In this document: positions 1 through 64,000 of the stretch, one piece after another
Layout: the number at the start of each line of letters is the position of its first letter
Numbering within the stretch: the first letter of the stretch is position 1
DNA from: Carallia brachiata
Taxonomy: Eukaryota > Streptophyta > Magnoliopsida > Malpighiales > Rhizophoraceae
NCBI GenBank assembly: GCA_021464245.1
Contig: JADCRB010000043.1
Coordinates: 1,969,735 to 2,033,734 of the forward strand
Length of the DNA stretch: 64,000 bases
Direction: 5' to 3'
Position numbers and translations under genes: made by a program
Notes under the pieces: generated by a model
What the model was told of the DNA's origin: nothing
The model's input: the letters and a program-made list of their open reading frames with translations, nothing else
The model's database searches: none

Positions 1-2335
1 TAGTTTATGCTATTGACACTTACATTAATCTAATTTCTTTTTTTTTTTTTTGTAACACATCTTTGTGGACATATAATACATGTAATTGAATGTATACCAT
101 ATATAAATTTGATCGATATCAAACCAGCAATTATAGATATATGGTTTACATCTGCAGACATATGATTTGTACATATCAGTATTAAAGTACTAGTAAGTAG
201 GAAGCATTGGACGGAAAATTTGAAATATTTAATGGTGACCTCCTATGTTAGATGAAATCAACTAGTAACTATAGATTCTTGACTTATACAGATCGATATC
301 TTACATTTGTACGGATTGATGAGGAAAAAACTGTACGTACCCTAATTTTTGTCATTTCTTTTGTTTAGTTGATTGGTTTTGACTAAAATTTAAATTCAAA
401 ATTTTCAAATATAGGAACGATTATACTAATGAGCTGTTGCTAATGAATTTTTTGCCCTATTTTTAAAATCAAGTTTTGACTTTTTTTTTTTAATTCAAAG
501 AGATATCAAAATAAGTTTATATTTATGTTAATAACTTTCGCTTAGTCTAAGAATGACAGATTGCCTCATGTAAACAGTCCTAATAGTCTATTGGGGCTGG
601 TTTCAATGACATTGTGGGAGATTACATGGCCTTGTCCGCCATGGGCTTTTGTCACGTGATGTGCATTTGGGGCTGCCGATTCTTTTCTATTGGCCACGGT
701 TTCGATTGGGTTATGTGGAACTTGGCTAGTCTTCTCTAAAATATGGCCTCGGCCCAACTTACAACAAATTCAAGTCTACTGTAGTCTTTCCGTGGCCTTT
801 CCCACTGCACTAGATAGTGAAATTACTCAATTTTTTCGAGTCGAAGCATTTTTTACTGAAACAACAAATTAAGAATTAATATAACGGAAAAATTTAGCTT
901 AAATTAGTTAGTTATAGGAGTGGTTTCGGATGACTTTTGTTAGACTCTAATAAAAAGTATACTTATTTAGTGATTCAGTATAACAATTTTTACTAATTGT
1001 ACGCAGTAAAACGATTTAATCTTTTAACGAATTTGTAAAGTATTACTCTTACTTTCTCATTTTCTTTAAAAATATATATAATTTGATTTTAGTTAATACT
1101 TTTATATTCTTTAGTTCATGACGGTGTATATTTTCAGTATCTGTCAAAACATTTTCTTTTATGCATTCTCCTCTTCTATTCTTGAAGCAGTGCCCAGCGT
1201 GCCAGGCATTTTGGTCTCCTCCGGATTCCCTTTAAATTGTCTAACAATTGAAAGAATCCCGCCTAAGGAAGCAAAATTACTCTAAAATTCCGATAAAAAA
1301 AATCACGAAAGACAATATGGTTAATTACATTGTAAGTAACGTCATTAGGATGACTGACTGAGATTTGTAAGACAGGATATATAATTTTTAGTCCTGAATC
1401 TTCACTTTTTTTTTTATAAGTTATAAATTTTTTAACGTTTCATTTCAATTCTAAATTTTTTGATTTTTTGTCAAATCAGTCTTTTTATTTATAAAAAGTG
1501 ATCAATCTATAATAAATGAGTTTAAATTAATAAAAATATTAAAAAAAGGTTAAATAAATGAATTAAATATTTTTTCAAAAACAAATGTGCACATAAAATA
1601 TTTTTCTAATCAATAAATATACGAATTAAATATGCAAAGTGTATATTTTTCATAGAAAAAATTTTTAATTAGTATATTTAACCTTTTTTCAAATAATTTT
1701 TGTAAGGTCAAAATTATTTTTTTAATTGGTTGATTACTTTTCGTTAACAGATCGACTAATTAGATAAAAAATTAAAAAATTTAAGTTTAAATAAATCTCA
1801 ACAAGATTTAGAACTCATATGTAAAAGAAAACTCTAAATTTTATAACTTTAAAATTGTATATCTCCATTGTAACACACTAGGTAGAAGAAAATTGGAAAG
1901 ATCTCAACTTATCGAATTGGCATGAGACAATGTTCTCATGCGAGATGGTAAGTGTTCGAACTTCCACCTCCTCTCACCCTCCCTACCCTATATAGATTTG
2001 CCGTTCATTTCAAAATACAAAACGATAGAAGAAAACTTATAAAAAATTAGGTGCCAAAACATGGTAAGACTAAACCTTGTTTGTCTTTTTTTTTTTTTTT
2101 TTGAGTTGTACATATTAGAAATTTAACTCTAAATATAAAACTTAGAGTTTATATGACTACTACTAAATGTTGTGGCTCCGAATGTCCGTTAATTTTTTTA
2201 ACAAGTCAGTCCTAATTTTTATTTCATGGTTAGCAATACTAAAATTTATTGCATTATAAAAAAGAACGAAAAAAAAAAAAAGCAAAAAAGGATATCTTTC
2301 TTCTTAACCTTAAGCCCACCTATGGGTGAAAAAAA
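1..2335. other. AT-rich intergenic region
   Basis: No convincing gene is seen. The short ORFs near 566-872 overlap on both strands, have no domain and no promoter context. The stretch around 1890-1980 reads like a degenerate tRNA-derived SINE (a possible B-box-like segment near 1950), but no full element could be delimited. Homopolymer T runs occur at about 39-51 and 2088-2102. Confidence 0.6.
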
Positions 2336-2540
2336 TTAATAAGGCGAGAATCTCAAGCGGAAGGAAATCCCAAGTTTATGCCCCACTCCTCTAAAACTCA
2401 GCTTATTCGTGCTAGTCCAGACACTGCCAACTCCTTTATAAATTGAGTCGCCCGGCCCAATTTCATGCAACAAATCATTCAGAAATCACACACAATAAAA
2501 AAGAAAAAAAGAAAAAAGAAACCCAAAAAAAGGAAGAAGA
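2336..2540 (+). promoter_or_regulatory. Promoter and 5' UTR of PR-4 copy 1
   Basis: A TATA box (TTTATAAAT, 2435-2443) lies about 100 bases before the ATG. The block from about 2336 to the start codon resembles the sequence before PR-4 copy 2 (about 6930-7128): both share an AAGGCGAGAA element, a run ending CACTCCTCTAAAA, the TATA box and a 5'-UTR motif CATGCAACAAA. The promoter was therefore duplicated with the gene. Copy 3 keeps only the TATA and TTGCAACAAAG part. Confidence 0.75.
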
Positions 2541-3400
2541 ATGGTGAAATTAAGCCTGGCAGACATGATCATTTTTGCTGTAATGGCCACTTCCGCTGGA
2601 TGTGAGCAGGATTCGGATTGCCCCAACAACATGTGTTGTGCGGAATCAGATGAATGTGGTTACGGTCCAAAATTTTGTTGTCACCCCAGTTCTAATATCG
2701 GTATCAAAGGGTCTAGTGATGCTAATAATTTCCTGAATGCTACTCTCCGATCTTACAAAGCTGAGGAAAAACATTGGGACTTAAAGGCTGCCGACGTTTA
2801 TTGCTCGACATGGGATGCCGGCAAGCCATTGGCCTGGCGTAAGAAGTACGGTTGGGCTGCTTTTTGTGCAACCAATGGTCCAAAAGACCAAGAAGCTTGT
2901 GGCAAATGCTTGAAAGTAAGTGAAGACCTATATATGGAAAAAATTAGAGAGGAGTGGGAAATAGACGGATGGAAATGTGGCGTGAGAGAGGGAGAGGTGT
3001 GAGTCGTATGGAATTACACAATTTTTTTTTTTTAAAGAAACATGTGATGTCCATTTGGTTAAATAGGTTTATAGACAAAAAATGAAATGTGCATATAACT
3101 ATAAAAAAAATTGACTGCGTCTACATCCATGTAGCTGGACCTATATATATATATATATATATATATATGAATAGAAGATGCTTGTTATCTTTATCATTTT
3201 TATTTTTTTTTCCTTTTTTATAATAGGTGATAAATATCGCAACTGGATCTCATGACATAGTGAGAATTGTTGATAAATGCAACAACAAAAAAGGTTTGAA
3301 CTTGGATACTAAAGTATTTCAGAAGTTGGATACCAATAGACATGGCCAGTTGCTAAACTACCTTACTTTGAAGTATGAGATTGTGGATTGCAAGGATTGA
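2541..3400 (+). CDS. PR-4 / barwin-domain protein, copy 1 (intact)
   Basis: Two exons, 2541-2915 and 3227-3400, are joined by a phase-0 GT-AG intron and encode 182 residues. PR-4 proteins are secreted defence proteins; family members bind chitin and many have RNase activity. Residues 1-20 are hydrophobic and form a likely signal peptide. Residues 21-50 are Cys-rich (C21, C27, C32, C33, C39, C46, C47) and look like a shortened, rearranged hevein chitin-binding domain. Residues 62-182 are a full barwin domain, with YCSTWD, KPLAWRKKYGW, CGKCLK, RIVDKC and the final IVDC all present, giving the six barwin cysteines. AATAAA follows at 3455-3460. It is the head of a three-copy tandem array and the only copy without breaks. 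The odd hevein part suggests altered or lost chitin binding; that is inference. Confidence 0.9.
3142..3168. repeat. (TA)n microsatellite in PR-4 intron
   Basis: An uninterrupted TA dinucleotide run of about 13 units lies inside the single intron of PR-4 copy 1. Confidence 0.9.
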
Positions 3401-6400
3401 AGCATTTGCCCACCATAACTCCTAGTAACAACATCATATTGCTACAAATGATATAATAAATGCACGGCAATAGTCACAATATGCTTATATACATACATAC
3501 ACACACGCACCAAAAATGATAATTATCCTATGGCATGTTAATGGGTTTAAAACTTGTGCTTGGTCAATGTATTGTTTTCATTTTGGAATCATGATAATAA
3601 CCACTACTACAGCTTTCAATTAAGCATTTCATTCCTAATAATGCCCTTTTCTTTTCCCAGAAAAATCGAGCAAATCTGCATTGTTGTTTGAGCAATTTCT
3701 CTTTAAATTGTCAGACGAATCCGAAAATTTGATTGTACCAATTGGCAGTTGCCTACTTCTTTGAAAAATTTTGTTGGTGGAAAAATTAATTAAAGACTTG
3801 CGAGTCAATGATTTAACCTACAGGCTACGGCATGTCGTGATTGCAAAGCAGAAGTATTTTATTGAGCGGGACAGTTTCACTAACTCAAGCATTCTTGCGT
3901 GCGAGAGGCATTTAACAAAGAGTCTTGTAAAATAAAAAATAATTATAAAGTAATTATAAAAATGAGTTTAATTTATAAAAAATAAAAAAATTTATTTATT
4001 TTATTATTAATATGTTCTAAATATGCTTAATATTATCTTAAGTCTTAATTTAAAGAAATTATTTTCAGATTTTTTTTAAAAAAATTTTATTATTTATGAT
4101 TATTCTATGACAATTTTTTATTTCTTATTAATTTTTTAAAATAAATTATAGGAGAATAAGCTTAATTAATAGAACGTCCTTTGATTGTGCGAAGACTTCG
4201 AAACCCATGTGGGAAACCACGAGAGTCAACCATGCGAATAGAAAATACATAAAAGAAGCAAAAGGTCCAACGAAAAAAAATTCATTTTTTAATGGCGATT
4301 AACCCAAGAAAGACTCTCATTAAGTTAGCAATTTTCTTTTTGAAAATTTCAGGCAAGTTAATTGGACTAATGAAAAATAATTAAAGAGATAAACAAGGAT
4401 CAAACGAAAAGGGACTCAAAATAAAACAATATAATAATTAAAGAATTCCAAAAACAGTTTTTTTTTTGGATCAATAGAAACAAAGTAATAATTAAAAAGA
4501 CAAGTAAGATCAGATGAAAATAAACGCAATTGAATAAAACAATAATTAAATATCTTAGAAAGGTTAATTTGCATAAGTAGTACTAGTAGTCAGAAAAGAA
4601 TTCAAAAGAATTCAGGATAAGATGAAAATGACCAAATAATAAGACAAAAAAAAAGTAAATAGTACGTAGGGATTTATTACACTGGCACATTTGAGTAAGT
4701 ACGTATTTAATTAATAATATTTAATAATTATTTATCTTTTTTAAAATTTAATATACTTTTCACAGTTTACAAATTTCAGTATATTCACTACACAATCTCT
4801 TAAACGAGTCCTCTTACCTTTTCCGTAGCGGGTAAATGATACCTACAAAAATGTCAAAGATTCATCTCCAAGGACTTTTTTTGTAAAGTCAACGTATTTA
4901 TTAAGCCCAAATAAGAACATGATTACAAAACTATCCGCATTGATTATGTTCCAACAGAGTGATACAACTACGGAAAAGAGAAAATTAAGTGAATTATTTA
5001 AATTGAGATACATGTAAAAACTTAGAGATATAAGTTATCAAATAATTAAATTAAAAAATAATTAATTTATAAGATATTATAAGATAAATTACATATTTAT
5101 TTATATTTTTTAAAAAATGAGTTATACAGTAATACTTACGCAAAAAAAAAAAAAAAAAACCAAAACTATGTAGGGTTCATTAATCACGGAAGCCAATTAA
5201 GGCTCCAGGAATCTTGTCTTTATATCACTAATGATTGCTTCGGCTATCCCACTTTATCTTCATGGAGTGGGAACACTCTCGTCTCTTTTACCATCTTTAT
5301 AAAGCCTTTTTTATCTTCGGATTTGTCCCAAACAAAAAAACAAAAAGAAGATAAATATATTAATTGTAATTTTGTTATTGAGACAACATTGTTGAAAAAT
5401 TAATTTAAGGCCTTCATCGATAATCCATCATTCTTTGGAGAAGTTTTAACACTTATATTCTTCTGTGAATTTATTATATAATCTTCTAGCGAAGGCGATC
5501 TCAAAAAATATATTTATACACGTGTGTGTGGGTGTACGTGCATGTAAAGGTTGGCGCGCTGGACATATATTTGCACTATTGCGTAAGTAAACTGAAGATT
5601 TGAACTCTTATTCTTCCTCAAAACAAATTTCACAAAATTTATTGTCTTGATTTTTGCCCTTATTTATTTGTACACTGAGGCAAAATTGTTTTCAGACTTG
5701 CGCATTTTACAGTCACAAAATATTAATGAACTTTAAAAGTGGAAGGTCCGTCCATAAATTTTTAATAGTTAGTAACAGATCACATATTTGTCATCACACT
5801 AAAAGTTTAAACTTTTAGTAGATGAAAATTTTTCGTAAACATTCAGAGTTGCATTTAACATTAAAGAACAGAATCCTTTTAAGCGCCACAAGCCTATTGA
5901 ATCCAGGAAAAAAAAAAAAACGCTATATATTTAGCCAACACGAACAACTATGCGATCAATGTCAAATTGTCGCACCTTCGACGAGTGTCCCAATGCATCT
6001 AAGTATATTTTCCATCGATCGGGGCATAATTTTTTAGAGTCCAATTAAATTGTTGCGAAAAAGTGAGACGTGAAGTAGAAACATTGCAATCATCCGCTTT
6101 ATTTTTGCAATTAGATTTGTTTATGCAATAAAAAAATAAAAAATAATTTTATTATTTGGTGCTAAAAAAAGCTTCTGATGCAAATATAGATATATATATA
6201 ACAATATGTTAATTTTGCATTTCACTTTTTTTGTAATTCTATATCTCTTTTGAATTTTTTGTTTGACAAAGGTTTCTTTGATCTCAAACATTCGAAAAAT
6301 CTTTCATGCAAGCAAAGGATCCTAAAAATGAAAATTTTCCAGCGTACGTTTCCTTTACCGGAAAATCTTTGTTGTCCCAAACGTCGAAAAATGACAAACA

Positions 6401-7044
6401 AATGGATTCTTTTTAACCAAGGCTATCTCATCTTTCGGATGGGTACTTCTACGAGATATCGTTCGTTTTAGAATTATTTACAGTTCGGCAGGATTGTCTT
6501 ATCTGATAAGTCAATCAACGTAAAAATATGACGAGTACAATGAAGAGAAATGGGTTACAATCTAAAAACAAAACAAAGATAATTCATTATTCATTTTGTC
6601 AGGAAGCCACTACTCGTGTGGACATGATATATAGCGATTGGGATTGGGAACGAGATGACGAGGGAAAGCTGATTTTAATTTTCAGTTAGAAATCCTGTTT
6701 TTTAACTAGTTTAATTATATATATATTAATTGCAAGTTTAAATATGTTTATCAGAATAATACACTATGTACTTCCAATTTTAGCATATATTACTCATCTA
6801 ATAGATTATGCATTAGGGCTGCGGATGCAACGAATATGACCATAGAGCGAATATATATCTTTGCCAGAAAAACCGGGAAAAATAGGAAATCTTCCCTAAC
6901 CCTCGATCATTCAACTAAAAACTAAATAAACAAGGCGAGAACATCAGAACAAAGGAATTCCAAAGTTATGCCCAAACTAACACGAAGCACTCCTCTAAAA
7001 TTAAAACCATGGATTCTTTCGTATATCGGGACGTTCGCCGCTTC
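3401..7044. other. Intergenic spacer between PR-4 copies 1 and 2
   Basis: AT-rich DNA with no gene that can be supported. ORFs at 5822-6037 and 6250-6471 have no recognisable domain and unconvincing composition. A short poly(A) run occurs near 5142-5159. Confidence 0.6.
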
Positions 7045-7052
7045 CTATAAAT
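7045..7052 (+). promoter_or_regulatory. TATA box of PR-4 copy 2
   Basis: CTATAAAT lies about 80 bases before the ATG at 7129 and is followed by the CATGCAACAAAG leader motif shared with copies 1 and 3. The promoter is better preserved than the coding region. Confidence 0.7.
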
Positions 7053-7128
7053 TCAGGCGCATAGGAAACTTCATGCAACAAAGCCTAGACTCAAAAAAAC
7101 AAAAGACTTGTAAGCATTTGTAAACAAA

Positions 7129-7986
7129 ATGAGAAAATCAGGCTATCCACAGCATTCTTTTTCTTCGTGGTAGGCGTAGCCGCTGCCATTGCATGTTACA
7201 TAGAGACGATTGCTCCGGTAGTTTATGCTGCGATGCACCGGCACCTGTAAGACGGATCAATCTGCTTGCGCACAATCCTTGTTACTGGTGACGTCGTCGT
7301 CGGAGACGGAAATAATACTAATTATGTGAAAGCTACTCTGCGTTCATTCAACGCCGACCAGAAAAATTGGGACTTGAAGGCTGCAAATTTTTATTGCTCC
7401 AAGTGGTATGCTGATAAGCCATTGGCTTGGCGAAAGAAGTACAGTTGGGCTGCCTTTTGTGCACCGAATGGTCCTAAGGACCAAGAAGCTTGTGGGAGAT
7501 GCTTAAAAGTAAGTCCCCATATGTACACCTTTTTTATTTTTTTTGGGTCTTAGTGGCCATCACGAGGAAGGGGATGGTAAAGAGGAGGATTACTTGGGCA
7601 TCGAATTCCATTTCTGTCAATTAAAAGTCTTAACTGCCAACCACCATACTTATGCAAGTCCTGATGTACATTTATATATAATGCTGATCTTAATATATAA
7701 TTGGCCACTATAAATGTGGAATAACATGTATTTGAGATGAGAATATTAGAAATAATTGTTGGATATATGAGGGATTTAAAATTTTATCTATTTATTATGT
7801 TGTAGGTGGTAAATGTTGGCAACTGGAGCTCGCGAAATACTGAGATTGTCGATAAATGTACCAATAAAGGAGGCTTGGAGTTGGACAGTGCAACATTTGA
7901 AAAATTGGACGGTACCGGACAAGGCAGCGTCAGGCTACCTTAATGTGAAGTACAAATTGGTGCATTGCAGGGATGAAGTACTCTGA
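7129..7986 (+). pseudogene. PR-4 / barwin pseudogene, copy 2
   Basis: The layout matches copy 1: exon 1 to 7508, GT-AG intron, exon 2 from 7806 to about 7986. The reading frame is broken several times. A missing base around codon 4 puts the signal peptide out of frame (the frame from the ATG stops after 14 codons). At least one more shift falls between the Cys-rich hevein-like stretch (DDCSGSLCCDAP) and the barwin domain. In exon 2 the frame ends early near 7942, whereas another frame carries the expected tail (YLNVKYKLVHCRD). The barwin core (YCSKWYADKPLAWRKKYSW) is well kept. Lesions sit in both exons, so more than one independent hit is needed. It is either a dead gene or, less likely, a set of sequencing indels. 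Confidence 0.82.
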
Positions 7987-10490
7987 AGACACAACATAAG
8001 ACTCTACAACTTGTGGAAGAAGTGTTTCTTCTCTTTAAGTGTCGAATAAAGTGCTTTTTAAAAGGCTAGACTTCCTTAAATAATACTTTGAGGCAATAAG
8101 ACACCTTGTGTCCTGTTTTTAATCTATTAACCTTGTGTCATTTTTATGGGGTATCTCTGTGTTTCACAACTGTATTATCTCTTATCAGTTTGAAATAATG
8201 ACAACAACCACTCATAGATGAGTGTCTCTGATCGCTTCTAGATATGTTCTGTAAAGTTTACTTGTTCTTACTATAGAGAATCCTACAATTATAAGAAATT
8301 AGATTATAAAAATTTTTTACAATGGTTAATATCGAGTACATAATCATAGTATTCTGTTATTATTGAAGGATTATCTAGCACGTATAAAGAGGCCAAAAAA
8401 AAAAAGAAAGAATAATTGAAGACTTTCATTAATTAGATAAATGACTGTACCCTTTGACACTTCGTTCCAAAGCAGACCATAGGAGAGTCATACTCGTTGC
8501 TGGTTCGTGGGATAACAATAATTCTAATGGACCTTGAAAATTTTGAATCGATGTTATTTAGATAAATAAAACAAGAGAAACTAATGCAATAATCGCAGAT
8601 GGCTTGCAAAACAAGAGATCTTAATGCAACTTCATTTACAATAAGACTGATAAAATGTACAATAAATCGTTAATTGTATTTACAAACATTTTATTATAAA
8701 TTGTATTTATCTTATGCATATTTAACCAATTGACTTTGTCGTACATCTTATTATTTTTGACATAAAACTTAAATTTTCACCCCAAAAAAAAAAAACAAAG
8801 AGTATGTGGTTCACACATTGCCACTCACTCACTCCGTTACATCCTAAGATAAATGTTTCTCTCCGGCCGTCCAACTTTATTGAATAATAATACCAACATA
8901 AAATAGGCACAAAGGATGGAAACGTTAAATCTATTCACAAGAGGAAAATTTGCTTTTACTGAATTGTCAATATATTTTTGTAAATTACGAATGAGATATA
9001 TTCTATTGATATTAAGTCCTTTTTAGTATTGAATTTTAGTAAGAACCAATTAAAAAAAAAGTATTTCATAGATTAATGTTGAAATTTCGTTGGAGGACCA
9101 ATGATTTCGCTCAACCTCTTGATATGTTTTTTTTTTTTTAATTTCCCAGAATCGATATCATTAATAGTGCAAAAACCAACATCTAAGCTACTTTGGCCAA
9201 GTGCATAAACTAAGTACACCATTCCTACATATTATAACAAAGTCCAAAATCCCCGACAATCACAAAACACCGTTGCTCCGAATTCTGTCATTCTTTATAT
9301 ACAACGAAATCGGCTAAGCTATACAAAAGCTGGACCCATCATAACGGACAAAATCTCCAAAAGTATAAGACATTAAAATCCGGCTGAACACTTTTACGTA
9401 AGGGCAACGTAATTATAAACAAAAAAAAGATAGAAGAAACTTCTTCTTTTTAGGACATGGGGTTTATCAATGATTTTTTTTGTTGGAGTGATAACTGATA
9501 AACATTTCTTCGCTCGATTGGTATTAATAATATCATCTTCGAGAACAATGTCAATATTTTGTTTTTGAACAGGTAAAATGCATGCATTTGCAAGTATACA
9601 AATTTAAGACTTTGTATGGATGCACGACATTATGTTTTAAAATTGTGTAGTTCATGCGTTGAGTAGAATCGTGATAGCACGCAAAATTTTCCCTAAAGGG
9701 GTTTATTGTTGAAAAACATAAAAATCATAGAAATTAGGCATGCATTCAAACACAGGTCGGTACCAACATCCTGGCTAGCACCCCCAAGGCATCGCCTAAA
9801 GCCGCTGTCTGGTGTCGAAGTATAAGATATAAATTTTATATTGAAAATAAAGAAGGAGAAAAGCAACATAAATTTAGAACTAATAACCAACCATAATCTT
9901 AGATATTAAATGTTATTTGCTTTTTTCCCTCTAGTGAACTATTTAAATTATCAGGCCTACACTTATTCAGTTCAACAGGCCCACATAGCAACAGAGACTA
10001 AAAAACATAACCAACTGGACACTAAATAACCAACCATAATTTTAAAACATTGATTAACTTAAATATTGGCTGTCAAATGTCAATTACCATAAACTTCGGT
10101 ATCCTGCCGGCTCTAAAGCAATTAAATTTTTTTTAGCCCGTCTATTAACGTTAAATAGTTGCATCTTTTGGTTTGATAAGTGGCCAAATGCAAATGTATC
10201 AGACAATTAATATGCGTGCGAATATTTGTACAAGAAAATGTTATGAAGATACGCGTTTTTGTTTAATACGCAAATGTTATGAATGACATGACAATATGAT
10301 TCAAGATCCTGATCATTCATCCAACTATTATAAAGGCGCAACCAATGGTCTAGAATATTATTGACAGAATAAATTCAAAACACTTACTAAGATTCATGAT
10401 TAGCTATGAGATATATATATAAACTATGTACATGAAAAAATATATAAATATACACACATTTTTAAGGAAGAAAAAGACATGGGCCACTTC
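7987..10490. other. Intergenic spacer between PR-4 copies 2 and 3
   Basis: AT-rich, with no supported gene. The ORFs at 8722-8910 and 9693-9890 show no domain. The 3' flank of copy 2 (about 8190-8245) is alignable to the 3' flank of copy 3 just before the retrotransposon, showing that the duplicated block includes downstream sequence. Confidence 0.6.
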
Positions 10491-10499
10491 TTATAAATT
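10491..10499 (+). promoter_or_regulatory. TATA box of PR-4 copy 3
   Basis: TTATAAATT lies about 63 bases before the ATG at 10562 and is followed by the shared leader motif TTGCAACAAAG. Confidence 0.65.
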
Positions 10500-10561
10500 G
10501 AAGCACACTGAATTAATCTCTTGCAACAAAGAGGGAAAGATCATTTTATAGAGGTAAAAAA

Positions 10562-11280
10562 ATGAGGAGGTTCAGGCTAGGCACAACATTCTTTTTCTTC
10601 ATGGCAACCATTGCCATTGCATATGCAGTATGGTACAGCGATGACTACTGCCCGGGCGAAGAATGCTGTAACAAGTATTGCCAATGTGTGCTAGATAAAT
10701 CTGTGTGAATGGAAAAATTTTTACCAGTGTCCTTGGAGGTGAAAATGATGCTAATTTATGTGAACGCTACTTTACATTCATTCAAGGCTCAGCAAAAACG
10801 ATGGGACTTGAAGGCTGCAAATGCTTATTGCTCGACTTGGGATGCCAATAAGCCATTGGCTTGGCGTAGGAAGTATAGTTGGGCGGCCTTTTGTGCGCCT
10901 AATGGTCGAAAGGTCCAAGAAGTCTGCGGTAAATGCTTGAAGGTAAAGTTTAGATCACTTAAGGCACTATTCTTAAAGTTATTTACGTATGCTCGTGTTA
11001 ATTATACGAGTAATAAGCAAGTCTTGTGTTCGAGAAAGAGTGACTAAAAATATTATTGGATATAACAGAGGGATTTTAATGTTTAATTTTGTTTTTTTAT
11101 GCATGTAGGTGACAAATGCTGCAAGTGGGGTTCATGAAAATAGTGAGAATTGTTGATAAATGCAGTAATAAGGAGGTTTGCGTTGCACAGTTTAGCATTT
11201 GGAAAATTGGATAGCAGTGGGCGAGGCAAATTACAAGGTAAACTTGTGGTGAAATAAGAATTTGTGGACTGCAAGATTGA
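10562..11280 (+). pseudogene. PR-4 / barwin pseudogene, copy 3
   Basis: Exon 1 runs 10562-10942 and exon 2 from 11109 to about 11280, with a GT-AG intron between. The first 48 codons encode an apparently good signal peptide (MRRFRLGTTFFFFMATIAIA) and a short Cys-rich piece, then hit an in-frame TGA at 10706-10708. The true frame of the following linker is shifted relative to the barwin frame (an extra T near 10757). The barwin core is preserved ([19 protein letters not shown]). Exon 2 is out of frame soon after its start, ending before the VDKC motif. A TGA plus indels in both exons make loss of function likely. The LTR retrotransposon sits only about 195 bases after its end. Confidence 0.82.
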
Positions 11281-12133
11281 AGTATTGCCAAGCAGAACCC
11301 ATTGTGATGATGACAGAAGAATTTATTCCCGAAATAAAAATTAAAGACAGTAATTACTATTCTCTGTGATAATGTTAACGGGGGCATGTCCTTGTTATCC
11401 CTTGCTATATGTATTTTGATCTTCTTTTTGAAATAATGATAATTAAACACAACTAATGCAAAGTTCAAGTGTCTCTGTAAAGCGTAAATTTCGAGCCTAA
11501 AACAATTAAACTCGAAAATACAAAAATAAATTACAAATAAAATTGTAAAGTAAAAGAAAATTTACGTGGGGTCGATCTCCGTAGATCCTCCGATTAGTGT
11601 TCCTTTTTTGACTCCGTCAAGGGCTGCACGAGCTTGATCCTGACAGAAATAATTTCCACTGCTTTTTCTTGAACTGGGTAGACTGAAACCGGATCTGATT
11701 TGGACGTTTTGACTACGGTTAAGAACCGCAGAGACCTGATCTGAGCCGATCTGGCTTAATTTCACCGAGGGTCGAAGAGACTTGTTCTCGGATGAGCTGC
11801 CTGGATTTTGCTGAGGGCCGTATGAGGCTTAATCCCAGCCGGATTTGTAGTAATTTGATATTTTTAACTCTATATTCTCAGAAATTCAGATCTAGAACGA
11901 TCCAAGAATATAAATTTAAAAATAACTTTAGAAATGGAAACAGCAAATTTTTTGGGCTTTACCCCTGAAATATCTCTCAAAACGGAGTTAGGAGAGTATA
12001 CTGCTAAGTAAAAGCACGTAAGAAAAGGAGAAATTTTCTTGAGAGATTTTCAAAATTTTCTTTTTCTCTCAAATTCTCTGAATTTTTCTGTTTACAGATT
12101 TGCTGAATGTGTTTTGAACTGAGGGGCATGGGC

Positions 12134-12143
12134 CTATTTATAG
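12134..12143 (-). promoter_or_regulatory. LTR TATA box (3' LTR copy)
   Basis: On the minus strand this reads CTATAAATAG, immediately downstream of the U3 tandem repeats. It is the expected pol II promoter position of an LTR, with the same sequence at 21874-21883 in the 5' LTR. Confidence 0.8.
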
Positions 12144-12157
12144 GGTTTCCCCTCTCG

Positions 12158-12355
12158 TGTGAAAGCACGCGTGTGAAAGGCATAAGTCGACTTTTCCGTG
12201 TGAAAGGCATAAGTCGACTTTTCCGTGTGAAAGCACGCGTGAGAAAGGAATAAGTCGACTTTTCTGACTTTTCCGTGTGAAAGCATGCGTGAGAAAGGAA
12301 TAAGTCGACTTTTCCGTGTGAAAGCACACATGCGAAAGGAATAAGTCGACTATTG
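12158..12355. repeat. U3 tandem repeats of about 35-40 bp
   Basis: Roughly five degenerate units built from GTGTGAAAGCACGCGTG, GAAAGGAATAAGTCGAC and TTTTCC, each carrying a GTCGAC palindrome. They lie in the U3 part of the LTR directly upstream of the TATA box, so they are plausible enhancer repeats. The same array is at about 21898-22095. Confidence 0.85.
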
Positions 12356-12424
12356 ACTTTTTTTTTTTTTTTCTTTTTTTTTTTCTTCTTCTTCTTTTTT
12401 TTTTTTTTTTTTTTAATGTTTACA

Positions 12425-12440
12425 AATGCCCCCACTTCAG
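12425..12440 (-). other. Putative polypurine tract
   Basis: The minus strand reads CTGAAGTGGGGGCATT directly before the 3' LTR, the position and G-rich composition expected for the plus-strand primer of reverse transcription. Confidence 0.6.
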
Positions 12441-12786
12441 GGGTCGGTAAGGAAGAACTTTGCAGACGTGATCCGCACCGAGTCTTGAAGTCCAGTTTGA
12501 AACTTGGAAACGTCCTGATGAACATTGAATCTTGGAGTCTTCTATCTTTGACCATGCTTGCTGTTGTTGGATCACAATAGGAACCCGATACGATCTTGAG
12601 AAAGTTAGCACCCCAGCCAATATAAAAATTGATATTCTGGTTCCAGGTGCGTTCGAGCTTCCATAGCCCGCAAAGGATTTTTTATATCTCTTAAAGTTCC
12701 AGAGCTCTGGTGAGGATGATCCAGTAGGCAAAGAACTTCAACCTCCCCAAGAGAAAGGCTCAGGACCTTGGAACTTCAAGACCGGC

Positions 12787-13089
12787 TCACAGAGAGACTG
12801 ACTGTAGTGATGATTTCCAAGTCTGCTTCGACGTAAGGAGAGTAGTTGGAACTTCCCTGTACGTCGCTGCATCCAAAGAAAGATTAGGATAATTGCAGCT
12901 TCTCATCCCTCTGTGGTAGATGTGAACTAAGGAGAGTAGTTGGAACTCCATGACACCGATGGCGTTGGAGATTGAGTTTCGAGGGCTTTTAGGGATCCCT
13001 CGAAGAAGACTACTCCTTCTTTTCTTAGCTCGTGCGCCTCCAACTTCTTGATCGAAGAACTTCCTGAGACAAGTGTAGAGACTAGCCAT
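12787..13089 (-). CDS. Accessory ORF 2 of the retrotransposon, unknown function
   Basis: A 100-codon ORF starting at the ATG at 13089 and ending at 12787. I do not recognise it. The N-terminal third is basic (KKRR near residues 24-27) with Ser-rich flanks; there is no signal peptide or membrane segment. A TATA-like GTATATATATCC lies at 13142-13153 on the same strand, about 55-60 bases before the ATG, a spacing that fits an independent promoter. The C-terminal part contains a 21-base direct repeat (AAGGAGAGTAGTTGGAACT on the plus strand, about 12834 and 12928), so part of the ORF is an internal duplication. It lies between the WOX-like ORF and the 3' LTR in the same orientation. It could be chance; longer ORFs overlap it in other frames but start inside low-complexity sequence. 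Confidence 0.35.
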   Translation of the reverse strand: MASLYTCLRKFFDQEVGGARAKKRRSSLLRGIPKSPRNSISNAIGVMEFQLLSLVHIYHRGMRSCNYPNLSLDAATYREVPTTLLTSKQTWKSSLQSVSL

Positions 13090-13141
13090 TTTCTTTTGAG
13101 AAAGAAGAGCTGAGGGGTGAATATTACAACTCGGGCACGCA

Positions 13142-13153
13142 GGATATATATAC
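13142..13153 (-). promoter_or_regulatory. TATA-like box before accessory ORF 2
   Basis: GTATATATATCC on the minus strand, immediately downstream of the A tract that follows the WOX-like ORF. Confidence 0.4.
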
Positions 13154-13162
13154 AAATAATAA

Positions 13163-13166
<4 letters not shown>

Positions 13167-13198
<32 letters not shown>
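13167..13198 (-). repeat. Poly(A) tract (minus strand) behind the WOX-like ORF
   Basis: 32 consecutive T on the plus strand, i.e. an A tract about 190 bases downstream of the WOX-like stop codon. It could be the fossil poly(A) tail of a captured cDNA, or a simple homopolymer of the kind found elsewhere in this element. Confidence 0.6.
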
Positions 13199-13199
<1 letters not shown>

Positions 13200-13294
13200 A
13201 AAAGTCAAAAAAAGGTATGCAGAATCGGATAGGGCCATCCACGTCCCTTTCCTGCATAAGAGACAAAAGAGGCAGCGGCTGACGCGTGTCACGA

Positions 13295-13371
13295 AAGTCG
13301 TTACCGTGTGTGGCAGAAGTCGTTGCCGTGTGCTGCGGAAGTCGTTGCCGCGTGCTGCAGAAGTCGTTGCA
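13295..13371. repeat. 22-bp minisatellite
   Basis: About 3.5 copies of a 22-bp unit beginning AAGTCGTTGCCGTGTGCTGC on the plus strand, with small differences between units. It lies between the WOX-like stop codon and the A tract. Confidence 0.85.
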
Positions 13372-13390
13372 CCTTATCTTGTCGGCCGTC

Positions 13391-14014
13391 CTAGCGGGGC
13401 CCGAGGTGCAACTCCAAGTCAAGCTCGACCTCGTCCGGTGGGCCGATGATGTTGATGTCAACGTCGACGTCGCTTTCCGGCTGGTTGATGCTGCCGGAAT
13501 ATTCTGGAAAGAGAGGCAAAGTTTCGCCGGAATGACTCCTTTCTGCTAGAAAATGTCCTCCTAGACTTAAGTACCTAGAAGGGATGAACCCTTGGCTGAC
13601 TCCGTAAGACCACCAGGACCAGCGTGCATGCTCCCATGGGCTACGGCTTTGATGAACATACCGTGGAGAGACTATTGCGGTGGAAGAACTCGGACCTGCT
13701 TCATTTGACGGCGAAGTTGTACTGGTGGGATCTACCATCGGAACAGCAGACTGTTCTTTGGAAAAATCAGCTCTCAGTGCTGGTTTCTTCCTGCTTCTCC
13801 GATTCTGGAACCAATAAAACACATTTTTTCCTTCGATTGCCCCGAGTGGGCGCAATCGTGAGACAAGTTGGTAAATCTGAGATGCATTAGGCATAATACC
13901 TCCATTGTTGTGGAAGACTTCCTCTAGAATTTGCAGTTGCGCCATGGTTGGTTGCCACCTTGTGCGGGGTGACCTTTCTTCTCCCTTGTCTTGAGGTTCT
14001 GCAACTGGTTTCAT
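13391..14014 (-). CDS. WUSCHEL-related homeobox (WOX)-like protein inside the retrotransposon
   Basis: An intact, intronless ORF of 207 codons from the ATG at 14014; the frame is open upstream to 14137, but this ATG is preferred because a TATA box lies about 90 bases before it and WOX homeodomains are usually near the N terminus. Residues 16-80 form a homeodomain: helix 1 WQPTMAQLQILEEVF, helix 2 NASQIYQLVSRLR, the WOX signature IEGKNVFYWFQN, and NRRSRKK with the canonical Trp, Phe, Asn and Arg of the recognition helix. Residues 164-170 are ETLPLFP, matching the WUS-box (TLxLFP). Residues 180-187 are acidic, and residues 198-204 (LDLELHL) are an EAR-type repressor motif. WUS-type proteins are nuclear transcription factors controlling stem cells. 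The three modules in WUS order make chance similarity very unlikely. It lies between integrase and 3' LTR, in sense with gag-pol. An alternative is a retrogene inserted into the element. Confidence 0.88.
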   Translation of the reverse strand: MKPVAEPQDKGEERSPRTRWQPTMAQLQILEEVFHNNGGIMPNASQIYQLVSRLRPLGAIEGKNVFYWFQNRRSRKKPALRADFSKEQSAVPMVDPTSTTSPSNEAGPSSSTAIVSPRYVHQSRSPWEHARWSWWSYGVSQGFIPSRYLSLGGHFLAERSHSGETLPLFPEYSGSINQPESDVDVDINIIGPPDEVELDLELHLGPR

Positions 14015-14100
14015 CTTTCTGTGGTAGAGGAGCAAAGGTTTGGTGTGTGGTGAAGATCGATTGAGACTGATGCTGAGTTTCAGACTCAAACCCTCCGTCG

Positions 14101-14112
14101 CTTTTATATTTT
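14101..14112 (-). promoter_or_regulatory. TATA box before the WOX-like ORF
   Basis: The minus strand reads AAATATAAAAG, about 90 bases before the ATG at 14014. This would give a short 5' UTR and suggests transcription independent of the LTR. Confidence 0.55.
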
Positions 14113-14185
14113 TGGGCCGTTCACAGTTTATACTCATGCGGGCCAGGAGTTGGATTGGATTTTGAACCTGGTTTCTGGACTGTGT

Positions 14186-14400
14186 TTAGAACTTGGAATT
14201 TTTTGGGTTTTGGGCTTTGAATTGAATTTGGGTTGATTTGGATTTGGGTTTTTGGATCGAATGTTTGGGTTTGGACTTTTGGATTTGGATTGAGTGTTTG
14301 GGTTTTGGACTTAGTTTTTGTGTTTTCTGAATTGGGCTCAAGTGTTTGGGTTTGGATTTTTGGGTTTGGATTTTCGCTTGGACTTTCAGATCGGGACTTC
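14186..14400. repeat. G/T-rich simple repeat (TTTGGGTTTGGA-like)
   Basis: About 200 bases built from TTTGGGTTTGGA and TTTTTGGGTTTGG variants on the plus strand. It resembles a degenerate telomere-type repeat but has no TTTAGGG units. It separates the pol end and A-rich tract from the WOX-like ORF and encodes only low-complexity shadow ORFs. Confidence 0.8.
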
Positions 14401-14407
14401 CGAACTT

Positions 14408-14578
14408 TTTTTTTTTTTTTTTTTGATTTTTTTTTTTTTCTTCTCTTCTTTTTTTTTTGATTTTTTTTTTATTTTTTGATTTTTTTTTCTCTTCTTTTTT
14501 TTTTTTTTTTTTTGATTTTTTTTCTTCTCTTCTTTTTTTTTTTGATTTTTTTTTTTTTGATTTTTTTTTTTCAAACAT
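14408..14578. repeat. A-rich tract behind pol (minus strand)
   Basis: Almost pure T with scattered GA and CTTC on the plus strand. It begins three bases after the integrase-frame stop codon. Lys-rich ORFs across it are artefacts. Confidence 0.85.
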
Positions 14579-14580
14579 AT

Positions 14581-15998
14581 TTACACATAATATTGTTTCA
14601 GAAATTTACCATTGATTGGGCCGATTCGGACGCCTTCTTGGTCTGACAGCATGTAAGCGTTGTGAGTGTAGGCCTCCTGCACTAAGTATGGCCCGTCCCA
14701 TTTGGAAGTAAGCTTGTCACCAGGCCGATGCTTCATGTTGATGGGCCGTCGCACTGCAAGAACAAGATCCCCAACTTGAAAAGATCGAAGACGGACCCTG
14801 CGGTTGAACGTGTGGTGAGCCGGGCTTGGTAGCACTCAAGTTGCTGTTGTGCTTCGAGCCTCCTTTCATCGAGAGCTTCTAACTCATCCAGACGTAGGCG
14901 AGCATTCTCCTCCTGTGTGAGTCCTTCCAGAACAGCCATGCGCAGGGATGGAATCTGTGTTTCCAACGGCAGTATTGCTTCGACACCGTAGACAAGTGAG
15001 TATGGCGTCGCCTGTGTTGGAGTCCGGTAAGTTGTACGATACGCCCATAATGCCTCCGGAATTCTGTCATGCCAATCTCTTTTGGATTTAGAGACTACCT
15101 TTCGCAACAGGTTGCATAAGGTCTTGTTGAATGCTTCAGCCAAGCCATTTGCTGGGGCATTGTACATGGATGACTTGTACTGCTTGAACTTGAATTTCTC
15201 GCAGAGCTTGTCAATTAAGCTGTTATAGAACTGCTTACCATTATCAGTGATGATGAATCGAGGGACTCCATAGCGATAGATCAGCTGAGTCCGGATGAAA
15301 TTGGCAACATGCTCCTTCTTTACCTCTCTAAGTGGAATGGCTTCAGCCCATTTTGAGAAGTAATCGGTTGCTGCGAGGATGTACAGGTGACCTAGGGATG
15401 ACTTTGGCAAGGGCCCCACTAAGTCGAGACCCCAAGCTTCAAAGGGCCAGGATGAGACAGTTGGATGCAGTGGCTCCGGTGGTTGATGTATGTAATTCGC
15501 ATGAAATTGACAAGCTTGACAGGTTTTAGCAAACTCAATTGAATCACGTACCATAGTTGGCCAGTAGTATCCCATCCTTCTAAGTTGGAAGTGCAACTTA
15601 GGCCCTGATTGATGTCCGCCACAAACACCAGAATGTGCTTCAGTGAGAGCCTGTTTTGCCTCTTCATTGGCTAGGCAGCGAAGTAGAACTCCATCAAAAG
15701 ACCTTCGATACAGAGCATCCTTGAGATATATGAAGGGGAGCTCGTCGTTGAATTTCTGTCTTATGACGACGATCTTCGGGCAGCTTCCCGTTTGTAGGTA
15801 AGTCAATGATTGGTTGACGCCAGTCCTCGTCCTCCGCGAGACGTACAGAACAATGTTGGCTGCTGTATTTTCTTCCATCATCCTTTGTGGCACTATCCTT
15901 TCTGGCATACGGCACAACTGTACTGGATTTCTGACTTTGCAAGAGAAGTGGCCAGGTTTAGCCAACGCGTCTGCCTGAGTTTTTCCGTCGAGGCACAT
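14581..15998 (-). pseudogene. Integrase region of the Tat-like element
   Basis: The frame from 15998 to about 14733 contains the H-H-C-C zinc-binding region (CQACQ) and the catalytic core: WGLDLVGPLP (first Asp), FIITDNGKQF (second Asp) and a Glu in GLAEAFNKTL, then WAYRTTYRTPTQATPYSLVYG. Near 14820 the frame shifts and the C-terminal part (VGDLVLAVRRP, KLTSKWDGPYLV, ending KQYYV at 14581) continues in the frame of 14835-14581. Integrase inserts the cDNA into the genome. There is no chromodomain, which fits the Tat/Athila side of Ty3/gypsy. One frameshift separates core from C terminus; otherwise it is well kept. Confidence 0.88.
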
Positions 15999-16029
15999 GC
16001 TCCAAGGTGATGCTTTTCAAATTCATCCA

Positions 16030-17115
16030 TTAGCTGTCGAGCAAGTTGATGGTAAGGGCAAGGTCCTCTTTCTTCACATACAACTGTAAGTTGGTTGATG
16101 ACGAGCTGGAATCTCCATGGACTTCTATAGTTGGAATCTTCATATCGACAGCCATTTGAAGACCAATGATCAAAGCCTGGTATTCAGCAACATTATTTGA
16201 ACATAACTCACCGAGTATGATAGCATATGGTAGTATTTGTCGCTGAGGAGTGACAAACACTATACCGGCACCAGCACCATCACGCCTTGCTGCACCATCA
16301 AAGAACATCGTCCATGGTGGCAGTGTCTCAATGTAAAAGACCTCTTCATCTGGAAGATCATCTGTGAACTCCCAATCGGATGGGATAGGGTGATCTGCAA
16401 GGAAGTCTGCTAGAGCTTGTCCTTTGACTGCTTTTTGAGGCATAGACATGTCGTAGCTTGTAGGATTACTGCCCACTTGGCAAGTCGTCCTGACAAGATT
16501 GGTCTAGATAAGATATTTGACAGGATCAGCTCTGGCAATGAGACGTACCGTGTGAGCTGCATGTAGTGCCTTAGCTTGTCAATGGCAAAGAACAGTGCTA
16601 GACATGTCTTTTCAATGGGCGAATAACTCAGTTCCGGACCGTTTAGTGTTCTGCTCAAGTAATACAGGGCAACTTCCTTTCCCTGCTCGTTTCCTGTGCA
16701 AGCAAGGCTCCCAAAGATCTTTCCTGCGCTGCAATGTAGAGAATCAACGACTTTCCTTGAATTGGAGCTCCCAGGACTGGTGGATTGGAAAGGTACTTCT
16801 TTATGCTCTCAAAGGCTTTGCTGCAAGCTTCGTCCCACTCGAAGTTGACATCCTTCTTCATCAACCGATGGAAAGGTTGACATCTACCAGCTAAATTGGA
16901 GATGAAACGGCGAATGTAGCCAGCTTTCCTTGTAGACTTCGCAGCTCGTGCAGGTTTTTAGGTTCAGGCATCTTTTGAATTGCCTCAACCTTTGACTGAT
17001 CAACTTCGATTCCACGATGGCGCACCACGAACCCAAGAAACTTTCCTGATGTGACACCGAATGCGCACTTGAGAGGGTTCATTTTGAGCTGATGCCTCCG
17101 AAGTCTTTCGAACAC
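16030..17115 (-). pseudogene. RT C-terminal end, RNase H and second (archaeal-type) RNase H
   Basis: Fragments in several frames follow one another without large gaps: RT thumb (QLKMNPLKCAFGVTSGKFLGF, 17115-16891), connection/RNase H (FEWDEACSKAFESIKKYL and LSYSPIEKTCLALFFAIDKLRHYM, 16864-16410), then ALADFLADHPIP and an extra RNase H (MFFDGAARRDGAGAGIV with catalytic Asp, NVAEYQALIIGLQMA with Glu, VHGDS with Asp; 16476-16030). The second RNase H is the mark of Tat elements. At least three frameshifts lie between the fragments. RNase H removes RNA from the RNA:DNA hybrid. Confidence 0.85.
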
Positions 17116-19879
17116 TGTCTTGAGATCCTCGAGGTGGTCTTTGCGCTTCTTAGTCTTTACAACTAAGTCATCAACATAACATCTTTGGGGTGCGGAATGC
17201 TGTCAACTCCTCGTCTTCTGGTGCCATTCTGATTTGGTTATAGCCTGAAGAACCATCCATGAAAGACAATGCTTCGTGACCCGTTGTTGCATCGACTGTG
17301 ATCTCCGTTATGGGCAACGGAAAGTCATCTTTCGGGCAGGCCTTGTTAAGATCTCGAAAATCAACACATACCCTCAACTGTCCATTCTTCTTTCTTACCG
17401 GGACAATGTTGGCAATCCACGTTGGGTAGGTGACCTCTCGGATGAAGCCGGCATTGATCAGCTTGTTCACCTCCTCCTCGATTTGTGGAATGAGTTCCGG
17501 GCGGAACCGTCGTTGTGGCTGCTTGACAGAACGGACACTCTTCTTTACTGCTAGACGATGCACCGCAATTTTTGGGTCAAGTCCAGGCATTTCTTTGTAA
17601 CTCCATGCGAACACGTCCCTGTATTGACTTAATACCTGAACATATTCCTGCTCTTCTTCTACAGTAAGTAAAGCACTTACAAATGTAGGTCGAGGATCTT
17701 CCGGAGAGCCAAGATTGACCTCCTTGAGTTCATCAACAGTTGCTTGGCCACCGTCTTCAAGTTCCGGGGGAGCCTCCTTCACTTCACCATCTGATGAGTC
17801 AGAATCAGCCTCCTCGCTAATTGTGACATGAAATGCAGAACCTCTGACTTCACCTTCTTCGTTTGACTGGATAAGCCTGTCCTGTTTGGTAGTGGTGGTG
17901 ATGGCACGTGCATCAGCTGCTTGGCTTCGGCTCTTTAGCGTGATCCGCACAGGTGACTTCTCCTGATAGCCTAAGCCAGGTCGGGACTGTGATGTTTGAG
18001 AAGCGGCGCCATGTGTGGACGGCAGCGTACCCATTGTGCTCGGGTTTGAAAAGTCATAGCCCGCCTTTGCCAAAAGCTTGTATGCATTAGGATCAAATCC
18101 TTCATGTGTTCTTCTTTCTGGAAGTGAGCCGCCTTCGACTGCCCCCGTGTGTGGTTTGACGAAGCCTTTTAATGGTTTTGAAGATAAAACCGGCTCAATC
18201 TTTGGTATCGGCAGAGTGTAAGTCTCCTTCAGGTTGTGCAGCTCCTTTGTTTTGGGTTGGCTATGACCTTGCTCCTGTTTAAGATCAATACAATAAGAGA
18301 AAGGGGGTTGACCTTCTGACGTGACTAGGCACATAGCGTAGGACTGGAGTGGAGCTTGAAGATGCAACATCCTTCGAACGAAGTTCAGCAGGCTGTGGCA
18401 GCTTTTCATTTGTTGGAGCCTGGGGTTGGGCATTGGCAGGTTCTTCGACAGCTTTTCCCTTTTTGTGGATGCCCCAGTCCAAGTAGCTTTTGATGGAATG
18501 ATCTCCGGATTGTCTGTGTCGGTGTAGAAGACTGCATCCGCCAAATGTGATTCAGCATCATCGAACGGCTTTAAGTCAGCATTGACCTTTTGAACGCCAC
18601 CATTGTAGTACTTGAAGCACTGATGCAGGCTTGAGAGCACAACTCCATTTCCATGAATCCATGGTCGTCCTAGCAACATCTTATATGTGGTACGTGCATC
18701 AATCACGTGAAATAGAGTGCTAGAAGTGAGATTACCGATAGTTAGCTCCAAGCGAATCATCCCAATTGCTTTCTGTCCTCCTTGATTAAAGCCATGAATC
18801 ATCAAGCGGCTGTCTGATAATTCATCAATGCCGATGCCGAGCTCCTTTATGGTGGATTTTGGGATAATATTGACTGCTGAACCATCGTCGATCAGAATAC
18901 GTCGGACCTTCTGTTCTCTCACATAGCCTGATACATACAGCGGCCGATTGTGGGGTTTGGACCCCAGTAGGAGATCCTCATCTGAAAATGAGATGGCAGA
19001 GTAATATCCGACGTGATTTCGGTCCGCCTGTTGCTCCGCTGAGTTAGACTCATTTGATGGCTGTGATTCAGCTGAGGTCTGGAGAGTATTGCTGACTTGA
19101 TTTTGCCACACTTCTGTTGATTGCAAAGCTATAAACAGCTGAGGGTTAGCGAGAAGGGTTTGAAGAGCTTCATATACCTTCTCCGTTGTCAACTTTTTGT
19201 TGTCGAGCGGCTCCTCCTTACGATGTGTCACCTCTTCTGATGGTTTTGAAGTGATGGTGGTTTGGTTTGCCGAGGTTACGCCTTCCTGGTCCAGAATGAT
19301 TTTATTCTGGCTTTTGAGCTTCATGATTAGCTCCTTTAGGACGAAACATTTCTCGGTTGGATGACTTACTATCCGGTGATATTTGCAGAATCTCGGATCG
19401 CTGACTCGATCCTTTTCATTCGGCCGCTTGCACTCTGGGAGTTCGATCAGCTTCGCCTCCAGGAGTTGGTCAAGGATGTCGGGGACGTCTGAGTCGGGGA
19501 ATGGATACTGCTTCTGCTCCAACTCTCGCAATGTCACCTTCCGCCTTTCCTGTTGTTTTGGCTGAGTTATTTGGGTCGGAGGATTTACCTTGGCTTTAGC
19601 TCCCACTTTTACTGGTGCGGCTTCAACAGTCATCACTTCTTTCCCTTTTCCGGAGCTGTTGGGTTTCTTAATCTCCCTTCTGCCCCCTTGCTGGTCCAAC
19701 TGGATGGGAACCGTGCCTCCGGAAGTCTGGATGCTTATCTCCATATCATGTGCGCGGGTCGCCAATTCTTCGAAGGTTCGGGGTTTGACACCCTGCAGGA
19801 TGTATAACAGCTCCCAATGCATTCCTTGGATGCACATCTCCACGGCAGAAGTCTCCGTCAGGCGATCTTTGCAGTCCAA
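17116..19879 (-). pseudogene. gag C terminus, protease and reverse transcriptase (RT core deleted)
   Basis: A 902-codon open frame (to 17171) holds the rest of gag, including a Cys/His cluster (CKYHRIVSHPTEKC), an aspartic protease (LIDDGSAVNIIP, active-site Asp near 18885, then MLLGRPWIH) and RT motifs VRKKNGQLRVCVDFRDLNK, CPKDDFPLP and MDGSSGYNQI. At FRTPK the frame runs into a stop because about 35 codons normally present between FRTPKG and YVDD (including the MPFGLKNA region) are missing. The catalytic YVDDLVVK is directly downstream in another frame (about 17155-17140). The RT is therefore non-functional as read. Confidence 0.88.
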
Positions 19880-20934
19880 GCTGAGGGCACGCCATCTGTT
19901 GATGTATTCGACAACGGGCTCTCCTTTCTTTGTTTGGTGCTGGTAAGCTCCATCATACTTACCGTCCTTCGAGTGCTGAAAAATCTATTGAGGAACTCTC
20001 GTTGTAGCTGTTCCCAACTGTCGATCGATTCTGGTTCAAGATTTATGAACCAGGTGAAAGCGGTCTCCCTGAGTGAACGAACAAACTGTTTCACCAAGAG
20101 ATCTCCGTAAGTCCCTGCGTTGTTGCAGGTTTCAACGAAGTGGGCGATGTGCTGTTTGGGATCGCCTCGTCCGTCGAATTGTTGAAATTTGGGCGGTTGG
20201 TAGCCCAAGGGCATGTTGAGACTTTCGATCCGTCTGGTGTACGGTTTGACGTACATCTGTGATCCTTGGAAGGATGTAGCTTGTTGCAGTCGGATCGTAT
20301 TGGCTATCATTTCCTGCAATTGTTGAACAGATAGCGAAGCTATAGAATTTGAGGGTGGCAGCTGTGTAGAACTACCTGGTCGCTTTTCTGCAGGGAAGAC
20401 GTCGGCTGGTGTGGCTTCTGGAGTGAAACCGGGTGGATATGGTTGCTCCTCGCGGATTTCGGGATCAACTTGGATCGGGCTTTTTCCTTTGAGAGCTGCG
20501 ATCTGTTGATCTTTTTCCTCCACGACTCTGATCAGCTGTAAAATTTTGTTTTCCAATTCTGAAATTCTTTCCTCTGTGCTGGTTGTGTTGGTCATCATGA
20601 CGGCAACAGATGAGGCTCCGGGAAAGACTGGGGGAGAAAACTCTTCTGATTCTTCTGTGTGAGTCGGATTTTGTTGAGCAGGCTTCGTCGTGTTGCCCCC
20701 GATTTCGATCGGGGTGGGTGATCGACTCCTCCATGCGGCAAGAGAGTCAGGGGAGAGATCCTGTTGTGCAAGCTGTGGACTCTCCATTTCGACATTTTGT
20801 CGGGTTTGGACGGCAAGAAATTGTGTCCGTCCCCGGGTTTCTGGACCTGCGTACCCAGGTAGGGTAGTTGATGCAGGCAATGGAGCCGTTGCCTTCTTTT
20901 TTGTGGCAGCAGTTGTACTCCTTTTCGGTGCCAT
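19858..20934 (-). pseudogene. gag of the Tat-like element
   Basis: 358 codons from the ATG at 20934. Residues 1-100 are basic and low complexity. A coiled-coil-like segment (ERISELENKILQLIRVVEEKDQQIAALKG) follows, then a retrotransposon gag core (MPLGYQPPKFQQFDGRGDPKQHIAHF, FVRSLRETAFTWFINLEPESIDSWEQLQREFL). After TSTKQRK a one-base loss near 19935 in an A run shifts the frame; the continuation (LDCKDRLTETSAVEMCIQGM) is in the next ORF. Before that loss gag, protease and RT would have been one continuous ORF. Gag forms the virus-like particle. Confidence 0.87.
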
Positions 20935-20953
20935 TTGATGTGCTGAACACCTG

Positions 20954-21165
20954 TAAAAATTTTTTTTTTTTTTTTTTTTACTTTTTTTTTTTTTTTACCT
21001 TTTTTTTTACTTTTTTACTTTTTACTTTTTACTTTTTACTTTTTTTTTTACTTTTTACTTTTTACCTTTTTTTTTTTTTTTACTTTTTTTTTGTCTCTTT
21101 TTTTTTTGTCTTTTTTTTTTCTCTCTCGGCTCCCCTTTTACCTCTTTTTTTTTTTTTTTTTTTAA
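20954..21165. repeat. A-rich leader tract between PBS and gag
   Basis: Plus-strand T tracts punctuated by TTTTTAC units. In element orientation this is an A-rich 5' leader. Low complexity, no coding. Confidence 0.8.
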
Positions 21166-21190
21166 GAAACAAGAGATGGGAGGTGAAGAT

Positions 21191-21208
21191 GTCCCACCGA
21201 GCGTGCCA
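21191..21208 (-). other. Putative primer-binding site
   Basis: On the minus strand, six bases after the end of the 5' LTR, the sequence begins TGGCACGCTCGGTGGGAC. The leading TGG would pair with a tRNA CCA end. I cannot assign the tRNA with certainty. Confidence 0.6.
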
Positions 21209-21214
21209 AAAATT

Positions 21215-22161
21215 TGTAAAGCGTAAATTTCGAGCCTAAAACAATTAAACTCGAAAATACAAAAATAAATTACAAATAAAAATTTAAAAATAAAAGAAAA
21301 TTTACGTGGGGTCGATCTCCGTAGATCCTCCGATTAGTGTTCCTTTTTTGACTCCGTCAAGGGCTGCACGAGCTTGATCTTGACAGAAATAAATTCCACA
21401 GATTTTTCTTGAACTAGGTAGACTGAAACCGGATCTGATTTGGACGTTTTGACTACGGTTAAGAACCGTAGAGACCAGATCTGAGCCGATCTGACTTAAT
21501 TTCACCGAGATCGAAGAGACTTGTTCTCGGATGAGCTGCCTGGATTTTGCTGAGGGCCGTATGAGGCTTAATCCCAGCCGGATTTGTAGTAATTTGATAT
21601 TTTTAACTCTATATTCTCAGAAATTCAGATCTAGAACGATCCAAGAATATAAATTTAAAAATAACTTTAGAAATGGAAACAGCAAATTTTTTGGGCCTTA
21701 CCCCTGAAATATCTCTCAAAACGGAGTTAGGAGAGTATACTGCTAAGTAAAAGCACACGTAAGAAAAGGAGAAATTTTCTTGAGAGATTTTCAAAATTTT
21801 CTTTTTCTCTCAAATTCTCTGAATTTTTCTGTTTACAGATTTGCTGAATTGTTTTGAACTGAGGGGCATGGGCCTATTTATAGGGTTTCCCCTCTCGTGT
21901 GAAAGCACGCGTGTGAAAGGCATAAGTCGACTTTTCCGTGTGAAAGGCATAAGTCGACTTTTCCGTGTGAAAGCACGCGTGAGAAAGGAATAAGTCGACT
22001 TTTCTGACTTTTCCGTGTGAAAGCATGCGTGAGAAAGGAATAAGTCGACTTTTCCGTGTGAAAGCACACATGCGAAAGGAATAAGTCGACTATTGACTTT
22101 TTTTTTTTTTTCTTTTTTTTTTTTCTTCTTCTCTTTTTTTTTTTTTTTTTTAATGTTTACA
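21215..22161 (-). repeat. 5' LTR of the Tat-like element
   Basis: 947 bases, TGTAAA...TTTACA, near identical to 11476-12424, with U3 repeats at about 21898-22095 and a TATA box at 21874-21883 (CTATAAATAG on the minus strand). Immediately outside it is a run of T and no copy of GTCTC, so no target-site duplication is seen. Confidence 0.93.
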
Positions 22162-22324
22162 TTTTTTTTTTTTTTTTTCCTTCTGTTTCGACATTCATTT
22201 CGATCGGGATTCAACAGGAAACGTCCTTTAGACATTACAAAAGAAAATGAAAATTATAACTCGATCACGAGAGTAGGGATGTTAAATATTACAGCATCGA
22301 TAACATGCATATGGAGACTCACAT

Positions 22325-22800
22325 TATGTTTAGATTGAAAATGAAGTGTGAAAAAAGTAGTGAAAAAGAAAGTTATGAGAAAGAAAATAATAGAAAAAAA
22401 ATTGATTTATTTTTTATAATTGTTTGGATATGTTAGAAATGAGTAAAAAAGATAATGGTTTAAAAGTAAATTTTTTGTTTAAAAATGAAAAGAAAGTAGA
22501 GAGATTTGATTGTTATTTAAAAAATGACATTTACACCCCTCATTTTTGCACTTTAAATTATCCTTGAATTGAGGGCAATTTTGTAATTAAGTAAGTAAGA
22601 TTATTATTTTGTCAACTTTACAACGTTTTCTCACCAATTAGGTGAGATTATGAACAGTAACCAGCTGAGAAAATTTTTTGTGTTTCTTAAGAAAATTTCC
22701 TCTTCATACTTTCTCCAAACAACTGAAAATTTCATTTTCCACCACATTTCTTTCTCATGCTTTCTTGAACACCATTTTACAGCAAAACAAAACGCGCTTT
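22325..22800. mobile_element. MITE-like element with imperfect terminal inverted repeats
   Basis: The first about 100 bases (GAAAGTTATGAGAAAGAAAA ... TTGTTTGGATATGTTAGAAA) are an imperfect inverted copy of the last about 120 (reverse complement GAAAGCATGAGAAAGAAATG ... TTGTTTGGAGAAAGTATGAA). No ORF. It is typical of a small non-autonomous DNA transposon; exact ends and target duplication were not fixed. Confidence 0.5.
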
Positions 22801-24599
22801 AAGGTTTGAAAATTTTGGGAAAAAAAAAAGATTATTTCCAGTATTGTGTATTAGTTAATTAGGCCACAGGTTTTCCAAAATTTCGGTAGATCATTTTATA
22901 TTCTTAATTATCATTAAAAAAAAAAAAAAAAAACCCTCGAAGGACCTTTCCGTTGTTCTCCTCCCATATGCACAGGCCCCTTTCCAAAAACTCGCGCTTT
23001 ATAATTTTCCACAAATTTTAAGCCCAATGTCCTTTCATTTCATTTTCAGTTGTCTGAAAGGCCCACACGAGCACCATCATTTTAATTCCTGGGAAACAAA
23101 ACATCGTGCAATTTGAGTGCGTACCACTTTTTAATAATATATCTCTCGTGCTCATTGAAAGGGGTGATAATGAAGAGGATCGCAAGACGAAAATGACTTC
23201 CTTGTTTTTCATACTTGATTACTAAATTTATCTTTGTTCTTATTTTTATTTCCAATGAAAAACGTGGATTCTCGTACCCACCTCATATCCGTCTATATTG
23301 AAATATAATATAAATTTAAAACAATTTAAATTTAGTAAATATACTAATCCACAATTTTTTATTATATGCCAATGATACAACAAATGGACGGTTAGTCTAC
23401 GACCATCTTGTTTATCAACTAAGGTATTGGTTTCCTTTTTTTTGTTACACCCATTCTCAAATTGCAACAAATCCACAAACCATAGAAACATAGTCAATAT
23501 GCGGATAAATGTATGATGGAAAACCCATTTCCTATTAGGGGGAAATGCTCCACTAGATATCATATGGCATATGTCTTACCATTAGATATCATCAGTTCCT
23601 TTGTACACACTTCCTATCCATCAACTGTATTTACATTTCATTCCCATTTCAAAAGAAGCCAAATGTAACAAGCAACGTCCTTCTCCCACTTCCCCTTTGT
23701 ATTCAGGACGCCAATTACAACAGTACCTCAAAGTCATGAATACTCATGATGTTCTGCAAGTCCTCGTAATAAATGAATGCTCATGGTAGTCTGGATTTTT
23801 TAAGGTTAGATTTCGTGGTTTCGATGTTCAAAGAATGATTGAGTGAAGGGCGAAGTAAAAAATTAAAAGGAAAGAATAAGTGATTTGAACAAAAATAAAA
23901 GAGAGAAGAATAATAAATAAATTAATAAATAAACAGGACGGATATGAAGAAAGTATGGAGACGAAAATAAATAAACTCTTTCTTATCCTTATACCTGTTA
24001 AAAAATTTGAAAAATAGAACGGGAATCCCCTTTCCCCGATTAAAGGTTTTGGACCCCGTATTCATTGGGGTGAGTACCCATAATTTTTTATGAATACAGA
24101 TAAAATTATCATCCCTACTTATTGCAAACTCGTGACTCTGATTTTTGCAAGATCCCATAAACCTCTCGCTAGCCTTTTGGTCTCTGATTAAAAGGATCTA
24201 ATTTATATTTTTTTATTTCTTAAAAATGAATAAACTGAATTCAACTTCTTAATGGTATCAAACTGTGTCGATAATAAAATTCAATTGATTTATCACTACT
24301 AAAACCTAACTACGCGTAGTACCTTTTGTTCACAAATAAAAAAGCCATTCATGGCATGACGCAGGAGTTATGCACACACAGTTCCCCGGTAAAAGAAGTC
24401 CCTTTTTTCTTTGTGAAGGAAAAAAACATTATACAATTAAAAACTTAACTCTGAGAATTAAAGTTGGATGTTTGTCTCTATCAGGCAACGGTAGGAGACC
24501 CAGAGAAGAAAAGAGCGTAGCAGTCATAGTGACTCCCAATCTAACAAAGAAATCAGTATAAGCATTGCCTTCTCGTAAAATATACTGAAATGTAAGGTG
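22801..24599. other. AT-rich intergenic region
   Basis: No gene supported. A poly(A) run lies at about 22916-22933. Short ORFs (23018-24561) have no domains. The segment 24316-24425 is a degenerate direct copy of 24950-25055 next to the LINE remnant. Confidence 0.55.
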
Positions 24600-25066
24600 C
24601 TAGTCTCGAGCATGAAGAGCACCAACATTCACAAGAAGTGCAGAGTGCGGGTGTGCCAGAGATGGAGGGTGAGAGACCAAGCGTAAAGTCTGATTCCTGA
24701 ATCCTAAATCTCTAACCGATTCCAATCCACGTCTGATTCCCATAAACTCAGTCACCACATTACTAGCAGCCCCAACCTTGGCCATGAAACAGCCACACCA
24801 AGAGCCCAACTCATTCCGTATTATGCCACCAAAGCCTGTGGGAGCCGGATTACTACAAGTAATCCCATCCGTGTTAACTTTAAACCATCAAGCCGGAGGA
24901 GCCAACCAACCAACAACACTCGTCCACAGATAAAATATCCATGATCTATAGTATCTTTTGTCCAGAAATAAAAAAATCCATACGTGGCAGCAGGAATTAT
25001 ACAAACACAATTCCACGGTAAAAGGAGTCCTCTTTTTTGTTTGAGCGCAGTTTGACTGCTCAAAAA
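24600..25066 (-). mobile_element. LINE RNase H-domain remnant
   Basis: On the minus strand, allowing one frameshift, the sequence reads WFKVNTDGITCSNPAPTGFG then GIIRNELGSWCGCFMAKVGA and FMGIRRGLESVRDLGFRN. This matches the C-terminal RNase H domain of plant L1-type LINEs (the VNTDG motif with its catalytic Asp, GGIIR, and an A/GL segment). The flank at 24950-25055 is repeated at 24316-24425 (both contain AAATAAAAAA, GCAGGA and CCCGGTAAAAG-like blocks), suggesting a duplicated or nested remnant. Not functional. Confidence 0.7.
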
Positions 25067-27389
25067 AATTAGTCTGAAAATTGTTCTGATAGTAATAATA
25101 TTGTAATTCTTAATAATAATATATATTTTTTAAATAATAAAAAATTAAGTAATAAAATTTTATTATTAAAAATATAAATATTATTATTTAAAATTTAACA
25201 TTCGTTATTTTTTATATACTTATAAAGTTCAGAAACCGTCTAACTCTCCAACTTTTTCCTTTTCCTTTGTTCCTTCACCAAAGACAGAAGTCCACGTTGA
25301 TTGTATATATCCTAATCGTGCTTCTTGCCCTAATCATGCTTCTTGCCTCTTTTTGTTAGAACGGTTCACCAATTCCATCCCATCCAATATTATTCCGAAT
25401 GATGCCTCTTCCATAGATAAATAGATACATTATTTCCTATGTATCAAGAAGAAAAGAAATGATAATTACTTATGTCAGGTTCTTAGAGAAATTGGCATGG
25501 AATTAAAGTAAAAGAGTAAACATATTTCTTCTCTTAAATTTTTTTTTTAATCTGTAGTGAATACAATAATTCATCATTGACGGAGAGAGCAGATAAAAGA
25601 AAAAATTGAAATTCAAAATCTAAATTTCTCACAAGAAAAAAAAAATACATGTCTTTTACCACCCTAACTAAATTGAATTCTCTTTTTTTTTTTTTTTTCC
25701 TGAATTCTCTCTTATTTTTTGTTCTAAGAATTCTCTCTTACATTAAACACCCTATCGCGTCAAAAGCAATTTTTATCCATCTGGGCCTGTCCTTTACTCC
25801 AACATTGAAATGTTCCCTCCAATGTTTTTCGCTACTCAATCCGGCCCCCAGTTTCATACTTTGCTTGCCAGATAAGCCCACATGACTTATGGTATGTAAC
25901 TTACTGCTTTTCTCAACACCCGAGCCCCAAAATTAATATTAGGGTTACTAAGCTACAATTCGCATCCAATCTGGCATCCACGTGTTTCTCTGTTATAGTC
26001 TTATATAGAAATAAATTACATGGATATATAATTTGGAGAAAGAATGATGAACTAGGTCGATTATTTAAATTTTAATCAATAATCAAATAATAAGTTCAGT
26101 ACAATTAAAAGTTTAGATTTAAATAAATAGTGAGGTTATGTCATTATTTTGTATTTAATTTTTATATTTATATATTAAGACTCAATTTTTTTGAGAAATG
26201 TCACACTTGTGGGTCTTTTTAGCTGAACTGATAATTTTTGAAAATTTTGAGAACTTGTTGCAGAATTTGCAACAAAGAGAAGGAGATTAGATGACTTCTT
26301 TTGTACAGTAAAACTTAATTTTAAAATAAAGCAAATAAGTGGATACAAATTCAACGGGCGTTTGGCTTAGCTTTTAGATGGTACATTTATATTTTATTTT
26401 TAAAAACTAGAAAAATAAATGTTTGGTTAATTGTTTTATACTACTATTTAATTCTGTTTATTTCTTTATATGACATTTTAAAAACAACTAATTGAAAAGT
26501 AGTCTAAGATTACTTTTTGGGCTACTTTTTAGTTTTTAATGTTAATAATAATTTATATAAACTAAATTACCCTCAAAAGAGTATTTATATAACTTTATTA
26601 TTTTTTTACGTACCACTTGAATATGATTTATTAGTTGTTACTCAACTTCATCAATATTTATATAAACACAACATTTTCATTTTTCAACAATTCTTGAATA
26701 ATATTTTTTCACTTCAAATTTTCTTTAATATTGACACTTAAAAAATATTTCAAACATTACATTTTTTTACTATCTAGTAAAAATTAATAATTTGTTTAAA
26801 AAATAAAAATTATTTGAAAAATTTCTCAATATTATTTATAAAATATTTATTCTAAAAATAAAAATTATAAAATATACAAAATAAAGTTGTTAATTTGATA
26901 CATTAATATAAATTAAATATATAAATTAGTCATTTAATTATTCAACAGTAATAATTAGTATAAAATTAATTAAATACTTCATTAATTTCTTTTAGCAATC
27001 AACAATTAATAATTAATATCAATAATCAGCAACAGTAATTACTAATAATAATATCAAATAAATAAGTAAACAGACCCACACATATATAAATAATTTTTAT
27101 TTTTTTAATTTATGATCACAATAGTTCGTAAATAAAAAACATACGCTTCCAGTAACCCGAGTCTCCGCTTAAGAAAATCTGAAAATTAAAAGTGAAATTC
27201 TTGATCGCCACGGCATCTTCCGGGCCAAAGTCCCTCTTTGCGTTTGTTTTACGTCGACGTGGCAGCTTGCGGAGACAGATCACTTTTACCGACAGGGCGC
27301 CCGTAATGTAAGCAGTTTTATGGTAAAGCTGCGTCGTACGTTGGCCACTGCGCTTCAATGTTTCTCTATGTCTCGCCGCAGCAGTTTGT
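25067..27389. other. AT-rich intergenic region upstream of the PPR gene
   Basis: Very AT-rich from about 26340 to 27110. A GTTTGG-type element may begin near 26356, but I could not pair ends. The last about 240 bases before the PPR gene are less AT-rich and probably hold its promoter. No other gene. Confidence 0.5.
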
Positions 27390-29284
27390 ATGTATCTTTT
27401 TGCAAGACGAAGTTATAGCATTGGAGGAACCTCTCTGACGCATTATTCTCACTTCATAGACTACTGTCTCTCGTTGAAATCGTCGCAGGTTGTCGGAATT
27501 GTCCATGCTCAGTTGGTAAAAGTTGGGTTCAATAGGCATACTTTTCTGGGCAATCGCTTGTCTTGATCTTGTACTCCGGTTTGGCTCTGTTTATGATGTT
27601 TTGAGGTTTTGAGGAGATAAGTACAATAAATATTGTATCTTGGAACATTTTGCTGAAAGGGTTATTGAAAGTTGGTCACTTTGACTTAGCACGTTGTGTG
27701 TTTGATGGAATGCCTGAGAGGGATGTTGTCAGTTGGAATTCGATGATTTCTGGGTTTGATTCTTGTGGGTGTTCTTGTTATGCATTGGATGTTTTTAGGG
27801 AAATGCAAAATCAAGGTGTAAGAGCAAATGATCATACATACTCAATATTGACGTCGATAGTTTCTACTGCCCGTCATGGTAAGGAACTCCATGGTAGCAT
27901 TGTTCGAAGTGGTTTAAGCATATCGAATGTGGTGATTGGGAATTCTTTGATTGACATGTATGGGAATCTTGGCCTCTCTGATCATTCTTTTGCTGTGTTT
28001 TTGACAATGGGAGAGTTGGATGTCATCTCTTGGAATTCATTGATCACTGTTTGCTCTCAATCAGGACATTATCATCTTGTTTTGTACCTTTTCTGCGTCA
28101 TGAGATCCTCTGGATATTCACCGGATGTATTTACGTGCTCTTCAGTAATCGCTTCGTGCTCATATTTACAAAATTTGGATAAGGGTAAGCAGATATTCAC
28201 TTTCTGTGTCAAAGTGGGATTTCTTTGCAATACCATTGTTTCAAGTGCTGCTATTGACCTATTTTCCAAATGCAACAGATTAGAAGATTCAGTTCGACTC
28301 TTTGAAGAACTTGATCAATGGGACTCTGCAGTTTGCAATTCCATGATTTCAAGCTTTGCATGGAATGGTTTCAGTGAGGATGCTTTCCAGCTTTTGTTGG
28401 TGATGTTGAGGGATGATATAAGACCTACAGAGTTCACACTCAGCTGTATCCTAAGCTCTTTATCCCTTCTTCCTGTGGAGCGGGGAGGTCAGGTCCATGC
28501 CTTGGTCGTCAAATCAGGTTTAGAGTTGGATGGTATTGTTGCCAGCACACTTGTGGAGATGTACAGTAAATTTGGATTTGTGGACATTGGATTGGAAATT
28601 TTCAATAAAATGGTCCAAAGGGATTTGATATCCTGGAATACCATGATTATGGGTTTCACTGATAACGGCAGGGTTGTAGAGACCCTGGAAACTTTTAGTG
28701 AGCTACTAAAGAAGGGTCCTCCTCCAGATCGAATAACACTATTTGGGGTTCTATTAGCTTGCCAGTATGGGGGTTTAGTCGACGATGCTTTGATGATATT
28801 TTCAGAAATGGAGGGCAGTTACGGCATTAAACCCAGCAAGGAGCATTATTCTTGTATCATTGAGTTGTTGTGTCGAGCTGGTAGGCTTTACAAAGCAGTA
28901 GATATAGTGGAAGCAATGCATTGTGAACCTAGTTCTTCAATTTTACAATCCATTCTCTATGCTTGTGCAATTCAGGGAGACTTCAGACTTGCCGAGAGAA
29001 CAGCAAAGACATTGATGGAATTGGAACCACAGTCATCTCTATCATATCTAATATTGGCTCGGATGTATGAGATAAGGGGCCAATGGGGAGATGTAATCCG
29101 AGTCAAGAAAAGCATGGAAAGGAAGAGGATAAAGAAAGTGATTGGATGCAGTTGGATAGGAATCAGAAACCATGTATATTCTTTCGAAGCAAACCAGTTA
29201 CAGCATCATGGAGGGAAAGACATTTATTTGGTGTTGAGGTTACTGAATTGGGAAATGGAGGATGAGATTGATGTTTGTTTGTAG
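27390..29284 (+). pseudogene. PLS-type pentatricopeptide repeat (PPR) gene with 5' frameshifts
   Basis: PPR proteins bind organellar RNA in a sequence-specific way. From the ATG at 27390 the frame reads MYLFARRS ... HFIDYCLSLKSSQVVGIVHA then QLVKVGFNRHTFLGNR and stops at 27566. After two apparent small indels (about 27560 and 27605) the expected continuation (FEEISTINIVSWNILLKGLL) runs open to 29284 for about 560 codons. Repeated VVSWNSMISGF, DVISWNSLI and DLISWNTMI motifs mark P/L/S repeats. The C terminus (VIGCSWIGIRNHVYSFEA) is an E-type domain; there is no DYW domain. It is intronless, as usual for the family. Either a pseudogene or an intact gene with 5' sequence errors; the long clean 3' frame favours recent inactivation or error. 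Confidence 0.85.
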
Positions 29285-29456
29285 CTGGCTCAGCACTGCT
29301 ACAAACTTCTTTTCCCTGGTTGGATATATGATTATTGGATGGTATTGGCTGCCTGCCAGATCTTACAATTAGGAGTTAGAAGGTGCGTGTTGTCTCTCCT
29401 GACAGATATTTTGACACTGCTTACTTCAAAATTAGAGCTGCGTTAATCGGCTTTCT

Positions 29457-29505
29457 AATCTAGGCCGAGCTTCTTGACCAAAAAAAAAAATCTAGGCCGA
29501 GCTTC
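29457..29505. mobile_element. Ultra-short poly(A) retroposon insertion
   Basis: AATCTAGGCCGAGCTTC occurs twice, at 29457-29473 and about 29489-29505, around an insert of TTGACC plus a run of A. A 15-17 base direct duplication with a poly(A) insert is the signature of target-primed reverse transcription of an extremely 5'-truncated LINE or SINE. Confidence 0.65.
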
Positions 29506-29529
29506 CTCGGACATGCATGTTTTGTCATC

Positions 29530-29900
29530 ATATTAAATTATAGCCATTTACTTCATGGAAAAAAGTTGTGAGCATTGTGCAGCCACACGCTAAGAGGAAA
29601 GTGCAACTTATATCTGGCAAAATATAACCACGTTGATAATTTGTATAAGAATATTTTTTTAGAAAAAAAAAAGTTTTTTTGAAGCTAAAAATTTTTGTCT
29701 TTTTAGCGCATATCATGGGAAATCTATACTTTTAAATTTTAAGATAATATTTATCTAATTTTATATTTTAATTTTATATTTTTTTATAAATATAATTATA
29801 CTAAATTAATAACTAGTTACACTTTTTTTTAAGTGTGTATGGTCATACTCTGCAGCCCACACAGTGTAGTTTCTAAATCACGCTCTTACTTCAGAGTGGC
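29530..29900. repeat. Dispersed repeat, copy 1 (mate near 56500-56880)
   Basis: Similar to 56500-56880 in the same orientation: shared ATAATTTGTATAAGAATA, TTTTTTAGAAAAA, TTTTTGAAGCTAAAAATTTT and ATCTAATTTTATATTTTAAT blocks, ending near TGTAG...TAAATCACGCTCTTA. No coding. Family not identified. Confidence 0.6.
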
Positions 29901-30199
29901 AAAACATGATGCCTCTGTCATCACCTCAATTACACACTCCTCGACATGCCTTGGTCATAATTGAGAAGTGTGAGTTAAAATTTGTCAAGATTTGAATGAG
30001 TTCGGCTGAAGAACCCATATTTTTCTTGACAAAATTAGACCCACAATTGGACTGCAAGTAGAGATAACCGAGATATTTAGTTCTGAATTTTTTGAGCCTT
30101 TCTTTTTTTTTTTTAGTTGACGAGGAGCCCTATTGAGCCATTTTAACTTGAGAATTCTGTGATTTTTTTTTAAAACAAATCGGGAACGTCACGGCCAGT

Positions 30200-30540
30200 G
30201 GGCAGTGGCCCAGGTGATCCATCCAAGAACAATGTCTTGTACCACCTGTGGACCTGCACGCTTAGATTTGGACCAGCGTAATTGGAGCCACTATGGCGGA
30301 AAAGCTTTGGATGGCCATCCGTTTACCAGGATCTGCCAGTTTCCCTTCTTGATTGGACCAGAACATTATAGCCTTAGCTTCAGTGGACCTATAGCGGGCT
30401 GTGCACATACGCCTCTCATAAATATTGGTCCAACTGGGACGCGTATAACATTCATTGTAAAATTGAGCCTAAAAAATAAGATGGATTTGGCAAGCTAACA
30501 ATCGGACACGTACCAATTTCTTCTTTGGAAGCTTGTTGGA
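30200..30540. repeat. Dispersed direct repeat A1
   Basis: About 350 bases alignable to 32390-32720 in the same orientation (shared GGATGGCCATCCG/GGACGGCCGTCCG, CTTCAGTGGACCTA, CGGGCTGT, ATTGGTC and AAATTGAGCC-type segments). The similarity also shows in conceptual translation (CFSGPxxGCxxTP), but no known protein is recognised; this is most likely a non-autonomous transposon family. Confidence 0.65.
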
Positions 30541-30555
30541 GAAGTTGTTGGCTTG

Positions 30556-30611
30556 AAAGATAGAAGTACTTATTTACCAAAAAAAAAAAAAAAAAAAAGA
30601 TAGAAGTACTT
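30556..30611. mobile_element. Ultra-short poly(A) retroposon insertion
   Basis: AAAGATAGAAGTACTT is duplicated (30556-30571 and 30596-30611) around ATTTACC followed by about 20 A. The structure and nearly the same 3' end (TTxACC then A) match the insertion at 29457-29505. Confidence 0.7.
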
Positions 30612-31019
30612 GTTCTAGGGTGCCGTTTCTTACTGATCAGTTCTTAACAATGGTTCCATAAATATTTGGTCAACTTTTTTTTTTATCGTTGTTAACAATT
30701 TATTTATTTATTTAATTAACTAATAATGAATAATGTAATCTATTGGACCTTAAATTTTCAAATTTTAGAGATAATTATTTTTAATGTCTATCACCATATG
30801 TATCTAATATTAATTTCATATATATCATAATCTCACGAGTCCTATTAAAATATACAATAATATCTATTTGCATACACAGTTTTATAGGAGAGTCATCACT
30901 CTATTAACACTAATACATATATCACACACATGCTACCCTCTCTACACTCTCTGTACACTCACTTCTCACTACTGGTATCGTACTAACGCTGGAATGGCCC
31001 TCCTCAGTGTTGGAAAAGA

Positions 31020-31380
31020 GAAGAAAGGAAGGAAAAGGAGGAAAAAAAGAAGGAAAGTGAAGATAAAATAATATTATTTGGAGTGATAGAGAAAGTTAAG
31101 AGAAAGAAAGTAGGTGAAAGGAAAGGTGAATAGTAATTTGTGAGAAAAAAAATGGAGAGAAAATAAAATTATTTAGAGTGGTAGAAAAATGTGAGAGAAA
31201 GAAAATATGGTAAAAGAAATGATAAATAATAATTTGTGAGAGAAAAAGTATAGAGAAAATAAAGTTATTTAGAGTGGTGTAGAAAGTAAGGAGAAAAAAA
31301 AAGTAAAAAAGAAAAATAAATGATAATAATTATACTTTTCTTTCTCCCCTAATTTTTCCTCACACACCAAACATAGCATA
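31020..31380. repeat. MITE-like element with internal ~97-bp tandem modules, copy 1
   Basis: About 2.5 units of a roughly 97-bp purine-rich module (AATAAAATTATTTAGAGTGGTAG, GAGAGAAAGAAAATATGG, AATAATTTGTGAGAGAAAAAG), ending near CACACCAAACATAGC. The same modules occur in reverse orientation at 57760-58040. Confidence 0.65.
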
Positions 31381-32389
31381 AGTTTTTTTAGTCTAATAAA
31401 TTAAGGATAAAAGTAAATAGTAATTTATGTTTTTTTATTTCAAATTAATTTTAATATTTTTATTTCTTAAAGAAGAAAATAGAATACGAAAATATTCTTC
31501 TTCTAAATTATGTGAATATCAACACAACATTACATGAGTTTCTTATGATAATGAGTCGTACATGTTCTATACTATTTATTAACATGCATATACTATTGTT
31601 CCTAGAATTTTTATTTTCGGTGGTTTGTTAATTATTCAGGGAATTTGTATGATTTAATTTTCAACATTAAGTCTTTGTAGTCACTTAGGACGAGACTCTC
31701 ATTAGAGATGTAATCTTTTTTTATCCAAAGTACCAACTCTCCAGACAAAGGGATGTTTCCATCGCAATTATTAGAATACAACTTCATAGGTCTCATTTCT
31801 GCATCATATATACTCCCAGAATATTTAAGAAACCACCTAAAATAGGAAGAGTAGTATAAGTATATTGTTAAATAGCATATAATATGTAGGACTTATTATC
31901 ATTTGAAACCCATGTAATGTTATAGTTGTTATTAACATGATCAGAAGAGGAATATTTTCCTACTCTTTTCCACTGATTCAAAACCTATTTCCTTGATTTT
32001 AAATTATCGATTGGCATTCATCGGGTTCGCATTGGAAGCAACGGTTGCAGTTGATCCCAAGTTCATTCCAGGCAAAAGTGTGTCCGTAGGATAATCAAAA
32101 GTTTCCCATATAACTCGTCCTGAGCTAGCTTCTTGTAATACATGTTCCGGAGTTTTGCAGTATAATAATTAAGTTAGCAGCACGGTATATCTTTATTCGA
32201 TCCTGCCACTAGGCAGAATTTTCAAATTTTCGAGTTGCATTATAAGATCCTTTTGTAATTTGAAATAGCTGTGTTTCTATTAGCTAACCAGAGAAGATTG
32301 ATTATATTCGTTTACGTATAATTCACAGCAAGTTGTAGTCCTCAAATTTTAGCTCAAAGACTCATTTTTGAAAGACAATGCGGAGATGC

Positions 32390-32720
32390 ACAAGACAAAA
32401 AGAACACGGGCAACAAAGATCTACCAAATCCCATGGGCCTTTTGGAAGCAAAAGTCATCTATGTGGCTCCACAGGTGGTACCAAGTAAAATTGATTAGGA
32501 TCGTAATCTTTGGACGGCCGTCCGTTTTCCAGGATCTACTAGTTTCCCTTCCTTTTGGACCACAATTTGATTGCCTTTGCTTCAGTGGACCTACAACGGG
32601 CTGTCCACCTACACCTGTCACAAAAATTGGTCAAACTGGGCCGAGTATAACGGTAAATTTGAGCCCAAAAATTAAGGTGGATTTGGCAGGCTGAAAATCG
32701 AATACATAATGATGACGTGA
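32390..32720. repeat. Dispersed direct repeat A2
   Basis: Second copy of the repeat at 30200-30540, about 2.2 kb away, more diverged at the ends. The intervening DNA is AT-rich and geneless. Confidence 0.65.
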
Positions 32721-33472
32721 AGAAAATTCCTGTCCAGCTAAAGGATGGGCCAAAACCAATTCCTTCTCGGGAAACTTGTTGGAAAAGTTATTGTTGCTTG
32801 AAAACATGTAAGAAGCAATGAACTGTATAGAACAATAAACGAACTTGTTTAGAACATGGGTAGGCCTTGTAATTGTCGACTTTGTTTAAGATATTTTATT
32901 CCTTTGTTCTTTTCTTTTCCTTATCGATTTGGGAATTTGATCTCACTTTGGTGGCTTCGTCGGTCCCTTATGGTTATGACCTTTGAGCAAAGTATATGGG
33001 AAGCTATGTTCAGAGAATAATCGTACGCAAAAGGAAGAAGCCTTAGCCGCTTGCAGCAAACGTGTGATCCCAATGCAAATCATTGGAAAATGCAAGTAAA
33101 CATATTCAAAAGTGGGCTAAACGGTGACGTCTTCATGCTGATAACCTTTGAGTATACCGTCGGAAATTGTTTCAATTTTTTTCCTTTACAAGCAACCACG
33201 TCCATACACGTCCCAGAAACGCCAGACCGTGTGTCAAAGTTGACCAAAAAATGGAGCTTGTGTTAATCATCAAGAGTCAGTGAAATGCAACACAAAATTC
33301 TTTGTTTTCTTTTGAAAATAAATAATAATTAACCCCCTTGATTTTGGGGGATATTTCCTGAGTTGATAATTCCCGTGCATGCTCCTTTTTTTTTTTGGTC
33401 TTTTATTTGGTTCACTTTCAAATTCCAATAGCGAACGACCTTCAACCTTCTATTTTGGTAAAAGACGTGTGG

Positions 33473-33630
33473 AATTAGGGTCAACATTCGTCTGTGATTT
33501 CTCTTGCTTACGGCTTACCAGCCATTGATTTGAAGCATTAATGGGTTTAAAAATTAGGGTCAACATTCGTCTGTGATTTCTCTTGCTTACGGCTTACCGG
33601 CCATTGATTTGAAGCAATAATGGGTTTAAA
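33473..33630. repeat. 79-bp tandem duplication
   Basis: Two head-to-tail units (33473-33551, 33552-33630) beginning AATTAGGGTCAACATTCGTC and differing at only two or three positions, so it is a recent event. No gene is involved. Confidence 0.9.
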
Positions 33631-35034
33631 CGCAAACCAACATGCTGTAATTATTAAGGAGGACTGACAAGAAATTGGTTCTTTCTAACTCTGTCTACGG
33701 AGAATGGCAGAAATCCAGGAAAACGGCATAATATAACGGGGGACAAAGATTAAAACGGACATGGAAATTTAACGGAGTTACTGCCTCACTGCTGCCTGCC
33801 TGCCATGAAATAACATCATCACTCTTTTACTCAGAACTTTACTCTTCTGTTAAAAAATCAGTCAGAGTTGACCGGGAGCCTGGCTGGAGTAATTCCTTTC
33901 CGTCACCAATCTATATCCTTGGCCATTTACACAAGCAAATATTTGGCATGTTGGCAACCTGCGGTACCAAGCCAGCTCACTCATCAAGTTTCTTAAAAAA
34001 AAAATGTAATAAATGAAGTTTTAATTTCGTTGATTTTCTTAGTTTGCATAGAATTTCAAAACACAAGTAAAAATAAAATTGCCAAAACTCAGTGGAAACA
34101 TAAAATTTAGCATTTGATTTGTATCAGTGAAATAAACTCATAATCAACACATGAAGTTATGATTTTATTTTTCTTTGAAAAAGACGACCCTATTATGGAT
34201 GTGACATTCTATTTTTTTGTTTTTTTGTTAGTTTTTCGTTTTTGTTCTTTTATATATTAAAAAAAAAGAATATAAGACCAAAAAATTTTAATTGTACTAT
34301 AAAAAGATAGACATTTTATTTTACTTTTTTTTTAGCCAAAAATAACCAAATAACAAAAGCATACCTTAAAAAGAGAGTCTCTTTAATTACTTTTTGTAAG
34401 GTAAAGGACAACCTAATAGTAATACCTATTCAAAAGATGTGCCTATGCGACAAGGTGGGGGCACCATATATTGCTCAAATAATGCTGCTCGTGTATCGAT
34501 CATTCATGGGAATAACATTATCCTGTTAATCAAGATGTTTCCATCGATATTGCACCTAGACTTGAAACAGCACTTAATACACTAATAATAATTTTCCCTG
34601 AAAGATTTTTGGGCAACTTTTTTGGGGGCCTCTTGAAAAGAAGCTTTTATTTCCTTAGTGGAAGAAGACATTAATAGAAACATGAAATTGCTTCTGATAA
34701 GATATCGTGATGAAAGATAATTAAATAAGCAACAAGGGAATGGGACAGAGAAAAAAAGGAAGAAACTGAAGTTCCCAGATGCACCTGCCAATCTAGCATT
34801 CCACATTCATGCGCAGCTAAGGTGATAAATCCTTATACAAACCAGTGATTTCGTAGAGAATTTGTTTAATGGTCGCCAAATCGAGTTGATTTTACGACCC
34901 ACCGCTAGACGTGCACTTTGAAAGCTGGTGAAGAATGGAGATCATCAGCTCGGAAACAATCAACTCTCTAAAGATGGGGTTTTACTAATTGATTAGTCAG
35001 GTCAGAACTGCGCGGTGATATCTCAAAAGAATAA
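33631..35034. other. AT-rich intergenic region
   Basis: No supported gene; the ORF at 34582-34806 has no domain. T and A tracts near 34200-34340. Confidence 0.55.
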
Positions 35035-35772
35035 AACTATAAAGGGATAAGCATCAAAACAGTCCTAAAACTTTACGAATTTTTTTAATTAAATCCTATA
35101 TCTTTTAACATTTTCAAATCAGTCCTATATCTTTAAAATTCCTTTCAATTAAGTACATATTTGGACGAAATTATGGTCAACACGTTTACTAGCCAATTTG
35201 ATTAACTGAAATATGGTTTAGCAAGGCTACGATGGCGGAGAAAAAATATTAGTTGTTAAAGGTCTTTTCTGGTGTTTTTGGTATTTTTGGATGGAGTTTT
35301 TTTTAGAACGTGATTTGACAAAGAAATGGAAATAGAATTTCGTTTTTGATCATTGTATTTTTTGTGATTGAAGAACAATCACAATTTCAGTTTGGGTCCT
35401 GATTTCTCTTGTTAATCATTATTATAGAGATGCTGAATCTTGTAGGAAGAAAAAACTCACAGAACTGAAATCTTGAGGTGGCTGAAGGAACAAATTAGGA
35501 GGTTTGGTAATTGGTTTTCTTGGGTCAACCTTAATAATCAAAAGTGTATTTGGGGATTTTTGTTTTTTTGCGTATTGGTGTTTTTTTTTTATTTTTTAGA
35601 CCGTATTTCCGTTGGCTAGAAAAGCTACTTAACGTGCTTATGTCAAATGTGTACTTAATTGAAATAAATTTGAAAGGTATAAAACTAATTTGAAATGACT
35701 AAAAGATATAGGACTGAATTAAAAAAATGTATAAAACTTTAGAACTCTTTTAATACTTATCCCAACTATAAA
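35035..35772. mobile_element. Non-autonomous Mutator-like element (MULE) with 9-bp TSD
   Basis: The element is 35044-35763 (720 bases), starting GGGATAAG and ending CTTATCCC. Its terminal inverted repeats are about 130 bases long (ACTTTAxxxATTTTTTTAATT, TCCTATATCTTTTA and TTTCAATTAAGTACA on both arms). It is flanked by perfect 9-base target duplications AACTATAAA (35035-35043 and 35764-35772). Long TIRs with a 9-bp duplication are the hallmark of Mutator elements. There is no transposase ORF inside, so it is a deletion derivative. The intact TSD suggests a fairly recent insertion. Confidence 0.9.
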
Positions 35773-36314
35773 TGAATCCATCTATTTTCCATCTAAACAA
35801 TCATTTCACTGCTTTGGATGCTAATTTTCATTTTTTGTTAAAGTAAAAAGAGAAGTTACGTAAGTAGATAATAGTAAGTATAAAATTGATAAATGATATC
35901 TAAATCATTTATGAATTATGAAAAATATATTAAATTTTTTTAAAAAAATAAATTATTTAATTAATTATATGTCTTTTACGTACCGCAAATTGCGTGCTCA
36001 TGCAATCGTGCATTTAAGCAAATTTTGGGTAAGTTATAAAGTCTCAATTTTTTCCAATTTTGGTTTTTTTATTAATTAATTTTTCCTTGAACTTCAAACT
36101 CTGGCATCAACTCCATTCCCAATTTTCTCAATTTTCTTTATTTAATTTTTAATTATAAAATATTTTTATCAGTACAAATTATGTATAAAAAGATAAATAA
36201 TAAGACCAAATTTATAATTCATCACATAACACACGATAAATGTTACAACTATAACGACAAACTTTGAACATAAAATTAGAATACTGGATTATTCTCCGGC
36301 AGGATTAAATCAAG

Positions 36315-36349
<35 letters not shown>

Positions 36350-37826
36350 GGGGAGGCAGGAAGCGCGGCTTCGAGTTTTGACGGGACAACATTCTAGTTA
36401 CTTTCTCCGCGAAAATCTGAAAGCGCGCATGTCCGAAGCGTAAACTATCTGCTCCTCATTCAAAACTGAGCTGGAAACGCGGAGGAATTTATTCCTCCGT
36501 GCGTCTTCAATGTTCCAATTCGTGTGACGGTGACAATTTGTGTTTTTTAAAAGTTGTTATCGTTTTTTTTTTAAACAAACATAATTATTTTTTGAGAAAT
36601 AAACAGTATTTTTTATATATAATCAAAATATTATCAAACTGTTATAAATTATTAAATTTAAAAAAAAATAAATAAATTAATATTATATTAATTACTTAAT
36701 TATTTTAAATTTAATTAAAATACAATTATATATTAAAATTCTTCTTTAGTTTAGGCTTTTACACATTATCATTATTATCTCATATTTTCTTCATTATTAT
36801 CATGCAATCACATCAAGTCCCATCAGAACATCTCTCAAGAACAGAAAATTGCAAGGTCCCGCTATTCAATGGGGCCTACTTCTTCTTCCTCCTTTGGAAC
36901 GACATATATTATGGGCATCGCGACCATACACGTGTCATCACCTTCTCCCGTGTACGTTGCAGTCGCTTAACTTTTCCTTAATAAATTCAAGAAGGAAATT
37001 GGCTTGCAATGTGTGTACGCTCCAGCCTCCGGTTCCTCTCTGCTTCAGCCTCACTTCGGAGACGTCAAAGGTTGTTGCTTCCGTCCTGTACCGTGTCCGA
37101 ACGATAACACCCCTTATACGACGTGTCGTTCTCAGTGTACAACGTTGTTAAAGTTTCAAGCTTTCGAGGACCCGACATAATCGGGTGGTTTGAAAGAAAA
37201 AAAATGTTTAATGCTTTTTCTGCATTGATGTTTGATCATTTACGTTATTAATGACTTGAAAGTTACTGTATTTTTTCTTATAAATTGCTCTTCGGATTTT
37301 CAACTCTCATTCGTTGAATGGGTCTTCCATGTTTTTAATGGTTTTTTCTTTTTTTATTTGTTTCCTTTTTTTTTTTTCGTTGCTATTCGAAGCAGAGTTG
37401 CTATTTTCAATTCCCGGGTTTGTTGCTTGTAACGTTGTAACATTCTGGATTTTGACTGCGAAATTTTCATATTCTGTTTTCTTTTCTTTTTTTTTTTTTC
37501 CAATTTTCTATCCATTTTCTGTTGTCCCTTTGACACGATTTGATGACTTCAATTTTGCTTTTGCCATCTCTCTCTCTTTTTATTTATTTATTTATTGCTA
37601 TTTTTGAAGCCTTTGTGTCTACATTTGGTGGCAGGAACAAGGGAACCTTTGTTGGCGATTCACTTAAAATTGGGGGGTCTGTCTTAAGCGGTGTTGGCTT
37701 GGGCACTTGAGAGTCAGACGGTGGGTGAAGCAAACGTGAGGACTTTTGAACGTGTTTGCTTTGAGAAGCTGGCTGATGATCCGTGGTGGTGGCGGGCCTC
37801 GTGGGAGTATCTTCGGAGGAGTGAAA
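35773..37826. other. Intergenic region and probable SKP2A-like promoter/5' UTR
   Basis: A 34-base poly(A) run lies at 36315-36348, then a GC-richer segment (36349-36530). Around 36400 there is an E2F-like TCCGCGAAAAT sequence on the plus strand. A possible 5'-UTR intron ends before about 37636. The ORFs at 36849-37607 look like shadows in UTR/T-rich sequence. Confidence 0.45.
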
Positions 37827-40060
37827 ATGGAAGGTTTGGTGATCACTGAGTGGAAAGATATCCCTATGGAACTCCTGTTGCGAATCCTTTCACTTGCCGA
37901 TGATCGGACGGTCATTATGGCTCTGGGGTTTGCTGTGGCTGGAGGGATGCCATCTGTTTGGGCCTCACTCATCTCTGTCTCTCTTGGTATGTTAAGTTTC
38001 TGTCTTCTCATCTTTGTCAGGGTCTAAATGTCATTTGTGGCTTTTGTTTGCAATTTTTTTTTCTTTGGCTTCGTTTCTGTACTTTTTTTTTAGTATGGTT
38101 GTTTGTATTGCGTTTCTCGTTCATGATAAACATGAAAATTCTAGGTTTATGCCAGTGAATGATAGACAAATGAGTTTCAATCATTTGCGGGCTACACCAG
38201 CAGGTGCCTTGTAAAAGGTCAGGAAGTGCCATCTGGATCATGGTTTTCTGGTCTGAAGCTCTTTGGTGAGCTGCAAATTTGATCCTCACCATTTTTGCTT
38301 AGTCCCTATGGCATTAATAAATTTGAGCTGCAAATTGGTCCTCACAATTTGATCCTATTAAATCATTGGACTGTTTCTTACTTCTTTCACTTTGGTATGT
38401 CTTGCAATAATCTTGGACTCTATGGCTTGGTTCTGGATCTTTTTAGGTCCTTAAGTGCATGTCAAAAACATGGGGTATATTGGTTATACACAAAGGCAGT
38501 AGCAATTAAATTAATTTTTTCTTTTCTTTTTTTCCAATCTTGCCTAACTTTTATTAAAGATTCAATTTTAAATCCTATTACAGATTGAATTGAACTTCTC
38601 TCAACAGGTGCAAGAACAATATGAACAACTTGGTTCTATCACTTGCCCCTAAATTCACAAACCTGGAGACTCTGGTACTGCGCCAAGATAAACCGCAGCT
38701 CGAAGATAATGCTGTCGAGACTATTGCAAGTTACTGCCATGATTTGCAGGACCTGGACCTCAGCAAAAGTTTTAGGATCAGTGACCGCTCTCTGTATGCA
38801 TTAGCTCATGGTTGCCCTAACCTCACCAAACTCAACATCAGTGGGTGTACGGCCTTTAGTGATAATGCTCTTGAATATGTAACCGAGTTTTGCCGGAAAT
38901 TAAAAATTTTGAATCTTTGTGGATGCGTGAAAGCTGCAACTGATCGTGCCTTGCAGGTTCAAATGAGTTTCCAAGTTGATCATTTTCTCCATATTTTTCA
39001 TATACATTAAAAAATGAAATGGTTTCTTAACCTTTCTGCAAATCATCTGCAGGGTATTGGACGTAACTGCAGTCAGTTACAGTCTTTGAATCTTGGATGG
39101 TGCGAGAATGTCGGTGATATTGGAGTAATGAGTTTAGCCTATGGCTGCCCTGATCTTAGAACTCTTGATTTGTGTGGTTGTGTTGATATAACAGGTATTG
39201 TTATATTTGGGTGTCTAGCATTTCACAAATCTATGTGGATTATTGGCTTGTCAGAAATTCTAACTCTCTAATTTCCCTGAATCACTACTTGTTTCATAAG
39301 GTACATAGCAATATCTGTAGTTCTCTGTGTGCATTAGAAGGGTACAGCAGCCAATATGGTACCCGTCTCTAATTCAAGCATTTAATTGAATGTTAGCTGC
39401 ATACCACGATTTAAATGAGATGCCTGCACACAACTAAAATGGCTTTCAATCCTGTCTCAGCTCTCTTTACCTGTGTTGGTTTGGTTTGTTTGGATGATTG
39501 GCAGGATTGAAGTTTAGAATTCTTAAACTAAAATGGAATATGGAGAACAAAAATGCATGCATTTTTTCAACTCTAATGTTTGGCTCAGCATTCTCAACAT
39601 TAGCAGGAAGATGATTTGCTATTCTCATTTTCACTTATCCGCATTTTGTGCGGTGACAATGCCTGATCTCTTTGACAATTTTATTGTAGATGACAGCGTA
39701 ATAGCTCTGGCGTACAGGTGTCTCCATCTCAGATCCCTTGGTCTATACTATTGTCGGAACATCACAGATAGAGCAATGTATTCATTGGTCCACAGCCGAG
39801 TGAAGAACAAGCTGGCAATGTGGCAATCAAGGAAAGAGCAGTATGATGAGGAGGGGTTAAGGAGTCTCAATATCAGCCAGTGCACAGCGCTCACACCACC
39901 TGCTGTTCAAGCACTATGCGATTCATTCCCCGCACTCCACACCTGCTCCGGGAGACATTCCCTTGTTATGAGCGGTTGCTTGAATTTGACATCAGTGCAT
40001 TGTGCCTGTGCTGTCCAAGCTCACCGTCCAGTGAGTTTTATTCCGAATCCAGCTCATTGA
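37827..40060 (+). CDS. SKP2A: SKP2A-like F-box/leucine-rich repeat protein (one frameshift in exon 1)
   Basis: Four exons, 37827-37986, 38608-38956, 39053-39194 and 39690-40060, all with GT-AG introns, give about 340 residues. SKP2-type F-box proteins are substrate receptors of SCF ubiquitin ligases; in Arabidopsis SKP2A targets cell-cycle regulators and binds auxin. The N-terminal F-box reads EWKDIPMELLLRILSLADDRTVI; then Cys-containing LRRs follow (LQDLDLSKSF, LTKLNISGCTAFSDNALEYV, LKILNLCGCV, LQSLNLGWCENVGDIGVMSL), and the C terminus GRHSLVMSGCLNLTSVHCAC ending PNPAH is typical of the family. In exon 1, after RTVIMA, one base is missing (GCTCTGG where GCTTCTGG is expected); the correct continuation (VCCGWRDAICLGLTHLCLSW) is in another frame. 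All else is clean, so a sequencing error is as likely as true loss. Confidence 0.9.
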
Positions 40061-40834
40061 ACTGTGCCCTTTGGTTCAAATTTAAATGTGCTACTGAATG
40101 GAGAAGAGATAAGCTTGTAGATACATGGTTGTGTTATAATTTATACTCTTTCGCTGTAACTGGGCAGTCATTTTGTTGTTGGAAGATTTGGCTTGTAAAG
40201 ATAACGCTGACTATCTGTTGCTCTGGCTCGCTGAATTATGCAGCCTTTGGGCTAATGGAAGCCGACTGAGGTTTTCTAAACTATGCGTTGAACGTGTCGC
40301 GATGGTACACGAATGCATTTAGCCAAGGATTTATTATTTGGGATTTAATACACGTGTCGCAATGGTATACAAATTCATAGATTTAAGTATTATTTTATTA
40401 TTATTATTTTTAAAAAAAATAAAAACTAGACTTAAATGGACGTTACTTTAAATTCTAAAATTTAGATTCCAAATTTATATGAAAAACATAAATTAAAAAG
40501 AAAATTCTTGAAAAAAAAGGGAAATCAAGGATTATTTTTGGACCCCTAGTCTCCACACCGCCTCTTGAACATTGCCATTGCCATTCTAACAACAAAACCA
40601 TGTTTGTATACTTCAAATACAAAACCATACACAGACAAAATCGGAAGAAACAAGGGGGGGAAAAAATGAATCAAGAATGTATCTTCCTGAAATTTCTAAC
40701 TCTGCATGATGCCTTTGGGGTTTACTGAAGATTCAAAGAAAAGAAGACACCAACATTAGCCATCACTGTCCTCCTGTGTATATAGCAACCTCTCGATATA
40801 GTGTCAGTTTTTTCAACGCACAAAACGTTACAAA

Positions 40835-43643
40835 TCATTTGCTTTTGTACACAATCTCGTCGTCGTCAACATCGAATGCTGGATTACAGATGCATCTGAA
40901 GAGTCTACCAATGCCCTGCAAGTTTTAAAAAAAAAGAAAAAAGAAAAAGAAAAAGATGAATTATTGGGTGTCCATGTTTGCAGTCGAAAAAAAAAATGTT
41001 CATTTCTGGCATGCTATTCGGAAGAATATTATGACATGCCTGAGTGAGGAAAGGGGTGCGATATGATAGTGTTCTTGGTGTCTCTTCTTCACTGCTACTA
41101 TCGGAGTCACTTCCATCATCATCATCATCTTCGATATCAGTGGCGTTTTTCCCCTTTGATGTTCCGCCATTTTGTGATTGCTTTCTTTGCTGAAGAATGA
41201 AATTCAATGGTCCAGACCGGTTAGCAGTGTAGCTTGAGAAATGCACAAGTTCAATGTGTATCAGAGTTACAAAGGCCAGAAAGTACAGAAAATGCCAATG
41301 TATGTTGCACCTGAAATATTTTCCCAAGAATTTTCAGTGCCAATGCGCGAGCTTTGAGCTCTTCCTTCCTGACATTGTTTTCTCTTAGAACCTGCTTATA
41401 CAACAATTATTCTGTAAACCAGACATGTCGATCAGTGCCTCTGGAACTAGTACAAGGAGGGGGACTCACCATTTGACACACATGTATAAGGGTAACTTCA
41501 ATGTCCACCACGTTCAATTTCCATAATGAGTTCATCAATGTGTCTTTGTTTGAGCGAATTTGTGATTCAACATCGTTTTCAAGACTGCTTCCTTCCATTT
41601 TCAATTGCCTCCGAATGTCTTCTTGAAGTTGCAGCAACTGAAAAGCACCTGAATTTGTTTTTTTTTTTTTTTAACAAGTCGAGTTATTGCTAGAGGAGAA
41701 GATGGCTTGTGGGGTTACTGCAAAACTGATGGGGTCATACCTTTTGCGGCTGTCATCTGTGACTTCCAGAAATGGCCCTTATTTCGAACCCACTCAGCTA
41801 AAAATGGTACCCCGAGATAGATTGCTTTCTTTCCTAGCTCTTGTGCTGCTTGCCTTGAATATATGTAGCCAATTGTGTGCAAAATATCGACACCAAATGC
41901 TGTTGAATGACATCAAATTAAATGCCAGGCAGCCACGGTTTAAAGCATTCATGTACAGAAAAAGCACTGATATAGAGTCCACATAATCATGATATCAATG
42001 AAGCTTTACTTTAAAGCAGAGGTAAGAACTTGGGTGTGGATGGTAGGGAGATTATAACCTGCATCAGAGAGCCGTTTGGCTTCATATTCAGCATGCTTTA
42101 AGAATCCAACTTTGTCACCTTGAACATATTGATTGAGAAAGTCTTTCATCAGTCTTGCCAGCTTTTCTTCTCTTTCTTTCTGGATGGCCTTCGATGAACA
42201 ATTTTAATCCAGAACAAAAAAGTATGCATTAAAGCATGCAATCAAATTGACAAAAATGTAAGAAAGAGAGAAGTGTGAAAAATCCGGAGGTTTGAATCTC
42301 CTTCAAATGGAGTAGAAAAAAATTACAATGCTCAACTTTGTACACAGAAGGAGAAGAGTCCCTTTTGAACTTGAATAACATTTACCTTCAATCTGTCATG
42401 CAGTTTCTCTGGACTGTCATTTTCATCAGCTAATTCTGTCGAAGCCATGGATGCAACGGATAGATGTCCTATGTAGTCCTCAAATAATTCGCTTCCAAAC
42501 AGCAGAGCGAAGACAGCGGTGGGGTCAAGCATTGTATCCCTGGGAAGTAGGAAATCACATTATCTCAAAGATAGGAACCTTGTACTTGTATCAGATGTTA
42601 GTTCAGGATATCGGAACATTAAAAAACCTTATCTTGGAAACACTGGTAAAATGGGAAAGAAAAAGAAAAGGAAAAAAACCTTGATATGCAGTTCTTTCCA
42701 TGTTGATCATACGCATCTCTTTGTACTGGATCACTGAGAACTTGATAAGCTTCACCTAGTACCTGCCAAAATTCTCATCTGCTCATTCAGTTCTTGTAAT
42801 GGCTCGTGTTAATATGCATACAGGATGCTTTAGCAATCATCAAAAGCAGGTGCAAAAGTATGCTGATCATTAAGAGCTAGACGTCTAACAGCTAGCACAC
42901 CTTTCGGTTACAAAACTGTGCAAAAAAGTTGAAAAGAATGAATGAAGTGTGACTTGCCTGAAACCTTTCGGCAGCCTGTGGATCATTTGGATTTTTATCT
43001 GGATGAACTTGCCTGGCCTGTAAACATTATAACATCCCCCACTTTCAAATAAAATCCAAAAGAGCCGGTAGGAAAAATGTTACAGAAGGGACCCCAAAAT
43101 TCTAAGGGAAAATGAGTATTAAGAAGATTCAAAAGGAAGGAAACCATCAAGGAAATAGAATGCTACAGAACCAGAGTTTCTGCTGAATGGGTTGGAGGCC
43201 ATCAGGTTCTGGTCATTTCACATCAAACTTTCTGTTTTCCTTTTCGAATCAATTCAGATCCTAATTCACTTCTTATTAGGCCAATCCAATATGGAATTGC
43301 CTATAAAAGGTCATTTGTTCCATTAATCAACCATGCTGGCTCCAATGGAATAAAACAAGACTAAAAAACAGAAAAGAATGACAATCGCGAAAAGGACAGG
43401 CATAGATCACAGCAAAAACACCGAATCTAAAAATATTAAATATAACCATAAATGTTAGAATACATGTATCCTGAAGCACTATCAACCTCCTCAAGTTTAT
43501 AATAAATGAATCGCATTTTATTTAACGATATGCAGAACTAGAATCCAACAGCAAACCTTAAGGTAATAAGCTTTGCGAATCTCCTCCTCGGAAGCAGAAG
43601 GGCTAACACCAAGGACATCATAGTACTCAGTTTCCTTCACCAT
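40835..43643 (-). CDS. Chaperone DnaJ10-like (J domain plus DnaJ-X domain)
   Basis: Ten exons on the minus strand: 43557-43643, 42958-43017, 42680-42762, 42386-42539, 42059-42188, 41741-41899, 41470-41648, 41311-41391, 41040-41189, 40835-40915; 387 residues. The J domain is at residues 1-66 ([20 protein letters not shown]) with HPD at 34-36, which stimulates Hsp70 ATPase. A DnaJ-X domain follows ([53 protein letters not shown]). Near the C terminus is an acidic/Ser patch ([19 protein letters not shown]) and the tail [20 protein letters not shown]. There is no zinc finger, so it is a type C J-protein of the Arabidopsis DnaJ10 group. The frame is intact throughout. Introns 2 and 9 appear to start with GC (CAG|GCAAGT and CAG|GCATGT) instead of GT. 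Confidence 0.92.
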
Positions 43644-44684
43644 ATTCTCTTTTTCACTGAGGTATAGAATTAAGATGGAAAGGAGATTTTTACAATTCCT
43701 TGGAATGTGAAGTGATCAAAAGACTTGGAACAATCATGGGCGATGCGGGGGAGGAGAGGGAGAGGGAGAAAGAATATAGAAAAAGGTGAGAGAGGCGGCC
43801 ATTTTAGGACCCCCACTAGCTTCTGTTGCCTTTCCAGTTCTTTAACTGCAATAAACTAATACCTTGAAACTGCTTTTTCGCGGGATCAAAACAGTATTTT
43901 AAAGTGTCCTTATGGTGGCGCTTATGATTTTGGTAAATGCTTGTACTTTTCAACAGACATCCCCAGTACTGGAAGAGCTGTCGCTGGGCTTGGCTTGGGC
44001 CCTAGTGTGAGTTGTGGTCCTTGTCTTGTCAGAGAAAGTCACTTGTGGGCTTACGTTATGCTTACCGGAAATTGGGCTTTCGAGTGTGGGGCCCTTTGGG
44101 CTGCACTTTTTCCCAAATAGAGCAAAGGTAATTCTTCTTTTTGGAAGAAAAAAAAAAGGATAATCAGTACGCGTTGGTATTGACGATAGAGATCCGTTAC
44201 CATTTAATTAGAGGTTTTAGGTTCAAGTTTCTGGTCATACAATTGCGTTAAATATCTGTTGCTCGACTTTTACCGCCCTTCGTGGTCCTTTCCAGGTCGG
44301 TTTAAATTAGTCAGCCCATTAAATTGGATACTAAATAGTCTCAAACAAAAAAAATAAACAAACACGTATAAGTGAAAATGCAATAAATATATAGTAACCT
44401 GAACCGCTAAATCTTTAAAAGCATATTTAATTTAAAATTAAGTTTATTATATAATTTTTGTGTTTTTTATTATACATGTTTGCATCGTAAAACTCTTTTT
44501 CGCCTTTGTGGGCAATAGAAGAATCATGACAATGCAACGCGGCGAGCATCTCGCATGTGAAAAGTACTTGAAAGTCAATCGCCAAAATGGCACCACAAAT
44601 GAATGCTTTTAAAAGCAGCGAACAGAACGAACTCTCCTTTCAGGAAAACGATCACACAGCCACATATCAAAAGCAAACAAATAG

Positions 44685-44721
<37 letters not shown>

Positions 44722-45297
44722 AAAGAAAAAAAGCTCACAAAACAAGGCAAGGGAAATTAGAAGAATTTCATGATGGCTTTGCAAAGTTTACATGACATCA
44801 AGGAGGGAACAACAGTGAGCTTGTAATTTCAACAGCGAGAATATATCAGCGACTATCCCTTCTTTTTAAACTAATTGATTTACCTCTAGAATATCTCAAA
44901 AAAAAAAAAAAAAAAAAGGGAAAAAATACACTTTATGCCGAAAACAACAATACATCACCGTTGTTTTATTTTTTTTTTTTGACTGAAAATACGTCACCAT
45001 TGTTAGCGAATAATGAATAATGAATTTGCATTAACTCCAACAAATATCAATATAGAAAACACTAAGTTAAATGTTAAGGCCAAAAAAAATTCCCAAAGCC
45101 CTCACATGCTCCCCACCACCCCTCCCCTCCCCCACCCCATTCGGGCCCTCAACGCCCGAACGATGAAGCGATTGACTTTGAATGACATTTTATGTTTGGT
45201 AAACATCTCTGATTTTTCTTCCTATTTCCACAAAAAATTCTTTTTTGTGGCAAAGAACTTCTCCTGTCAATTGCTTCAGCAGATATTAGGCAATTGT
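43644..45297. other. Intergenic region between the J-protein and helicase genes
   Basis: Promoter and 5' UTR of the J-protein gene (about 43644-43850, containing a GGGGAGGAGAGGGAGAGGG-like purine run) and the 3' flank of the helicase gene. A (TA)n microsatellite is at about 44686-44712. Long A and T tracts lie at 44900-44918 and 44968-44980. No other gene is supported. Confidence 0.6.
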
Positions 45298-48200
45298 TCA
45301 TTTTCTTGCCTTGCCTTTCTTCCCATTTTTGCCAAACTTTTTACCCTTCGCAGCTTTGCTCTTCACATAAGATACTCTAGTTGCCTTCTTCTGTCGCTCC
45401 TTCCGAACTTGGTCAAGATCTCTAATTTCTGAACGCACATTAGCATTAGGTACCAAATGCTGCTTCTTTCTCCCCCTAAACTTTCTGTTACTTGCATTGT
45501 CTCCTGCAAACAGAAGATTTTTCGTGATTCTATAAAATTGCTGAACAACAAATTAAGCCACAAGCATAAATCCCATTGTAGGCAAAAGCTGGGAAAGAAA
45601 TGACAATGCTATCATGTCAGGAAAGCACAATCGTCACACAGACAGTTCAGGGAACAAAATTTTCCACTCCCATATAGAAAAGGAAGAAACCGTGTACTTG
45701 CATTAAGCGATATCATATATTTTCCCTGCTATCCTACCAGTATTCAATCTATAGAGCAACAACCGACAGACACCCAAGGCTTGTTTTAATCACCTCTGCT
45801 CAATCAATGTGGAAACTTTCTAACCATCTCCTATCTTTTTCATCCAGTTTGTTTATGCATACAGATCAGAAATCAATGAACTCTAAACAAGCCTTCTGCC
45901 ACATTCATAAACAACTTAAAACTAACATTCATAATAGAGAAACTGTAAAGTGCATTAGTACGGTAACAAGGTACAATGATAGTTGAACAAGAGTATTAAA
46001 CTGATGCACGAAGAAATTTGGACTGCAGTAAAATTGTATAGTACTTAGTAAAAATCAAAAGTAGGACATTCAAAAAGATCTTCAGATAAAGACAAACATA
46101 TAGCAATCAACACAGGCATCAAGTTCCAGAAAAATACCTGAGAAGTTTGCTGTTTCCTCAGCATTTCCTTCATTACTTGATCCTTTAAAAGAGACCTTTT
46201 TATGTGACCGCTCCTTCCATTTCTTGTATATCCCAGTCTTGGTGGCTTTTACCTTTGCACCACTTTCTGTCTTTATCTGCACGTCAGCAGTAAGATGGAT
46301 AATGAGAAGTCTAAAAAGATAAAAATATCTTACAAATGTAAGATGGATTAGAAAGGACTCAAACTCAAAATAAGTGGGAGACTATATGCTTGCTGAATAC
46401 CAAGCACACTATTCCTCCGGATAGAAGGCAAACTAGTAAAAAGCTTGAGTACCTTTCCACTTGCTGTAACACGTTCACCATTGTTCAATTTGATGTATTT
46501 TTTGCTCCTCTGCCGCCACGAAATGAAAATCCATATATTAAAGAGGAAAATAATCTAGCACAAAGCTGTGCTAATCACACACTGAAAATTTTAAATACCT
46601 TATCCCAGTGGTAAGATGCTTTCTGTTTCTGCAGGCCCTCACTGTCATCCGCGACAAGATCTAAAACAGCAGCTTCCAACCTAACAGTAAAAATGAGAAA
46701 TACACTCATCAACCAAAATGGATACTTAAGAAGTCCATCCCATGTCAATGCTCCCAAAAATATTGGACACTGTCACAAATCAAAGTTTTACCTATTTGAT
46801 CCAAAGCCTTCATTTGATCTTACAGACAAGCCTGCTTCGGTATGCTGAGAATAGGACCAAAATGCAAGTCAAATAATTAGTCTGGATTTTTTACATGGAC
46901 GATAAATTTGCTGCACACAGCAATAAGAACAGCATAGCATGCAACATGCAGTTTGAAACTTACAATCAAGATCAAACACCAATAACAATATTATAAGAAA
47001 AATTAATATTAGTGGTTCTAATGGATTACATACATGATTTGTTGGAATAGAGCTTATGAAGTATTCCTCATCCCTGAAACTCTTCCCCTTTCTTTTAGTA
47101 CCACGGGCTTTTGTCATCCAAAATCAAGCACCAAATTACTTATCACCAAGAAAAAAGAATGTGCTAGACAAAATTTTTTCAAAATGGATACTTGAGCAAC
47201 TGAAGTGAGATCATTATATAGATTGGACAAACACTAACCTTTTTTCTTCTTCCCAGTTGCATTAATTTCAGATTGAACTTCCTGCGAGTTCCAAAACATA
47301 CCATGAGCTTCTACCCACATAAACACACATATCAGAAACTATATAACAAAAGAGGCATTGGAACAAGTATGATAGCCCGGACCTATACCATACAAATGAA
47401 AGATCCATATGTCCAGACCCCAACAATCAATCCCAATATGTGCACTAAGATAAGGACTGGACAAGACTAGGTCAGTCTCTCAGTTCATGTGCACACTCAG
47501 CCATACGATTCTTTGCCATAAAGTCTTTACTATACCTTTATAATTTGCCTTTTCATCTCGAAAACTATGCTCAGAACCACAAGAAACATATTCATTATGT
47601 TAACCCTTCATTATATTGTAATGTCATTATGCTAAATAAATTTTGGACAGCCAAGAGGTATGTGTATCTTCAGTTATAAAAAGAATAACTACAAAAACTT
47701 CCAAGGGATGTGGATGAAAAAAATAGGTGTGCATCTTACACCTAACATAAGTTTGAGCAGCACTGGAAACAATTAGAAGTTCATGAGAAGATCTCGGCAG
47801 GAAGTAGCATCCTTCAACATATTCCCAAAATCAGTTTTACTTATGTTGTCTAGGCATTCCACGATTTTGCAAAAGAAATAATGAAACTGATAGCAATGAA
47901 AGCTGCATATAGCAATCATACCTCTTCCACAGGCTTGATAGAGCGCTGCTGATGTACCAAGTTGATGATATTCTCGTGAATAGCCCTCTTTTTCTTCATC
48001 ACATCCACCCACTGACTAGAAGGACCCTGCAATGGAACAGTTCTAAGCTACAAAAACCTTCCCATAGTGTGGAACATACCAATCATCAATATTTGTGTCA
48101 GTTAAGTTGCAAATTCGAGAGAGAAACACATCAATGAAAAAGGTAAGGGATAGTCCAATATGGTATAGATGTTCCTAGAGGATCAGGTAAACTTCCAGTA

Positions 48201-50375
48201 TCAATGTTGAAAATAAATGAAACTACAAAACAAGAAAGACCACAGATCACAATAGACAATAATTGCTACAGTAGAACAACTTCAGCTTTCTCTAGTCATT
48301 ATTGGAAAGCCTAAGACATCTGTATTAATGCAACAGCTTGCTATCCCATTAATTAATTATAACCCAATACAGTGCAAAATGCAGAAAGCTACCTTCATAT
48401 TCTTTGATTTGGCAGCTTCACCTTCAGCTTCCAATATAGTCTGCTTTGGTCTAAAATGAACCAGCATTAGTTAAGATTATGCGGGCAAACAAAAATAAAA
48501 GAAAAAAATTGCCGAACTCCCAAAGATAAGAGAAACATATACAAGAACTTCACAACTAACCTGAATGCTTTCAAGCGTCGGAAAAGCCAAGGCCATCAAT
48601 TCACCACATCCTAGGACATTTTTAAAGATTGGATGTAGCCCTTCACGGGGTAAATCCTTTACTCTTCTAATGGACTCCTTTGAAGGCGAAGGTTTTGTCT
48701 TGGTATACAAACGGAAAGCATTTATACAAGTCCTCTGCAAAGAAGTGAGTTCAGCAGATGAATCAATAATTTCTCGAACTCTATCCAAACAAGATCAAGA
48801 ACTGTCTGAGGAAAACGCCCATAAACAGTCTCTCCATTTGCAAAGGCTTGATCAATTTTATCATCACCGCATCCATATCCTGCAAGACCTCCTCCTCAGT
48901 GGGTGCAGCCCTAATTGGTTTTGAGAGAAACAGATGAAGATCTAAAAGGTAAGGCATATCTTCAGATGTCACAAAAGAAAATGTACCAGTCCTTCCAGCC
49001 CTTGCAGCTCGGCCCACACGATGAACAAAATTTTAGGCTTTGGAGGGAAGTCCCAATTGATTACATTATCAAGCAACGGAATATCAATGCCCCTAGCTGC
49101 AACATCAGTCACAATCAACAACATTGTCTTTCGTGCCCTAAACTTAGATATATGAATTTTGCGAGCGTCTTGATCCATATCACCATAGCATACAGAGGGC
49201 TCAATACCCTCTTCTCTACATAAAATGTTCAGGAACTCCACATGATGTTTTGTGGAAACAAATATCAAGGTCTGCTGGTCAGAACTAATATGTTCCCTTA
49301 TCAAATACAACAATGCTGCATATTTTTCTTCCTGGCGCAAGGTGAAAAATGTCAACTTCAGATCAGGGCTAATCTTAGTTTCAACGTCAAGCCGAACAAG
49401 GTGAGGATCTCGAAGACCAGCTGCAGCAAACTCAGCAAGGGCACTGGGCATAGTTGCACTAAAAAGCAAAGTCTGACGGTTCTCGCTCAACTGGGCAAGT
49501 ATCTTATGTAACTGCTCAGCAAAACCCATGCCAAAAAGACTGTCGGCTTCATCGAAAACTACATACTCCACTGTTTTCAACGACATATCATCAACCTCAG
49601 ACAAATGGTGCATAAGTCTACCAGGGGTTGCAATTATGATATCCGGGTTCTGCGCCAATTCTTCAAACTGGCTTTCCATGCTATCACCACCAACAAGTAA
49701 GCTAGTGCGAAGATCTAAAAAATGTAAAGTAAGGATCTTTAAATAGAGAAAATACAGCAGCAATTCTACAAACAACTACAACTACAACAACAACAACAAC
49801 AATGCCTCAATCCCAAATTTAATTAGGGTCAGCTACATGAATCTGTTCTCGCCATTTCGGCTACACGGGCGATTCTAAACTAAGCATTTAGAACCTTCAT
49901 TAGAATTATTTTTTTTCCTCAAATTAAGGGCCTTTTTCTTTAAAACCCCAAGAGAGAGGGGGAAAATAAAAACAGTAGAAATAATCTTATAAAAAGACTG
50001 ACCGGTGAATTTGCCGAGCTCTTTAGTGAACTTGAGGGTCTGCAAAGCCAAGTCCCTAGTCGGAGACAGTATGAGAGCCCTGACGCCGCCCTGAGGGACG
50101 TGCTGCTTGAGCCTCTCGAGCATGGGGACCAGAAAAGCCGCCGTCTTGCCGGAGCCGGTGCGGGCCATGGCGACGACGTCTGCGCCGGAGAGGATGAGGG
50201 GCATGGTCTTTCGCTGGATGGGGGTGGGGACGCGGTACCCCTTCCGCTTGATTCCTCGGTAAACATTGGGGCTGAGGTTCAGGGACTCGAACCCGCCCGA
50301 TTTCGCCTTCTTTTTTAGGTTCTGTTTGCGTTTTAGCTCCGCTTTCGAGCTCACCAGCGGCTCTTTTTCCGCCAT
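45298..50375 (-). CDS. RH29: DEAD-box ATP-dependent RNA helicase 29-like (DBP10 orthologue), with frameshifts in exon 2
   Basis: Eleven exons: 50003-50375, 48561-49714, 48393-48450, 47922-48026, 47239-47281, 47034-47107, 46792-46844, 46599-46680, 46453-46509, 46138-46276, 45298-45503; about 782 residues if frames are repaired. DBP10/RH29 acts in nucleolar 60S ribosomal subunit assembly. Motifs in order: Q motif ([10 protein letters not shown]), I (ARTGSGKT), PTRDLA, VGGDS, TPGR, DEAD, SAT, IFVSTK, ARGID, then [10 protein letters not shown]. The DBP10 C-terminal domain (YHWDK ... [18 protein letters not shown] ... [14 protein letters not shown]) and a Lys/Arg-rich tail follow. In exon 2 about five single bases are missing, at about 49030, 48861, 48787 and two near 48585-48575; most lie in T or A runs. 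Protein similarity continues across each in another frame, which suggests assembly errors or a very recent pseudogene. Confidence 0.93.
49775..49880. mobile_element. SINE-like fragment in helicase intron 1
   Basis: (CAA)n followed by ATGCCTCAATCCCAAATTTA and GGGTCAGCTACATGAATCTG. This resembles the conserved 3' region and microsatellite tail of Au-type plant SINEs (CCCAA...GGGGTCGGCTACATGAATC). Only one end is recognisable. It lies in the 288-base first intron. Confidence 0.5.
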
Positions 50376-50694
50376 GAAGAGGTGGCAATGGAAGCGGCGC
50401 GGGCCGTATCGGTCTGAGGAGGTTTTGTTCGTTCACGCGAGGCTTTAGTTTTACACAGAATGTTATGTTATATTTTTGGGTAGCATTTTTTTTTTTTTAT
50501 TTTACTTTTTTCAATGTTGACAAAGTTGGTAGAGAAGATTAAGTCATAAACTAATTTGAGATTATTAAAAAATTGAAAATAATAATAATAATAATATTTT
50601 TTTATTTTTTATTAAAAATAAATTTTAAAATAACGTTAAAAATATTTAAAATACTATTAAAATTTTCAAAAAAATAAAATAAAGGAAAAAAGTA

Positions 50695-50925
50695 AGTGGC
50701 CGGGAAGAGAGAGACGCGGAAGAGACAGGAAAAATTTTTTGTGCAACCAACTAGTTTTTTTTGTGCAACGAGATGTCAAATTTGTGCAACAAAATTTGAA
50801 AGTATTTTTCACCTATTTTTTCGTTGCACAAATTTAGCGTCTCGTTGCACAAAAAAAGTACCTGGTTGCACAAAAAAAAAATTTCGGTCTGCTCTGCGTC
50901 TTATTTTCCTGTCCACGTAACAGTA
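50695..50925. mobile_element. Foldback / MITE-like palindrome
   Basis: Arms of about 55-90 bases: left TGTGCAACCAACTAGTTTTT ... GTGCAACGAGATGTCAAATT and, inverted, right TGTGCAACCAGGTACTTTTT ... GTGCAACGAGACGCTAAATT, with ACAGGAAAA/TTTTCCTGT further out. The loop is about 40 bases. It would form a strong hairpin in RNA. It lies about 320 bases upstream of the helicase start codon, and no ORF is inside. Confidence 0.8.
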
Positions 50926-52058
50926 CTCTAAAATAAAAAACGTTTTTAACTGTTCACTAACACTCTAACTATTTTTTCTGGTTATCTAATAATTTTTTTG
51001 TTCTCAAAATGCCATGTATGAAGAAAAATAGAAAGATTGAAATTAGAATTCTAAATTTATCTCGCCGTTGGTTGGGTGGCCACTCCAACAACTACAATTG
51101 ATTTGCGTTCTTTCGTTTTCTGGGTTGGGCTACAGTTGTTAGTGGGCCTTGCAAGCCCATAAAATTGTCGTTAGAGTTCTTCATTTTGTTTTACGAATTA
51201 TTTTTCAAATTAAAATTTTTATGCAAGAAGAAAGAAGGATTGATTTAAGAAAAATAAATTTTAAAAGTAAACTAGAAATAAAATTAAAAGAGGCCATGAA
51301 AGAATTAGAAAAATACAATAAAAAAAACATAATTATTGTGTCGCACAATTCAAGCGTTATTGGTTGAGATTTGAAATTTGAAATTTGAAATTTGTCAATT
51401 TACAAAAAGACAATCAATTTAGCGTTTCAGTAATATATCAACATTTTTTCTAGTTATTAGGATAATTGGAAAAAAAAAAAAAAAAACATCATATATTTTT
51501 AACGCTCTAATCTGGGGCAACGAATTGAAAATTAAGCTGTTAAACCCGCAACAATGATAAATGCCAACCGCAGTTTGACCAATGTAATGGCTTGGAAAAT
51601 TGGCAACAATGGAAGCTCTCCCATTCCATCTTCTGTGCAGCTTTACTAAGTAAATAAAATAAAATAAAAAAAAACAATTACAGAAGTATGATCTGATCTG
51701 AAACATGTAATAACAAGCTTGCCATGTTGGCTCAGGAGCCATATGGCGAAAAAGCAAAGATTTCAAACTTGGGTTGTTTTGTTTATTGCATTAACCGAGT
51801 TGAATTTGCATTATCCCAAAGAAGGAAAGAATACAATAAAGCCGTCAACATATTCGATCAAGTAGAATTGACATGGCAAACCAAATGGTAAGATCACAGT
51901 TTCGCATCATCAACCAAATCAAACACTTCGTAATTGGTAATGCAGCTGACTTTCAAAGATTGAGCAGACAACGCAGGATTGGAGTGGAAAAACGGAAAAT
52001 GGGCGACTACTTTGACACTGCAGGGGCAAGAACTTGAGGAAGGCCAGGCGGCAGGCAA
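50926..52058. other. Intergenic region upstream of the helicase and downstream of the Rab gene
   Basis: AT-rich. A short poly(A) run lies at about 51470-51486. The segment next to 52058 is the Rab 3' UTR and flank. No gene is supported. Confidence 0.55.
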
Positions 52059-52527
52059 TCACCACGAGCAACAACCACTGGAAGAAACACCCTGGGGAGG
52101 CTTCTGTTTGAAGATGTTCATTTTCACGCCGCTGGAGCCCTCCGCCAACAGACTCGGCGTATCCAATATCTACAGATGGTAGTAGTAGCACGTTCAGTAT
52201 TCATATATCATTCCCAACATGTATGGCAAACTTGTGCGCACACAAACAGAAAAACTTTGGCCCAGTTGCTATTCACTGCGTGTCTTACGGCAGATATATG
52301 CAAGAATGCAATGCAGCGGTTACACTAGGAGCTGTGGTGGATCGGCCCTTACACATGTTATCTCAAGAACTGAAACCTATACTACTGTGGCTGCAATGCC
52401 ACCCAAAAAAACGACAAAAAAAAGCAGATGATGGTATAGCTAATAGCCATGTGATGGAATGGCAACAATGAGATCGAACCTAAATGACACACAGGCAATG
52501 AAATTAGTATAAAATATCGCTTGACAT

Positions 52528-52558
<31 letters not shown>

Positions 52559-55039
52559 GATATGAAGAAGCAATTCATTTACCTTCAGAACTAGTTCCTC
52601 AAAACATTGCTCTACATTGACTCGAGTTTTTGCACTACATTCAAGAAAAAGGCATCCGTATTCCCTGGCAAAGTCAATTCCCTCTTTTTTGCTGACAACC
52701 CTTTCACTTTCCTGCAGAAATGGATAAATTTGAAGAACCCATTAAAATGAATAGAACTTTGTAGTTACACTCAACAAACCAACAAACTGCTAAAAGAAAA
52801 CGTCAGATATATTCTTGGAACAGGCCACATGGAAAAACTGGAAAAGGATATCAATCCCAAGCCGGTAACTTTGCATCAGGCATAAAAGAAAAGAATTTGC
52901 ATGCGATGTTCCCTTAGAAATGTATATACCTTATCAACTTTGTTGCCAACGAGCATCTTGATGCAATCCTGGTTTGTCGAATACAGATCAATTTCTTTTG
53001 CCCATATGTCGGACAAGTTTGTAAATGTTTCTCTTCGTGTCACATCATACACTGTATTGATTCCAAGAATCAATAATCATAAGTTAGAGAAATATGAGTC
53101 AAAAAATTTGTTAGAAAAAGAATAGCCAACCAATGTATTGCAAAACGTGGATCAAGTTCTTCACATCTGTAGTAAATTAATTGTGAAGCCACGCAAAAGA
53201 ACCCTGCAACTCAATTTTAGTTAAACTATCTTGGAAAAGTGCAGTCCATCTGAGGAAAAATCTAAATTCCTGGAGGGGAGATATGCTAGAAGATATTTGT
53301 ATGAAACCCATTTTAGCTACACGTGTGAAGATGGAGAAGCTGGGGGAACCATCATCCACCGGGTCAGACGTGGAGAAGCTATGGGAATCATCATCCACGA
53401 GGTCAGAATTTTAACAAGAATTTAATTAACACAAATTTTTATATTGTTTATTCAATAGTTGCAAAAGCATAAAAATGCAATAGTCAGAGAAGGGCAAGGC
53501 GAGAACACAAAGGATTCAGCATGAATGCACGTACCCATTATGATCCCTTGTGCTCCTCTATAATAAGAACTAGTAAGTGTTCTAAACCTCTCCTGTCCAG
53601 CTGCAGGGTAAGAATAATGACTTTCATCAACCAAAACAAAGTAAAGCAACCAATGCAACTGACACCAACAGCTAAAATATAAGTCACAACAGATCAAGGT
53701 ACTTTGTCATTCGGTAAAAGATTACTAACAACTGAATTCTCAGAACAAGAATACAAGATCAGTACAACCAAAATACCAGAATCCTCATTTATTTCTGCAA
53801 ACATAAAAGACTCTCCAACTAAAAGAAATTGTTGAGTACTCCTATAACCATCTTAGTGGCGGAACATAATTTCTTTAAGCAAGGAAAATTTATTGCCTGA
53901 TCATATGCTCACTACATCATTATAATTTGTCATTAGAAATCCCTTTATTGAATTACAAATACTGATCAAAAGCATCTGGAGCTTTTGTATAATTACACTT
54001 GTTTTGTCGCTTAGTCCTAATAAAACAGTGGAAAACCCTTGCCAGCCAATATACCAAAATAATCATAACTAGATCGAAAAGACGAGACAAAAACACATAT
54101 CAAATGTTACTCAACAAGATTGTCAAATTAGTGAGTAACTGACAAAGTCTTACCTGTGTCCCAAATAGCAAGTTTCAACTTTTTCCCACCAACGGTAACA
54201 TGTTTTACTTTGAAGTCCACACCTACATCATGCAGGAAAAGTTCCGTCCATAAGTTTTCACATCGAAACCTATCTCTAAATGATTGATCGATGTTTTGAA
54301 AGCAAGGATTTTTATTAATGAAAATGACCCATTTCACATATCCAAAACTGGATACACGCTAGCTTGAATCGATCTAAGAGAAATTTTTGGTTCTACACCT
54401 ATCAGAGACAGGAAATTAATTCCAAAACACAAAATCAGGATGCCAAGGAAATTGATAGAAAGCTTTGATGAGAGAGCATTTAAGTCAAAAGCCAAGGAAC
54501 TGCAACCTCCACCGCTATTTCCAATATGTTTTCTGCTAATTACAAAATGCACTCCACCAAAGGCGGGCACAACGAAAGTTTCTCTTTGATTTTTCTTGAA
54601 GATTACTTTCCACTTCCTCAACTTAATAGAGAATCAAAAAGCAAGAAAAATTACTTAAGCCATTTACAACTAAGAATCACAGATAACAACTCGCTGCCCC
54701 TAGTCAAAACAAACCTACATAAACCCCAATTACAAAACAACCCCAAAAAGACTTTCATATACATTCAAGCAATAACAGAATCCCAATTCCCATTGATCTT
54801 CCATGCGTTTGATATGGGGGATGTAAAGTTGGCAACTTTAACATAGAGATAGAAAAAATATAAGCAAGAAGAGAAGGAAACGAAACACAAAAAAAAAACC
54901 CACCGATGGTAGGAGAGAGGTCCTCAAAACTATTGGAAGTGAAACTCAAAAGCAGAGTACTCTTCCCAACGCCAGAATCCCCGATCAACAACAGCTTGAA
55001 CAAGTAGTCAAACTCCTGTTGACTCGACGACGCTTCCAT
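52059..55039 (-). CDS. RabC-type (Rab18-like) small GTPase
   Basis: Six exons: 54904-55039, 54154-54222, 53535-53600, 52930-53051, 52583-52711, 52059-52169; 210 residues with no breaks. Rab GTPases switch between GDP and GTP to direct vesicle traffic; the plant RabC clade corresponds to animal Rab18. G motifs: P-loop GDSGVGKS, switch I LSPTIG, WDTAGQERF (joined across introns), GNKVDK and ECSAKT. The RabC signature [20 protein letters not shown] is clear. The C terminus ends GCCSW, a double-Cys prenylation motif for membrane anchoring. The ATG at 55039 is chosen ([20 protein letters not shown]); an upstream in-frame codon at 55054 is not an ATG. A downstream flank of GA/TG repeats lies upstream of the gene at 55232-55268. 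Confidence 0.94.
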
Positions 55040-55231
55040 ATCCAGCAACCCCAATTCAAGAAGCCCTTCAAATCATCCACACAAAGTCTCAAACACCCGT
55101 AACACACTAAACATACATGTACATGTCAGGAAAGAGAGAGAAGAAGTTTGATACCCGAGAGTTGGTGGAGTTGGTGATGAATAGGGGGCAGGCAGGCGTA
55201 GATCTAATAGGAAATTTTGTTTGGTATGTAT

Positions 55232-55268
55232 GTGAGAGAGAGAGAGAGAGTGTGTGTGTGTGTGTGTA
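55232..55268. repeat. (GA)n(TG)n microsatellite in the Rab 5' region
   Basis: A compound dinucleotide repeat about 200 bases before the Rab ATG, probably in the 5' UTR or core promoter. Confidence 0.85.
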
Positions 55269-55465
55269 GAAAAGGTTAAAGAGAGATTGCAGAGAGGTGA
55301 AGATAGCTATAAAGTCTTCTTCTTTCTCTGTTTCTTTTCTTTCTTTTTTTTTAAGGAGTTGTAGTGGCTAGTTTGCTGTGCTGGCTTTTTCGCTTTTCAG
55401 ACCGATAGCTTGTTCTAGTCAGGTTAGGGTCCAGGTAAGGTGGTACGAGGATTATTGTCCCGGTG

Positions 55466-57069
55466 CTGTCATCGGGACAGTGTAGCCGTTAGATCAGAAA
55501 AATCGGTTACGATTATGACGTCGTTAATTAATTGTCGGTTTCGCCATTGAAATATGCACACTTTAAACTGAAAACGCAAATGATATTTACATCCCAACTA
55601 ATGAATTTTCTATTAAGTTGGGCCGCCGTCGTACGGCCTTTGTTTTTTTTGTTTTTTTAACACGATTGATTAAGGTCCCATAAACACAAGCCCATTCTTT
55701 TCCTTGTTCTCTTTGCGATACTTAGGAGGTGGCCAGTCATGGGGCCGAGCTCAGTAACTCGAGCTTGTAACCTGGAGGAGGCCGATTATGGACTTCTTCA
55801 TTGGTTCGGTTCAAGTTTGTTCATTTCAGTGTAGAGGCTTTGGTAGCAGAAAGTACAATTTTTTTTCTTCATTCGCGGTTAATATTTGACTTGGTCGGTT
55901 TAAATTGGTTAAAAGGCTTGTTCTCGTGTCAAAGATTTCGAATTTAAATACTGTTAAGTAAAAATTTTGAAATTAAGATTTATTAATACAACTAAATTTA
56001 AACTTTTTTTGATGTGTAATGTTGTAATCATTTAAATTATTTAAATTTTTTTTTTATGTATAATGTTATAATCATTTAAATTATTCGGACGGACGATTAA
56101 AAAAAGACTTAATGTTTATTAATATAAACAGTCAAAACACAACCCTCATGTGTTTATTTTTTTTATACTAAGGAAGTATATATTTTACTTGGTCGGCTTT
56201 GGCCGCCTCCTGCGCATCATTGACAATTCATAATTCTTGGTCAAAAAGTCAAAACACATACACATACGAATTAGATGGCCAAAGAATCTAATTAAAATTC
56301 ATCTTAAAAAATTTAAATACGCTATTAAAAAAATAAAATAAATATGATATCATTTTAAATTTTATATAAATAAAAAATAATACATTACAATTTCATTTTA
56401 ATTGACTTTGGCTAAATTTTCCGACTATATAACAATTCTCAATGTTATATGTAAGTATATGCACAGGGTGGGAAAATAAGAATAGGATCGTGGACAGTGA
56501 GTTGTTTAAATTTTTGTATAATTTGAAAGGATAAAAGTTCCAGCCTGCACTGTATAGTTGCACAATGCAACCATATGCGTGGGAAAAAATGCAAATTATT
56601 ACTAATAAAATGTAATTGTATTAATAATTTATGTAAGAATACTTTTTTTAGAAAAAACAAATTGTTTTTGAAGCTAAAAATTTTTTTGTAAGAACTATGT
56701 TTATATTTTAGCATATTTTATGTGAGATTTACATTTTTAAATTCTAAAATAACATTCATCTAATTTTACATTTTAATTTATTTTTTTACATTTTATAAAT
56801 AAAATCATATTAAATTATTATCTAATTACACTTTCTTAATAGAATATGACGACACTCTACGGCTATACACTATGACTTTAAAACCACTCTTAATTTGAAA
56901 TTGACTTTATTTTTATTTTTATTTTTATTTTTGGTTTATTTGAAATTGACTTTATGCCACTAATTTGAGTCACTTTGGCAGAGGAAATTAATGGTGAATA
57001 ACAAATTAAATTAGTTTTAGCCGAGAGAAACCGCCGGCGAGGGCGGAGACATCTTACAATGCCAACTCT
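55466..57069. repeat. Segmental tandem duplication, unit 1
   Basis: Begins CATCGGGACAGTGTAGCCGT. Long blocks recur in unit 2 about 1.6 kb on: ATTAATTGTCGGTTTC, AATGAATTTTCTATTAAGTT, TAACTCGAGCTTGTAACC, CTTCTTCATTGGTTCGGTTC, TTGACAATTCATAATTCT and GGTGAATAACAAATTAAATT, all in the same order. No gene inside. Confidence 0.85.
56500..56880. repeat. Dispersed repeat, copy 2 (mate at 29530-29900)
   Basis: Lies inside segmental unit 1 but is missing from unit 2, so it inserted into unit 1 after the duplication, or was lost from unit 2. It shares AGAATACTTTTTTTAGAAAA and TTTTTGAAGCTAAAAATTTT with the mate. Confidence 0.6.
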
Positions 57070-58490
57070 CATCGGGATAGTGTAGCCGTTAGATCAGAAA
57101 AATTTATTACAATTATGACGTTGATAATTAATTGTCGGTTTCATGATTGAAATCTGCACAGGTCAAACTGAAAACTGAAAACGCAGACGAAATTTTCAAA
57201 CGAAATTTACGTCCCACCTAATGAATTTTCTATTAAGTTGGGCCCCGTCGTATGGCCCTTTTTTTTTTCACACGATTGATTAAGGTCCCATAAACAAAAG
57301 CCCTTTCTTTTCCTTGCTCTCTTTACGATACTTAGAAGGAGGCCAGTCATGGGCCGAGCTCAGTAACTCGAGCTTGTAACCAAGAGGAGGCCAATAATGG
57401 GCTTCTTCATTGGTTCGGTTCAAGTTTGTTCATTTTAGTACAAAGCCTTGGGCTCTCCCATTGTTAAATTTTACTCGGATCGTATCGAGTATAAGTAGTA
57501 ATGTGCAGTATTGAGTACAGGTTTGCTTGTCAGGATTCTAAAGGCAGAATCACGCTCTATTCTATTCGTAGTCGGGAGGTGAGTTAGTCCATTTGGAATT
57601 GTTGAATATAACTCAAAAAAATGAGAATTACTCTGATCCAAGTTTAAGGATTTGATAACTAATACGTTCAATAAAATCTTTTTTTACTGGTTAAAAAAAA
57701 GTATAGAGACTTGGATAGCCGAAAGTACAAATTATTTTCTTCATTCACGATTAATATTTAGGGTGTGTTTGTTGTGCGATGGAAAGAGGAAGAGAGAAAA
57801 AAAAATATAATTATTGTTATATATTTTTCTTTTTTATATTTCTTTCTTCTCACTTTCTACTTTATTTCAAATAATTTTATTTTCTCTTCACTTTTTCTCT
57901 CACAAATTATTATATATATATTTTTTCATTCTACTTTTATTCTCTTCATTTTTCTATTACTCTAAATAATTTTATTTTTTCTTTTTTTTCTTTTTTTTTT
58001 TCTCCTTTCTCCAGCCTTTCACTCACTCCAAACATACTGTTAGGCTTGGTCAGCGATAGCCGTCTGGGCTTCATTGACAATTCATAATTCTCGATGAAAA
58101 AGTCAAAACACAACCATGCAAACGTGTCCGTATAAATAAATAAATTCATACATACAAATTATGAAGAAAATAGATAGCCAAAAAAGTTTAATTGAAATTC
58201 ATGAAAAATAATGTAGCTATGATATTATTTTAGGTTTTATATAAATTAAAAAATATAAAATTCAAAATAATATCAGAAAATTTTCATTTTAATTAATTTT
58301 TACCTAAAAAAAAGAGAATCTTGGACGATGGGTTTTTTGAATTTTCGTATAATTTGAACCAACACAGGGTAAAATTGACTTCGTGCCATTTGGAAATTTG
58401 AATCACTTTGGCACGCAGTTTGCCACCGTAGAAATCAGTGGTGAATAACAAATTAAATTAATCACTTTGGAGACCCGGTAACAATTTCCA
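57070..58490. repeat. Segmental tandem duplication, unit 2
   Basis: Diverged copy of 55466-57069 starting CATCGGGATAGTGTAGCCGT. It contains the MITE-like insertion at about 57760-58040, absent from unit 1, and lacks the dispersed repeat found in unit 1. Confidence 0.85.
57760..58040. mobile_element. MITE-like element with ~97-bp modules, copy 2 (inverted)
   Basis: Starts near GGGTGTGTTTGTTGTGCG and ends near CACTCCAAACATACTG, so its termini are imperfect inverted repeats of the GTGTTTG...CCAAACA type. The internal modules are the reverse complement of those at 31020-31380. It sits inside unit 2 only, so its insertion post-dates the duplication. Confidence 0.65.
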
Positions 58491-58799
58491 GTAAGTATCG
58501 TGATGCAATTTTAGAATTTCAATGCAACATTAGCGGAACAAATAAAAAAGAATAAGAAAACAATTCTCATTTTATGTTTTAGTTATTAAAAATTTATAAC
58601 TTTATTTTCAAATTTTAATATTTTATCAAAAAAAAATGTATCGTTAATATGTAATTTATTGTACTTATGGCCCGAGGCTGAAAATACTTGTTGACATCCT
58701 CATTTAATTTCTTCTATAAAGAGAACCCATCACTCAAGTACTGTTGGCCTCGAATGAGCCTCTCACCCGTTCGGCTTCTATATTAACAAATTTTAAACT

Positions 58800-60645
58800 T
58801 GGCAGCGCACAAAGCACAGATATTCTAATATAGAAGATGTTGTTGTTGAGATTCAAATTGAGTTAATGTTATGAGAAACACCCCAATCACCAATCAAGCT
58901 ACTATTTTAGGTAGTATCAAAATTTTAATTTTAATTTTAATTTTATGAAAAAAAGTATAACTGTATAAGGTTGATTAATATAGAAATTACTAATATCATC
59001 AAACAACTCAGCAAAGAGATAAATAAAAGGAAAATTCTTAGAAAGAGACAAAACATGTTGACTAGGTCCCATCTCGAGAACGACAATAGCAAAGATGAAA
59101 GATTCTCGTATTTGGCCTCAGCGTGTGCTACCCGGCGGTGGATAGCCAGAAGTCTAGGTCGTCCCTTTCCATTGGGGACAAAACAGGGTTTTCCATTGCC
59201 ATTTCCCCGAACCAACCATCCAATTCCAAGACTTTTTGTATTGCTGTGTCATATCGGCAAAATTTTTTCGTCATTAAATTAAGAATACCGCTAGCTGTCA
59301 CTTTTCTGAACAATATGATAGTTGATATACAATTTATTTATTAATTTTTATTTTTTTAAAATTTAATTATTAAATAATTCATATTACTATATTTTAATCT
59401 CATCTAGGAGATCTCATCTAGTATTTCCCTTAATTTAATTTAATTAATTCACATATTTAAACTTCAGAAAAATGAAATTTAGAATAAGAATTTACAAATA
59501 TTAATTCAAGGTGACATTTAACAGAATAAATATTACTAAAAAAGTTTGAAATCATCCTAATTAAATTCAATTCAAATCATTTGCATAGGATAATAATAAT
59601 AACTCTATACTTCAATAATCATCGGCCTTGTAATTTTTAGCATCAATATATATCTTTTTAAATTAAGTCAGTTCGTCACAATTTGAGTGATTTGGACGTT
59701 TATTACTACATTGCAAATGATTTAAAACCATATTTCTCATTTCTCATATATCCTATCTGACAATGACGTAATTCCTGTTTGATTAATAAGCAATAAATTC
59801 TTACCTTTGTTGTTCTTTCATTTGATCAAATTGAAGAAATTTAAACAAAAACTTTTTCTTTAATTATTGATTGAAATTCGACAGTTTCATATATTATATG
59901 CAGAAAAGTCCATCTTGTGGAATATAATCTTGTACCAAATTCAGCAATTTCTTTTATTTTATATATAAAGTTAAGAGATAAGAGGAACATCCCGACTTAA
60001 GACTATGGAGCATTTACATACCACTAAAGATTAACATAAGAATTTGCACGTCACTTATTCACAAAGAACTCAAATATCAGCTAGTAAAATTCGAATTCAA
60101 AATAAAATACATCTAGAGTTGAATTATTAAACATTGACCTAACTCTTATAGACTCATATCTCTAAATTGTAGCAGCTGCCATTCCACAACAATCTCATAT
60201 TCTTCGTTATACACCTAGAAAACTTTTTTTGAGACTGAGAGAGAATAAAATAGAAGAATAGCCTACACTTAGCCATAGATAGAGAACAATAACAGTTGTA
60301 GTTTTTTTGGGCTCTTTGGCATCTACAAAGAGACCTACAAGATTATCTTCACATGGAGAGAAATCTTCAACTAGATAACTCTGGCCCTGATCCTCCCTCT
60401 GTCATTCATCTTCCTAGCCCACATCAAGGTTTCCAATCTTTTTGTTTCCAAGATCAGGCACGCCGAAGTCCAGCTAGACAACACTCGAGCCGACACGGCT
60501 AGGTACGAGAAACTAACCGACGTTGCCAAATCCAAACGAGCCTATTTCTGGCTCTTTAAGGCTGCCTACTTCACTTTTTTCCTTATCTTATCCCTTCTAT
60601 CAACTACGGTCGTTGTCTACACCATCATTTGTATTTACACGCCAA
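58800..60645. repeat. Left arm of a large inverted duplication
   Basis: Reverse-complement similarity to 61360-64000 (after removing the inserted LTR). Anchor blocks: 58855-58920 with 63890-63960, 59050-59280 with 63560-63775, 59560-59720 with 63110-63260, 60130-60340 with 62480-62700, and 60350-60645 with 61360-62450. Arms are about 1.8 kb with a spacer of about 0.7 kb. Confidence 0.88.
60273..60645 (+). pseudogene. 5' fragment of a plant multi-pass membrane-protein gene (left arm)
   Basis: Same gene as the minus-strand copy at 60753-62552. The start codon is changed to ATA (60275) and stops occur at the beginning (around 60288) and at TTCAACTAG. Then an open stretch reads ITLALILPLSFIFLAHIKVS, RHAEVQLDNTRADTARYEKL and FWLFKAAYFTFFLILSLLST before the homology ends at about 60645. 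Truncated at the inversion junction. The family, known in Arabidopsis as uncharacterised transmembrane proteins, has no established biochemical function. Confidence 0.78.
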
Positions 60646-60752
60646 CAGTATTATTGGATAAGAGAAAAGGAAAAAAAAAATACAGAGACGCAATTGTTTC
60701 TATAGAACATCGGCTCTACCATTGGATTTGTTTTATTTCAAACTTGATATTG

Positions 60753-62552
60753 TTATAACTGGACATCTTTGGACTTCAAAAGAGTGTATTCTCCCAAAAG
60801 ATAAACTTCGAGCCGACTTGTCGATATTTTCATGGTGGTATGATTTGCAAATGAGGTAGAGGACCGTCTAGATAACAAGCTGAAACAAGAACAATGTGAC
60901 AAGCAACAAAAAATAGATAAACCCAAATGCCAATCTATTAAAAACGCCAAGCGAAACCCCATGAACCACCAGCTTTTGAAATATTATCTATATTGCTGCA
61001 GAGGACATACTTAACTTTAAAAATATGATTACTACAATGCACGTCTTGCCTCTTATCAGTGCTCGAGTCTTGGTCATGGCCTTAAATCCAAATGCTTCCT
61101 CTAATATTGACACGACGCTGCTTAATTGCCAAACTATGCTCATGTACACAAATTCGAGAATGTAAGCCACCAAAACAGCGAACAAAGTTGGAATAGCTGC
61201 CTTGGTTTGTGAAAATAGTAATGCACAAGATATTAGGACAAGCGCAACAACAAAGTTGTGTGTGAAAATAGCAAGAAAGATAGCCAAGAAGGTGACCATG
61301 AGTCTCTTCTAGACTTTTGGAACGATGTTTATAACCTTCTTGAAGCTGACTTCCTTGCCGGTATAAATCCAGGCAATGGTCTAGACAACGGCCGCAGTTG
61401 ACAGGAGGGAGAAAATAAGGAATAAAGTGAAGTAGGCAACCTTAAAGAGCCAGAAATAGGCTCGTTCGGATTCGACAACGTCGGTTAGTTTTCATACTGT
61501 TAGGAAATATAAGTAAAATTAACAGAAAATGGATGCAAATAAAATAAATAAAGGATATGAAATATTATTTGAGGCGTGCAAGGCATTATCCTTAAGGATA
61601 ATTTTCGCCCTCGTACTCAAATCAAGTCAGTGCAGCAGGTCACAGCAGCTACCCTCCCAAGATACAATAGACTTTCTCACTAATGTGCACTTCAAATAGT
61701 GAGGTAATAGAAACAACTCTAATCTTGATTAACCCAGCAAAATGTAACAAAGAGGTATGTGCAGGAAGAAGAGTATCTAAAAGGATGATATTTTCCTAGA
61801 GAAGAAGGAGATACATATATACTGGTTCAGCCTTTAAAGTTCATAAAAATGAATAATGACCACAAAGATGAATAATGGACAGAATAATGATGATTAAATG
61901 ACTGTAATTGCTGCAACGACTACTTTTCAACAGTCAAAAACAGTTAGTTTGACCGAAAAGTTTGAAAAATCAAAAAAATATTGGTTTTAGGGTGTAGACC
62001 GGCTAAGGCCGGTTCACTGCGTAGGGTCGTATGAGCCCGCTCCTATCGGACCTGAGACTAAGTTGCACAAGACCTCTTATAGGTCTTTTATTTTGTGAAA
62101 ATGTAAGATACATATTGATTTATAAACATGTGGTACATAATATTTTTATTCCATGTGGGATTCTAATATCTATATATATACTTTTTTCCTGAGTAGCACT
62201 TAACTTTTTTTTTCCTATGTGGGATTTAAGTCTTCTTATAGACTTTTTTATTAAATACTAATTGGCTTCTCTTTCCTATGTAGGATTCAAGCTTTTTAAA
62301 ATATCCTTTATTCTTTCAACAAATATCTGCCCGTGCCAGCTTGAGTGTTGTCTAGCTGTACTTCGGCATGTTTGATCTTAGAAACAAAAAAATTGGAAAC
62401 CTCGATGTAGGCTAGGAAGATGAAAGGCAGAGGAGGATCAGGGCCAGAATTATCTGGCTGAAGATCTTTCTCCACATGAAGATGATCTTGTAGGGCTCTT
62501 TGTATATGCCAAAGAGCCCAAGAAACTATATATTTTCTTGTTCTCTATCCAT
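60753..62552 (-). pseudogene. Plant multi-pass membrane-protein pseudogene, split by a solo LTR
   Basis: Reads from the ATG at 62552: MDREQENI, stop, FLGLFGIYKEPYKIIFMWRK, IFSQIILALIL, a frameshift, PFIFLAYIEVSNFFVSKIKH, AEVQLDNTQAGTGR. An 824-base LTR (61498-62321) interrupts it. It resumes KLTDVVESERAYFWLFKVAY, FTLFLIFSLLSTAAVV, stop (TAG), TIAWIYTGKEVSFKKVINIV, PKV, stop, KRLMVTFLAIFLAIF, and on to LEVYLLGEYTLLKSKDVQL ending at 60753. Several hydrophobic segments fit a multi-pass membrane protein of the Arabidopsis At2g18690-like type (family assignment from memory of the motifs). No intron is seen. Multiple stops, frameshifts and the LTR make it dead. Confidence 0.8.
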
Positions 62553-64000
62553 GGCTAGGCATAGACTATTCTTCTATTTTATTTTTTCTTGAAGAAATTT
62601 TTTTTCTAGGTGTATAATGGAGAAGATGGGATTGTTGTGGAATGGCAGCTGCTACAATTTAGAGGTATGAGTCTATAAGAGTGAGGTCAACATTGAAGAA
62701 TTCTAACTCTAGATGTATTTCATTTTGAATTCAAATCTTGTTACCTGATATTTGAGTTATTTTTGAATGAGTGGCATGTAAGTTCTTCTGTTATTCTCTA
62801 GTTGTATGCTGACGCTCCTTAACTCTAAAGTAAGACACTCCTCTTATTTCTTAACTTTATATATATAGCGAGGAGATTGGTGGATTTGATACAAGATTAT
62901 GTGCGATAAGGTGGACTTTTCTGCATATAATTTATGAAACTGTTGAATTTCAATCAATAATTAAAGAAAAAGTTTTTGTTTATATTTTTTCAACTTGAGC
63001 AAATGAGAGAAAACAAAGGTAGGAATTTATTGCTCATTAATCAAGCAGGGATTAAGTCATTGTCATATAGGATACAAGAGAAATAAGCAATGAGGCTTCA
63101 AGTCATTAGCAATGTAGTTAATAAGCGTCCAAATCACTCAAATTGTGACAGACTTACCTTAGGTTAAAAGATGTATGGATGCCGAAAATTATAAGACTGA
63201 TGATTATTCAAGTTTATGATTATTATTATTATCCTATGCAAATGATCTAAATTGAATTTAATTAGGATGATTGCAAACTTTTTTAGGAAGATCTACCCTA
63301 TCAAATGTCACCTTGAATTATTGTATGTAGACTCTTATTATAAATTCCATTTTCTTGCAATTTAAACAAGTGAATTAACTGAATTAAATTAAAAACAAAT
63401 ACTAATTAAGATCTCTTAAATAAAATTAAAATACAATAATATAAATTATTTATTCATCAAATTAAAAAAAACAAAAAAATAAATTATTAAAATTTCGAAT
63501 TATTGTAGATCAACTTTTATATCGTTTAAACAAGTGACAACTAGCAGTGTTCTTTATTTAATGACGAAAAAATTTTGCTGATATAGCACAGCAATACAAA
63601 AAGTTTTGGAATTGGATAGTTGGTTCCGGGAAATGGCAATGGAAAACCCTGTTTTGTCCCCAATGGAAAAAGACGGCCTGGACTTCTAGCTATCTACCGC
63701 CGGGTAGTACACGCTAAAGTCCAATATTAGGATCTTTCATCTTTGCTATTGTCGTTCTCGAGATGGGACCCAGTCAACACGTTTTGAGTTATTCGATAAG
63801 ATTAGTAATTTCTATATTGATCAACCTCATACAGTTATACTTTTTTTTATAAAATTAAATTTAAAATTAAATTTTGATATTACTTAAAATAGTAGTTTGA
63901 TTGATGATTGAGAAACTTCTCATAACATTTGCTCAGATTCAAATCTCAATAGCAGTACTTTTCATATCAAAATACTTGTTCTCTGTGCGACGCTTGGTTC
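61360..64000. repeat. Right arm of the large inverted duplication (reaches the window edge)
   Basis: Inverted copy of 58800-60645, interrupted by the solo LTR at 61498-62321. Without that insertion the arm is about 1.8 kb, matching the left arm. The arm is still alignable at the last bases of the window, so the palindrome may extend further. Confidence 0.88.
61498..62321. mobile_element. Probable solo LTR
   Basis: An 824-base insertion that begins TGTTAGG and ends TTTCAACA (TG...CA, TGTT/AACA inverted ends). It interrupts the membrane-protein pseudogene exactly between codons alignable in the left arm. Flanking pentamers are CATAC and AATAT; the uninterrupted target predicted from the gene is CATAT, so each is a one-base variant of a 5-bp target duplication. 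No internal coding domain, consistent with LTR-LTR recombination. Confidence 0.75.

Follow-up and report, generated by a model that had tools for sequence, protein, structure and literature searches.

A Tat-type Ty3/gypsy retrotransposon family of Carallia brachiata with a WUSCHEL-derived gene between integrase and the 3′ LTR

LTR retrotransposons normally carry just the genes needed for their own copying. Several described groups hold more than this set. Retand, Grande and RIRE2, which are Tat elements of the Ty3/gypsy superfamily, have an extra gene between pol and the 3′ LTR (PMC7264820, PMC11963269), and the accessory gene of Grande reportedly has its own promoter and encodes a nuclear protein (PMC11963269). 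The conserved aORFs named for these elements are antisense, with a TRP28 domain or no known domain (PMC7264820, PMC11963269), and Retand is delimited by an antisense TRP28 ORF between pol and the 3′ LTR, in a region of 2.9-6.6 kb (PMC11963269). A host-derived domain is found in an orchid Ty3/gypsy family, which carries an AlkB m6A demethylase, is multi-copy and has a reverse transcriptase (RT) that falls within Tat (PMC9289625). In the 121 angiosperm genomes of that study 15 extra domains passed the filter, including B3 in Aegilops and a LONELY GUY-type YgdH in Citrus; the word 'homeobox' is absent from its main text, and no homeodomain is named in its section on extra domains (PMC9289625). 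Captured genes within full-length LTR retrotransposons have also been reported from rice, sorghum and maize, where capture denotes any annotated gene inside such an element; neither 'homeobox' nor 'WUSCHEL' occurs in the main text of that report (PMC3726574).

The family described here, from Carallia brachiata, likewise has an additional gene between pol and the 3′ LTR, but this gene lies in the sense orientation and encodes a developmental transcription factor related to WUSCHEL (WUS). It departs from Retand in two respects: the plus strand of 12425-14580 holds no antisense ORF of at least 120 aa, and the region measures about 2.2 kb. It shares with the orchid family a host-derived domain present in many copies, although AlkB is an enzyme acting on RNA whereas the product here is a predicted DNA-binding protein. 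Like the genes recorded in the three grasses, it lies inside a full-length element. No published equivalent of a WUS-carrying retrotransposon appeared among the matches listed in full-text searches of the open-licence literature, in agreement with the original prediction, which knew of no described element with such a cargo.

Coordinates below are positions in the window, the whole 64,000-nt stretch analysed (GCA_021464245.1, JADCRB010000043.1:1,969,735-2,033,734), and all features lie on its minus strand. The 10.7-kb Ty3/gypsy element (11476-22161) is bounded by a 947-bp 5′ LTR (21215-22161), which contains tandem repeats of 27-50 bp, and a 949-bp 3′ LTR (11476-12424). Self-alignment of the pair gave 97.7% identity, and both were read as ending in TG...CA, with a PBS-like stretch directly inside the 5′ LTR (21191-21208) and an internal polypurine tract (GAAGTGGGGGCATT; 12425-12438). 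No target-site duplication was found at this copy (flanks AAAAA vs GAGAC). Pfam matches follow the order gag-PR-RT-RNase H-integrase as separate pieces: a first open stretch of gag (19858-20994; Retrotrans_gag PF03732, E=2.8e-7); the remaining gag, protease and start of RT in a different frame (17171-19984; RVT_1, E=1.2e-7), where the aspartyl protease matches are below cut-off; the final part of RT (16891-17202; RVT_1 profile positions 151-204, E=5.5e-11); a Ty3-type RNase H across two frames (16410-16957; PF17917, E=1e-12, and PF17919); a second RNase H of RVT_3 type (16030-16503; PF13456, E=1.4e-9); and an integrase with zinc-binding, core and C-terminal SH3-like parts (14581-16016; PF17921, PF00665), which changes frame close to its end and whose PF24626 match is below cut-off. 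Since a dual RNase H is a mark of Tat-type elements (PMC9289625, PMC9040795), the presence of PF17917/PF17919 together with PF13456 places this element among them. The original prediction had described gag-pol frameshifts or deletions beside an open cargo ORF, and this description agrees with the shifted gag-pol frames and with RT profile positions 99-150, which find no match between the pieces covering 1-98 and 151-204.

An A-rich tract (14405-14572) lies between integrase and the cargo, a WUSCHEL-derived, intronless ORF of 207 codons (13391-14014) that is sense to gag-pol and was recognised by Pfam, structure match and motif reading. The frame is open over 248 codons when counted from its first ATG (13391-14137). 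The product is likely the 207-codon protein starting at the ATG at 14014, because a TATA box stands between both ATGs and leader indels in other copies shift the upstream frame. This TATA box (TATAAAAG; 14101-14108), about 87 nt 5′ of the ATG, is unchanged in 68 of 70 copies, the window copy counted, and the ATG is retained in 18 of 19 aligned copies, while indels occur in the leader. An intronless WUSCHEL-type ORF of this length at this place, with a TATA box of its own, had been the core of the original prediction, and both features stand. No NCBIfam entry matched the ORF and no relative was found in a scan of viral contigs. Tandem repeats of 22 bp lie a little past the stop codon (13295-13370), and about 190 nt past it is a 32-nt A tract (13167-13198), which is either what remains of a poly(A) tail or an A tract belonging to the element itself. 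Downstream there is a second small ORF of 100 aa (12787-13090), with a TATA-like stretch and a AAAATGGC start, which is common to the copies and has no Pfam match; its codon-position mismatch of 0.044/0.050/0.040 bears no signature of selection, and its reading as a selected gene is unsupported.

The homeodomain of the cargo (13769-13963) has the insertion at residue 54 that is specific to WUS. It matches Pfam PF00046 with E=2.9e-12 and the solved homeodomain of Arabidopsis WUS (6ry3) with E=3.8e-18, and its predicted structure (pLDDT about 94) has the WUS homeodomain on DNA as its top matches. Motif reading places a WUS-box (ETLPLFPE; 13502-13525) and a C-terminal EAR-type motif (LDLELHL; 13403-13423) after it, in the order found in WUS, as the original prediction had stated. 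Among 200,000 shuffles of the residues following the homeodomain, TLPLFP arose twice and LxLxL within the final 15 residues 551 times, and the two never arose together. TLPLFP is retained in 58 and LDLEL in 68 of the 69 other copies aligned. The base-reading residues R38, Q89, N90 and R94 are all present, and in those 69 copies they are kept 68, 65, 68 and 67 times, with I66 kept in all 69. The homeodomain core, WUS-box and EAR have thus been preserved despite the distance of the protein from WUS.

This distance is considerable. The homeodomain reaches no more than 53% identity with the WUS homeodomains listed, and identities of 49-55% to WUS and 49-50% to WOX1 overlap, so that identity alone cannot separate the two. 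Like the two host WUS genes (L071 and L072) and 6ry3, the cargo has the residue-54 insertion, the base-reading residues, the WUS-box, a C-terminal EAR and, in many copies, an N-terminal MEP; unlike them it has about 50% homeodomain identity, no introns, a length of 207 aa and different residues at R36, H54, R91, S93 and A101. R36 and A101 replace S36 and F101 of WUS, positions at which the published mutants S36R and F101A favour TAAT or bind as monomers (PMC7203112). The acidic region is absent, with a net value of 0 before the WUS-box compared with a WUS median of +8, although some WUS proteins likewise have no acidic excess there, the lowest value being -3. The generic EAR core LDLEL is present, but the form described for WUS, L[DE]L[ST]LN (PMC6788696), is not matched by LDLELH. 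Similarly, the modern-clade signature NVFYWFQNH (PMC6788696) is not matched by the cargo, which reads NVFYWFQNR and is for this reason termed WUS-derived rather than a WUS orthologue.

The cargo is a shared, multi-copy part of an element family that has inserted at independent sites. In the 337.5-Mb genome a homeodomain tag had 837 matches and a WUS-box tag 891, with none for reversed-pattern controls, and the 150 copies scored from 2,954 loose candidates all had E<=2.3e-119. All 50 flanked copies have the integrase C-terminus upstream and the second small ORF, and 49 have an LTR downstream; the order integrase C-terminus, WOX ORF, second ORF, LTR is found in 49 of the 50, including the window copy. 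Host flanks were usable for 18 of 20 copies and were all mutually different. The check named in advance, that several elements at independent sites should share the ORF, thus came out in favour of the original prediction. The WOX ORF is open in 47 of 49 copies, and at least 250 integrase residues are open in one frame in 22 of 49, a weak contrast given that the copies were picked by their WOX ORF and some stretches end within the integrase. More generally, the apparent conservation of the ORF is inflated, since the copies fetched were the best ORF scorers.

Signs of purifying constraint appear between subfamilies, and in the homeodomain only. Its net dN/dS in five comparisons, which are not independent, was 0.09, 0.09, 0.29, 0.30 and 0.43; simulated neutral values had medians of 0.72-0.76 and 1% quantiles of 0.22-0.27, which three of the five exceed. 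The codon-position mismatch of the homeodomain was 0.045/0.026/0.058. Outside it, dN/dS was 0.58-0.81, inside the neutral range. Whole-ORF values for deeper pairs were about 0.54, with simulated neutral medians only a little higher (0.61-0.72), and one further whole-ORF comparison gave 1.08. Close copies (dS<0.02) had pN/pS of about 1.3, and such values near or above 1 are expected from the decay of copies after insertion. A dN/dS near 1 with frequent stops among copies had been named as an outcome that would count against the original prediction; the values of the homeodomain between subfamilies (0.09-0.43) tend to favour the prediction, and those of close copies do not.

The homeodomain and WUS-box of both host WUS loci lie in separate open stretches that were read as exons, and both genes apparently contain introns. 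Because these stretches are unsplit in the element, the WOX gene was probably captured from a spliced transcript, consistent with the cDNA capture originally proposed. From the window alone, with its A tract past the ORF as a possible retrocopy tail, one could picture a WOX retrocopy that landed by chance in a single element; the numerous tag matches, the constant order of parts and the unrelated flanks of 18 copies refute this private origin, to which we assign a negligible probability. WUS itself is the most likely source, given the residue-54 insertion, the EAR and the N-terminal MEP seen in many copies (MEP in 37 of 70 and MKP in 26, with seven unmatched by the pattern; the host WUS proteins begin MEPQ or MDPQ). 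The insertion is described as unique to WUS within the WOX family (PMC7203112). In the host it occurs in both WUS genes and in none of the seven other WOX homeodomains (L073-L079, which we take, by resemblance, to be WOX1 to WOX5). Three element copies even have Tyr at position 54, as WUS does, and the best 120 of 412 protein matches all combine a homeodomain of WUS length with TLPLFP. Derivation from another clade, either the intermediate WOX8/9/11/12 or WOX1-5, followed by convergence on WUS, would account for NVFYWFQNR, which is given as the intermediate-clade signature (PMC6788696). It would also suit a homeodomain tree of nine host WOX, six public WUS and seven element rows, in which the element rows fall outside the host rows and a clade of WUS plus element is not the best tree, yet is not rejected (p-AU 0.33). 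The position of the cargo in such trees is unsure, however, because its branch measures 5.1 against a median of 0.013 in a tree with 72 different WUS rows and STENOFOLIA. As the intermediate-clade motifs VFIN and LQxG are also absent, and a WUS-box with a C-terminal EAR is the combination described for WUS and WOX5 (PMC6788696), such a convergent origin appears improbable.

We consider it reasonably probable that a Tat-type Ty3/gypsy family captured a spliced WUSCHEL transcript and that the remodelled WUS serves as the element's repressor in trans. The transcript would have entered between integrase and the 3′ LTR and been kept with its own TATA promoter as the family grew to several hundred copies. 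Transcription would be driven from the internal TATA box as well as from the LTR, and the 207-aa protein would enter the nucleus, bind WUS-type sites through R38, Q89, N90 and R94, and recruit TOPLESS-type co-repressors via its EAR and WUS-box. From the missing acidic region and the exchange of S36 and F101 for R36 and A101, it is predicted to bind as a monomer, to accept TAAT besides TGAA and to repress only. In WUS-active cells, the shoot stem cells that lead to the germ line, it may act as a competitor of host WUS or as a repressor of some WUS targets, which could benefit the expression or transmission of the element. A more specific version, which is doubtful, is that the repression-only WUS made in shoot stem cells competes on host WUS targets and so loosens the defences of those cells from which the germ line arises, meaning a WUS-dependent antiviral state and reinforced transposon silencing. 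WUS reportedly confers antiviral immunity, as a Science paper of 2020 is said to describe.

Two other accounts of the protein differ from such a trans repressor. It might regulate the element's own LTR or internal promoters instead of host genes, much as retroviral antisense proteins and the extra proteins of Retand are proposed to do for their own elements (PMC11963269). The 386 bp 5′ of the start codon of the cargo contain 8 TGAA motifs, the core that WUS prefers, where local shuffles contain 2.2; as one of 27 motif-region tests, this is only a lead. Its excess in the LTR is weak (15 vs 9.9 expected), while TTAATGG, TGAATGA and TCACGTGA are not enriched in the LTR and do not occur in the 5′ LTR or in the stretch that follows integrase; CGCGTG is frequent in the LTR because it is located in the tandem repeats. 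A role in cis is unlikely. The protein may, on the other hand, be of no use to the element, with WUS captured once and multiplied passively and intact copies simply reflecting recent amplification. The missing LTR enrichment fits this too, as do dN/dS near or above 1 in close copies, the in-frame stops that a hand count, done twice, found in 44 of 150 scored copies (absent in 106), the lack of detected constraint outside the homeodomain, and a neighbouring small ORF that is equally widespread without a codon-position signature. Against it, an unconstrained ORF of the same length stayed open at ~52-58% aa identity in <1% of simulated runs (1,000 per setting, with substitutions as the only kind of change), and changes spare the columns invariant in WUS-type proteins (best 120 of 412), of which 25 of 34 are kept compared with 1 of 9 variable ones. 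The low homeodomain dN/dS between subfamilies, and a TATA box and start codon that persist despite indels in the leader separating them, likewise make a useless passenger quite unlikely.

WUSCHEL is a gene for the maintenance of shoot stem cells, and a stripped-down version of it was not expected as the cargo of a mobile element. While the homeodomains of WUS-type proteins are at least 73% identical among the best 120 of 412 matches, the element family shows that a regulator tightly constrained in its hosts can be remodelled after moving into a mobile element, and its 69 aligned copies offer naturally occurring variants of the WUS homeodomain at positions already probed by mutation. A newly inserted plant element is expected to be inherited by way of the shoot stem cells, and whether these cells are a bottleneck for transposons has been named as an open question (PMC7560203). 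A family of several hundred copies with a reshaped WUS makes this question directly testable. If the defence-loosening role is true, a transposon would here be securing its own inheritance by acting on its host's stem-cell switch.

The WUSCHEL-derived cargo ORF is a common part of a high-copy family of LTR retrotransposons at independent insertion sites, as seen from tag counts, a constant order of parts and differing flanks. Across the whole host assembly (337.5 Mb, 164 contigs), a 27-base homeodomain tag occurs 837 times and a WUS-box tag 891 times (<=3 mismatches); reversed tag patterns, used as a control in the same genome search, occur 0 times. A protein search with the cargo ORF returned 2,954 loose candidates. 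All 150 that were scored have E<=2.3e-119 and 78-100% identity, and 106 of these, counted by hand, contain no in-frame stop. In each of 50 copies fetched with flanks (L001-L050, the window copy being L002), the integrase C-terminus lies upstream of the cargo and a second small ORF downstream, and in all except L018 (49/50) the fetched stretch goes on to include an LTR, in the same part order. Twenty copies extend past the LTR, 18 with usable host flank, and no flank pair is alike. The ORF is thus shared by several elements at independent sites, the point on which the original prediction was to be checked.

The window copy lies on the minus strand. Its 3′ LTR (11476-12424) and 5′ LTR (21215-22161) are 97.7% identical, and their K2P distance of 0.0172 corresponds to 0.7-3.4 million years if between 1.3e-8 and 2.5e-9 substitutions occur per site per year. 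Between them lie gag, protease (a weak match), RT, Ty3-type RNase H, RVT_3-type RNase H and integrase, followed by the cargo ORF, the second small ORF and a polypurine tract. Dual RNase H is described as a mark of Tat-type elements (PMC9289625, PMC9040795) and points to that assignment here. The gag-pol region is split over several frames and has no match for the middle of RT, in agreement with the frameshifts or deletions originally reported for it; no target-site duplication is visible at the ends of this copy. The second small ORF (12787-13090, minus strand; 100 aa) has a basic stretch, AKKRRSS, a TATA-like stretch and a AAAATGGC start. Since it has neither a Pfam match nor a codon-position signature of selection, it perhaps serves as a promoter or RNA rather than as protein. 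Elsewhere in the window, three diverged direct copies (2723-2921, 7316-7514 and 10750-10948; 76-81% identical to the first) of one stretch are present, and the element lies just past the third; the first lies within a Barwin-domain ORF (2541-3002). A 1.7 kb inverted repeat, 81% identical, is found near the right end (58806-60498 and 62331-63989).

Counted from its first ATG, the minus-strand cargo frame at 13391-14137 runs for 248 codons without a stop. Its product is likely 207 codons long (13391-14014, minus strand; second ATG at 14014, stop at 13391), because several indels in the TATA-to-ATG leader shift the upstream frame while ATG 14014 is kept (18/19 in an alignment of 19 of 70 copies). 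The TATA box that had been claimed for the ORF, TATAAAAG (14101-14108, minus strand), lies between the two ATGs, some 87 nt before ATG 14014, and is present in 68 of 70 copies. The encoded homeodomain matches Pfam PF00046 (E=2.9e-12) and the solved WUSCHEL homeodomain (E=3.8e-18); a WUS-box and then a C-terminal EAR-type motif follow it, the WUS order originally reported. Among 200,000 shuffles of the post-homeodomain residues, TLPLFP arose twice and both motifs together never. The cargo promoter (14015-14400, minus strand) holds 8 TGAA cores against 2.2 expected, 3.6 times local shuffles; this excess, one of 27 motif tests, is a lead for possible autoregulation by a WUS-type homeodomain.

Several features connect the cargo with WUS. 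A WUS-length homeodomain and TLPLFP occur together in all of the best 120 of 412 public protein matches. At position 54 the cargo homeodomain carries an additional residue described as WUS-specific within the WOX family (PMC7203112); both host WUS genes have this residue, and 0 of the 7 other host WOX homeodomains found do. Of 70 copies, 37 begin the cargo protein with MEP and 26 with MKP; host WUS proteins begin with MEPQ or MDPQ. Each of the two host WUS loci has its homeodomain and its WUS-box in separate open stretches, read as exons, with 13 in-frame stops between them in one locus (L072) and a change of frame in the other (L071). Because host WUS is apparently split into exons and the element ORF runs uninterrupted across both motifs, the most straightforward explanation is that a spliced transcript was captured. 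This favours the predicted capture of a WOX cDNA, with the WUS label itself qualified: the cargo is called WUS-derived, not simply WUS, because of its signature, its EAR motif, its homeodomain identity and its placement in the tree. At the signature, the cargo has FQNR, listed for the intermediate clade, and not FQNH, and the EAR deviates from the exact WUS form under the rule of the same source (PMC6788696). Homeodomain identity does not tell WUS and WOX1 apart. In a tree of host WOX and public WUS sequences, the element rows fall outside the host WOX genes, and a WUS origin is neither confirmed nor rejected (p-AU 0.33). Both host WUS homeodomains group with Hydrobryum (Podostemaceae) WUS among six public WUS rows (support 87/93). 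The best matches of the neighbouring PPR gene are two unnamed sequences at 67% identity, then Erythroxylum, Mercurialis, Dovyalis and Ricinus at 61-65%; like the Hydrobryum grouping, they point to a Malpighiales dicot as the host.

The homeodomain protein is extensively remodelled. Its homeodomain is at most 53% identical to the WUS homeodomains listed, which are at least 73% identical among themselves, and it keeps 25 of 34 columns invariant in the 120 WUS-type proteins and 1 of 9 columns less than 90% conserved. The base-contacting residues of WUS-DNA structures are retained, in the window copy and in most of 69 others (R38 in 68, Q89 in 65, N90 in 68, R94 in 67). In Arabidopsis WUS, S36R is reported to raise TAAT affinity about sixfold with TGAA similar, and F101A to weaken binding about threefold and leave mostly monomer (PMC7203112); the cargo carries R36 (67/69 copies) and A101 (57/69). 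No acidic stretch precedes the WUS-box: the net count is 0, where the 120 proteins have a median of +8 and a lowest value of -3. An AlphaFold2 model has a homeodomain pLDDT of about 94 and a low-confidence remainder; WUS homeodomains on DNA are its best structural neighbours, with STENOFOLIA close behind. A further copy, L080 (G000:C16:749555-749914), has a recognition helix lengthened by two residues (FQNRERESRKK vs FQNRRSRKK) in an otherwise open homeodomain frame.

Across 69 copies, pN/pS is about 1.3 for close pairs (dS<0.02) and about 0.54 for deeper pairs, the pattern of genes constrained in transmission and decaying after insertion. Between subfamilies, net homeodomain dN/dS is 0.09, 0.09, 0.29, 0.30 and 0.43 in five non-independent comparisons; in a sixth the groups hardly differ in the homeodomain. 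Because transitions bias the counting, values were set against a neutral simulation with the LTR spectrum (transition/transversion 1.67). Depending on CpG weight, it gave medians of 0.72-0.76 and 1% quantiles of 0.22-0.27 for the homeodomain, and medians of 0.57-0.74 for the rest of the ORF. Homeodomain constraint is supported, because two of the five values fall below the 1% quantile, and codon-position mismatches agree with it (0.045/0.026/0.058, against 0.044/0.050/0.040 in the second small ORF). Outside the homeodomain, constraint on the cargo is not supported, the post-homeodomain values of 0.58-0.81 standing against those neutral medians; one whole-ORF comparison reaches 1.08, apparently via the N-terminus. 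Constraint across copies is thus supported only for the homeodomain, between subfamilies. The case for constraint over longer time is stronger: an unconstrained ORF of cargo length that loses at least about 40% of its residues stays open in <1% of simulations. Compared with the window copy, 49 copies are 99.7% identical in the homeodomain, 99.6% in the TATA region, 99.1% in the integrase C-terminus and 96.8% in the upstream promoter. These figures overstate ORF conservation, since it was the copies with the highest ORF scores that were fetched. Net synonymous divergence of L057, L064 and L065 from L001 and other copies is about 0.44 in the homeodomain and 0.12 after it. Such a difference suggests that template switching between element lineages has produced mosaic copies.

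The cargo protein probably acts in trans, as a WUS derivative that would only repress. Made from a promoter inside the element itself, it would recruit TOPLESS-type co-repressors and compete with host WUS or repress some WUS targets. WUS reportedly triggers antiviral immunity in stem cells. TOPLESS co-repressors are described as interacting with EAR motifs of WUS-type proteins (PMC6788696), and WUS is said to need its WUS-box in order to function (PMC9781121). The germ line is founded by shoot stem cell descendants, and whether those cells limit transposon spread is presented as an open question (PMC7560203). A benefit to the element from acting in shoot stem cells is plausible.

The extra ORFs of related elements for which conservation is described are antisense or env-like and mostly without an assigned function; according to the Retand survey, no sense ORF in that region encoded a known domain (PMC11963269), whereas the sense ORF of the present element encodes a WUS-type homeodomain. 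The best-known fixed captured host domain is the AlkB demethylase of orchid elements, and B3 and LONELY GUY-type domains in other elements are mentioned in passing (PMC9289625). Searches of open-licence full-text literature listed no element with a WOX cargo. LONELY GUY has a role in cytokinin regulation, so its occurrence in other elements would be a second meristem-related function, a pattern worth a look.
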